Shown piece by piece: positions 1 through 45,741 of a stretch of DNA of 45,741 bases. This DNA is from Acidimicrobiales bacterium (lineage in GTDB: Bacteria > Actinomycetota > Acidimicrobiia > Acidimicrobiales > UBA8592): assembly GCA_011523005.1 (NCBI GenBank), contig WTHU01000151.1, positions 1 through 45,741 of the forward strand. The letters run 5' to 3'. Both the position numbers and the translations under genes were made by a program. The notes under the pieces are model-generated. The model made no database searches. It was not told the origin of the DNA and saw only the letters and a program-made list of their open reading frames with translations. Positions within the stretch are counted from its first letter, which is position 1. Each line of letters opens with the position of its first letter.

Positions 1-461
1 GCTCTGTCAAGGAATACATTTGCGAGTCCTTTATATGGGTGGTCGAAGGCGAGTTCGATGGGTACATAGTTTTCGTCTCGGTAGTGTGCCCATGGGGTGT
101 TGAACATGACGGTATGTGCGTGTTGGCGTTCGGGGAATCCACGATCGTTTGCGTATAGTTCCCAGACTTGTTCTGCTGCCCATTTGAAGTGTTCGTCATG
201 TTTGCCTTCTAGAACCCAATAGGTAGCGAGATATGAACCCTTATCTACTGGTGATGTCACGGTGCTGTCTTCAGGGAATCTGATGTCTTTAAGTTCTCGG
301 GTTGCTACCCACCGTTTTCCTGCGAAGAGCCATGGGCCGATGAGGCATCCGGCGTAGAAATGGTCGCGTTCGTACCAGCGGTTGTATGCGACCTCGTGTC
401 CTTTGTTTGGATCTACGAGGGTGTAGAGCATGCTTCCTGTTCGTACTGGGTAGTCGTTCAT
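1..461 (-). CDS. Hypothetical protein, 3'-truncated by window edge; possibly EthD/dimeric alpha-beta barrel-like
   Basis: Reverse complement from ATG at 461 stays open to base 1: MNDYPVRTGSMLYTLVDPNKGHEVAYNRWYERDHFYAGCLIGPWLFAGKRWVATRELKDIRFPEDS...; absent from the ORF track because the stop lies outside the window. Confidence 0.75.
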   Translation of the reverse strand, partial: MNDYPVRTGSMLYTLVDPNKGHEVAYNRWYERDHFYAGCLIGPWLFAGKRWVATRELKDIRFPEDSTVTSPVDKGSYLATYWVLEGKHDEHFKWAAEQVWELYANDRGFPERQHAHTVMFNTPWAHYRDENYVPIELAFDHPYKGLANVFLDR

Positions 462-508
462 TGGGTTGCCTTCCTTTGGTTATTCTTATGGTGTAGCAGA
501 TTTTTGGT

Positions 509-1291
509 TCATGTGCCGTTAAAGTCAGGGCTGCGTTTTTCGATGAAGGCGGTAATTCCTTCAAGGTAATCGTTGCTTTCGTAGCATTTTCGTATTGCGT
601 TCTGTACGTCGGTGTTTGTTGCGTGACCGTTGATAGCGGCGAGGCTGACTTTCGCCGCTGTGAGTGATTGGGGAGCGAGTTGGCTGATTTGTGCTGTTAG
701 ATCATTAATTGCGGTGGGAAGTGCTGAGCTTGTAGTGACGTGATGGATGAGTCCGATGCGGTGTGCTTCTTTGGCGTTAATGGTTGAAGCTGTGAGGAGA
801 AGGTGGCGGGCGTGTGCGTCTCCAACGGTTTTTGCTAAGGATGTAACAGCTGGGTGAGGGAACGCGATCCCTAGCTTTGCTGGAGGAGCAGCGAACGTCG
901 CGGTGTCGCTTGCGTACCGCAGGTCGCATGCCAGAGCGATAGCTAACCCGCCTCCGCGGCAAGGCCCGTTAATCATGGCCACAGTTGGGACTGGGCTTTT
1001 TTCGATTGATTCGTGGGCATCAGCTTCAGCGTCATCGTAAGCATGTGCGTTGTCAGGGGTGCGTAGCGTTTCGAATTCAGAAATGTCTGAACCGGCTCCG
1101 AATGCGTCATCTCCAGCGCCCCGAATCACAATCACCGTCGCACCAGATGCAATTAGAGAATCAATTGCGGATGGCACCTTTTTGTACATTGTTAGGTTCA
1201 TGGCGTTGCGGAGTTTGGGGTTTGAGATGGTTAAAGTACCGATGTCGTTTGTTATTGAGGTGAGGATGTTACCTGTTGGTTCATTCGTCAT
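509..1291 (-). CDS. Enoyl-CoA hydratase/isomerase (crotonase) family protein
   Basis: 260 aa ORF with crotonase signature: NPKLRNAMN, GAGDDAFGAGSDISEF, PVPTVAMINGPCRGGGLAIALACDLRYAS, PAKLGIAFPHPA, A.RIGLIHHV. Confidence 0.93.
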   Translation of the reverse strand: MTNEPTGNILTSITNDIGTLTISNPKLRNAMNLTMYKKVPSAIDSLIASGATVIVIRGAGDDAFGAGSDISEFETLRTPDNAHAYDDAEADAHESIEKSPVPTVAMINGPCRGGGLAIALACDLRYASDTATFAAPPAKLGIAFPHPAVTSLAKTVGDAHARHLLLTASTINAKEAHRIGLIHHVTTSSALPTAINDLTAQISQLAPQSLTAAKVSLAAINGHATNTDVQNAIRKCYESNDYLEGITAFIEKRSPDFNGT

Positions 1292-1312
1292 TGTGCCTCG
1301 AAACTAGAGTGT

Positions 1313-2149
1313 CTATCCGATGATACTTACCCGTGTCCCGAGCGTCACATGTTCAGCGAAGATAGCCATATCGTCATTGTGCATTCGGATACATCCGTTT
1401 GAGACGGCGGAACCTATGAGATCAGGTTCATCTGTTCCATGAATTGCTAGTGCGGGGCGTCTGCCATCGAAATCGGAGAGGGCTTCTGAATGTTTATTTA
1501 GTCCGAATAGTCGTTGACCGTAAAGCGATGGGAGTTTCGTTTCGGAGCTAGAGCGCTCCCAGATGGCGTCAATAATTGCTTCGAGCGCTGGAGTTGGGGT
1601 GTTTGGGGCGCCTATTGCGACCGGTGCCTCCGCGATTAGGTCCGCACCAACGTATAGGGCTGCTTTGCGTTCGGAGAGGTCAACGATGATCAGATTTTCT
1701 GATTCTGCGATGGTGATATCTTCTTTGATTAGCCAGCCCGACGTGTTATTTGGGGTGACTGGAAGGATGACTTCTACGAATTCTTCTGTTTCGCGCCCGG
1801 TTGTTTCGAGGATTCGGGTTCCTTCAAAAGGCCCGGGGTTTGAGATGATGTTAGTTGTGGCCGATGACTGGTCCGGACTATAGAAGACTTGCGCTATTTT
1901 TTTGTCTGAGTTTATTGCGGCGTGCCCTGAAGAGGTTCGTTGGATTCTTTCAAAGGTTTCCTCAATCGTTTCATCAGGTATGTCAGCATATGCTTCAATT
2001 TCGTTATGAATGTCACTCGAAGAACTTGCGTTTGCCATACTGGCATCATTATCAATGGACATCAGTGAAGGCCCATCTGGTCTGCTGCAGGCCGCTGACA
2101 TGGTAATGAGGGTGAAAGCGATCAGAAGTATGCGCAAATTTGAAGTCAT
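1313..2149 (-). CDS. L,D-transpeptidase (YkuD domain), probable lipoprotein
   Basis: C-terminal YkuD motif HGTDEPDLIGSAVSNGCIRMHNDDM; N-terminal signal with lipobox-like LITMSAACS. Confidence 0.92.
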   Translation of the reverse strand: MTSNLRILLIAFTLITMSAACSRPDGPSLMSIDNDASMANASSSSDIHNEIEAYADIPDETIEETFERIQRTSSGHAAINSDKKIAQVFYSPDQSSATTNIISNPGPFEGTRILETTGRETEEFVEVILPVTPNNTSGWLIKEDITIAESENLIIVDLSERKAALYVGADLIAEAPVAIGAPNTPTPALEAIIDAIWERSSSETKLPSLYGQRLFGLNKHSEALSDFDGRRPALAIHGTDEPDLIGSAVSNGCIRMHNDDMAIFAEHVTLGTRVSIIG

Positions 2150-2365
2150 AGCGGCATAAACAGGGTAACTCCCTCATGTTTTACACCTGCGAATGCTTCC
2201 CTATTTTCACAACCGATGAAAGTTAACCGTCTAGGGGGTGAAGAAACGACGATCGCGTGGTTCTTGTATCGCTCATTAGCGTCTATACATCCAAAATAGA
2301 ATAGTGAAACAATTATTTTTTGAGTATCCACCATCTCTTAAAAAAGTTTAACTAATTTAACTTTC

Positions 2366-2380
2366 GTTGACTTTGTCAAC
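2366..2380. promoter_or_regulatory. Inverted repeat GTTGAC-TTT-GTCAAC upstream of the giant secreted protein gene
   Basis: Perfect 6-bp arms with 3-nt spacer, 42 bp upstream of the ATG at 2422; function unproven. Confidence 0.35.
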
Positions 2381-2421
2381 ATTTACCCCTTTACCCCCAA
2401 TACAAACAAGAGTTTAGATTT

Positions 2422-5400
2422 ATGACTTTTTATGATGCTGTTAACCCCCAAACAGATGGACCCACGACTGGGTCCCCTATATCTGCGTTTACCCACATTC
2501 GACGTAAGGGCAGGTTGCTTGGATTTCTTTTCCTAGTGCTGGCGTTAGGCGCCGCTCTATTAGTTGCCGTTGACAGTGAACCAAGACCAGCGTTCGCAGA
2601 TCTCTCTGGCTTACCAACTGACACAGGGTTTCCTTGTGGCGATAATGAAGGCCGAGGCGGATATCCATATCAGCATTCATGGGGGTTTGATACGGGTAAC
2701 CTTTTTGATGCCGCAATTGCAGATGCTGCAGGGGTTCAGAATGGGTCAATGATGCTTCAGCTCGCGATTTATAACACCTTGACGGGAAATTATGACGTTG
2801 AAGCAACGTACGCACCTAGTGTCACAGGCGGGTTGGTAGACGAGAATGGCCAAGTTCTCATTGCACCCTCTGATTTTGCTAAAAATAATTACAAGCAAGT
2901 CAATGGGTTGCTCATGGACCCGTTGGGCAATATGTATATTGCTGTCCAACCAAATAAAGATAAGCAAAAGTCATATTTGGTGCAGTTGATTCCGCCGGCA
3001 TCACAAAATGACCCTTCCACTTCCTGGGATGATACGAAGCTCGGTACGATGCGTCCGATTGCTAAACTGCAAACGAGTAAGGGAGTTGGCGCCGAGAAGA
3101 TCAATGCAGGCACATACTTTGAAGATGCAAATGGGAACCCATATGCTTCTCTCACTGGTAGTTTCTTCAAATCTGATTATTGGAATGTCCCACTTGACGC
3201 AACTGGCATTCCGACTTTTACTGGAACGAGCAAAACGGGTAGCGGTGGACCGAAAGATTTCTCGTGGATTAAGGAAGGCATTTCCTACAACGGCCAGATT
3301 TATGACCTAATTGCGCTTGAGCAAACAGGGACAACGACAGGCGCAGTGCACCTGCAACAGGCTGACGGTGATAATTATGCAAAAATCAGTGGCCTTTCTA
3401 TGCCGAATAACAGCAGAGGGAGCAAGGAAACGTTCGGGGCGTCTTACAACTTCAAGTTCGAAGATAATCGAACATATGTCTATTTCTCAGCGAACTTTGA
3501 AGGATACTTTGTTGAGCTTGGCCTCCCAGATCTTGATAACGCAGGGAATATCCCAATCACGGGGGCTAATAGTTTTGATGTTAAAGAGCTTCAGGGAAGC
3601 TTAAAGACAAACGATAATGATGGGGCTGGGTGCCCTTACGAGCCTCCCCCTTCAATCGAGGATTTAACTGCCTCAACATGGCCTCCCATATGCAATAATG
3701 ATGACCCCAATGGTGTAGGGTCCGAAGTCCCCATACGAGTATTCAACCAAGGAGCTGGTGCTACACAGGTGCGAATTGCGGCGACTATTGATGGCGTAAC
3801 GGTTCCCGCTAGCGATTACCGAAGTTCCCACTCATCTACTGGATTGAGCGACCTTGATGGAACTGGGCTTTTCCCTGTTCCCGGTGCAACTGTAGGCACA
3901 GAGGCCGGATTCCTTGAACTTATGATCGATATTGAGAAAGATGAGGTATGGCAAGCAACCGTCACCAGAACTGATGGAACTGTTGTTCAGATGGTTCCCG
4001 ATGGTGGAACGCTCAGCGAACCACCGTGTGACTTCATTGATGCTGCTACATGGTCTCCCAACCTCACTTTCGGTGCTTGCACTGTGAACAACGATGGAAC
4101 CTATGCAGTAGCTGCAACATTAGATAACACTGCATCAACTAGTGATAGCAATGCCGCTATCACTGTTAGTGGAACATTATTTGAAACACTCACAGTCGCA
4201 GCGGGGACAAGCCAAAATATTTCTGTAGCTCCAATATCCAACGGGACGATAGTGACTATTTCAATGACTGATGCATCAGGAAACAATAACAACCTTCTCA
4301 CTGCAACAGAGACTGCAGATTGTCCGAGCACTATAGATTCTTGGGATTGCGCCAATAACAGTGGATTAATTCAAACTCGTGAAGATACGACAACTGGGAC
4401 TATAAGTACAGGGGTGCTGAATCCGGCTGATGGCACGATCAATACCATCTGGGCATTGAACAGTACAGCTGCGGGGTCTGGAGACAACGAATTTAGTACC
4501 ATAAACGCAACCGGAATACACCCAACTAGTCAAGTTGTCTATGGGTTGGCGAATTTTAAAAACGAAAACGGATTTAATGGTGGCGTTGAGCAAGCCTATT
4601 TCATAAGATTCGACAGCGATAATATCGAATTCTTATACGAACTTAATGAAGGTATGGCCTACGACGGTGCTTTTGCCAGCACAGGAGATTTTTACTACAC
4701 CCCCGAAGATGGCAACATTTACCGAATCCCTAATCCTGATGGGGTTACAGGGTATTCAGATAGAAGTAATGCCAACATGCTTGCCGACCCGAGCGTGCAG
4801 CTAGCAACTAATCATCCTGCTGTTGGAGATATAACCTCCGCCGATATAGACCTTGGCAACGGTCTGGCTACTTACATTACCAGCCTAAGGAAGGACACTT
4901 TCATCGTCTATGATGTCGCGGCTAATCAGCTTTATGAGTTCAATAGTCTCCAAATGGCTGATGGTACTTCTATAGCACAATCAACTTATGGTGCTGGTTA
5001 CACCGTCACGGATGCCACAGGAACATCAATATTCTTCTCCGGAAATTCATCCGGAGAAATTTTAAAACTAGATCTTTCATCAGTGAACTTAAATGATCTT
5101 AACCAACCAATACTATTCAATCTTGCTGGGACAATGGAGTTGACTAATTCCAACGATGGTTTAAATTGCCCAGTGACAGTAAAGAATATCCCTGAAGAAT
5201 TCGGGGATGTTTTCGGATACGTGTGGGTTGATTTCAACGATGACGGGTTACGAACATCAATTGAAGATGGATCTGAACCGCATGTCACCGGTTATGACGT
5301 GACAATACGAAATGCCACACAGTACAAGGACTCATCAGGAAATGTTGTGCATGAAGCAGGTGAAATGGAGTACTCCGGAGTTATGTCTGGAACCGATACC

Positions 5401-7737
5401 GGGGATTATCGATGGCAGGCGAATCTTCCCTGTAAAGATAACAGCAACAATACTCTTGAATGGGTAGCTTCCTTCGATTACACAAACGTCTCCAATTGGC
5501 CGACCGGATTTACTCCAAACGGATACACCACGGAAACAAATGACTCAGTAACAACATCAGAACTTGATTCAGATGGTGCCCAGAGCGGAGCAGAATTACT
5601 ACTATCAAACTCATTTACAGCCACATGTGGTGCCACGATTCAGAGCACCACCCACCGAGCTGACGCAGGCGTCATTGGCGATTTCGTTTTCGCTCCCACG
5701 GTCACTGTTGACGTGAACTGCGCAACCGCTGTGACCATTGACTTAGATAATTCAGGTTCTAACATTGATTCTACTTTTGTTGTGAATGTGTACCGTGTCT
5801 CATCGGGTACTGCGACATTGCAAAGCTCTGAATCTGCCACACAACTCGTGGCTGCTGGGGCTACTACCCAATATGCAACAGCGATAACTCTGCCACCAGT
5901 GACTGAAATTCTGTACTTGGTGATAGAGGGACAAGGAACATTAAACGGGGCCACAAACTCCGCCCGATATAGTCAAGACGTTCTGAACCAATCCGCAAAC
6001 GATGGAGTCAATTTCCTATGTGTGCAGGTACAAGCCGAAATGGACTGTGCAAGTGGTGGCGAACAAGTAGCACTGGATAACACCGCATCAAATCAAGATG
6101 CCACTTTCATCGTCACTCCAGTAGTTGATGGAGTTGATCAGGCACCGGTAACTCAGGTTGTATCCGCAGGAGCAACAGTAGTGCTAACAAACACTGAGCT
6201 TTCTATCCCAGAAGACTCAACATGGACAATCAAATGGTCAGCGACCGGCGCTACCGCAGGAAGTTTCAGTGAAACAACACTTGACACGGATCTCGAAAAG
6301 GACTGTGTTGAACCTGTCTTTGACCCAGTTGTTACCTATGCCTATGCATGTGCTGCTGATGGAGTGATCCAAATAACAATCACAGTAGATAATACGGCAT
6401 CTACTCAATACGATATGAGCGCAGACCCACTTGCAGATAGGCATACTACGCATGTAACTCCGTTACGTTACGGTATTTCTTACATGGGATTAGATATTAA
6501 AGCTGCTCCAGGTCAGACTGCTGAAGGGACCGTAAGCTATCAAGAGGGTCAACGGGTTGAAATTTGGGTTCAGCAAACACGCCCTTGGGACCCAACGGCT
6601 GAAGGTATTGATGGTGGATGGTTTCTAGAGGAAATCCTTTACCCACCTTACGGTTCATGCCCTGATTGGAATCCGGTGGCGACCCTATCATTCGAATGCG
6701 GTGTTAGCGGAACAGGCTTACTGACAACTAACGTTAACAACGCAGCATCTGAGGTTGAGATGCGTTACAAACTGGTAGCAACGGATTTTGATGGTAACAC
6801 CACAGTGATAAATGATTGGGAAACTATTCCAGCTGGTCAAGACAGGATTGTGACGCTGTCGCAACTCGTAGATCAGAATTTAGAATACTCTATCGTTGCC
6901 GAATCAACCGAAGCTCACCCCGCTTCGTTCGGTCCAGGTGCTGTAACAGCCCCAACGGGTTGGGGGTCATATTCAGTAGCATTGTATGCAGATTGTGTTG
7001 TTGAAGATACTTGGTCTCCGTTCGCTGAGCTTGCAGCAGAGTGCGCTTCTGGAAACGAAGAAATCTTCTTACAACTCGATAACACTCGTTCAACGTTTAG
7101 CGCAGAATTTACTGTTGATGTATACGATGGCACGACCACTGACGCACCAAAGAACGAAGCAGCGTCTAGCACGCAAAGCATCCCTCCAGGAGCTTTAGAG
7201 TTCTATAGCACAACGATTCCGCTACCCAGCCCCGGCGATGGAATATATGTGCAGGTAACAGTCTTGCCGATTACCACTGGTGGAGAATCGCTAGCAGAAG
7301 AATCGGAAATTAACCTCACGCAACTCGTCAACTGCCCAGAGAGTCTTGTTCTTGATATCTCAATGGGATTCATCTGCGGAACAACTGTCCAAGGCCTAAT
7401 CATCAATAACGAACTATCATCACAGTCAGTTACGATTAAAGCTACACAGTACCTCAGCCCTGACTCATCAAGCGGCCCATGGAAACTTGGAGAAGTTTAT
7501 TCTGATGTGCCTTCAGTAAAAACGATTGAAATAGCTGAAGGAGAGGAACAACAATTCATATTCTACGCAATTAGTGATTATTACTGGAAAATTGATTGGG
7601 AGTTAACAGAAATTAATGGTGAATCAGTAGACAATATTGACGAGGATATAACAACTGTAGGAACTTTACGGTCAGAAGAGAGAGTTACATCGCAGGATGA
7701 TAGTAGCTGCCCCGGCACGCCTTTATTCACCGGCTAG
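2422..7737 (+). CDS. Large secreted repeat protein (1771 aa) with propeller-like regions, an SdrD-B-like module and Ig-like repeats
   Basis: Long ORF with N-terminal hydrophobic segment (LLGFLFLVLALGAALLVAV...AFA), repeated W-P-x(n)-C / DNTASTxxxxF modules, and GDVFGYVWVDFNDDGLRTSIEDG resembling SdrD-B. Confidence 0.9.
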   Translation: MTFYDAVNPQTDGPTTGSPISAFTHIRRKGRLLGFLFLVLALGAALLVAVDSEPRPAFADLSGLPTDTGFPCGDNEGRGGYPYQHSWGFDTGNLFDAAIADAAGVQNGSMMLQLAIYNTLTGNYDVEATYAPSVTGGLVDENGQVLIAPSDFAKNNYKQVNGLLMDPLGNMYIAVQPNKDKQKSYLVQLIPPASQNDPSTSWDDTKLGTMRPIAKLQTSKGVGAEKINAGTYFEDANGNPYASLTGSFFKSDYWNVPLDATGIPTFTGTSKTGSGGPKDFSWIKEGISYNGQIYDLIALEQTGTTTGAVHLQQADGDNYAKISGLSMPNNSRGSKETFGASYNFKFEDNRTYVYFSANFEGYFVELGLPDLDNAGNIPITGANSFDVKELQGSLKTNDNDGAGCPYEPPPSIEDLTASTWPPICNNDDPNGVGSEVPIRVFNQGAGATQVRIAATIDGVTVPASDYRSSHSSTGLSDLDGTGLFPVPGATVGTEAGFLELMIDIEKDEVWQATVTRTDGTVVQMVPDGGTLSEPPCDFIDAATWSPNLTFGACTVNNDGTYAVAATLDNTASTSDSNAAITVSGTLFETLTVAAGTSQNISVAPISNGTIVTISMTDASGNNNNLLTATETADCPSTIDSWDCANNSGLIQTREDTTTGTISTGVLNPADGTINTIWALNSTAAGSGDNEFSTINATGIHPTSQVVYGLANFKNENGFNGGVEQAYFIRFDSDNIEFLYELNEGMAYDGAFASTGDFYYTPEDGNIYRIPNPDGVTGYSDRSNANMLADPSVQLATNHPAVGDITSADIDLGNGLATYITSLRKDTFIVYDVAANQLYEFNSLQMADGTSIAQSTYGAGYTVTDATGTSIFFSGNSSGEILKLDLSSVNLNDLNQPILFNLAGTMELTNSNDGLNCPVTVKNIPEEFGDVFGYVWVDFNDDGLRTSIEDGSEPHVTGYDVTIRNATQYKDSSGNVVHEAGEMEYSGVMSGTDTGDYRWQANLPCKDNSNNTLEWVASFDYTNVSNWPTGFTPNGYTTETNDSVTTSELDSDGAQSGAELLLSNSFTATCGATIQSTTHRADAGVIGDFVFAPTVTVDVNCATAVTIDLDNSGSNIDSTFVVNVYRVSSGTATLQSSESATQLVAAGATTQYATAITLPPVTEILYLVIEGQGTLNGATNSARYSQDVLNQSANDGVNFLCVQVQAEMDCASGGEQVALDNTASNQDATFIVTPVVDGVDQAPVTQVVSAGATVVLTNTELSIPEDSTWTIKWSATGATAGSFSETTLDTDLEKDCVEPVFDPVVTYAYACAADGVIQITITVDNTASTQYDMSADPLADRHTTHVTPLRYGISYMGLDIKAAPGQTAEGTVSYQEGQRVEIWVQQTRPWDPTAEGIDGGWFLEEILYPPYGSCPDWNPVATLSFECGVSGTGLLTTNVNNAASEVEMRYKLVATDFDGNTTVINDWETIPAGQDRIVTLSQLVDQNLEYSIVAESTEAHPASFGPGAVTAPTGWGSYSVALYADCVVEDTWSPFAELAAECASGNEEIFLQLDNTRSTFSAEFTVDVYDGTTTDAPKNEAASSTQSIPPGALEFYSTTIPLPSPGDGIYVQVTVLPITTGGESLAEESEINLTQLVNCPESLVLDISMGFICGTTVQGLIINNELSSQSVTIKATQYLSPDSSSGPWKLGEVYSDVPSVKTIEIAEGEEQQFIFYAISDYYWKIDWELTEINGESVDNIDEDITTVGTLRSEERVTSQDDSSCPGTPLFTG
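5680..7737 (+). repeat. Degenerate protein-level tandem repeats (about 100 aa each) in the C-terminal part of the 1771-aa protein
   Basis: Recurring units: FAPTVTVDVNCATAVTIDLDNSGSN; VQAEMDCASGGEQVALDNTASNQ; DPVVTYAYACAADGVIQITITVDNTASTQ; WNPVATLSFECGVSGTGLLTTNVNNAASE; TWSPFAELAAECASGNEEIFLQLDNTRSTF; LVLDISMGFICGTTVQGLIINNELSSQ. A related unit is near 4039-4330 (TWSPNLTFGACTVNN...DNTASTSD). Confidence 0.75.
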
Positions 7738-7739
7738 GT

Positions 7740-10091
7740 TTAAACCTCAAGTATCCCTCGTTCAATGAGGTCATCTATCATGTCGTCATTCATTTTGAGG
7801 ACCTCTTGTGCTATTTCTTTGGTGTGACCGGCAAGGTCAGGTGATGGGAAAGTAATCGGACCTCCCATGTGCTCACTCATCCAGGCCGGACCCTCGAGTT
7901 TCATGTACCCAACTCCGGGCTGCTCAATATCTAACGTCCACCCACGGGCGTCAAGATGAGGGTCTTCAAGCATCTCCATTCCAATTATCATCGGCCCGCA
8001 CGGAACACCAACAGACTGCAGCAGATCAAACACTTCACTCCGTGAATGCTGCAGAACCCATTCAGCTACATGCTCATTGAGTTTCTCAGCATTCGCCACC
8101 CGACCTTCAACAGTGGCCAGTTTCGCATCCGTCGCCCAGTCAGGAGACCCCACCGCGTTCACGAACGAATCCCATTGCTCGTTGTTCTCAACAGATATGA
8201 CTACCCATTGTTCCTCTCCAGTGCATCGGAAAGGTCCACGAGGCGCTCGCTGATCGTGTCGATTACCGACAGGACCAGTTGAACCAGGGATTAGGCTTTC
8301 TTTGAGTAATTGTTCAGCGATCATGTTCACGACAACTTCAACTTGAGCGACCTCAGTATGGGTAGCTCCTCCTCTCGCATCGCGACCAATTAGCGCTGCA
8401 ATGCCCGCCAAGGCACATAAACGCCCAGCAGCATGATCAGGGAAAATCGTGCCGTTTGTGGCAGGGGCATCGTCGTCGTCATAGTCCCATAAATGCAGCA
8501 GTCCACCATAGGTTTGGGTTGTTGGACCATATCCAGTCCAATGACTATTCGGGCCGCGTGAACCTACAAGCTGGCTACTAATCATCACAATATTTGGATT
8601 GCACCTCTGAAGATCCTCATACCCCAAACCTAACGATTCCATAACCCCTGTTGCGCTATTCTCCACGAGGACATCCGATTCGGCAATCAACTGGTGAATG
8701 ATCTCTAAACCCTCTTCTGTTTTGACATTGCATCCAAAGCTACGTTTGCTCCGTGAGGATGAAGCAAACGACGGCGACGTCTCACTCAATGCTACGAGAC
8801 GAATAAAATCAGGGTAGGTTCGCGTCTCCACCTTGATAACATCAGCGCCGTACTCTGCCAGCAAACGTGATGTTTCAACACCTACACCACCAATGCCAAA
8901 ATCAAGCACGCGAATACCTGACAAGGGGAGGGGAGCCTCAACATCAGGTGAACTAAATGCAAGACGGTCACCGTCAAAACTGAAACCATTATGCTCACCC
9001 AATCCGGGAGCACGACGATCAAAGCCATGGCGCACATTATCTAGTTCAAAGAACCCAGAAGCGATACTACCTCCAAGACTTTCTCCTACCTCGGTGTCAA
9101 TAAACGTGCCACGTGCGCGCAAATGCGGATCGGAAAGAACTTCCTGAGGCTTTAGAAGAGGTGTAACGACGATTCCCCGATTTTGCCCTTCCACACAAAT
9201 ATCCAACATGTTCTTGTCAGAAAAAAATTCACTGTAGGCAGGGTTCAAAACGTCAGCGTTCATGATCCTGTTCCCAACTTGTGACCAGTACTCAAGGTCA
9301 CCAAATGCTTCGGGTTTACCCATCCAATCCCACAGTGATTCCCACTGTCGAGGGCTGAGAATAACCATCCGTACCCAGCCGTCACTGCATTGAAAGATGG
9401 GGTACATGAATCCGCCGCCTTGACGTACTTCGTTGTAGGGATGGCCTGCAGCTTTCAGAACAGACGCGTTCGAATACGACCAATCTGTGGTCGCTCCGGC
9501 GGCTGTCATTATCGCCAAATCCACGTGCTGCCCTGACCCTGTTCGCATCTTCTGATACACGGCAAGCACGGTCGCGACCGCAGCAGAAATTGAAGCAACA
9601 TCCGTCGCCATCGGGGTCGGTGGAAGCAGAGGGTCCTTGCTAGAAATGCCTGCTTTAAACATCATGCCACTCATAGCCTCTAACACGTCGTCGTTCGCTA
9701 TCAGATCAGCATATGGACCGGTATAACCGAAGGGAGTAATAGATGTGACTACAAGTGCAGGCATATTCTCGATCACAGCATCGACCATCACATCGCCTAA
9801 TGGAGAGCCGTCCTCTAACCAAACATCAGCCTCAGAAAGTAAAGTAAGGAGCTGTTGTGATCCTGATTCTGTATTGAAGTCAATACTAATTCCCGATTTA
9901 TTCGCATTTCTCCAAAGGAAACCCAAACTCTCACCGTTCGGACCAAATGGGGCAGTTTCACGAAGCGATGATCCGTTGATTGGTTCAACAAGTACCACGT
10001 TTGCACCTAAGTCAGCGAGCAAACGGCCACATAGCTCTCCGCGATTATTTGTTGTATCGACAACTCGTAACCCTTCAAGTGGTTTTTGCAC
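7740..10091 (-). CDS. CaiB/BaiF (class III) CoA-transferase, tandem two-domain fusion
   Basis: 783 aa; two CaiB starts (PLEGLRVVDTTNNRGELCGRLLADLGANVVLVEP and PLSGIRVLDFGIGGVGVETSRLLAEYGADVIKVE) each followed by a full-length domain. Confidence 0.92.
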   Translation of the reverse strand: MQKPLEGLRVVDTTNNRGELCGRLLADLGANVVLVEPINGSSLRETAPFGPNGESLGFLWRNANKSGISIDFNTESGSQQLLTLLSEADVWLEDGSPLGDVMVDAVIENMPALVVTSITPFGYTGPYADLIANDDVLEAMSGMMFKAGISSKDPLLPPTPMATDVASISAAVATVLAVYQKMRTGSGQHVDLAIMTAAGATTDWSYSNASVLKAAGHPYNEVRQGGGFMYPIFQCSDGWVRMVILSPRQWESLWDWMGKPEAFGDLEYWSQVGNRIMNADVLNPAYSEFFSDKNMLDICVEGQNRGIVVTPLLKPQEVLSDPHLRARGTFIDTEVGESLGGSIASGFFELDNVRHGFDRRAPGLGEHNGFSFDGDRLAFSSPDVEAPLPLSGIRVLDFGIGGVGVETSRLLAEYGADVIKVETRTYPDFIRLVALSETSPSFASSSRSKRSFGCNVKTEEGLEIIHQLIAESDVLVENSATGVMESLGLGYEDLQRCNPNIVMISSQLVGSRGPNSHWTGYGPTTQTYGGLLHLWDYDDDDAPATNGTIFPDHAAGRLCALAGIAALIGRDARGGATHTEVAQVEVVVNMIAEQLLKESLIPGSTGPVGNRHDQRAPRGPFRCTGEEQWVVISVENNEQWDSFVNAVGSPDWATDAKLATVEGRVANAEKLNEHVAEWVLQHSRSEVFDLLQSVGVPCGPMIIGMEMLEDPHLDARGWTLDIEQPGVGYMKLEGPAWMSEHMGGPITFPSPDLAGHTKEIAQEVLKMNDDMIDDLIERGILEV

Positions 10092-10173
10092 CTGTACCTC
10101 CGCTTTTACACCCGATGCAAGTGTGTCAGATTTTGTGTGAAGCGAAAAACTCGAAACTTTGAAATGTGATTTC

Positions 10174-11163
10174 TTATCTGTTCACGTCCACAACGACTCG
10201 TCCACGTATCTGGCCTTGAAGGATCTTCTCAGCAACACCAATGGCGTCATTAAGGCCGACAACTTCCGTCATCTGCTCTAACTTGTTTGCATCCAGGTCG
10301 GTTGCCATCCTGTCCCATGCCATTTTCCGGCGAGCGAATGGAACGTGAACAGAGTTCACGCCAGCAAGTGTGACGCCTCGTAGTATGAAAGGCATCACTG
10401 AGGTTGGTAACCCAGGTCCCTGAGCGAGTCCGCAGGCTGCAACACAGCCATTGGCATTCGTTTGGGCGATCGCATTAGCAAGCGTGTGGCTTCCAACTGC
10501 ATCAACAACACCGGCCCATAATGTTTTCTGCAAAGGCCGAGGGTTTTCTTCACCTAGTTCACTTCGGTCAATCACTGACGATGCTCCGAGATCTTTGAGA
10601 TAATCAGTCTCATCGAGGCGTCCAGTAGATGCAGTAACCTCAAAGCCTAATTTCGCGAGGATTGCGACAGCTGTGCTACCAACACCACCTGATGCTCCAG
10701 TGACGAGGATCGGGCCATTCTCGGGAGTTACGCCATGTTCTTCTAATGCCAACACACACAACATTGCCGTATAGCCAGCTGTTCCAATCGCAGCAGCCTG
10801 TTTGGTATCAAATGCCTGAGGAATTGGGACAAGCCAATCTGATTGTAAACGCGACTTTTGAGCTAATCCGCCCCAATGCATCTCGCCAACATCCCAACCG
10901 TTGAGAACGACTTTATCGCCGGCACTGTAGTCTGCGCTATCGCTTGCAGTAACGGTTCCAGCTAGGTCAATACCGGGGATCATGGGATAATTGCGCACAA
11001 CACCTGGCTTGCCCATGATCGCGAGCCCATCTTTGTAATTGATCGTTGAATACTCAACATCAATTGCCACGTTGTGGTCAGGTAGATCGGCTTCGTCAAC
11101 GTCGGAAAGATTTGCCGTTACGTTCTTTTCTTCATCTTGGGTTAAATAAATCGCTTTAAACAT
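10174..11163 (-). CDS. MDR-type zinc-independent oxidoreductase, acrylyl-CoA reductase (AcuI)/YhdH-like
   Basis: 329 aa: YSTINYKDGLAIMGKPGVVRNYPMIPGIDLAGTV; GWDVGEMHWGGLAQKSRL; ILVTGASGGVGSTAVAILAKLG; GCVAACGLAQGPGLPTSVMPFILRGVTLAGVNSV. Confidence 0.9.
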   Translation of the reverse strand: MFKAIYLTQDEEKNVTANLSDVDEADLPDHNVAIDVEYSTINYKDGLAIMGKPGVVRNYPMIPGIDLAGTVTASDSADYSAGDKVVLNGWDVGEMHWGGLAQKSRLQSDWLVPIPQAFDTKQAAAIGTAGYTAMLCVLALEEHGVTPENGPILVTGASGGVGSTAVAILAKLGFEVTASTGRLDETDYLKDLGASSVIDRSELGEENPRPLQKTLWAGVVDAVGSHTLANAIAQTNANGCVAACGLAQGPGLPTSVMPFILRGVTLAGVNSVHVPFARRKMAWDRMATDLDANKLEQMTEVVGLNDAIGVAEKILQGQIRGRVVVDVNR

Positions 11164-11224
11164 GATTGAAAGCCTAGAGGATTAATCTTCCACAACGCCA
11201 GTATAGGAAAGAAAAATTGAAGGT

Positions 11225-12166
11225 TTATTCAATTACTTCAGCGTCGGCATCCACTTTTGAAGCAGGTTCAAGATAAATAATCTTCGCCAAGGGCTCAACA
11301 TCACGTATCCGAGCCTCCACTGCATTAACGGCTTCGCTCATGCTGATCGACATATCAGACCTGAATTCAATCTTCGCAGCGACGAGAAGTGTTTCAGGAC
11401 CAAGATATTCCGATCGGAGATCTATGAGATGCAAAACCTCAGGGGAGCCAGTAATCGCAGCCGTTATGGCAGTAGATTGTTCCGGCAATGCCCCTTCACC
11501 GATGAGAAGGCTCTTCGTTTCTATCGCTAATACAATCGCAATAACGCCGAGAAGGACCCCAATAGATAACGTTCCGACACCATCCCAGACAGCATTGCCA
11601 GTTATCTTAGCTAGCAGAACGCAAACGAAAGCGAAGACCAACCCCATCAACGCACCGAAATCTTCAAGCAGTACGACGGGGAGCTCTGGTATGCGAGAAC
11701 GCTTAATGAAACTTCCCCATGAATGCTTCCCTTTGTAATAACGGGATTCACCTACAGCGGTTTTGAACGCGTACGCTTCCAAAATCATCGCAAAAAGCAG
11801 AATACCCAACGCCCACCAAAGCGAATCAATATCATGAGGGTGACGAACCTTGTGAACACCTTCGTAGAGTGCGTACATTGACCCTAAAGAGAAAAGAACT
11901 AGTGAAACGACGAACGCCCAAAAGAAACGTTCACGGCCGAACCCAAAAGGTCGTTCAGAAGATGGAAGTTTCTTTGAACGTTTACGGCCCAAAAGGAGCA
12001 ACGCCTGGTTACTGGTATCAGCGAAACTGTGAATAGATTCAGCCAGCATCGCAGAGGAACTGGTTATGAAAAAACCGAACAACTTCGCAATAGCGATACA
12101 AAAGTTAGCGATAAAGGCTGTGATAATTGTTTTCGCTCCACCGGTAGCTGCCATGTGATCTTCCAC
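11225..12166 (-). CDS. Cation diffusion facilitator family transporter
   Basis: SSSAMLAESIHSFADTSNQALLLLG motif and multiple TM segments. Confidence 0.92.
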   Translation of the reverse strand: MEDHMAATGGAKTIITAFIANFCIAIAKLFGFFITSSSAMLAESIHSFADTSNQALLLLGRKRSKKLPSSERPFGFGRERFFWAFVVSLVLFSLGSMYALYEGVHKVRHPHDIDSLWWALGILLFAMILEAYAFKTAVGESRYYKGKHSWGSFIKRSRIPELPVVLLEDFGALMGLVFAFVCVLLAKITGNAVWDGVGTLSIGVLLGVIAIVLAIETKSLLIGEGALPEQSTAITAAITGSPEVLHLIDLRSEYLGPETLLVAAKIEFRSDMSISMSEAVNAVEARIRDVEPLAKIIYLEPASKVDADAEVIE

Positions 12167-12215
12167 CGTTCCTTTCTCTACAGTAAAGTACCGGAATATA
12201 GTCTATTCGGCTAAT

Positions 12216-12680
12216 GTGCATCACATGCCCACCGTATTTAAAACACCTCAAGAACTTCTCGATGCCTCTGGAGCAGACTTAGGGGTAACTGATTGGCTTG
12301 AAATAACGCAGGAGCGAATCAACCTTTTCGCAGAAGCGACAGGGGATCACCAATGGATACACACAAATCCAGAGAAGGCAAAGGACGGCCCTTTCGGTAC
12401 CACGATCGCGCACGGATATCTAACACTGTCACTCACAAACTTATTTCTCCCAGACCTCCTGCAAGTCACCGAGATTTCTATGGGAATCAATTACGGGGTG
12501 AACAAAATACGGTTCCCCCAACCAGTCCCAGTTAACTCTCGCATACGAGCCCATGGAACGATCACTGAAGTAGAAGAAATAAAAGGCGGCGTCCAAGCGA
12601 TCGTGCAACTCACTATCGAAATTGACGGGGTAGAGAAACCAGCATGCATCGTTGAAAGCATAAGCAGGTTCCTCAACTAA
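12216..12680 (+). CDS. MaoC family dehydratase (start may be 12225)
   Basis: FAEATGDHQWIHTNPEKAKDGPFGTTIAHGYLTLSL is the MaoC hot-dog hydratase signature. Confidence 0.93.
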   Translation: MHHMPTVFKTPQELLDASGADLGVTDWLEITQERINLFAEATGDHQWIHTNPEKAKDGPFGTTIAHGYLTLSLTNLFLPDLLQVTEISMGINYGVNKIRFPQPVPVNSRIRAHGTITEVEEIKGGVQAIVQLTIEIDGVEKPACIVESISRFLN

Positions 12681-12720
12681 TAGAGTCGGCGCATCTCTTC
12701 ATTTCCGATACCCTTAAAAT

Positions 12721-13647
12721 ATGGCGAAACGAAAGACTAAAACCCCGAAAGTACCGCCATCTTTACCCCCGGTGCAACAAGGGTTTCTTAGCCCCAAAAG
12801 AGGTGTCCCCAGCGCAATCACACGTCCCCCGTACGCGCTCTCCGGAGACCCCGGACCCTCTATCCTTCCCTTAGTTAGGACATCAGACGAGATCGCCTCA
12901 ATGCGCAAGGCAGGAGCTATCGCCGCTGAAGTACTCCTACACGTAGGAGAAAAGGTGACACCAGGAATTACCACAGACAAACTTGACCAAATAGCACACG
13001 ACGAAATCGTCCGGCTCGGCGCCTACCCAAGCCCACTCAACTACCGAGGCTTCCCCAAATCCGTTTGTACCTCCGTGAATGAAGTCGTTTGCCATGGCAT
13101 TCCCGACAGCCGACAACTACAAGATGGCGACATCATTAACATTGACGTGACCGTATATTACGACGGCGTGCACGGAGATACATCAGTAACCTTCTACGTA
13201 GGTGACGTTGACGACCATAGCAAACACCTCGTCACCACCACACGCGAAGCACTCTACAAAGGGATGGACACCGTAAAAAACGGCTCCCGTGTATGTGACA
13301 TCGGAAAAGCAATAGAAAAGCATGCTCACTCAAATCAACTAAGCGTTGTTCGAGAATTCATCGGACACGGTGTAGGACCGGAATTCCACAGCGCTCTCGC
13401 TATTCCTCACTACTATGACCGACGTGCAACAACCGAATTAACGACCGGAATGAGTTTCACCATCGAACCGATGCTAAACCTCGGAGGGCACATTTTGCAC
13501 ATGTGGGACGATACGTGGACAGTAGTGACAACAGACGGAAGACGTTCAGCGCAATTTGAACATACCTTAATCGTGACCGATGACGGGTTTGAGATAATGA
13601 CCAAAACCTCATCAGGCACAATCCCAGCAGAATACTTCGCAAACTAA
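12721..13647 (+). CDS. map: Type I methionine aminopeptidase
   Basis: MRKAGAIAAEVL, NEVVCHGIPD, GDIINIDVTVYYDGVHGDTSVTFYVG, GHGVGPEFHSALAIPHY, FTIEPMLNLGG. Confidence 0.96.
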   Translation: MAKRKTKTPKVPPSLPPVQQGFLSPKRGVPSAITRPPYALSGDPGPSILPLVRTSDEIASMRKAGAIAAEVLLHVGEKVTPGITTDKLDQIAHDEIVRLGAYPSPLNYRGFPKSVCTSVNEVVCHGIPDSRQLQDGDIINIDVTVYYDGVHGDTSVTFYVGDVDDHSKHLVTTTREALYKGMDTVKNGSRVCDIGKAIEKHAHSNQLSVVREFIGHGVGPEFHSALAIPHYYDRRATTELTTGMSFTIEPMLNLGGHILHMWDDTWTVVTTDGRRSAQFEHTLIVTDDGFEIMTKTSSGTIPAEYFAN

Positions 13648-13701
13648 CAGCAGCCGGCTCACAGTTTGCCAAACCAGAGAATAGAAAGAAAACATAGAAT
13701 C

Positions 13702-14370
13702 ATGACTGATAAAAAAACCCGTGTCATCCTCATCAGGCACGGAGAATCTAACGTAACTGTTCAACGAATCCTAGGCGGAGAAAAGAGCTGCACAGGACTA
13801 AGTGAACTAGGCCAACAACAAGCAGCTGCGCTCCGTGACCGACTCGCTAAGGAACAAGCAAAAGTTGATTACCTATACGCAAGCACCATGCCCAGAGCAA
13901 TGGAAACCGCTGAAATCATCCAACCTGCCCTCAACCTAGACAAACTCCACCTAGACTCCGAACTAGTTGAGCACAGACCCGGCGAGGCAGACGGAAAACC
14001 ATACGAAGAACTACAAACCCTTTTCGGCGAAAGCGACTATCACGGAAGGCCTCACAGCGAGTTCGCTCCAGGCGCCGAAAGTCTTTCACTGTTCCATTAC
14101 CGTGTCTCCGCAGCACTAGAAAAAGTGATCGCACAACACGTCGGGCAAACAATAATGATTGTCTGCCATGGAGGAGTCATCGACGTAGCGATTCGTCAAC
14201 TCCTTGACCTCCCAAGACGAGGCCAATTTGATCTCTGGACCCTGAACACGTCACTGACCGAATTCCTTGTAGACGACACAGGAACAACTAGAGGAAGATG
14301 GACCCTGATCCGCTATAACGATCACGCCCACCTCGCAGGATTGCCATTCGCTACCAACACCGATCAATAG
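13702..14370 (+). CDS. Histidine phosphatase (phosphoglycerate mutase-like) family protein
   Basis: RVILIRHGESN and IVCHGGVID motifs; start chosen at internal ATG (MTDKKTR) within ORF 13666-14370. Confidence 0.9.
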   Translation: MTDKKTRVILIRHGESNVTVQRILGGEKSCTGLSELGQQQAAALRDRLAKEQAKVDYLYASTMPRAMETAEIIQPALNLDKLHLDSELVEHRPGEADGKPYEELQTLFGESDYHGRPHSEFAPGAESLSLFHYRVSAALEKVIAQHVGQTIMIVCHGGVIDVAIRQLLDLPRRGQFDLWTLNTSLTEFLVDDTGTTRGRWTLIRYNDHAHLAGLPFATNTDQ

Positions 14371-14406
14371 CGAACATCAAACCGAGCGATCTCCTACACT
14401 AAAAGC

Positions 14407-15198
14407 GTGCTGACTAGCCAAGACATAACATCATTCCAAAAAGATGGCGCAATCCTTATCCAAAATGTCCTTGACCGAAAGTGGCTTGATTTACTAGCAC
14501 GAGGGATAGATCGCAATAAGAGAAGCCGAGGCCCGTGGGCCTGCGACTATACCAAACCTGGTGACTCTGGTGAGTTCTGGGATGATTACTGCAATTGGCA
14601 GCGCATTAACGAATATAAATTTGTTCTATTTAATTCACCGCTTGCAACAATCGCACAACAAATCATGCAATCACAGAAAGTAAGGCTCTTCCATGAACAC
14701 GTATTGGTGAAAGAAGCGCACACCAGTGAAGAGACACCATGGCATCATGACCAGCCTTACTACTGCGTGGATGGTAATCAACTCGTATCGACGTGGGTTC
14801 CCCTAGACCCAATCACCAAAGAATCGGCAATGAAATTCATCGCAGGCTCCCACTTGGGTCCTATGTATGCCCCTAAACGATTTCACGATAATGAGTCATA
14901 TGACTACGAAGGGTTTGCCGAACTCCCACAAATATCTGAAACTCTCACAAAGGATAAAATCAGGTCATGGGAAATGCAACCAGGCGATGTACTCATATTT
15001 CATATGAGAACCCTTCACGCAGCAGGCGGGACTGACACCCGGCGTCGGGCATTCGCTGCGCGCTGGTTAGGCGATGATGCCACCTATGCGACACGTCCCG
15101 GACCAACCTCGCCTCCATTCCCTGGATTAGAACATGAGCTAGCTCCTGGGGCACCAATGGACCATGAGCTATTTCCTGAAATCCAAACCAGTATCTAG
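14407..15198 (+). CDS. Phytanoyl-CoA dioxygenase (PhyH) family protein
   Basis: GTG start; FQKDGAILIQNVLD N-terminus, PWHHDQPYY (HxD), WVPLDPITKESAMKFIAGSH, GDVLIFHMRTLHAAGGT. Confidence 0.9.
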   Translation: MLTSQDITSFQKDGAILIQNVLDRKWLDLLARGIDRNKRSRGPWACDYTKPGDSGEFWDDYCNWQRINEYKFVLFNSPLATIAQQIMQSQKVRLFHEHVLVKEAHTSEETPWHHDQPYYCVDGNQLVSTWVPLDPITKESAMKFIAGSHLGPMYAPKRFHDNESYDYEGFAELPQISETLTKDKIRSWEMQPGDVLIFHMRTLHAAGGTDTRRRAFAARWLGDDATYATRPGPTSPPFPGLEHELAPGAPMDHELFPEIQTSI

Positions 15199-15980
15199 AA
15201 GGTCATGAAATGGCCACCGTTAACATCAAGGCTTGTGCCAGTACACGCAATGGATAAATCAGAGGCGAAGAACACAATTGAACCACAGATCTGCTCAGAA
15301 TCAGGGATGTACCGCAACGCAATTTCATTAGCGACGTTGTCATATTCCTCTTGATAAGTGGTGCCATTCTGATCAGCAAGGCTTTGTAAATACCACTGAA
15401 CAGAATCACCAAAGATAAACCCAGGGCATATGGCGTTGACACGGATACCATCTGGGCCAACTTCTTTCGCCATCGTGCGTGTCATTGATGTCATTGCTGA
15501 CTTCGCTGCGGCGTACGCACCAAACATCGGCTTATTATTTCGTATCGACATCGTGGCGACGTTAATGATTGAACCTTTACCGCTCTCCCGCATTGCGGGC
15601 AGCACAGCACGACTCATTTTCAACGCTGAGGTGCAATTTATTTCAAAACTTGAATACCAGGAATCAAGATCCATCTCCTCTAATGTCGCAAAGGGAGGTT
15701 GCCCAAAAGCATTATTAACCAAAACATCAACAGTACCGAAAGCCTTCATCGTGCTAGCGACCAAATGATCAATTTGAGCCAAATCCGTTACATCCGTGAC
15801 AACAGGTAGCGCCTCAGCTCCCAGAGACTCTATTTCCGCAGCGACGCTTTCAACTTTAGACGGTGTGCGGGCAGCAAGAACCACACGAGCCCCTTCACGA
15901 GCACACGCAAGAGCAGCATCACGCCCCATACCGGGACCAATTCCAGAAATAATAGCTACGCGCCCATCCAACAAAGTCAC
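15195..15980 (-). CDS. SDR family oxidoreductase
   Basis: GRVAIISGIGPGMGRDAALACAREGARVVLAAR, NNAFGQ, YAAAKSAMTSMTRTMAKEVGPDGIRVNAICPG. Confidence 0.94.
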   Translation of the reverse strand: MTLLDGRVAIISGIGPGMGRDAALACAREGARVVLAARTPSKVESVAAEIESLGAEALPVVTDVTDLAQIDHLVASTMKAFGTVDVLVNNAFGQPPFATLEEMDLDSWYSSFEINCTSALKMSRAVLPAMRESGKGSIINVATMSIRNNKPMFGAYAAAKSAMTSMTRTMAKEVGPDGIRVNAICPGFIFGDSVQWYLQSLADQNGTTYQEEYDNVANEIALRYIPDSEQICGSIVFFASDLSIACTGTSLDVNGGHFMTF

Positions 15981-16026
15981 GTTTCCTCCAAGTCAACGAA
16001 TACTGGTCAGTACTCTAGCAGATCGG

Positions 16027-16977
16027 TCAGCCTTGATAAGGTGGCAAGCCTTCCATCTTCCGTAACAAGTTAATTCGCTCAGCAAGCGGAGGATGAGTGT
16101 TGAACATGTCATTGAAGCGCTTCCCCTTATGCCCCTTCACATGATCATCCGGTGACTCAATCCATAAATGACTCGTAGCATGCGAGGTTTTCCTAACTAC
16201 CGTCACATCGCGATCAAGTTTTTCAAGCGCCATTCGAATCCCAGACGGATTTCTCGTCAATTCGACAGCAGTAGCATCAGCCAATTCCTCACGGCTTCTG
16301 CTCACCGCAGCTTTCAATAGGCCTGCAGCTAAGGGAGCAAGAATTGTCACAAAGACCACAGCGATCAGCATAATAATCGCTTGAGGGCCACCACTGTTTT
16401 CGTTTCTGTTCCTTCGGCCCCCAGACAAACTACTCCAGAACGCTATCCTCCAAAACATGTCACAAAGGATCGCGACTGCGCCAGCAGTTGCCGTAGCTAC
16501 AGTCATCACACGAATATCGTAATTACGGATATGTGCCATCTCATGCGCGATCACGCCTTGGAGCTCATTACGATCCATTTTCTCTAACAATCCCGTTGTT
16601 GCTGCTACAGCAGCATTCTCAGGGTCCTTCCCAGTCGCAAATGCATTAGGAGCAGGGTCATTCACTATATAAACATCAGGTTTAGGTAATCCAGAAGATA
16701 ACGCCATCTCCTCAACAAGGTTATGTAACTGAGCGTACTTATCGGGGTCAGCAGGGATAGCCCCTGTAGCTCGCAACGCTAATTTTGAGGACTGCTTGTA
16801 TTGAAAATAAGTAAGGACAAAAGAAAAGATCAATGCAAAAATCGCAAACCCTAAGAACCCAGTGAGCGCAAGCCCTAAAACAAACGAAACAAGAAATACA
16901 AGAAAAAAACTTGCACAAAGTAGAAGCCGTGTGGTGCGCTTATTTTTCTTCTGGAGTTCTCGAAAGTCTGTAGTCAT
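16027..16977 (-). CDS. htpX: M48 family metallopeptidase, HtpX-like
   Basis: GVIAHEMAHIRNYDIRVM zinc motif, PNAFATGKDPENAAVAATTGLL, TM helices, SREELADATAVELTRNPSGI. Confidence 0.94.
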   Translation of the reverse strand: MTTDFRELQKKNKRTTRLLLCASFFLVFLVSFVLGLALTGFLGFAIFALIFSFVLTYFQYKQSSKLALRATGAIPADPDKYAQLHNLVEEMALSSGLPKPDVYIVNDPAPNAFATGKDPENAAVAATTGLLEKMDRNELQGVIAHEMAHIRNYDIRVMTVATATAGAVAILCDMFWRIAFWSSLSGGRRNRNENSGGPQAIIMLIAVVFVTILAPLAAGLLKAAVSRSREELADATAVELTRNPSGIRMALEKLDRDVTVVRKTSHATSHLWIESPDDHVKGHKGKRFNDMFNTHPPLAERINLLRKMEGLPPYQG

Positions 16978-17012
16978 ACATTCACATTATGCCCGATGTA
17001 GGCTAAGTTGCT

Positions 17013-17954
17013 GTGGTGGAACAAAAGAAGATAATAATAGATACCGACCCTGGCCATGATGACGCTATAGCGATATTGCTAGCATTAGCTTCGCCTGAAC
17101 TTGACGTCATAGGAGTAACATGCGTGGCAGGGAATGTCCCCTTACATCTAACAGCCCGAAATGCATTGCTAGTTTGTGAGCTAGCAGGAAGACCAGACGT
17201 AAAAGTCTTCTCCGGATGTGACCGTCCTATGGTTCGTAAACTTGTCACTGCCGAGGCCATACATGGAGAAACTGGATTGGATGGACCGCAATGGGATCCC
17301 CCTACCGGTCAACTTCAAGACCAGCATGCAGTTGACTGGCTAGTTGAAACACTTCTCAACGCTGAAGACAAGGAGATCACGCTCTGTCCAGTTGGTCCTT
17401 TGACAAACATAGCTATGGCTCTCGTGCGTGAGCCCAAAATTGCGAGCAAAGTCGACCAAATTGTAAGCATGGGCGGTGGGTATTTCGTGGGCGGGAATAT
17501 AACACCAGCAGCCGAATTTAACATATTTGTAGATCCACATGCTGCCGATGTTGTCTATCGAAGTGGAATCCCTATTGTTGCGATGCCTTTAGACGTCACA
17601 CATAAAGCATTGATGACACAAGACTGGATACAAACACTTGAAGAGTTAGGAACCGAGGTAGGTAAAAAATCATCTCAGTTACTGTCGTTTTACAACAGGT
17701 TTGATCTTGAGAGATATGGCATGGCCGGAAGTCCGGTCCACGACCCTGCAACCATTGCCTACTTGATCGAACCAGATCTATATACGGGTAAAGAAGTATA
17801 TGTAGAAGTAGAAACTAGAAGTAGCTTGACAATGGGAATGACAGTCGTTGACTATTGGGGAGCAAGAAGGAAAGAGCCTAATTGCTTATGGGTTTCAGAA
17901 GTCAACGACGAAGGCTTCTTCCAATTAATGTACGAGAGGCTGGCAACACTCTAA
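17013..17954 (+). CDS. Nucleoside hydrolase (inosine/uridine-preferring type)
   Basis: IIIDTDPGHDDAIAILLALASPELDVIGVTCVAGN signature; GPLTNIAMAL; AAEFNIFVDPHAADVV. Confidence 0.94.
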   Translation: MVEQKKIIIDTDPGHDDAIAILLALASPELDVIGVTCVAGNVPLHLTARNALLVCELAGRPDVKVFSGCDRPMVRKLVTAEAIHGETGLDGPQWDPPTGQLQDQHAVDWLVETLLNAEDKEITLCPVGPLTNIAMALVREPKIASKVDQIVSMGGGYFVGGNITPAAEFNIFVDPHAADVVYRSGIPIVAMPLDVTHKALMTQDWIQTLEELGTEVGKKSSQLLSFYNRFDLERYGMAGSPVHDPATIAYLIEPDLYTGKEVYVEVETRSSLTMGMTVVDYWGARRKEPNCLWVSEVNDEGFFQLMYERLATL

Positions 17955-17958
17955 GCAT

Positions 17959-18750
17959 TCATCGCTTTTGGCATGATTTGCAGAAAGTAGTCCCTCTCCC
18001 ATCAATCACCACACGTCCGAGTATCTCACCACACTTGACGCACGGCTCTCCATCCCTTCCATAGCATTCGAGATAAAACTGGTTGTTTCCTTGCTTCCCT
18101 TCAGCATTCACATAATCTCGCAACGTCGTCCCCCCATTCGCAACAGCCATAGTAAGGACATAACGGATACTCTCATGAAGAGCAGCCGTTTTAGCTTTTG
18201 TTAACTTCCTAACACCGGGATAAATACCTGCTCTGAAACACGCTTCATCAGCATAGATATTGCCAACCCCGGCAACAGGACGTTGGCTAAGAAGTTGCGT
18301 TTTTATCTTTCGGTTGCTTGCTTTCAAAGAAGCATAAAATTGGTCGGCTGTGAAATCATCTGAAAGCGGTTCAGGTCCAAGGCTCCCAAGAGTTCCCTCA
18401 TATTGGCCAGGTGAATAAATACGGATCCGGCCAAACCGACGAACGTCACGGTAGCCAAGAATCAAATCATTATCGAGTCTCCACCATGCTCTCAAATAGG
18501 GATCTAACAAGTCATCACACGGAAGCAATTGCCCAGTCATCCCTAAATGGACAACCATTTCAGTTCCGTTATCAAGATGAAAAAGAAGGAACTTCCCGCG
18601 TCTTGAGATAGCTTCAAAACCTAGTCCGGTGATCTCTCTTGCCGGAGTAAATTTGCCAGATGGGTGACTATCAGCTTCAGAAACATAACGACCCGTAAGT
18701 AAAGGTTCAAGTTGACGACGAATAGATTCAACCTCGGGAAGTTCTGGCAT
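17959..18750 (-). CDS. mutM: Formamidopyrimidine-DNA glycosylase
   Basis: MPELPEVESIRRQLEPLL N-terminus and C-terminal zinc finger CVKCGEILGRVVIDGRGTTFCKSCQ. Confidence 0.96.
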   Translation of the reverse strand: MPELPEVESIRRQLEPLLTGRYVSEADSHPSGKFTPAREITGLGFEAISRRGKFLLFHLDNGTEMVVHLGMTGQLLPCDDLLDPYLRAWWRLDNDLILGYRDVRRFGRIRIYSPGQYEGTLGSLGPEPLSDDFTADQFYASLKASNRKIKTQLLSQRPVAGVGNIYADEACFRAGIYPGVRKLTKAKTAALHESIRYVLTMAVANGGTTLRDYVNAEGKQGNNQFYLECYGRDGEPCVKCGEILGRVVIDGRGTTFCKSCQKR

Positions 18751-18766
18751 GAATACAAAGTAGCAA

Positions 18767-19669
18767 TCATTCAGCTACTTGCGTTATTGCCTTCCCTGTC
18801 CAACCAAAAATTTTCATAGCGGGAGCATCATCACGTATTCTCCCCGCATTAAATCTTTGAATCACCTGATTAACACCATCGATGCATTTATCAACATAAG
18901 GGCACCATTCACAAAGCGGACCTGTCTTCGTTTCAAAAGAACCTGACTGACAGGAAGTTTGTATTTCTCCCCATGTATCGTGCAACTCACTCACCGGTTC
19001 ATGCATAAGTTCTTCTGTGACGACACGTTCATAGTCTTTGTTCGTGCTATTCCCGATAAACACGAGGCGAACCTTTTCGATATGTTCATCCGTCTCCTCT
19101 CGGAGTGCAGCAGCGTAGAGAAGAACTTGTTTCATTTTCTCATCTTCATCTCTAGCTGTCTTAGGGGCCTTTCCGGACTTAAAGTCGCTGATGATTAAAT
19201 TACCGTCCTCACGATGAACTAAATCGATAATTCCACGAAATGGGACGTCACCTAATTGAACCTGAACGTTAAGTTCTGTTGATTCAACATCAACCGTTTC
19301 TGGTTTATATTTATCAATTTCCCACACGCCATTAAAAGCTGACATGCAATCGCGTTTGAATGCTGTTTTTTCTTGATCGTCTAAACCTAATGCGATGAAA
19401 TCAGGGTCACTATCAGTCTCCGGCCATAATGCCGAAGCGATCGATTTCGCTTTCTCCTTTGTACGAGACTCAGGTTCTTCTTGGAATAGGTGTTCAAGTA
19501 CCGCATGCGCAAATGTGCCCAGCAACGCCGACCTGCCAGGTGGGTCGGGTAGGCGATCAATGTAGCGAAATTTCCACCGCTGAGGGCATTGCGAGAAAGT
19601 CGAAGCGCTTGAAGGGGATAACGCTGTCGGCAGAGCCTTCTCAAGAGTGTGATTATCGGACATGATCAT
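18767..19669 (-). CDS. RecB-like PD-(D/E)XK nuclease with predicted Fe-S Cys cluster
   Basis: LSPSSASTFSQCPQRWKFRYIDRLPDP; LLGTFAHAVLEHLF; FRGIIDLVHREDGNLIISDFKSGK; C-terminal CEWCPYVDKC. Confidence 0.88.
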   Translation of the reverse strand: MIMSDNHTLEKALPTALSPSSASTFSQCPQRWKFRYIDRLPDPPGRSALLGTFAHAVLEHLFQEEPESRTKEKAKSIASALWPETDSDPDFIALGLDDQEKTAFKRDCMSAFNGVWEIDKYKPETVDVESTELNVQVQLGDVPFRGIIDLVHREDGNLIISDFKSGKAPKTARDEDEKMKQVLLYAAALREETDEHIEKVRLVFIGNSTNKDYERVVTEELMHEPVSELHDTWGEIQTSCQSGSFETKTGPLCEWCPYVDKCIDGVNQVIQRFNAGRIRDDAPAMKIFGWTGKAITQVAE

Positions 19670-19792
19670 TGTCTATCAGACTGTTACGACAGAAAGTGTG
19701 ACTCTGTGATTTATTGCACATTAAGATTTTGACGAACAGTATTTCATGCTCTTTTCACTAGGCTTAAAGTATCAGAAGAGCACAAGGATTCT

Positions 19793-20215
19793 ATGTACGG
19801 AGCAATTAACTCAGACGGGTACAATGTCGTACTCCTTTTCCACTTACTCACGGTCATTGTAGGAACAGGTTCCGCCTTCTTGGTCCAATTCATCAACGCA
19901 AAAGATAGTGACATTCTTGAAACGGCTTCTATTCAGCGAATAGTTGGGTTCCTTATCGCACCATCTCTCTTTCTTGGAGGCGTATTCGGCGGCGCACTCG
20001 TGGGATTATCCGATGACGTGTACGACTTTTCACAACTTTGGCTGACCATAGCCGGAGTGCTCTGGATTACAGCCTGCGGATCGGCAACACTGCTTTTCAG
20101 GCCTCCGTTCCTTACCTTCCCCGACCAATCACGTTTTCAGCGGCCACTCACTGCCGTGCTGCATTTATCGCTTGTAATCATGCTCGTTGTTATGGTTTGG
20201 AAGCCTGGTTTATAA
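19793..20215 (+). CDS. Small integral membrane protein (DUF2269-like)
   Basis: 140 aa with about 4 hydrophobic segments (VVLLFHLLTVIVGTGSAFLVQF...IVGFLIAPSLFLGGVFGGALVG...). Confidence 0.7.
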   Translation: MYGAINSDGYNVVLLFHLLTVIVGTGSAFLVQFINAKDSDILETASIQRIVGFLIAPSLFLGGVFGGALVGLSDDVYDFSQLWLTIAGVLWITACGSATLLFRPPFLTFPDQSRFQRPLTAVLHLSLVIMLVVMVWKPGL

Positions 20216-22249
20216 CTAAACGTCCAACGCTTCGCGGTCAAACAAAGCGCTTTCTTTCAACACGAATTCCTTGCGTTTCGACACGTCAGAACCCATCAGC
20301 GTCTCAAACATCTGCATCGCTTCTTTAGCCTGCTTAGCATCATCCATGGTTAGACGTTTAAGAATCCGTGTCTCAGGATTCAGTGTTGTCTCAGCTAACT
20401 CATCAACATCCATTTCCCCTAAACCTTTGAATCTGACCCATTTATCAAGGGGGATTTTCTTCTTCTTTGTAATCGCATCGCGCTCTTCATCTGAGAATGC
20501 GTACAGGGTTTCTCCCCTCCATTTGGAGGAGTAGAGGGGTGGTAACGCTGCGAAAACCCGTCCATCTTCAAGTAGTGGCTTCATATAATGGAAAATTAAC
20601 GTTAACAGTAAGCACCTGATGTGGCTGCCATCAACGTCAGCGTCACACAGAATAATTATCCTCCCGTAGCGTGCATCCTCAATATTGAAGTCTTTTCCAC
20701 TTCCAGCGCCGATAGCAGTGATCAGTGCCTGTGCTTCAGCGTTATCAATGACTTGCTTCATCGTAGCTTTCCCTGCATTAACAACTTTGCCTCGCAACGG
20801 AAGAATCGCCATATATTCAGCATCGCGACCAGCCTTTGCAGGTCCAGCAGCCGAATCGCCTTCAACAATCAGAAGTTCGCTGTCTTCACCATGGGTTCTG
20901 CAGTCCGCTAGCTTATCAGGCATACCGGTGCTACCTAAATTGGCTGCTTTACGTTTCGCATCGAGAACTTCCTTTGAAGCAACACGATTCAAAATTGCGT
21001 TCACGATCTTTTCCCGAACAGCATTGATATGGGTTTTCTTCCCTGCGCCATCAAACCAATCCGAGAGGCTCTGCTTTGTGATTTCGTATACGATGCTTTG
21101 AACGGCCGGCGTTCCGAGCTCTTGCTTTGTTTGGCCACGAAACTGGGGTTCCGGAAAGGTAACTTTCAGTCCTGCGATAAGTCCTTCTTGAACGTCTTCT
21201 TTTGAAGCTCGATCATTTCCCGATTTTGCCAATTTGCTTAATTTCTTTGTACCAGGCAACAGACTGTCGTTGATTGCTCTTGTCATCGCCCGTTCCAACC
21301 CAGCTAGATGTGTTCCCCCCTCTGGTGTAGGAATCGTATTCACAAAAGAAACGACACTCGTTTCGTAACCCTCAACCCAACGCATAGCGACTTCAACAGT
21401 GCATTCTCGTTCAACGATCGTCATTTTCCCATCGACGGGAACTTTCTCTTCAAACGTGTCAATACCGCTAATTTTAATGATTTCTGTGACAGCGTTGCTT
21501 GCACTTAAAGAGTCAACTAGATCTGATAGCCCGCCTCTGCTGATGTATTCAAAAGGTTCATTCTTTTGTCCAGTTCTTTTGTCCTCAACGCGAACCTTAA
21601 GGCCAGGGACGATAAAACATGTTCTCGCAACACGTTGGCAGACAAGTTCAAAGTCAATCTCAGCATCTGGATCAAACACTTCAAGATCTGGCCAAAACCG
21701 AATACGTGACCCAGTTTTTTTCGTTTTCTTTGGTTTAGCAAGTGTGTGACTGGCTCTGAACTTTCCATTTGCGTTGAATTGACCTGCAACACGGTCTTGG
21801 AAACAGAGCTTGTGGGTGCTCCCGTTGCGGTCAACTTCTGCGATGAGTTTGGAAGATAAAGCATTAACCACGGAAGCACCGACACCATGAAGACCCCCTG
21901 AGGAAGAATATGCGCCCCCACCGAATTTGCCTCCCGCATGTAGCTCTGTAAGCACTACTTCAAGTGCAGAAACACTTCGCTTCTTATGCTTGCCAACTGG
22001 GATGCCTCGACCGTTATCCATGACTTCCATAGACCCATCACGGTGCAGGACAACATCAATCTTGTCACAAAACCCCGCAGCTGCCTCATCAACAGCATTG
22101 TCAATCAACTCCCACAGAAGGTGCGTAAGCCCGTCACTTCCGGTTCCCCCTATGTACATACCTGGGCGTTTACGAACAGCTTCTAAGCCCTCTAAAGTCT
22201 GGATAGCGTCTGCGTCATATTTCACTTTATTCGTATTCGTGGTAGCCAT
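20216..22249 (-). CDS. parE: Type IIA DNA topoisomerase subunit B (ParE/GyrB-like)
   Basis: LEGLEAVRKRPGMYIGGTGSDGLTHLLWELIDNAVDEA, DNGRGIPVG, LLIVEGDSAAGPAKAGRD, DADVDGSHIRCLLLTL, FKGLGEMD; start set at MATTNTNKVKYDA. parE versus gyrB not certain. Confidence 0.88.
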   Translation of the reverse strand: MATTNTNKVKYDADAIQTLEGLEAVRKRPGMYIGGTGSDGLTHLLWELIDNAVDEAAAGFCDKIDVVLHRDGSMEVMDNGRGIPVGKHKKRSVSALEVVLTELHAGGKFGGGAYSSSGGLHGVGASVVNALSSKLIAEVDRNGSTHKLCFQDRVAGQFNANGKFRASHTLAKPKKTKKTGSRIRFWPDLEVFDPDAEIDFELVCQRVARTCFIVPGLKVRVEDKRTGQKNEPFEYISRGGLSDLVDSLSASNAVTEIIKISGIDTFEEKVPVDGKMTIVERECTVEVAMRWVEGYETSVVSFVNTIPTPEGGTHLAGLERAMTRAINDSLLPGTKKLSKLAKSGNDRASKEDVQEGLIAGLKVTFPEPQFRGQTKQELGTPAVQSIVYEITKQSLSDWFDGAGKKTHINAVREKIVNAILNRVASKEVLDAKRKAANLGSTGMPDKLADCRTHGEDSELLIVEGDSAAGPAKAGRDAEYMAILPLRGKVVNAGKATMKQVIDNAEAQALITAIGAGSGKDFNIEDARYGRIIILCDADVDGSHIRCLLLTLIFHYMKPLLEDGRVFAALPPLYSSKWRGETLYAFSDEERDAITKKKKIPLDKWVRFKGLGEMDVDELAETTLNPETRILKRLTMDDAKQAKEAMQMFETLMGSDVSKRKEFVLKESALFDREALDV

Positions 22250-22289
22250 TATGGTCTGGACCCTCCTTGAATCATTTGCGAATCGTTTC

Positions 22290-24710
22290 TCACCATCGCG
22301 GTAGCCCAACATCAAGGATGCGCCGATCAGTTTTTGAACTCACAAGATCACGTTTTGTAGGCTCAATCGGGAGATCTACAGGAACTGGATCTGCCTTCTT
22401 AGGGTCATCATCGGTAGCCATAACGGCAAGAAGCACATCTGGTCCGACAATACGAGCAAGCACCAAACTCTTTTCTTTTGTGAATCTAGTAACACGAATT
22501 CCGGTTCCTCCGCGACCCTTGGAGGAAAGTTCTTCGAACGGAGTGACCTTCGCTGACCCCGTGTCTGTCACAGTCACTACGGCGCCATCGCCAATTGCTG
22601 CACCGGCACCCACTATCTTTACGCCATCACGAATTTTCATGCCAAGAACACCAGCAGCGTTTCGCCCTTGGATACTAATGTTGTCAACGGGAGTTCGGAG
22701 CGCCTGAGCATCCGATGAGACGATCACAACGTCAATTCCATCTGGGCACGTGAAAGCCGCCGCCAATTTGTCATTCGGTTTCAGCTTGATCACTGGCTTA
22801 CCATTAGATGTTTCTTTCAGCTCTAGCGGCGATATGCGTTTGGCGACTCCGTTACTTGTCACCAGCACAACATTTTCCTCTCCCGGTGATACAACTGTGA
22901 GTATTTGCTCACCTTTTCCTAGTCCAAAAACTTTGGTGGCAGCTGCGCCTCGACTTCTCCCTTTGATCTCGCCAAGTTCTGATGATTTCACGGAAAACGC
23001 ACGTCCTTCAGAGGTTATAGCAAACACCAGACTATGGGTTGATCCGATTGTGGAAGCAAGCAAAACATCATGCTGCCCCGGTGTTGATCTTCGACCTCCC
23101 TCGATAGGGGCGCGACCCACACGACCAGATGTTGACAAGGTAATCAGGCACGGTTCATCAGGTACATCTTCGACATCTATTAAAGGAATATCGTCATGAA
23201 CGGGGATGTCTTTGAGGTCAACAATTTCCGTACGCCTTTCAACTCCATATATTTCAACGATCTCTTCAAGTTCTTTAAGAACGATTGTTCGTTGGCGTTG
23301 TTCAGAATCAAGAATTTTTTTGTATTCTTTTATGCGAGCAGTTAATTCTTCGCGTTCGTCTAGTATCTTCTGCATTTCTAACGCAGTTAATCTCCGAAGC
23401 TGCATATCGAGGATGTGGGTTGCCTGAATTTCAGATAGCTTCAATTCTTTACGAAGAGACGACTTCGCATCTTCAACATCTTTAGAGCCTTTGATGATGG
23501 CAACGACTTTATCAATGTTCTCTAAAGCAACAATCAGTCCCTTAACGATATGAAGTCGGTCCTGTGCTCGATCTAATCTAAATTGGGTTCTTCGAATAAC
23601 AACTGTTAATCGGTGATCGACATAATGCTTGCAAAGCTCGTAGATGCCCAGTGTTTCAGGAATTCCATTGACCAACACCACGTTATTAATCCCGAAACTT
23701 TCTTCAAGGGGGGTTTGTTTATAAAGTTCAGAGAGCACCGCTTCCGGATTAACGTTTGGCTTAAGCGTTATTAACAACCGCAGGCCTGATTTACGGTCAG
23801 ATAAGTTTTTAGCATCGGCTATTCCTACTAACTTCTCCGCAACAACCAACTCATTGATTTTCTTTACAACCTTTTCTGGGCCAACCATATAAGGAAGTTC
23901 TGTGACGACAATTCCTTGCCGGGTGCGTGTAAGTTTTTCAAACTCCACACGCGCTCTTATACGAAACGTGCCTCTACCTGTTTTATAGGCCTCCTTTAAA
24001 TCCTCGTCCACGATGATCCCTCCAGAAGGGAAATCTGGGCCAGGTAAGACTTTAAGGAGTTCATCCAGAGACGGCTTTGGACGCCTTTTCTTCATAACAA
24101 GGGAAATCGCCTCAAATACCTCACGTAAATTATGGGTAGGCATGTTCGTTGCCATTCCAACAGCTATACCGGTTGTTCCGTTTACCAGCAGATTTGGAAG
24201 TAAGCCAGGTAAATATAGTGGTTCCGTGCTCTCACCGTCATATGTTGGCCGGAAATCAACGGTCTCTTCCTCAATCTCACGAACCATTTCCATCGCAGCT
24301 TCAGTAAGGCGACACTCTGTGTAACGGGCTGCGGCTGGGGGATCATCAAGACTTCCAAAATTCCCGTGCGGGTCGACCAAAGTCACCATGCGAGCAAAGT
24401 CTTGTCCCAGCCGCACGAGAGCTTCGTATATAGCCATATCGCCATGCGGGTGATATTTACCCATGGTGTCACCGACAACACGGGCACATTTTCGATGAGG
24501 ACTTGCTGGCCGTAGCCCCATGCCAAGCATTGAATACAATATTCGTCGTTGGACTGGTTTCAAACCATCACGCACATCCGGAATCGCACGGGCGGTGATG
24601 ACGGATAAGGAATAGGCTAAAAAGGACTCCGACATTTCATCCGCAACCGGAACAGGGATCACTTCGCGAGCGAAATCTTTAGCAAATGAAAGTTTTTGTT
24701 GACGTGCCAT
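22290..24710 (-). CDS. parC: Type IIA DNA topoisomerase subunit A (ParC/GyrA-like)
   Basis: SLSVITARAIPDVRDGLKPVQRRILYSM, KCARVVGDTMGKYHPHGDMAIYEALVRL, AAARYTECRL; C-terminal beta-pinwheel repeats; no QRRGGKG-type GyrA-box found by eye. Confidence 0.88.
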   Translation of the reverse strand: MARQQKLSFAKDFAREVIPVPVADEMSESFLAYSLSVITARAIPDVRDGLKPVQRRILYSMLGMGLRPASPHRKCARVVGDTMGKYHPHGDMAIYEALVRLGQDFARMVTLVDPHGNFGSLDDPPAAARYTECRLTEAAMEMVREIEEETVDFRPTYDGESTEPLYLPGLLPNLLVNGTTGIAVGMATNMPTHNLREVFEAISLVMKKRRPKPSLDELLKVLPGPDFPSGGIIVDEDLKEAYKTGRGTFRIRARVEFEKLTRTRQGIVVTELPYMVGPEKVVKKINELVVAEKLVGIADAKNLSDRKSGLRLLITLKPNVNPEAVLSELYKQTPLEESFGINNVVLVNGIPETLGIYELCKHYVDHRLTVVIRRTQFRLDRAQDRLHIVKGLIVALENIDKVVAIIKGSKDVEDAKSSLRKELKLSEIQATHILDMQLRRLTALEMQKILDEREELTARIKEYKKILDSEQRQRTIVLKELEEIVEIYGVERRTEIVDLKDIPVHDDIPLIDVEDVPDEPCLITLSTSGRVGRAPIEGGRRSTPGQHDVLLASTIGSTHSLVFAITSEGRAFSVKSSELGEIKGRSRGAAATKVFGLGKGEQILTVVSPGEENVVLVTSNGVAKRISPLELKETSNGKPVIKLKPNDKLAAAFTCPDGIDVVIVSSDAQALRTPVDNISIQGRNAAGVLGMKIRDGVKIVGAGAAIGDGAVVTVTDTGSAKVTPFEELSSKGRGGTGIRVTRFTKEKSLVLARIVGPDVLLAVMATDDDPKKADPVPVDLPIEPTKRDLVSSKTDRRILDVGLPRW

Positions 24711-24808
24711 CTCTGACCTCTCTAAATGTGTAGGAGCATAGAGTTCTAGTAGGACACTTTGAATGCCCTAATTTAGAAAATAATCCAATACCGACTGGTT
24801 CACGTGGC

Positions 24809-24829
24809 AATTCAATATCAAGTTGAATT
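24809..24829. repeat. Inverted repeat AATTCAA-TATCAAG-TTGAATT
   Basis: Perfect 7-bp arms, 7-nt spacer, in the 151-bp gap between the FAD gene stop and the topoisomerase A start. Confidence 0.4.
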
Positions 24830-24861
24830 ACATAGAGAGCGTCCCAGCAGACAGAACGTAG

Positions 24862-26250
24862 TCAACTCTCATTAATCTCAGTCGGATTCCAATAAGTCTG
24901 CTCTTTTTCATCGAGAAGAAGAGCATTGATCAATTCCACTCCCTGCATAAGAGAATGATCCTGATTAGAGACCTCGTATTTCCACCCACCAAAACGACCA
25001 CGCGAAAAGATATTGCGGGCTTCTAGCCGTGGAATGAAATCGTTAAGGATCTCGTCTCTTCCTAGGAAAGGTGTTGGATAGCCAAACGGCAAAAACTTCT
25101 TCCAGGTGCTCACCAATTTCGCGTCTTTAGGAAGAACTCCTATTGAATGTAGCCCTTGAATAGTGTCAGAAATCACGGTGGCGTGATTGACTTTTTTCCT
25201 TGCGGACTCAGAGATCTCACACATCAGTGACCATTGTCGCCCCGGTAACGGCACATTTTTAGGCGAGTAATTAGAAAACACTGTTGCCCGATAAAAAGGA
25301 ACATTATCCTCAGGAAAATACATCCAACATTTGGAACGTAGTTGCTCGGGTGTCGACCCTTCAATACCTAACCCAATCACATGGGTACTTGACCACTTAA
25401 ACTGCTCTAATTTGTCAAATGGGAAATCAGCTCTGATCTCGCCTCTCAATCTTTCTATAGTTACAGGCAAAGGCATTGTCGTTATCAACTTTCGGTACTT
25501 GAACTGTTGCCCATCTCCACAAGTGACGACTCGTTTCTCAGAATCAATTTCTTGAACCTCGGTATTGAGGACGATATTTTCCTCGGGCAGGCGACTCCCG
25601 AGCTCACTCCAAATCGTCCCTGTTCCACCTTCTGCAGGAAACCGAAAAACTGCGTTCGGACCCCAACTCTTGACATCGGCTTTTGCTTTAATGTTTCGTA
25701 GTACGTCACCTTTATTTATGGTTGCGACTCTTTCTCCCACCCAATTCGCAGCTAATTCGTGAGGAGGGTAGGCCCAAACTTTAAAGTTGTAAGGGCGCAT
25801 GAAAACATCTGCAATACCCTCTCCGAATGAAGCCACGATCCATTCATCAAAATCCATATCTGCCGTAGACGTCTCATTAGCTTTTAAACGATCTAATCCT
25901 GTAAGGCACTTTTCGAGATCTTTCTCAGGAAGTCTCCACATATTGTTTTGAAAAGGGTAAGGAATCCACTGATTCCGCATCCAAATCCAGGCCTCACGTT
26001 GATGTTCCAGCCAATTTTCTTTCAAGATGTCACTTAGAAGGTTATCGAAGTAGTCGTAATGCGAGAATAAAACATGCCCTCCTAAATCCCAAATAAATCC
26101 CTGCTCATCAACTACAGAAGATGCAAGCCCCCCAAGAGAACCTGATTTCTCAAGAAGAACCCAATCGCTTTGATTCAGCTCACATAACCGATGCGCAGCG
26201 CCTAATCCTGTCGGGCCACCTCCAATGATCACATACTCGGCGCTTTTCAT
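24862..26250 (-). CDS. NAD(P)/FAD-binding oxidoreductase, UDP-galactopyranose mutase/protoporphyrinogen oxidase-like
   Basis: YVIIGGGPTGLGAAHRLCELNQSDWVLLEKSGSLGGLASS dinucleotide motif; GGHVLFSHYDYFDNLL; REAWIWMRNQWIPYPFQNNMWRLP. Confidence 0.85.
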   Translation of the reverse strand: MKSAEYVIIGGGPTGLGAAHRLCELNQSDWVLLEKSGSLGGLASSVVDEQGFIWDLGGHVLFSHYDYFDNLLSDILKENWLEHQREAWIWMRNQWIPYPFQNNMWRLPEKDLEKCLTGLDRLKANETSTADMDFDEWIVASFGEGIADVFMRPYNFKVWAYPPHELAANWVGERVATINKGDVLRNIKAKADVKSWGPNAVFRFPAEGGTGTIWSELGSRLPEENIVLNTEVQEIDSEKRVVTCGDGQQFKYRKLITTMPLPVTIERLRGEIRADFPFDKLEQFKWSSTHVIGLGIEGSTPEQLRSKCWMYFPEDNVPFYRATVFSNYSPKNVPLPGRQWSLMCEISESARKKVNHATVISDTIQGLHSIGVLPKDAKLVSTWKKFLPFGYPTPFLGRDEILNDFIPRLEARNIFSRGRFGGWKYEVSNQDHSLMQGVELINALLLDEKEQTYWNPTEINES

Positions 26251-26960
26251 GGAAATACCTTAGATATCTTTATCAACTCCAACAAGGCTCGGCCCCCTTT
26301 ACGAACAGCACCAAGATTCGATAAGGAAGATTCACCAACTATTCGCTCGTTGAAAATAACAGGGCATTCTTCGACCTGATAATTCATTAAGGATAAAGCT
26401 CCTGATAGTGCAATATTTGGAGCAAACGTATCAGAGGGAATTTTTTCAAGGAGAATGGCAAGCGTTTCTGAGCGAATAAGTCTGAAAGGGATATTGACAT
26501 CACGAAGGTGGCACCGAAAAAGAACTTTTGTTGTGACTCTTGCAAAAAAAGTCACGAGCCGTCTGACAGTTGTTTGATCTCGGCCTTGACGCCATGCGAT
26601 AACTGCGTCTTGTCCCTGCCGTCTTGACCATAAAGCCGAAAATTGGTTTGGGCTAATTTCATTATCACTATCAGCCTGAAACACCCATTCAGCAATACCA
26701 ACGGCTCTTTTGTAACCAGCCAAAATCGTTGGCCCGTGCCCTTCGTTCTGTTTTATGATTAACTGAACATTCTGATTATCTCCATATCTTTCAACTATTG
26801 AAATAGTTGCGTCTGATGATCCATCATCGATAATAAGAATCTCATAATTTAGGTTTACTGAATCTAAAACATTAAGCCACTCATTGATGCATTCCCCTAT
26901 AAGTTTTTCCTCATTGAATACGGGAATAACGACAGCTACATCTTTAAGCAGCTTTGTCAT
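26247..26960 (-). CDS. Family 2 glycosyltransferase (DPM1/polyprenyl-phosphate glycosyltransferase-like)
   Basis: VAVVIPVFNEEKLIGECINEWL, YEILIIDDGSSDATISIVERYG, GHGPTILAGYKRAVGIAEWVFQADSDNEISP. Confidence 0.9.
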   Translation of the reverse strand: MTKLLKDVAVVIPVFNEEKLIGECINEWLNVLDSVNLNYEILIIDDGSSDATISIVERYGDNQNVQLIIKQNEGHGPTILAGYKRAVGIAEWVFQADSDNEISPNQFSALWSRRQGQDAVIAWRQGRDQTTVRRLVTFFARVTTKVLFRCHLRDVNIPFRLIRSETLAILLEKIPSDTFAPNIALSGALSLMNYQVEECPVIFNERIVGESSLSNLGAVRKGGRALLELIKISKVFP

Positions 26961-26962
26961 AG

Positions 26963-27973
26963 CTACCGTGAAGAAGGGCGTTTAGCGACTGAACAGCAAC
27001 CAGGTTGGCAGATCCAGGGCTCGCCAAATGCGACTAGAGGTGTCTGGTTGAGGATCTTTTCCTCAATAAGTTGTCCAAGCCCTGAGACAAAAGTGGGATG
27101 CACGCCTACGGTAGGGGTCCTAGTGACCTTCATGCCCAATGAACGGGCATGGTCCGCAGCTTCTGTATCCAAATCAAACATCACTTCCATGTGGTCAGAA
27201 ACAAACCCTATCGGAGCGATAATCACAGATTCCACTCCCTGTGCGGACAGAGAGTCAAGATGGTCGACAATATCTGGTTCTAGCCATGGAACCGTTGGTG
27301 GCCCGCTACGGCTCTGAAATACGAGATCCCATTCCATGTCGGGAGCCACAGCATCTACCAATTGAGAAGCGAAATCTCGTAGTTGCCATTGGTAGGGGTT
27401 CGTTTCCATCCAAGCTGACGGAATAGAGTGAGCAGTGAAAGCCAGATGAGTTTTTTGGATGGTGTCATTATCAATTTCTGAGATACTGCTTTTCAAACGC
27501 TGCACCATAGCCTCAAAGAAGCCAGGATGATTCCAGAAGAGACGAATCTTTTCTACAGAAAGGTCCTCAGTGTTCAACCCTTCTACGGCAAGATCAAGAT
27601 CTTCTTGATACTGTCTGCAGCCGGAATATGAACCGAACGCACTCGTCACTAGCGCTAAAACGTTTCGTTTCCCGTCGTTGTAGATATTTTGAAGAGCATC
27701 AGATATGTATGGATCCCAATTTCTGTTCCCAAAGTAGATAGGCAACTCAATATTGCGAGACTGAAGTTCTTCTTCCAAAGCAGCGATGAGGTCTCTATTT
27801 TGTTGATTGATTGGGCTGACTCCGCCAAATAACCCATACTGAGCTTGAACCTCCTCAAGGCGTTCCGCTGGGATATCTCTGCCGTTAGCTACGTTACGAA
27901 GGAACGGTTCCACATCCTCTGATGCTTCAGGACCGCCAAAGGACGTTAAGAGGATGCAGTCAAACTCTGTCAT
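26963..27973 (-). CDS. hemH: Ferrochelatase (protoporphyrin or coproporphyrin type)
   Basis: ILLTSFGGPEASEDVEPFLRNVANGRDIP; YGLFGGVSPIN; YFGNRNWDPYISDAL; FTAHSIPSAW; FQSRSGPPTVPWLEPDI; ISPIGFVSDHMEV-like IAPIGFVSDHMEVMFDLD. ATG at 27973 overlaps the upstream stop by ATGA. Confidence 0.94.
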   Translation of the reverse strand: MTEFDCILLTSFGGPEASEDVEPFLRNVANGRDIPAERLEEVQAQYGLFGGVSPINQQNRDLIAALEEELQSRNIELPIYFGNRNWDPYISDALQNIYNDGKRNVLALVTSAFGSYSGCRQYQEDLDLAVEGLNTEDLSVEKIRLFWNHPGFFEAMVQRLKSSISEIDNDTIQKTHLAFTAHSIPSAWMETNPYQWQLRDFASQLVDAVAPDMEWDLVFQSRSGPPTVPWLEPDIVDHLDSLSAQGVESVIIAPIGFVSDHMEVMFDLDTEAADHARSLGMKVTRTPTVGVHPTFVSGLGQLIEEKILNQTPLVAFGEPWICQPGCCSVAKRPSSR

Positions 27974-28773
27974 GTTCTCTTTTGGCAATTGGGGCAATGC
28001 CAAATTGATCGTCCAGCAAGTTTTGATATAACGATTTCGTCCGGACAGCGGCGGCAATCTAGCCCTGCTCTTTTATATGCATATAAAGAGTTATTCCGTT
28101 TTTTGTTTTTAGCTTTGATAGTGCCTTTGTCCTCGTCCTGAATTGTTACGATTCTGTTGAGTTTTTTGCCCCTTCGAAGTAGGTCAACAGTCCATTTCCA
28201 CAATTCTTCAGCTTGATAATCATGAATTTTGTTACATGGTGTTTCAGGGTGAATCCCGCAAAGAAACAGCAGTTCAGCACGGTAAACGTTCCCGATGCCA
28301 GCGAGTAGGTTTTGGTCTAACAAAGCAGCTCCGATAGGCTTTTTGGACTCTCCGAGTCTTTTTTTGAACTTGTTCATGCCTCGTAGGCCGACCCGTAATG
28401 GGTCTGGGCCAAGCTTATTAATGACGTCTTGGAGATCATCTTCGGTGATTAATGCGCATGTCTGTGGTCCAGTCAAATGCCAAGCTGAGCTTTCGTGAAC
28501 GAGACGCAATCTGATGGTATCTCTCGGAGGATCGTCTCTGTCCACCTTCCGGAATTTACCGATAAGGCCTAGGTGGACATGAAGGATATTACCGTTTTCC
28601 CAATGACAAAAGAGGTGCTTTCCCCATGCCTCAGACTTAATCATCTGAATACCGTTTAACAAGGCAGCACTTTCGGCGAACCGTCCTTGGGGGGACGTAG
28701 CTTCGACTCTTTTGCTGACGAAATCTTTCCGTAAGTCAGCAGCTAATCGGTGGATCGTGTGTCCTTCAGGCAC
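27970..28773 (-). CDS. Fpg/Nei family DNA glycosylase (endonuclease VIII/Nei2-like)
   Basis: From GTG at 28773: (M)PEGHTIHRLAADLRKDF with Pro at position 2; QNLLAGIGNVYRAELLFLCGIHP; C-terminal zinc finger CRRCPDEIVISKLAGRSIWHCPNCQ. Confidence 0.92.
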   Translation of the reverse strand: MPEGHTIHRLAADLRKDFVSKRVEATSPQGRFAESAALLNGIQMIKSEAWGKHLFCHWENGNILHVHLGLIGKFRKVDRDDPPRDTIRLRLVHESSAWHLTGPQTCALITEDDLQDVINKLGPDPLRVGLRGMNKFKKRLGESKKPIGAALLDQNLLAGIGNVYRAELLFLCGIHPETPCNKIHDYQAEELWKWTVDLLRRGKKLNRIVTIQDEDKGTIKAKNKKRNNSLYAYKRAGLDCRRCPDEIVISKLAGRSIWHCPNCQKRT

Positions 28774-28895
28774 AATCCGAACGGTAGCGTCTAACAACGA
28801 AACTTGCTACAGAAATCTTGAACTTCGGGACCTTTTACAATGCTTTCAAAGTGTTTTATCGCTTCACTAACTCTACTTGTGCAGTAAACTGACAG

Positions 28896-28916
28896 CCCTA
28901 AGACTCGGGCTTAGGG
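28896..28916. promoter_or_regulatory. Hairpin CCCTAAG-ACTCGGG-CTTAGGG just upstream of the 644-aa membrane protein start
   Basis: Perfect 7-bp arms with 7-nt loop ending 15 nt before the ATG at 28932. Confidence 0.4.
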
Positions 28917-28931
28917 ACGAAGAGAGATTTT

Positions 28932-30866
28932 GTGAATTTTCTAACCGCTGTATTCATCTGCTCCATAGTATTGATTGGTTTCACGACAACATATTCAATC
29001 CAGAGTCGACTCTCTTTTGAAGAAAGAGTCATGTTTGGTGTTGTCTTGGGAGTGATTGAAGTATCCATTGTAGGTTTTCTTCTTTCGTGGGCTTTCTCCG
29101 TCAATCGGACAACTATTTTCATCTCTGTCGGAATCTTACTAAGCGTAAATTCTCTCATTGCCCTGAGACGTCGATCAGTTCTCGCCGCAGATTATGAAAG
29201 TCTGCTCATCCGTTGTAAGCGTAAATGGAATGACCCATTAAGCCCAAAAGTGCCGATCTTCCTCCTTGTCTCTAGCACCTTGCTAACGACGAGAATTATG
29301 CAAATTGCATATGACGGAACTGATAGCGGTGGCGTAGCGGTGTCCCACCTTTCTGTTTATGGTGACTGGTCAGCTCACCTTGCCTATGCTGCCTCATTTG
29401 CGTATAGCAATAATTTTCCTCCTGAATTACCAACTGCTGCCGGGGAGAGTTTCTCCTACCACTTCGGGGTTGATTGGTTCTCCGCCATGTTTGTTCCGTT
29501 GGGACTTGATCTCTTTTCCGCCATGCAAACATCAACCGTGCTTCTCGCCTCTGTCCTTCCTCCAATTCTCTTCTTCGGGTACAAAAGGTTTGTTACAAAT
29601 AACCGCGCGGCTGTATTCGCGCTCCTCATATTCCTGTTATCAGGAGGCACAGCAGCGTTCTTTAGATTCCTATTCCAAGACCTCCCTGAGGAGGGGCCAT
29701 CAATTCTCCTCAACTTGCCGAGAAGTTACGCATTCGACGGTTTTGACAGAAATTGGGTGGACAACGCAGTAACCGGATTCCTCTACCCCCAGCGCCCTAC
29801 CCTTGTCGGATTTTCAGCGCTAGTTATTGTGATTGTCCTACTTTGGGAGAATAGAAAACTAAAAATCACGAGTACGTACGTTTTCGCAGGAACTCTGGTA
29901 GGAGTCTTGCCAATCTTTCACATCTTTTCTTTCGGTGCGCTCCTTTTGCTGTCAACCTTTTGGGCGCTAACTACCATGAAAAGATACTGGTTGCGTTTCT
30001 TTGCCCCTGCGCTACTACTAGGGGTGCCGGTTTTAATATGGCAATGGCCAGATCGAGACGGCAGATCTTGGCATCAACTTTGGGTGTTAGGCAAATCCAC
30101 TTGGAACCTCCACGTCATTGATTTTTTGTGGTTCTGGTTACTCAATACCGGTCTAGTTATCCCAATCGCTGCTTTGGGGATAGTTCGCTCATCGCGCGAG
30201 ATCAAACGATTTGCAGTGCCTATTTTCGCGTTTCTGATAATTCCAAATATTGCAATCTGGCACTTCTGGATAGGGAATAATGCCAAATATGTCATACTGT
30301 TCCTGCTCCTTTCTGCGCCATTTATTGGAGAACAAATTGAGCTACTTCTCAAATCAGGGGGACTGCGGAAATCACTCTCAGTAGCGCTACTGATTTCTCT
30401 CATTTTCACAGGCTCTTTGGATGTATGGAGGGCAATGGATAAAACAACGGGTCCTTACCCTGTTGAGTACCTGACCGGTTCGGATGTGCTTCTAGGGGAA
30501 TGGATTCTCAAAAGCACTCCCACAGACGCCACATTCGCAAGCGCAAACACCAATGCACACCCTGTACGAGTCCTCACCGGGAGAAGCGTCGTCTCGGGCT
30601 CACCGGGGCGATTGAACGACCTTGGTGTCGATTGGTACTCCAGAGATCAAGACTTACGATCTATCTATCAATTACAAGAGGGTTATGGCGACCTTCTCGC
30701 ACGGTATCAGGTTACGCACCTCGTTCTTGGACCATTAGAAAAGCTTCACTATCGACTAACACCAGATTATGACCGACGGATAGAGGAGGAATTAATTCTT
30801 CACGGAGCGGAACTAGTCTACGATCGCGCAAACTATCAGGTATACGATGTGCAGGACTTGCAATGA
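28932..30866 (+). CDS. Polytopic membrane protein, GT-C-like / distant DUF2298 (YYY-type) relative
   Basis: 644 aa, about 12+ hydrophobic segments; GDWSAHLAYAASFAYSNNFPPELPTAAGESFSYHFGVDWFSAMFVPLG resembles the PPYDPWFAGGVMNYYYFGWFLLA segment in the 1597-aa protein. Confidence 0.75.
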   Translation: MNFLTAVFICSIVLIGFTTTYSIQSRLSFEERVMFGVVLGVIEVSIVGFLLSWAFSVNRTTIFISVGILLSVNSLIALRRRSVLAADYESLLIRCKRKWNDPLSPKVPIFLLVSSTLLTTRIMQIAYDGTDSGGVAVSHLSVYGDWSAHLAYAASFAYSNNFPPELPTAAGESFSYHFGVDWFSAMFVPLGLDLFSAMQTSTVLLASVLPPILFFGYKRFVTNNRAAVFALLIFLLSGGTAAFFRFLFQDLPEEGPSILLNLPRSYAFDGFDRNWVDNAVTGFLYPQRPTLVGFSALVIVIVLLWENRKLKITSTYVFAGTLVGVLPIFHIFSFGALLLLSTFWALTTMKRYWLRFFAPALLLGVPVLIWQWPDRDGRSWHQLWVLGKSTWNLHVIDFLWFWLLNTGLVIPIAALGIVRSSREIKRFAVPIFAFLIIPNIAIWHFWIGNNAKYVILFLLLSAPFIGEQIELLLKSGGLRKSLSVALLISLIFTGSLDVWRAMDKTTGPYPVEYLTGSDVLLGEWILKSTPTDATFASANTNAHPVRVLTGRSVVSGSPGRLNDLGVDWYSRDQDLRSIYQLQEGYGDLLARYQVTHLVLGPLEKLHYRLTPDYDRRIEEELILHGAELVYDRANYQVYDVQDLQ

Positions 30867-32842
30867 TAATTCAACGCTTCACTCCACTTAAAGCAGCCAC
30901 TAAGCAGGTAAAGAGACTTATCTCACCATTGAGCATCATCGTGATTTTAGCAATCATCGCTTTAACGTTGCGACTGTTATTTCTAGGGGAAAGACCATTC
31001 CACCATGATGAAAGTCTTGATGCATGGTTCTCACTTCGATTCCTCAACGGAGAATACAACGGCTACGACCCCGTTTACCATGGACCGTTGCGGTTCTATC
31101 TCACTGCTGCAATATTCTGGCTATTTGGAATCACAGACATCACAGCACGACTACTAGCAGCAATAGCTGGCTTCATATTAGTTTTTGCCCCACTACTTTG
31201 GAGAAAACACATAGGAATCGTAGGAACCATAGGGGCGATGACACTAATCTCTATCAGTCCAACGATGGTTTATTTCTCGCGCTTTGGAAGAGAGGATTCG
31301 CTGTTTCTTTTACTCACAACAAGTTTCGTAATTCTTTTCATCGCATTCTTAATAAATCCTCAAGGATGGCATCCCACAGCGCTCTTCACAACAATTATCC
31401 TCAGCATGGCGATAAAAGAATCCATTCTTCTTGTGATCTTCCTCTTCGGTGTCCTCACCCTCTTCCTCTCCCTCCAAGAAAGCCTTTCACGCATCAAAAA
31501 AGGAACACTAGAACGATTTCCGTTACTAAGCTCGCTACTCATTCCAGGATTCGGACTGCTCTCACTAACACTCACATTGATCTGGGTAGGGGACAGCGGA
31601 GGCAATGGGACGATAATCAAAATAGCTTGTTACTGCGGATTTTTGCTACTGGTAATCATAGGAATGAGGGTTATCCCGAGTACCGAAAAACATCATCAAC
31701 CAGAAATTTCCATAATAAAGTCACTGCGAGAACCGAACCTAAAGCAATGGAGTATCTCACTCGCTATCGCCGGCATCTCATTCGTCGCATTATTCTCACA
31801 GTTCTTTACCAACTTTTCTGGACCCAATACGACAAGTGCACCGCATAGTGCGCTTCGTAATGGCCTCACCGCCGGATTTCAATATTGGTCAAACCAGCAA
31901 AGCACAGGAGCAAGAGGAGACTCACGCTGGCATTACTACCTCTCAATGTTAATCGCATACGAATGGGTCATACTCTTCATTGCTCTATTTGGGGTCTGGA
32001 AAATTATTCAACAACCCACCCTCTTCAACCAAACGATCATGTGGTGGGCTCTCGGTGGACTCATTGTCTACTCGTGGGCAGCAGAACGCATGCCCTGGCT
32101 CATCATCCATATTCTTTTGCCCACCATTATCATCGCAGGACTAGGCATTCAGCACATATGGGAAACAGTCTCCACGCAAAAGAAAAGAAAACAAATCGCA
32201 TGTTCCGCAGCATTAGTTCTCTTAATTTTCGTAGCTTTTCAATCCATTAAAACCAACTTTGACGACCCCGGAGAACCTAACGAGCTGCTGGTTCAAGCCG
32301 GACAAGCAACACCAGAAGTTGTTGCATGGACCAATCAGATCTTCGACCTTAATAGAGTTTTCTATGCAGAAAACGAAGAGCACTTATCAGTCCAAATAGA
32401 TAGCGACATCTTCTGGCCATACGGGTGGTACCTTCGAGATTTCCCCACATCCACATACGCAAAAATTACTGTCGGTAACACGGCAACACTGTCAGCATCT
32501 CCAGACATTATTTTTCTACCCCAATGGGACCGAGACCTAGCGCAAAACTTAGTAGATGAATACGCTATTTTTCCCTACAACCATCGATGGTGGTGGGTTC
32601 CTCAATACGACGCTGGGCTTTCAAATCTCGCGGATACTCAAACCTTGCTAACGAACTGGGGGAAATGGATGTGGAACCGGACGCCTTGGCAAAACATTCA
32701 AGGCAACCCAAACGGATGCCCGTCAGCGCTGGCCGGACATGTCTACATCAAAGAATCAGTTTTATCGCTAGCACAGAAAACGGAAGTTTGGAATAGTCCA
32801 CACCTTACTCCATCACTAATTCAAGGAGGCAGCCTCTGTTAA
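30863..32842 (+). CDS. TIGR03663 family protein (flippase activity-associated Agl23-like), GT-C fold
   Basis: 659 aa polytopic: LRLLFLGERPFHHDESLDAWFSLRFLNGEYNGYDPVYHGPLRFYLTAAIFWLFG with the family's DE and HGP motifs; ATGA overlap with the upstream gene. Confidence 0.85.
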   Translation: MIIQRFTPLKAATKQVKRLISPLSIIVILAIIALTLRLLFLGERPFHHDESLDAWFSLRFLNGEYNGYDPVYHGPLRFYLTAAIFWLFGITDITARLLAAIAGFILVFAPLLWRKHIGIVGTIGAMTLISISPTMVYFSRFGREDSLFLLLTTSFVILFIAFLINPQGWHPTALFTTIILSMAIKESILLVIFLFGVLTLFLSLQESLSRIKKGTLERFPLLSSLLIPGFGLLSLTLTLIWVGDSGGNGTIIKIACYCGFLLLVIIGMRVIPSTEKHHQPEISIIKSLREPNLKQWSISLAIAGISFVALFSQFFTNFSGPNTTSAPHSALRNGLTAGFQYWSNQQSTGARGDSRWHYYLSMLIAYEWVILFIALFGVWKIIQQPTLFNQTIMWWALGGLIVYSWAAERMPWLIIHILLPTIIIAGLGIQHIWETVSTQKKRKQIACSAALVLLIFVAFQSIKTNFDDPGEPNELLVQAGQATPEVVAWTNQIFDLNRVFYAENEEHLSVQIDSDIFWPYGWYLRDFPTSTYAKITVGNTATLSASPDIIFLPQWDRDLAQNLVDEYAIFPYNHRWWWVPQYDAGLSNLADTQTLLTNWGKWMWNRTPWQNIQGNPNGCPSALAGHVYIKESVLSLAQKTEVWNSPHLTPSLIQGGSLC

Positions 32843-35800
32843 CTCCCAAAGAATTAATTCATCCACACGGTAAATACTGTTTAAATCGTCACTAAATACA
32901 CGGCGAATACCAGGATGTTCAGCTAAATATTCCAATGCATCTGACGAAACAAAGCGACGCTCCTGCACCCCTACAATTATGTAACTAACACCATATGAAA
33001 GAAGGAAATCAGTCATGAACTCATGATCCTTCAGCGTATAAAAGTTCTGAACCTCGAATTTTCGTTGGCTGACCATGTCCTGGTAACCGCTTCTTTGCTG
33101 ACGCTGATGCGAAGACCAACCCAAAACAGTGGGAAGTCCCGTATGTACCGCAATTCTAGAATTCCAATCATAACTAAGACCTGACCATTCAACGATTGTC
33201 GGACTTCCGGAAACAGATGACCTGAGCCAGTTGATAAGTTCTAAATCCTCTCCTATAGGAACTATGGAAGGTTCTGCATCTAATCCATTATCGTAACGAG
33301 CAAATATAGGCTGAGTAGAGAGGTAACTGAGTCCGTTTAAAGTTTTTAAATCTGTTGAAAAACGAGCATCTAACCTTGGTCCAATTGAAGAAAGTGGATA
33401 AACAAGCACAATTATCAGGCCCATAATGAGGCTAAATGACCAAAGGCTCGCAAAAGATAAACGCTGAGAAGTTACCTGATTCTTATCTTCAGCCCTGATA
33501 CTTTGGCAAATAACCTGAATCGATAGTGCAGATGCCAAAGCTAGTAACGTCCAGCCTTGCAACCAGAATTTGAAAACAGTATTCATTCTCTCGACATCAT
33601 TACTTACAACAAATATTTCCGGACCCGCCAAAATCGCAAATCCCAATGCCCACAAACAAAGAGCACCGATCTTTTGAATAGACCTAGTACCCAGCATCTC
33701 CAAAATAAGAAGGTGCACCACAACTGCCGCCCCAAAGGCGGATAAGGCAAGTGCCCACCCAATCAATAGACCCAAAGAGAATGTAGCCAATGCGTAAATA
33801 ACAAATAGCCAGAAATTCAATACGTCACATTTACTGTGTGAATGTCGAGCATGAAAAATACTCTTCACGGATCTTCCACTGAGTCTTTGGTGTACCTCAT
33901 GACAAATAAACGCCAAAGCTATAAAGAAAAATACACCCCAATGCGATAAGAAATCGCTAAAGGGCGATACCCAACTTGTTCGCCTCAAACTTAGATCAAA
34001 TGTTTCGCGAGCCTCATCGTACGGAATTACAAAGATCATAAAGGTTAGGAGGGAGACAATTAAATGCCGAACGAAAATGAGTAACCGTAACCGAAGCTCA
34101 GCGGAGGCAAAGATACTTACTCCAGTCGTTAAAGCAAAGATGGCGGAAATTGCAGCTACCCACCCCAAACCTGAAACGAATGCGCCCAGGGCTACAGAGG
34201 CACTTGCAACAAGCCAAAGAATAGATTCACTAAGACGATTATTGTGAGTAGAAGAGAGCCCTTTCACTTTAAAAATAGTGCTGCCAAACACAAATGCAAT
34301 TACTGCGACCAAACATAGCGTTGGCATATCCCACGTATTTGTCATTTTAGAGATCGCGATCGAGAGACCAAGCATGGCAGCAAGGACTACCGAATGAGTG
34401 AATCTACCTTCCTGGCAACTAAAAACATAGGCCATAGATAAAGCAATAAGTAACGTAAAGATCGGTATCCCCATCAGGTGAGGATGTAGATCCCCAAAGA
34501 GGAAGGTAAAGAAAGGGAACTCAGTGATATCAAAGTTCCCGGTATTTACACGACTAGGACCCCACCAATCATACGAAGGGAGGGGAGTTCCTTGAAGCCA
34601 AGCGACAAATCCGCCAAGGAATTCCAAGCAATCTCCCACCACAGGCCAGCCAGATAACAAATTCCATTTGTTTATCTCTCTAAATTGGTCGTGGTAACGG
34701 CGAACCCCATCAAAAGTTCCAGCAATAGCAAAAAGAAAAGACGCCAAGAGCCCTGTTCTGATAGCACCACTAAGGACGGATGGTTTAAATGAAGTTTTCT
34801 TTTTGGTGTAAGACACCAAGTTCATGACAATAGTAAAGACACCAAGCACAGCTAAAGAAATGTAAGTTGCTAATCCGAACTGGAAAACGTATTCAGGTCG
34901 TAACCCCAAAGCGACCATTGGAACAGCCAACAAAAACCATCCAAAGTAGTAATAATTCATCACACCACCTGCGAACCAAGGATCGTAAGGTGGAAGATTC
35001 TCACTCCTTCCTATTGCAGTGAGGTAACCCAGCTCCATGGGCTTTTCACCCCCACGGAACGCATCCCACATGTCAGGATTCAAGAATCTAAGTGCAAGAA
35101 CAGCGAAAAAAACTGTTACAAAAATAATCTCAACGGTTACCCATGTTCTTCTTTCATGCAGAAAGAAATCCTTGACCATAGAACGATTACGAAATAACTG
35201 CCACAAACAAGTAGTTAAGAGAATTAACAACGACACAACAACGGCGTATCTTGAAAAATTGATCACATCCCACGAAACCAGAACCCATGTAATCGTCCCT
35301 GTCGCAAGAAACCCGAAAACTTTACTCAACCCATAACCACGGTCAGGCAACGACTGACAGAGCTGAAGAACAGATGGCAAGACAAGTAACGCTGAGATTT
35401 GTAACCAAAGAAACCACCATAGCCACCCAAATGAACCAGCAAAGATGTTCGATGAGAACCGGTCGTCGAATGTATCACCGCTTTGCATAGTGCGATATTG
35501 AGACGGTTGCAAGAGTAACGCATTCGAGGCACCTTCTCTCGGGAGCAAATTTGGAGCATTAGCCGCTGCAAATGGATTCAGAATTCGACGTGCTTTCTCA
35601 ATATCCCAATCATCTGACTTCTCCCAAATCGTAACAGTAGGGTGATCGTATACAGAGAACGTTTCTTCAGCCCCCCATGAGGGAAAATCGAAACCCAATA
35701 GTGAAGGCTTATTCTCAAATGAAACAATCTTGGTAAAGCCCAACTGTTCATTGAACAATGCTTCGTAATAAGCAACCGTTGAGGGGTATTCAGCAGGCAT

Positions 35801-37609
35801 TCGAGGAATAGAGCCATAGAGCCTATTGCTCGATTCGATAATATAATCCACCTCATCAAGCTGCGCTAGGAGAACTTCCGATTTCGCTAAACCACTTCCT
35901 GAGTCGATGGACGAATCGGAACGAAAAAGATCAAACTCAACAAACGCATATCTCCTTTCGTCAAGGTCCGCCGAGCGCAGTGGGACGGCATCATCCCAAA
36001 CCTGACGAGAAATCGAAGCCCCAGCAGGAATATTCTCAGTCACCCAAGATGACGCAACCAATCTAGGGTGAGTCCTTTGGTAAACACCATTGACAAAACC
36101 GGCACCCCAAATCAAAACTAATCCCATGGTTAATCCGGAGACTAGTGCAACACAACCCCACACAATCTTGTCACGTTGTTGACCCTTCAATCGGCGGACC
36201 GCCCCGACCCACAATCGATGAAAACCGAATCCTCCGAAAGCAATAAGCATCGGATAAACAGGCAGATAGTAGCGGTTTAAGGGATTGAATTGCGTTGTTA
36301 CAAGTGCCCCCAAAGCAATGATAAACGATATAGGTATCAGTAAAGAAAAGTCTTTTTTACGTAAAATCTCTCTGGAAACAAAAGCAATCCCAATCAAGAC
36401 ACACATACTTATTCCAGGTCCCATACCTGACCAGAACATTGAATTCAAAGGGGCAAATAGGGGAAGGCGATCTACCCACTGAATAACCCACGGAAAATCT
36501 CCACCGTTGTTCACATCCTGTAAATACCTGAGGTCAGTAACAAAATCTGGGTGCAACTTAAGCGAGTTCGAAAAAGCGTATGGATGGAAAACTCGAAAAG
36601 TACCTATTGCCATCAATCCAGAAACCGAGACCAGGACCACAAAGAAAGAAAATGCCTCTGATCGCCTTGCGCTACTAGTTCCCTTATCCCAGTTATTGCT
36701 GAAAGCCGTTAATGCAAAAGCGAAAACTGGGGCAATAAAGACAATGAAACCCGTGAATTTTGATGCGCCAGCTAATCCGCAAAAGAATCCGATACTGAGC
36801 GCTCGAATAATTTCACGTCGTTTGGGGGGATCACCGTTCCCTAGTGTTTGATAGGACTTATAAAATAGAACCGATAATAGAACTGCGGCCGTTCCAAAGA
36901 ACGTTACCCACGGCTCCGCTCCATGGAAATGACTGTATTGAATATGGAGTGGAGCAAACGACAAAAGGATTGCTGCGATAAAACCTGCTGCTCTAGAAAA
37001 CAAGGCCCGTCCCAAAAGATAGGTAAGTAGCACAGTGCCGGTATCAATTAAAGCTGCTAGAAGCCTGCCAATATTTTGGACCTCAAATCCGCTATTGAAG
37101 GTTTTGCCTACGTACATCTCTCCATCTGCAGATAACTGGTCCTCTTTTAAGTTAATTCCAACAGAGTCAATGGCCGATACAACCCAATTGGAAAGAAAGA
37201 AATCTGCCTCTAGGAATTCTGCTACTCCTTTTGCCGCAAACAAGGGGAGAGTGCCATATACCCATGAACTCTGGTAACGATATGGATTTAATTCTGAATC
37301 CTCAGAATTAAAGTATGTCACCGGATCCTCCCATTGAATATCCGAAGTCACAATGCTCCAGTAGCGTTCGTCGGGATGTTGGTGGGTTCCTTCATCCCAG
37401 TCCAAATTCCACACGCGCAAAAGGAAAGCAACCAAAAGCAAAATCACAAGGCCAGCTCGTTGAAGGGAACTTCTCTTCTTCATCTTGAGGGACATGGAAT
37501 CAGCCATGTTAAACATTAGATCGTTGCGCCAAAAGAAATGAATTTTGTCATAATTAGGATAATCTAACGCTCCAAAATAATCTTCATAAAGAGAAACGAA
37601 CTCATACAA
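32816..37609 (-). CDS. Very large membrane protein: N-terminal GT39-like GT-C region plus C-terminal DUF2298/Chlor_Arch_YYY region
   Basis: 1597 aa; N-terminus LRVWNLDWDEGTHQHPDERYW (GT-C acidic motif); middle LPPYDPWFAGGVMNYYYFGWFLLAVPMVALGL with YYYxG; C-terminal soluble tail. True start may be 37507 or 37483. Confidence 0.85.
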   Translation of the reverse strand: MYEFVSLYEDYFGALDYPNYDKIHFFWRNDLMFNMADSMSLKMKKRSSLQRAGLVILLLVAFLLRVWNLDWDEGTHQHPDERYWSIVTSDIQWEDPVTYFNSEDSELNPYRYQSSWVYGTLPLFAAKGVAEFLEADFFLSNWVVSAIDSVGINLKEDQLSADGEMYVGKTFNSGFEVQNIGRLLAALIDTGTVLLTYLLGRALFSRAAGFIAAILLSFAPLHIQYSHFHGAEPWVTFFGTAAVLLSVLFYKSYQTLGNGDPPKRREIIRALSIGFFCGLAGASKFTGFIVFIAPVFAFALTAFSNNWDKGTSSARRSEAFSFFVVLVSVSGLMAIGTFRVFHPYAFSNSLKLHPDFVTDLRYLQDVNNGGDFPWVIQWVDRLPLFAPLNSMFWSGMGPGISMCVLIGIAFVSREILRKKDFSLLIPISFIIALGALVTTQFNPLNRYYLPVYPMLIAFGGFGFHRLWVGAVRRLKGQQRDKIVWGCVALVSGLTMGLVLIWGAGFVNGVYQRTHPRLVASSWVTENIPAGASISRQVWDDAVPLRSADLDERRYAFVEFDLFRSDSSIDSGSGLAKSEVLLAQLDEVDYIIESSNRLYGSIPRMPAEYPSTVAYYEALFNEQLGFTKIVSFENKPSLLGFDFPSWGAEETFSVYDHPTVTIWEKSDDWDIEKARRILNPFAAANAPNLLPREGASNALLLQPSQYRTMQSGDTFDDRFSSNIFAGSFGWLWWFLWLQISALLVLPSVLQLCQSLPDRGYGLSKVFGFLATGTITWVLVSWDVINFSRYAVVVSLLILLTTCLWQLFRNRSMVKDFFLHERRTWVTVEIIFVTVFFAVLALRFLNPDMWDAFRGGEKPMELGYLTAIGRSENLPPYDPWFAGGVMNYYYFGWFLLAVPMVALGLRPEYVFQFGLATYISLAVLGVFTIVMNLVSYTKKKTSFKPSVLSGAIRTGLLASFLFAIAGTFDGVRRYHDQFREINKWNLLSGWPVVGDCLEFLGGFVAWLQGTPLPSYDWWGPSRVNTGNFDITEFPFFTFLFGDLHPHLMGIPIFTLLIALSMAYVFSCQEGRFTHSVVLAAMLGLSIAISKMTNTWDMPTLCLVAVIAFVFGSTIFKVKGLSSTHNNRLSESILWLVASASVALGAFVSGLGWVAAISAIFALTTGVSIFASAELRLRLLIFVRHLIVSLLTFMIFVIPYDEARETFDLSLRRTSWVSPFSDFLSHWGVFFFIALAFICHEVHQRLSGRSVKSIFHARHSHSKCDVLNFWLFVIYALATFSLGLLIGWALALSAFGAAVVVHLLILEMLGTRSIQKIGALCLWALGFAILAGPEIFVVSNDVERMNTVFKFWLQGWTLLALASALSIQVICQSIRAEDKNQVTSQRLSFASLWSFSLIMGLIIVLVYPLSSIGPRLDARFSTDLKTLNGLSYLSTQPIFARYDNGLDAEPSIVPIGEDLELINWLRSSVSGSPTIVEWSGLSYDWNSRIAVHTGLPTVLGWSSHQRQQRSGYQDMVSQRKFEVQNFYTLKDHEFMTDFLLSYGVSYIIVGVQERRFVSSDALEYLAEHPGIRRVFSDDLNSIYRVDELILWELTEAASLN

Positions 37610-37618
37610 TTCAGCGAA

Positions 37619-38266
37619 ATGAGCCGGTATTATCGTTATATGTCAGTTGATGAAACACAGGTCAGTGCCGATGCGTTAGAAGTGACCGACGCTGCCTTAT
37701 CCACGGTATTAGAGGTGCGGTCAGAGGAAGAGAACCCAGAATCCACAGCTCTCAGAGTAGCCATAACTGGATCAAACGGACCCGAATTCTCCTATGACCT
37801 CTCTTTCGAAGATATTGACGAAGCTGGCCCCGAAGACCACATATATCAGGTGGATGAACTAACCGTTATCATCCCCAAATCTGATCTTGAGAATTTAACG
37901 GGAGCCACTCTTGACCTTCCAAGCAATCCGATGCAAGGCGGATTAGTGATACGAAACCCTAATCGTCCAAAAATGTTAGAAGGTGAAGATATCGAGCTCA
38001 CAGGCACGCCTGGACAGAAACTTCAACAGCTACTCGATACACACATTAACCCGTCCTTAGCGGCTCATTCAGGCTATGCAGAGTTAGTGAAAATGGACGG
38101 AACAGTAGCTCATATCCTCATGGGAGGTGGTTGCCAAGGATGTGCTATGTCAGCAGCTACCCTCAGGCAAGGCATTGAAGTAATGATCGCAGAAGCAATT
38201 CCTGAAATCACTGAAATTATTGACGTTACTGACCACGAAGCGGGAGAGAACCCTTTCTTCGAGTGA
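37619..38266 (+). CDS. Nfu-type Fe-S cluster carrier (NfuA-like; start may be 37640)
   Basis: C-terminal NifU domain LDTHINPSLAAHSGYAELVKMDGTVAHILMGGGCQGCAMSAATLRQGIEVMI; N-terminal A-type-like domain without Cys. Confidence 0.9.
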   Translation: MSRYYRYMSVDETQVSADALEVTDAALSTVLEVRSEEENPESTALRVAITGSNGPEFSYDLSFEDIDEAGPEDHIYQVDELTVIIPKSDLENLTGATLDLPSNPMQGGLVIRNPNRPKMLEGEDIELTGTPGQKLQQLLDTHINPSLAAHSGYAELVKMDGTVAHILMGGGCQGCAMSAATLRQGIEVMIAEAIPEITEIIDVTDHEAGENPFFE

Positions 38267-38274
38267 TATAGGAT

Positions 38275-40113
38275 TTACAAATCTGCTTCGAGGATTGTCT
38301 TCACTATCCCGTCACAGTCAAGACCTAACTCAGACAGAAGATCTTCAGGGTTTCCTTGATCAACGAACGAAACAGGGACCCCTTTTGTAATTATCGTTGG
38401 GGCTGGTCCGTTTAGATCTCGCAGATGGTTCGCTATAGAGGACCCGATACCTCCCTCAACAATGCCATCTTCAAGGGTCACAACAAGAGAATGATTATGG
38501 GCAGCAGCTATCATTTTGGAATCTAGTGGTGAGACAGCACGAACATCCCAAACGCTTACACTACGACCCTGCTGCTGGAGTTTCTCCGATGCGCTGATAG
38601 CGGTCTCCAACATTTTCCCCACAGAAAGAATACAAATATCGGACCCTTCGGAAACCATGCGCGCATTTAATCCAGACCCAACCTCGGTTTCAGGAACCGA
38701 AGGGGCAGGTGTTCGCGGGTAGCGGATCGCTACAGGTCCGGAAGTAATCTTTAAAGCGTCAGAAAACATCTGTTGCAGTTCTTGATAAGAAGAAGGAGCG
38801 AACATTGTCATTCCAGGCACCTTCGTAAGTAACACCATGTCCAATAAGCCATGATGGGATGCGCCATCTGGCCCAGTGATTCCAGCCCTGTCAATGCAGA
38901 AGATTACAGGTTGCTCGTGCAACGCAACATCAAAACTGACTTGATCAAAGGCCCGATTCAAGAACGTAGCGTAAACAGCGATCACGGGGCGAAGTCCGCC
39001 CATAGCCATTCCCGCAGCAGCCGTAGTAGCATGCTGCTCTGCTATGCCAACGTCAAAGAAGCGATCAGGAAAACGCTCAGAGAAGGGAAGCAGGCCGGTG
39101 CTGTCCGGCATTGCTGCTGTGATTGCAACTAATTCAGGATGGTTTTCAGCCTCTTTGATCAGTATCTCTGTAAAAGCAGCGGTGTAGCTCCCTGGTTTGG
39201 GAGCCCCGATGTCATGCAGTCGCTTAATCGGATCATTTTCAGCTGGGCCGTAGCCTCTACCTTTTTCGGTAAGGACGTGAATAACAGTAGGTCCTTCGAA
39301 ACCGGATGCATTACGAAGCGCTTTCTCAAGTCCCTCAATATTATGCCCATCAAAAGGCCCGTTATAACGAATACCCAAATCTTCAAAGAACGATGTCGGG
39401 TCCCAAATTTCTCTAACAGCAGCCTTTGCTGCATCAATCGCCCGCTCAACAGATAACCCTAAGACTTCCCGAGATGGTAATAGGCTCTTTACTTTTGATT
39501 CAATTTTTTCCTGCTGCTCAAGATATTTCGGGTTATTGCGAAGTTTCTTTAGGCTATCTGAGAGAAGAGAAACCGTTGGAGCATAGGACCTGCCATTGTC
39601 ATTGAGAATAATGATGGCGTTACTTCCAGAATGTCCAAGGTTATTGAGCCCCTCAAATGCCATACCCCCAGTCAACGCACCATCACCGATCACCGCTATG
39701 ACCCGCCTGCCTTCTCCTATGTCACTTTCTTGGGCAGTTGCAAGACCAAAAGCGTAACTTAATGCAGTAGAAGCATGACTATTTTCAATCCAATCGTGTT
39801 CAGACTCAGATCGGCTTGGGTATCCAGAGAGGCCTCCGCCTTTTCGTAGCGTTTTGAAGTCTCCCAATCGCCCAGTAAGCATCTTGTGAACGTAAGCCTG
39901 ATGTCCGGTGTCCCACAAAAGAATGTCACGGGGGGAGTCAAAAACTCGGTGCAGCGCAATCGTAAGTTCCACGACTCCCAAATTAGAACCCAGATGACCA
40001 CCATTCTCTTCAACAGTGTCAACGATGAACTGACGAATATCCGAACTAAGAGAATTTAACTGATCGTAGGACAAACGCCGTAGATCAGCAGGACATGTAA
40101 TCTGTTCAAGCAT
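38275..40113 (-). CDS. dxs: 1-deoxy-D-xylulose-5-phosphate synthase
   Basis: ENGGHLGSNLGVVELTIALHRVFDSP, GHQAYVHKMLTGR, GLSGYPSRSESEHDWIENSHASTALSYAFGLA, GDGALTGGMAFEGLNNLG, DVGIAEQHATTAAAGMA. Confidence 0.97.
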   Translation of the reverse strand: MLEQITCPADLRRLSYDQLNSLSSDIRQFIVDTVEENGGHLGSNLGVVELTIALHRVFDSPRDILLWDTGHQAYVHKMLTGRLGDFKTLRKGGGLSGYPSRSESEHDWIENSHASTALSYAFGLATAQESDIGEGRRVIAVIGDGALTGGMAFEGLNNLGHSGSNAIIILNDNGRSYAPTVSLLSDSLKKLRNNPKYLEQQEKIESKVKSLLPSREVLGLSVERAIDAAKAAVREIWDPTSFFEDLGIRYNGPFDGHNIEGLEKALRNASGFEGPTVIHVLTEKGRGYGPAENDPIKRLHDIGAPKPGSYTAAFTEILIKEAENHPELVAITAAMPDSTGLLPFSERFPDRFFDVGIAEQHATTAAAGMAMGGLRPVIAVYATFLNRAFDQVSFDVALHEQPVIFCIDRAGITGPDGASHHGLLDMVLLTKVPGMTMFAPSSYQELQQMFSDALKITSGPVAIRYPRTPAPSVPETEVGSGLNARMVSEGSDICILSVGKMLETAISASEKLQQQGRSVSVWDVRAVSPLDSKMIAAAHNHSLVVTLEDGIVEGGIGSSIANHLRDLNGPAPTIITKGVPVSFVDQGNPEDLLSELGLDCDGIVKTILEADL

Positions 40114-40188
40114 AGTAAAGAAGCCTCATTAATAAGCTAACAATATGATACCTGGTGAACATAGTCGCACGGCTATGAAATTCGGCAC

Positions 40189-40992
40189 CTACGTACTGTC
40201 AGCCGTAATGCGTGTCCGCAAAGCAACACTATCAAACCAAGAAATTAGACGAACACCAAGGTAGTGGGCGACTCCAAGGACAACGACCCCTCCAAGGGCA
40301 TCTATCCAGTAATGATTCGCAGTAACCACGATCGCAAATAATGTTAACGGCGGATAGGACGCTATTGCGAAACGTCCGAATTTGGTAGTTATATGCTTCC
40401 GAATCGCAAGCCAACTCCAGAGAGCCCATGCAAAGTGCAGACTTGGCATAGCAGCATACTGGTTTGAGAGACTTTCCATTAATCCTGAATCAAAGCTCCA
40501 CAGACCACCATATTCTGCCATTGTGTCGATGTACGGGCTATCAATACATGCTCCCACCTCACGGCAATTACCAAGTAACCGTGGAGGCATCAGAGGAAAG
40601 AGGGCAAAGCCTATTAAGGCTAAACCAGTAGTTAGAAGCCCAATAGTCCGCCATTTTCGATACTCATCACTAGCTCGTAAAAACAGATAAATCAGGACGC
40701 CAAGCGTCACTACAAAATGTAAAGTTCCGTAGAAAATATTCCAGAAGCGCAAAAACCATACCCAACTATCGAACCAACTTTGTAGAGTTGGTTCGAAATA
40801 CAGACCAAAGAAACGCTCAGTTTCGATCATGTAATCCGCATTACGGTAAGCAGTATCTGAGGTCACTGATGCAGACCCAAACTGATTCCGCACCCATGAG
40901 TAACATGAATAGCAGATAGCTATAAGAAGTAATTCCCGTACCCATACCCATTTCCTTGATGAGTACCTGGTTTCAACAACGTCACTTCTCAT
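40189..40992 (-). CDS. PAP2 superfamily phosphatase/phosphotransferase
   Basis: PLMPPRLLG, YAAMPSLHFAWALWSW, ANHYWIDALGGVVV motifs in a polytopic membrane protein. Confidence 0.9.
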   Translation of the reverse strand: MRSDVVETRYSSRKWVWVRELLLIAICYSCYSWVRNQFGSASVTSDTAYRNADYMIETERFFGLYFEPTLQSWFDSWVWFLRFWNIFYGTLHFVVTLGVLIYLFLRASDEYRKWRTIGLLTTGLALIGFALFPLMPPRLLGNCREVGACIDSPYIDTMAEYGGLWSFDSGLMESLSNQYAAMPSLHFAWALWSWLAIRKHITTKFGRFAIASYPPLTLFAIVVTANHYWIDALGGVVVLGVAHYLGVRLISWFDSVALRTRITADST

Positions 40993-41004
40993 TATGACCT
41001 TAAA

Positions 41005-42048
41005 CTATGTTTCGCTCCGAGCGGGATCAGCTCCATTGGTTCCTTTTCGTCCACCAAAAATAAGGAGAGGGAAACCTATTAGACTCCCAAGAAGCGTTAA
41101 CGCATAGATGGATAGTCCTAGGGCAAGTGCTTGTTCAGAGGGAACATTTATGCCTGAAAGGAAAACAACAAGCGTTCCTTCTCTAACCCCTAATCCCCCT
41201 ATGCCAAGAGGAAGCACTTGAATAATAAGAACAGCTGGAATAAATGCCATAAGTGCTGTTAACCCAACCTGATCAATGCCGAGTGCTTCTACAGCGCAAC
41301 CAGCAGCTAAAAGAAGCATAAACTGGTAAGCGAATGCAGAGAAGATTACTTCTCTAGCTGCTTTTGGATGTTGCCTCAGGCGATCAATTCCCAAATGGAT
41401 AGCATTCGCAAAACGTAAAACCCCTTGCCGGTTGCGCAAGCCCTCGCCAATGCGGTCATTGCCTAGCAACAGTAGAACAAGCCCTAAACCTACCAGTGTT
41501 ATAAAACCTACTACTAACGGAATTCTAGTTGAGTTGCCCAAGCCAGTTAAGCCGGGGTTTATAGCGAATCCAATAAACGTTATCACCGGTAAAACCAGCC
41601 ACCCGCTTAACCGTTCAAAGACGACCGAGGTGAAGCTAATAGGGCCGTCATCCGTATCCTTTGTTAATCGACTCACTCTAACGACATCACCACCAACTGT
41701 CGTTGGAAGAAAATTAGAGACGAATTGCCCAGACATATAATGACTAAATAGTCTCCCAAGTGGTTGGCGAACGCCCAAAGCTATTAAAACCCTTTGCCAG
41801 CGAACTGCTCCAAGAATAAAACCAGCCAACGTGAACACAAAAGCCCCGATGCTCCAAACAGCAGTTTCACTATTCCAATCAGGAAGTTCATCCCAGTCAA
41901 TATCATCCATTGACACGACAACAACGACTAGCAAGGCAACGCTCAAGCCAATACGAAGTGGTACCGTAACGTACTTGCTCCTCCACCATTGCGACTTCCG
42001 ATTTGCAACGCTCGCAGTTGTTTCAAAGCTCATCTTAAATTGACCCAC
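41005..42048 (-). CDS. Lysylphosphatidylglycerol synthase TM region/UPF0104 flippase-like protein
   Basis: ALGVRQPLGRLFSHYMSGQFVSNFLPTTVGGDVVRVSRL...FERLSGWLVL...PLGIGGLGVREGTLVVFLSG. Confidence 0.88.
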   Translation of the reverse strand: MGQFKMSFETTASVANRKSQWWRSKYVTVPLRIGLSVALLVVVVVSMDDIDWDELPDWNSETAVWSIGAFVFTLAGFILGAVRWQRVLIALGVRQPLGRLFSHYMSGQFVSNFLPTTVGGDVVRVSRLTKDTDDGPISFTSVVFERLSGWLVLPVITFIGFAINPGLTGLGNSTRIPLVVGFITLVGLGLVLLLLGNDRIGEGLRNRQGVLRFANAIHLGIDRLRQHPKAAREVIFSAFAYQFMLLLAAGCAVEALGIDQVGLTALMAFIPAVLIIQVLPLGIGGLGVREGTLVVFLSGINVPSEQALALGLSIYALTLLGSLIGFPLLIFGGRKGTNGADPARSET

Positions 42049-42187
42049 TCCACTGGTTAATTCGCTGTACAGTTCGCATCTACGTAACCTAGATAGACTA
42101 TTGGCACAAAAGCTACTTTTATCGGATGCCTTACGTTAAAACCGGCAAAAAGTAGAAAACCCTTGAATTTAATGCGCTTTTAAACCC

Positions 42188-42586
42188 TCAAGAAACATCC
42201 ACTCGCTCCATGAAACGGTTTCTAAACACAATTACGCGTGTGATCTGCCCCATAGCAATCTGTAACGGTTCCGCATCATCACTTATCTCAAATGCGCTCA
42301 CTTGAAAAGTGAGTCTTCGGCCATCGACTCTCGTTAACAAGGCACTGACTCTCACCGTTGCACCAAGTCCTGTCGGATTCACATGATCAACCCTAACGCG
42401 CATACCAACAGTTGTTTCCTCTTCAGAGATGTAGTCAGCGACTGCAGACATTGTTTGTGCCTCACACCATGCGATAACTCTTGGGGTCGCTAAAACATCA
42501 ACGTCACCAGATGCCAATGAGGTCGCTAAATCATCTTCTTTCACTGTGTAGTCAGCCGCTGCAGGAATAGGTGGTTCCAATGCCAT
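42188..42586 (-). CDS. Hot-dog thioesterase, FlK-like
   Basis: LATPRVIAWCEAQTMSAVADYISEEETTVGMRVRVDHVNPTGLGATVRVSALL resembles the FlK/thioesterase pattern (ATP...E...VGxxVxxxHxxPTxxG). Confidence 0.8.
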   Translation of the reverse strand: MALEPPIPAAADYTVKEDDLATSLASGDVDVLATPRVIAWCEAQTMSAVADYISEEETTVGMRVRVDHVNPTGLGATVRVSALLTRVDGRRLTFQVSAFEISDDAEPLQIAMGQITRVIVFRNRFMERVDVS

Positions 42587-42661
42587 ACATGTACCATACG
42601 CAAATAGAGCCGTTCATTGTCGGATAGGGGCAATGACTTATGAAACAAGTAATCTATAAGT

Positions 42662-44065
42662 ATGGAAAAAGAGATGATAGACAAAGAATTAATTGAGAAT
42701 GCAATAGCCGAAGCGTTAAAGACTGGCGGTGATTTCGCTGAAATCTTTGTTGAAGATAAGCGTTCTTCGTCGGCATATTTTGATGACGGAAAAGTAGAAG
42801 AATTAACATCAGGAAGAGATCGCGGTGCAGGAATACGAGTCGTTGTAGGCGAGACAACAGGTTTTGCTCATACAGCTGATCTAAGTACGCAAGGGCTCTT
42901 AGAAGCTGCTAGATCAGCCGCAGCCGCAGCGCGTAGTAACGGAGGCGCCAGTTCGGCTAGCAACTTAACAGCCTCCAGTAACCCATCTCCAAATCCTGTC
43001 CTTGTCCTTCCTGAAACAGTCGAAAAAATAAAAAAAGTGGAATTGTTAAAAAGGGCTGACGAAGTAGCTCGCAGCCAAAGCAAATCAATAACTCAAGTAT
43101 CTGCAAGATATGGAGACTCACGGCGCCGTATTCTCGTGGCAAACAGCGACGGAGTGTACGCCTCAGACGATCAGGTCAGGACTCTATTCTCAGTTGCATG
43201 TGTCGCTACAGGTGATGCTGGGATGCAGACAGGAAGAGAATCTACAGGGAGACCTATTGGGTTTGAATTATTTGATGAATATGACGTTGAGGAATTAGCA
43301 GAAACAGCAGCACAAAGGGCATTAACCAAATTAAACGCGAGACCCGCACCCAGCGGAGCAATGCCAGTAGTCATCGGTTGTGGCGGCGGCGGAGTTCTCT
43401 TCCATGAAGCATGCGGTCACGGATTAGAAGCTGACCTAGTTAAAAAACAGGCATCAGTATTCGCTGAGCGAACCGGTGAACAAGTAGCAAGCGAACTGGT
43501 GACACTAATTGACGATGGAACTATGGCTAAAGAATGGGGAGCTTTCGCAATAGACGATGAAGGTCACCCAGCTCAAAAGAACACTTTAATTCAAGATGGA
43601 ATATTAATGGACTACATGTGGGATGGATTGCGGTCACGATCCCAAGGGCGAAAGAGCAGTGGAAATGGGAGACGACAAAGTTACATGGTGCTACCGATGG
43701 TTCGCATGACCAACACATACATTGCGAACGGAAAAACTGACCCGGCAGACATTATCGCCGATACCAAGCAAGGAGTCTACGTAGCTCACCTTGGAGGGGG
43801 ACAAGTTAACACAGCGACTGGCGATTTTGTATTTGGAATGACCGAAGCCTACTTAATTGAAGATGGGAAAGTTACTGCACCAATACGCGAAGGAAATTTA
43901 ATAGGTAACGGCCCAGAAGTCCTCAATCAAATAGATGCCCTAGGGAACGATTTCGCAATGGGATCTCCGGGCACTTGTGGCAAAGACGGTCAAGGAGTAC
44001 CAGTCGGAGATGGGACACCGACCTTACGAGTCCAAAGTTTGACCGTCGGTGGGACTGCGGCATAG
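42662..44065 (+). CDS. tldD: TldD-type metallopeptidase subunit
   Basis: VVIGCGGGGVLFHEACGHGLEADLV (HExxxH), DDGTMAKEWGAFAIDDEGHPAQKNTLIQDGIL, VAHLGGGQVNTATGDFVFGMTEAYLIEDGK. Confidence 0.93.
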   Translation: MEKEMIDKELIENAIAEALKTGGDFAEIFVEDKRSSSAYFDDGKVEELTSGRDRGAGIRVVVGETTGFAHTADLSTQGLLEAARSAAAAARSNGGASSASNLTASSNPSPNPVLVLPETVEKIKKVELLKRADEVARSQSKSITQVSARYGDSRRRILVANSDGVYASDDQVRTLFSVACVATGDAGMQTGRESTGRPIGFELFDEYDVEELAETAAQRALTKLNARPAPSGAMPVVIGCGGGGVLFHEACGHGLEADLVKKQASVFAERTGEQVASELVTLIDDGTMAKEWGAFAIDDEGHPAQKNTLIQDGILMDYMWDGLRSRSQGRKSSGNGRRQSYMVLPMVRMTNTYIANGKTDPADIIADTKQGVYVAHLGGGQVNTATGDFVFGMTEAYLIEDGKVTAPIREGNLIGNGPEVLNQIDALGNDFAMGSPGTCGKDGQGVPVGDGTPTLRVQSLTVGGTAA

Positions 44066-44069
44066 AAGC

Positions 44070-45413
44070 ATGGAAGAAAAGTTACTTGCCATAGCAGATG
44101 AGGTTATTGCTCTCAGCGCTTCCAACGAACAAATAGAAGTCATCGCTGTTCACGATCAAGAGACGGACATTAGGGTTTACAAAGGAGAATTAGAGTCATT
44201 TACTGCTTCAGAATCCCAAGGAGTCGGTATAAGAGTCGTGCAAGATGGACGTCAGGGAATGGCTTATGCTGGTTCTCTTGATATGGAAATCCTCAAGGAA
44301 ACCCTTTCTGAAGCAAGAGACAATGCAACATTCGGGACCTTTGATGAGATGCTTCAAATCGCTGAACCAGACAACGTCGAGCCAATTTCGCTAGATCTTT
44401 ACAACCCAGCACTGAAAGAATTTGCGACTGAAGACAAAATCGCCCTCGCTAAGGAATTAGAAGAATACATAATGAAATCGGATGAGCGGATAGTGGGCGT
44501 GGAATCATCAGAATATGTCGACTCCATTTCAGCAAGCGCAATAGTCACATCAAGTGGTATCAGGCGATCAAGTTACGATGGCGGATGTTACATTGCCGGC
44601 TCATCACTTGCATCTGATGGGAAAGACATGCAGACCGGTTTTGGTTATTCCGTCGGTCGCGATCCCGCGAAACTTGAAATTGAAAAAGCTGGGTCACTAG
44701 CCTCTGAACGCGCGACCCGTATGCTGGGTGCTCAAAAAGCTTCATCAGGGCGCAAAACAGTGGTTCTTGACCCCTATGTAACTGCACAGTTCCTCGGAAT
44801 AATCGGTTCCACGTTTAGTGGAGAATCCCTTCTAAAAGGGCGCTCACTTTTTGCTGATAGGGAAAATGAAAAGATAGCAGCAGAAATCCTTACTTTAATC
44901 GATGACCCAACAGACCCTGACGCTTTCACTGCGACAGAAGTTGATGGAGAGGGCCTTGCTAGCAGACGGAATGTCCTTATAGAACAAGGTGTCCTCAACA
45001 CGTTCTTACATAACTCATACACCGCAAGGTCAATGGGTACCCAATCGACTGGATCAGCCGTTCGTAGCTATAACTCATCACCCGGAGTCGGAGCGCGAGC
45101 ACTATCTCTTGTCCCTGGAACTAAATCGCAACAAGAGTTAATCGGCGAGATTGATGATGGAATTTTGATACAGGGAGTCTCCGGTCTTCACTCAGGAGTT
45201 AATCCAGTCAGCGGAGATTTCTCTGCAGGAGCCGAAGGGCTATTGATCAAAAAGGGGCAATTGTCTGAACCGGTTAGGGAGATAACCATCGCTTCGACTC
45301 TTCAACGAATGCTTCTAGAGGTGCTTGATATAGGTAACGACCTTGAACGGCTACCCATGAGGGCATCTGGAGTTAGCCTTGTGGTATCTGACGTCACAGT
45401 TTCTGGTGTCTGA
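44070..45413 (+). CDS. TldE/PmbA-type partner protein
   Basis: Start MEEKLLAIADEVIAL at 44070 just after TldD stop; KTVVLDPYVTAQFLGIIGSTFSGESLLKGRSLF, DDPTDPDAFTATEVDGEGLASRRNVLIEQGVLNTFLHNSYTARSMG; no HExxxH. Confidence 0.92.
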   Translation: MEEKLLAIADEVIALSASNEQIEVIAVHDQETDIRVYKGELESFTASESQGVGIRVVQDGRQGMAYAGSLDMEILKETLSEARDNATFGTFDEMLQIAEPDNVEPISLDLYNPALKEFATEDKIALAKELEEYIMKSDERIVGVESSEYVDSISASAIVTSSGIRRSSYDGGCYIAGSSLASDGKDMQTGFGYSVGRDPAKLEIEKAGSLASERATRMLGAQKASSGRKTVVLDPYVTAQFLGIIGSTFSGESLLKGRSLFADRENEKIAAEILTLIDDPTDPDAFTATEVDGEGLASRRNVLIEQGVLNTFLHNSYTARSMGTQSTGSAVRSYNSSPGVGARALSLVPGTKSQQELIGEIDDGILIQGVSGLHSGVNPVSGDFSAGAEGLLIKKGQLSEPVREITIASTLQRMLLEVLDIGNDLERLPMRASGVSLVVSDVTVSGV

Positions 45414-45461
45414 TAACACATAACTAACTAACCCATCTAGGATCCTAAGATAAGGAGACTG

Positions 45462-45741
45462 ATGGAGTCGGCACCCTCAAAGCAGAAAAGCATTAGAAGA
45501 GTAATCACACTAGCGTTCGTAGCTATTGGGTTATCATTCTTGATCGCTGACCCAGCACTAGGGTTAGAAAGAGTATTGCCTGAAGAATCACTATCAATTT
45601 GGAAAGCCGCCATTTTCGGAATTGTTGAAGGTCTAACTGAATTTCTGCCGATCAGTTCAACAGGGCACCTACTCGCAACGAAGGAAATCCTAAACGTAGG
45701 AGAAACCGAACTTTCCGAAAAAGCCATAGATAGTTACATCA
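45462..45741 (+). CDS. uppP: Undecaprenyl-diphosphatase (UppP/BacA family), 3'-truncated by window edge
   Basis: ATG at 45462 preceded by [40 protein letters not shown]...[32 protein letters not shown], with the EG(L)[12 protein letters not shown] signature. Confidence 0.92.

Follow-up and report, generated by a model that had tools for sequence, protein, structure and literature searches.

The window, meaning the whole analysed stretch of 45,741 nucleotides, comes from a marine member of the class Acidimicrobiia (Actinomycetota), consistent with the probable actinobacterium named in an earlier note that was made from the letters alone. Three large membrane ORFs lie side by side where that note had placed them (Table 1). 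The reading frames of ORF1 and ORF2 (Agl23) overlap by 4 bp, as do those of a GT2 gene and a UDP-galactopyranose mutase (UGM) gene, which are found about 2 kb from the cassette formed by ORF1, Agl23 and ORF3. The surrounding genes are largely ordinary and syntenic (gyrBA, hemH, dxs, tldD/pmbA), and neither Rfam families nor tRNAs were found when the window was scanned.

Table 1. Coordinates, strands and assignments of the features discussed, numbered along the window
Feature	Position	Strand	Description
ORF1	28932-30866	+	644 aa, polytopic; YYY/DUF2298-related; predicted GT-C fold
ORF2	30863-32842	+	659 aa; TIGR03663 'flippase activity-associated protein Agl23'; predicted GT-C fold
ORF3	32816-37609	-	1597 aa; PMT-type half fused to TIGR03662/DUF2298 YYY half
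GT2	26247-26960	-	237 aa; ArnC/GtrB/DPM1-like; PF00535
UDP-galactopyranose mutase (UGM), eukaryote-type	24862-26250	-	462 aa; match to T. cruzi UGM 4dsg
PF03706 LPG_synthase_TM / flippase-like protein	41005-42048	-	PF03706 E 6.8e-36
PAP2_3 phosphatase-like protein	40189-40992	-	PF14378 E 5.5e-43

Profile searches bore out both family assignments that the earlier note had drawn from short motifs, HHDES and YHGPLR in ORF2 and NYYYFG in ORF3. By score (274.4 bits against TIGR03663, E = 1.7e-81, cut-off 126.25) and motifs, ORF2 is a member of the TIGR03663/Agl23 family. HHDES occupies residues 47-51 and YHGPLR residues 72-77, accompanied by a GRED motif, and we take the family hallmarks to be a DE dipeptide, an HGP tripeptide and invariant arginines near the N terminus. 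Among 38 relatives D49 is kept in all, E50 and E144-D145 in 37, and each of D49-E50, H73-G74-P75, R77, R96 and R140 in 37 or 38; motifs this close to invariant across relatives, that of ORF3 included, are not a product of chance. ORF3 matched TIGR03662 at 447.5 bits (E = 1.1e-133, cut-off 300.25) and DUF2298 (PF10060) at 295 bits. A 46-bit match to the PMT family (PF02366) is confined to its N-terminal half, giving a protein built from a PMT-type GT-C half (residues ~35-700, assigned to GT-C through PF02366) and a TIGR03662/DUF2298 YYY half (~730-1582). Its NYYYFG motif lies at 885-890, with YYYxG corresponding to Y886-Y887-Y888-F-G890. Because relatives align from Met35, translation likely starts at 37507 (1563 aa) rather than at the TTG at 37609. 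PF13231 matched both ORF2 and ORF3 weakly.

ORF1 is what the first reading missed. The window copy matched no family above cut-off in NCBIfam and Pfam profile searches and gave no match to TIGR03662, while 5 of its 42 relatives matched that model, all below cut-off (best 6.7e-5). Two other labels were judged uninformative: FetB/UPF0014, a weak match (E = 4e-4) limited to residues 9-83, and DUF6798, matched in 18 relatives (best 1.5e-6), with both matches detailed falling below its 26.9-bit cut-off. Profile-profile comparison with hhalign was more telling. ORF1 aligned to the YYY half of ORF3 at 97.8% (E = 1.2e-12; unrelated controls below 1%), and Agl23 to the PMT half at 95.4% (E = 2e-8), with all remaining pairings, controls included, at or below 22.7%. 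ORF1 is thus a homologue, though only a distant one, of the TIGR03662/DUF2298 YYY proteins, and the locus comprises two YYY/PMT couples, of which one is split and the other fused. ORF1 and Agl23 share no sequence homology with each other by the same comparison (0.6%), indicating different families within a common fold class.

Structure prediction places both partners of the split couple in the GT-C class. Sequence searches of ORF1, Agl23 and ORF3 against the PDB gave no meaningful match, whereas the AlphaFold 2 models of ORF1 (pLDDT 86.6, pTM 0.90) and Agl23 (pLDDT 80.6, pTM 0.87) matched GT-C structures in Foldseek with E values down to 1e-8 and a probability of 1.00. Every ORF1 match at E <= 0.001 was a GT-C enzyme or a complex containing an oligosaccharyltransferase, including DPY19, STT3/AglB/PglB and AftA (E = 6.6e-5; the match to Emb was weak); Agl23 matched AglB/STT3, ArnT, PMT4 and ALG9. 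Measured against solved GT-C enzymes, the models reach moderate TM-scores (0.59 at most), which support the fold class but not the reaction. The C-terminal half of ORF3 would share the fold through its homology to ORF1. Conserved acids occur in all four modules: D49-E50 of Agl23, D80-E81 of the ORF3 N-terminal half, D145 of ORF1 and E855/E859 of the ORF3 C-terminal half. These map to the first extracytoplasmic loop, as read from the model helices for ORF1 and Agl23 and as predicted for ORF3. In ORF1 the candidate acid D145 belongs to a GDWSAHL motif, followed by YHFG at 176-179, and is present in 41 of 42 relatives, with H149 in all 42.

The two halves of the split couple occur together. Across 61 genomes ORF1 and Agl23 co-occurred in 16, Agl23 was found alone in 2 (in both the gene sits at a contig end) and ORF1 was never found alone (p = 7.5e-13); outside the genus they occurred together in 4 of 4 (p = 9e-6). 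Where both occur they are almost always neighbours, they remain paired in families whose flanking genes differ, and they are jointly missing from 119 other genomes of the class. Cassette synteny holds within genus and family. The neighbourhood survey also upheld the note's expectation that TIGR03662 and TIGR03663 co-occur as neighbours in related genomes: 16 of the 18 Agl23 genomes carry TIGR03662 (Fisher p = 1.2e-11), the exceptions being G006, where the contig ends, and G054, a true absence in which ORF1 is present. In many relatives the split couple is found without the fused ORF3 protein. An ABC transporter pair follows Agl23 in G054, but the idea that it takes the place of ORF3 found no support. 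In four distant, rearranged loci (L134, L138, L149 and L150) GT2 and UGM lie beside Agl23 and the PMT-YYY protein, and ORF1 is also present in the first three. The proposed link to a DPM1-like GT2 is therefore real: in the window the gene is no direct neighbour, but in these four loci it falls inside the cassette.

The second element absent from the first reading is the gene adjoining GT2 in the window and in all four rearranged loci, which points to a sugar. Family libraries label its product only as an amine oxidase (Pfam) and, below cut-off, as PRK07208 (NCBIfam). From its full-length similarity to the T. cruzi UGM 4dsg (residues 5-460, 456 in all; E = 1.1e-143), against only 8.9e-5 for the bacterial UGM 1i8t, it is clearly assigned as a eukaryote-type UDP-galactopyranose mutase. 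The active-site segments, including GGHV, align with those of the A. fumigatus and T. cruzi enzymes and are kept in L134, L149 and L150; we presume the residue roles to be those of a GGH loop, W/N, two arginines and a tyrosine set. On the strength of the UGM match, roles as a polyprenyl-carrier reductase or protoporphyrinogen oxidase were dropped. The protein resembles the eukaryotic enzymes along its full length and in its active-site segments and differs from them in residing in an actinobacterium, where it carries no curated UGM name. Its GT2 neighbour matched ArnC (1.1e-15), GtrB (sll0501; 3.8e-11) and Dol-P-Man synthase (1.1e-7) in the PDB, and although these are among the best matches, generic GT2 proteins also score. 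It has no C-terminal membrane helices. We regard it as a candidate polyprenyl-phosphate hexose synthase; it could instead be a cytosolic transferase.

These observations suggest, with a probability of roughly 0.6, that the locus encodes an extracytoplasmic glycosylation system of GT-C couples that depends on a polyprenyl-phosphate sugar, the sugar probably being galactofuranose (Galf). UGM would convert UDP-Galp to UDP-Galf in the cytoplasm, and the DPM1/ArnC-like GT2 would transfer a hexose, probably galactofuranose, to polyprenyl phosphate. After the lipid-linked sugar had crossed the membrane via some flippase, the ORF1/Agl23 couple, split but translationally coupled and presumably heterodimeric, and the ORF3 couple, fused in one chain, would transfer the sugar at the outer face, using their first-loop acids. 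Each couple would combine a YYY-type module with a DE-type (PMT/Agl23-like) module, and the acceptor may be a glycolipid, a cell-wall glycan or a surface protein. No dedicated small flippase of the GtrA or Wzx type is present among the annotated genes of the window. The PF03706 protein (TIGR00374 at 40.8 bits, slightly below the 43.2 cut-off) is a speculative candidate for the carrier flippase, one not specific to the cassette, and an equally speculative role in prenyl carrier recycling is suggested for the PAP2_3 protein by its synteny; both are syntenic in relatives. That the genes form a GT-C glycosylation cassette is the firmer part of this proposal and quite likely; that Galf is the sugar transferred has about even odds.

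The GT-C modules could be real and the sugar another, with UGM and GT2 making a cytosolic galactan or glycolipid straight from UDP-Galf and the couples using a different polyprenyl-phosphate sugar such as a hexopyranose. We consider this unlikely, though it is the strongest competitor. Bacterial UGM is widespread; three relatives (G034, G038 and G049) have UGM and lack the cassette, and in G054 and its group, which have only the split couple, UGM lies away from the locus. The Haloarcula hispanica Agl23 has been linked to Glc-P-Dol or Gal-P-Dol rather than to Galf (PMC11182771). Against this reading stand the adjacency of UGM and GT2 in the window and beside Agl23 and PMT-YYY in the rearranged loci, the prenyl-phosphate-sugar synthases among the best PDB matches of GT2, and a full-length bacterial-type match in each of three checked cassette genomes without the eukaryote-type UGM (319 bits in G036, 301 in G020 and 139 in G054; cut-off 303.75).

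Agl23 might alternatively be a polyprenyl-phosphate-hexose flippase with the YYY proteins as transporter partners or subunits and sugar transfer taking place elsewhere, which we find improbable. The NCBI name of TIGR03663 implies such a role, no other gene of the cassette is assigned as a flippase, and H. hispanica Agl23 complemented yeast rft1-delta and, when purified, was reported to translocate M5GN2-PP-Dol in liposomes (PMC11182771). The parallel claim for Rft1 is itself disputed: in a 2024 study M5-DLO scrambling in reconstituted ER vesicles was independent of Rft1 (PMC11365447). The Agl23 model matched only GT-C glycosyltransferases, and no flippase or transporter of the MurJ, Wzx or Rft1 type at E <= 0.001, so that the fold lends the flippase label no support; its two almost invariant acidic motif pairs, as expected of a catalyst, argue against a pure flippase. 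Of the two functions that the earlier note had offered, the models thus make flipping the less likely. An inherited housekeeping neighbourhood in which the GT-C genes act independently fits the mostly ordinary, syntenic block around the cassette, but is very improbable, given that ORF1 and Agl23 stay together between different flanks and are jointly missing from other genomes of the class, and that the rearranged loci have the cassette genes in altered order and surroundings.

The glycosylation system proposed here resembles known systems in part. The multi-component transmembrane glycosylation of Mann and Whitfield, in the description given in PMC10821137, combines a GT2 prenyl-phosphate-sugar synthase, a flippase and a GT-C enzyme. 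The Acidimicrobiia locus has an ArnC/GtrB/DPM1-like GT2, a candidate for such a synthase, and predicted GT-C transferases, but it has several paired GT-C modules in place of a single one and a UGM in the cassette, and no GtrA- or Wzx-type flippase was found there. The mycobacterial furanosyl GT-C enzymes AftA and Emb use decaprenyl-phosphate-arabinofuranose. The ORF1 model match and the proposed furanose donor recall them, whereas here the sugar would be Galf, supplied by GT2 and UGM, and no match was found at the sequence level. ORF2 resembles the H. hispanica protein in score, motifs and co-occurrence with TIGR03662, but is bacterial, coupled to the YYY-like ORF1 and linked to UGM and GT2. 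The C-terminal half of ORF3 likewise has the score and YYYxG motif of TIGR03662 Chlor_Arch_YYY/DUF2298, but is preceded in the same chain by a PMT-type GT-C half, belongs to Acidimicrobiia and lies next to ORF1, a diverged single-domain relative that no model recognises.

TIGR03662 and TIGR03663 are common to Archaea, Chloroflexi and now Acidimicrobiia and are reported to travel together, and the haloarchaeon Haloferax volcanii carries both. In the literature library searched, no paper assigns a function to DUF2298 or TIGR03662. The split and fused couples offer a simple reason for this co-occurrence, the GT-C fold points to a reaction class and the link to UGM and GT2 to a candidate sugar. 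More tentatively, TIGR03662/DUF2298 and the ORF1 family may constitute a new GT-C class that works only when coupled, as heterodimer or fusion, to Agl23/PMT-type modules and, in Acidimicrobiia, depends on polyprenyl-phosphate-galactofuranose. If true, this would account for a co-occurrence of the two TIGRFAMs that has been noted for long, and Agl23, whose flippase label is based on a single line of work, would be an enzyme and no flippase. That matters for the dispute about the proteins responsible for moving dolichol-linked sugars, as the use of Agl23 as evidence for a flippase would be complicated if it is really a GT-C enzyme.

Three large membrane ORFs lie side by side where the earlier note had placed them, and profile searches bore out the family assignments it had proposed. 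The 659-aa Agl23 (ORF2) scored 274.4 bits against TIGR03663 (cut-off 126.25), and the 1597-aa ORF3 scored 447.5 bits against TIGR03662 over residues 730–1582 (cut-off 300.25) and 295 bits against DUF2298; the motifs already named were all found and are conserved in relatives. By these scores ORF2 truly belongs to TIGR03663, and the C-terminal 'YYY' half of ORF3 to TIGR03662. A PF02366 (PMT) match of 46 bits is limited to the N-terminal half of ORF3. Because the proteins of relatives begin at Met35, the start of ORF3 is probably 37507, which would leave a normal divergent spacer before the NfuA-like gene at 37619.

ORF1, whose gene overlaps that of Agl23 by 4 bp, matched no named family above cut-off in family library searches. 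We compared profiles built on 42 ORF1 relatives and 18 ORF3 relatives, using three unrelated neighbour families as controls. ORF1 paired with the YYY half of ORF3 (97.8%, E 1.2e-12), its 'DWSAHLAY...YHFG' aligning with 'EKPMELGY...YYYFG', and Agl23 paired with the PMT half (95.4%, E 2e-8); every other pairing, controls included, reached at most 22.7%. An earlier, shallower comparison agreed on the first relation (96.1%, E 3.5e-9) and did not pick up the second. ORF1 is a homologue of TIGR03662 and by score not a member. The two relations together suggest that ORF3 unites in one fused chain the two partners encoded separately as ORF1 and Agl23. Paired GT-C enzymes are known as heterodimers (PMT1–PMT2, EmbA–EmbB), which makes such an arrangement plausible.

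AlphaFold2 models, computed from alignments assembled in this analysis, were obtained for ORF1 (pLDDT 86.6, pTM 0.90) and Agl23 (pLDDT 80.6, pTM 0.87). At E ≤ 0.001, all PDB matches were GT-C enzymes or OST-containing complexes: DPY19, STT3, AglB, PglB and AftA for ORF1, and AglB, STT3, ArnT (TM 0.59 on target), PMT4 and ALG9 for Agl23. The models support the GT-C fold class, with moderate TM-scores that do not fix the exact reaction. Conserved residues comprise D49 (38/38 sequences), E50 and E144-D145 (37/38) in Agl23, D145 (41/42) and H149 (42/42) in ORF1, and D80-E81, E232, E855 and E859, invariant among ten ORF3 sequences. Agl23 might instead flip lipid-linked sugars, as argued from work on Haloarcula hispanica Agl23 that includes translocation of M5GN2-PP-Dol in liposomes (PMC11182771). 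However, neither model matched a transporter or flippase at this threshold, and what that study concluded on Rft1 is disputed (PMC11365447). Since the fold matches only GT-C enzymes and the Rft1 claim is contested, we keep flipping as a rival that is not settled.

Scanning genomes with the Agl23 alignment recovered 52 loci, most of them in MAGs named Acidimicrobiia, Acidimicrobiales, Acidimicrobiaceae or Candidatus Microthrix and the few others in unnamed bacteria and other Actinomycetota, which confirms the actinobacterial host proposed earlier as probable; the nearest are 92% and 90% identical. Both families are rare in the phylum, with TIGR03663 above cut-off in 2 and TIGR03662 in 1 of 398 sampled genomes, the window's genome counted in both. 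Among 61 related genomes, presence of Agl23 and ORF1 was concordant in 59 (Fisher p 7.5e-13, ignoring phylogeny), both exceptions (G004, G015) lying at contig ends; outside the genus they occurred together in 4/4 (p 9e-6, likewise ignoring phylogeny). Agl23 and TIGR03662, expected to co-occur, were concordant in 58/61; G006 and G018 are contig-end cases, and in G054, which is 98% complete, the absence of TIGR03662 is real. A further 119 genomes from the class had none of the three, bar one very weak TIGR03662 match (G108, E 8e-4). Many loci carry ORF1–Agl23 with no YYY protein nearby (including L117–L130, L132, L133, L137, L142 and L146), so the split couple can stand as a unit without the fused protein. 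One locus (L131) holds a second Agl23 copy with no ORF1 beside it.

The bin G017 contains two whole cassettes (L086 on C4, L087 on C49; ORF1 49% and 57% identical to the window's), which could reflect true duplication or a mixed bin. ORF3 homologues are broken by in-frame stops or frameshifts in L084 (G014, C22) and L138, through either decay or assembly error. In many relatives an Rpf-like transglycosylase gene (PF06737) directly precedes ORF1 (for example, L082:349-1257 and L093:5136-6044); it is missing in the window, where 134 bp separate the Nei-like gene from ORF1.

A putative sugar supply is encoded about 2 kb from ORF1, beyond hemH and the Nei-like gene. Here the genes for a GT2 and a UDP-galactopyranose mutase (UGM) overlap by 4 bp. 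The UGM matched the Trypanosoma cruzi enzyme over its whole length (E 1.1e-143) and bacterial UGM weakly. Its active-site segments are shared with the UGMs of T. cruzi and A. fumigatus and kept in distant copies (L134, L149, L150). Actinobacteria thus carry a eukaryote-type UGM to which the family libraries give no UGM name. The top PDB match of the GT2 was ArnC (1e-15), with GtrB and Dol-P-Man synthase ranking lower and generic GT2s in between. Both genes adjoin Agl23 and PMT-YYY in four rearranged loci, from Microthrixaceae (L134, L138), an Actinomycetes bacterium (L149) and Acidimicrobiales (L150); L134, L138 and L149 have ORF1 as well. In a check of UGM type across ten genomes, G036, G020 and G054, which carry the cassette without eukaryote-type UGM, gave full-length bacterial-type matches (319, 301 and 139 bits; cut-off 303.75), and G000, G002, G007, G017 and G019 gave none. 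The UGM–cassette link is strong at locus level and not exclusive, because UGM also occurs in cassette-free G034, G038 and G049.

Features of the window
Feature	Position	Strand	Remark
Predicted surface protein, 1771 aa	2422-7737	+	N-terminal membrane segment
CoA-transferase-family protein, 783 aa	7740-10091	-	strong match over C-terminal half, second matching stretch; domain probably duplicated in tandem
Fpg/Nei-family DNA glycosylase	17959-18750	-	two within 11 kb
GyrB/ParE-like and GyrA/ParC-like genes	20216-24710	-	adjacent; curated models: GyrB-like under every cut-off, GyrA-like passes generic topoisomerase subfamily model only; gyrase or topo IV
UGM	24862-26250	-	library annotation only amine oxidase or PRK07208; eukaryote-type UGM by PDB match
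GT2	26247-26960	-	
Fpg/Nei-family DNA glycosylase	27970-28797	-	
ORF1, 644 aa	28932-30866	+	
Agl23 (ORF2)	30863-32842	+	
ORF3	32816-37609	-	

In the best-supported reading, the GT2 would charge polyprenyl phosphate with a hexose, plausibly galactofuranose; another protein would flip the lipid-linked sugar; and the GT-C couples ORF1/Agl23 and ORF3 would transfer the sugar outside the membrane. This mode of working would resemble that of multi-component glycosylation systems composed of a GT2, a flippase and a GT-C enzyme (PMC10821137). Unlike those systems, the locus has several paired GT-C modules, and no dedicated flippase was found for the cassette among the annotated window genes.

In the 1771-aa protein, which has no Pfam or NCBIfam match, stretches of the 'LDNTAS' type recur, and one segment, 'VWVDFNDDGLRT', is SdrD-like. 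This predicted surface protein is a possible target of glycosylation.
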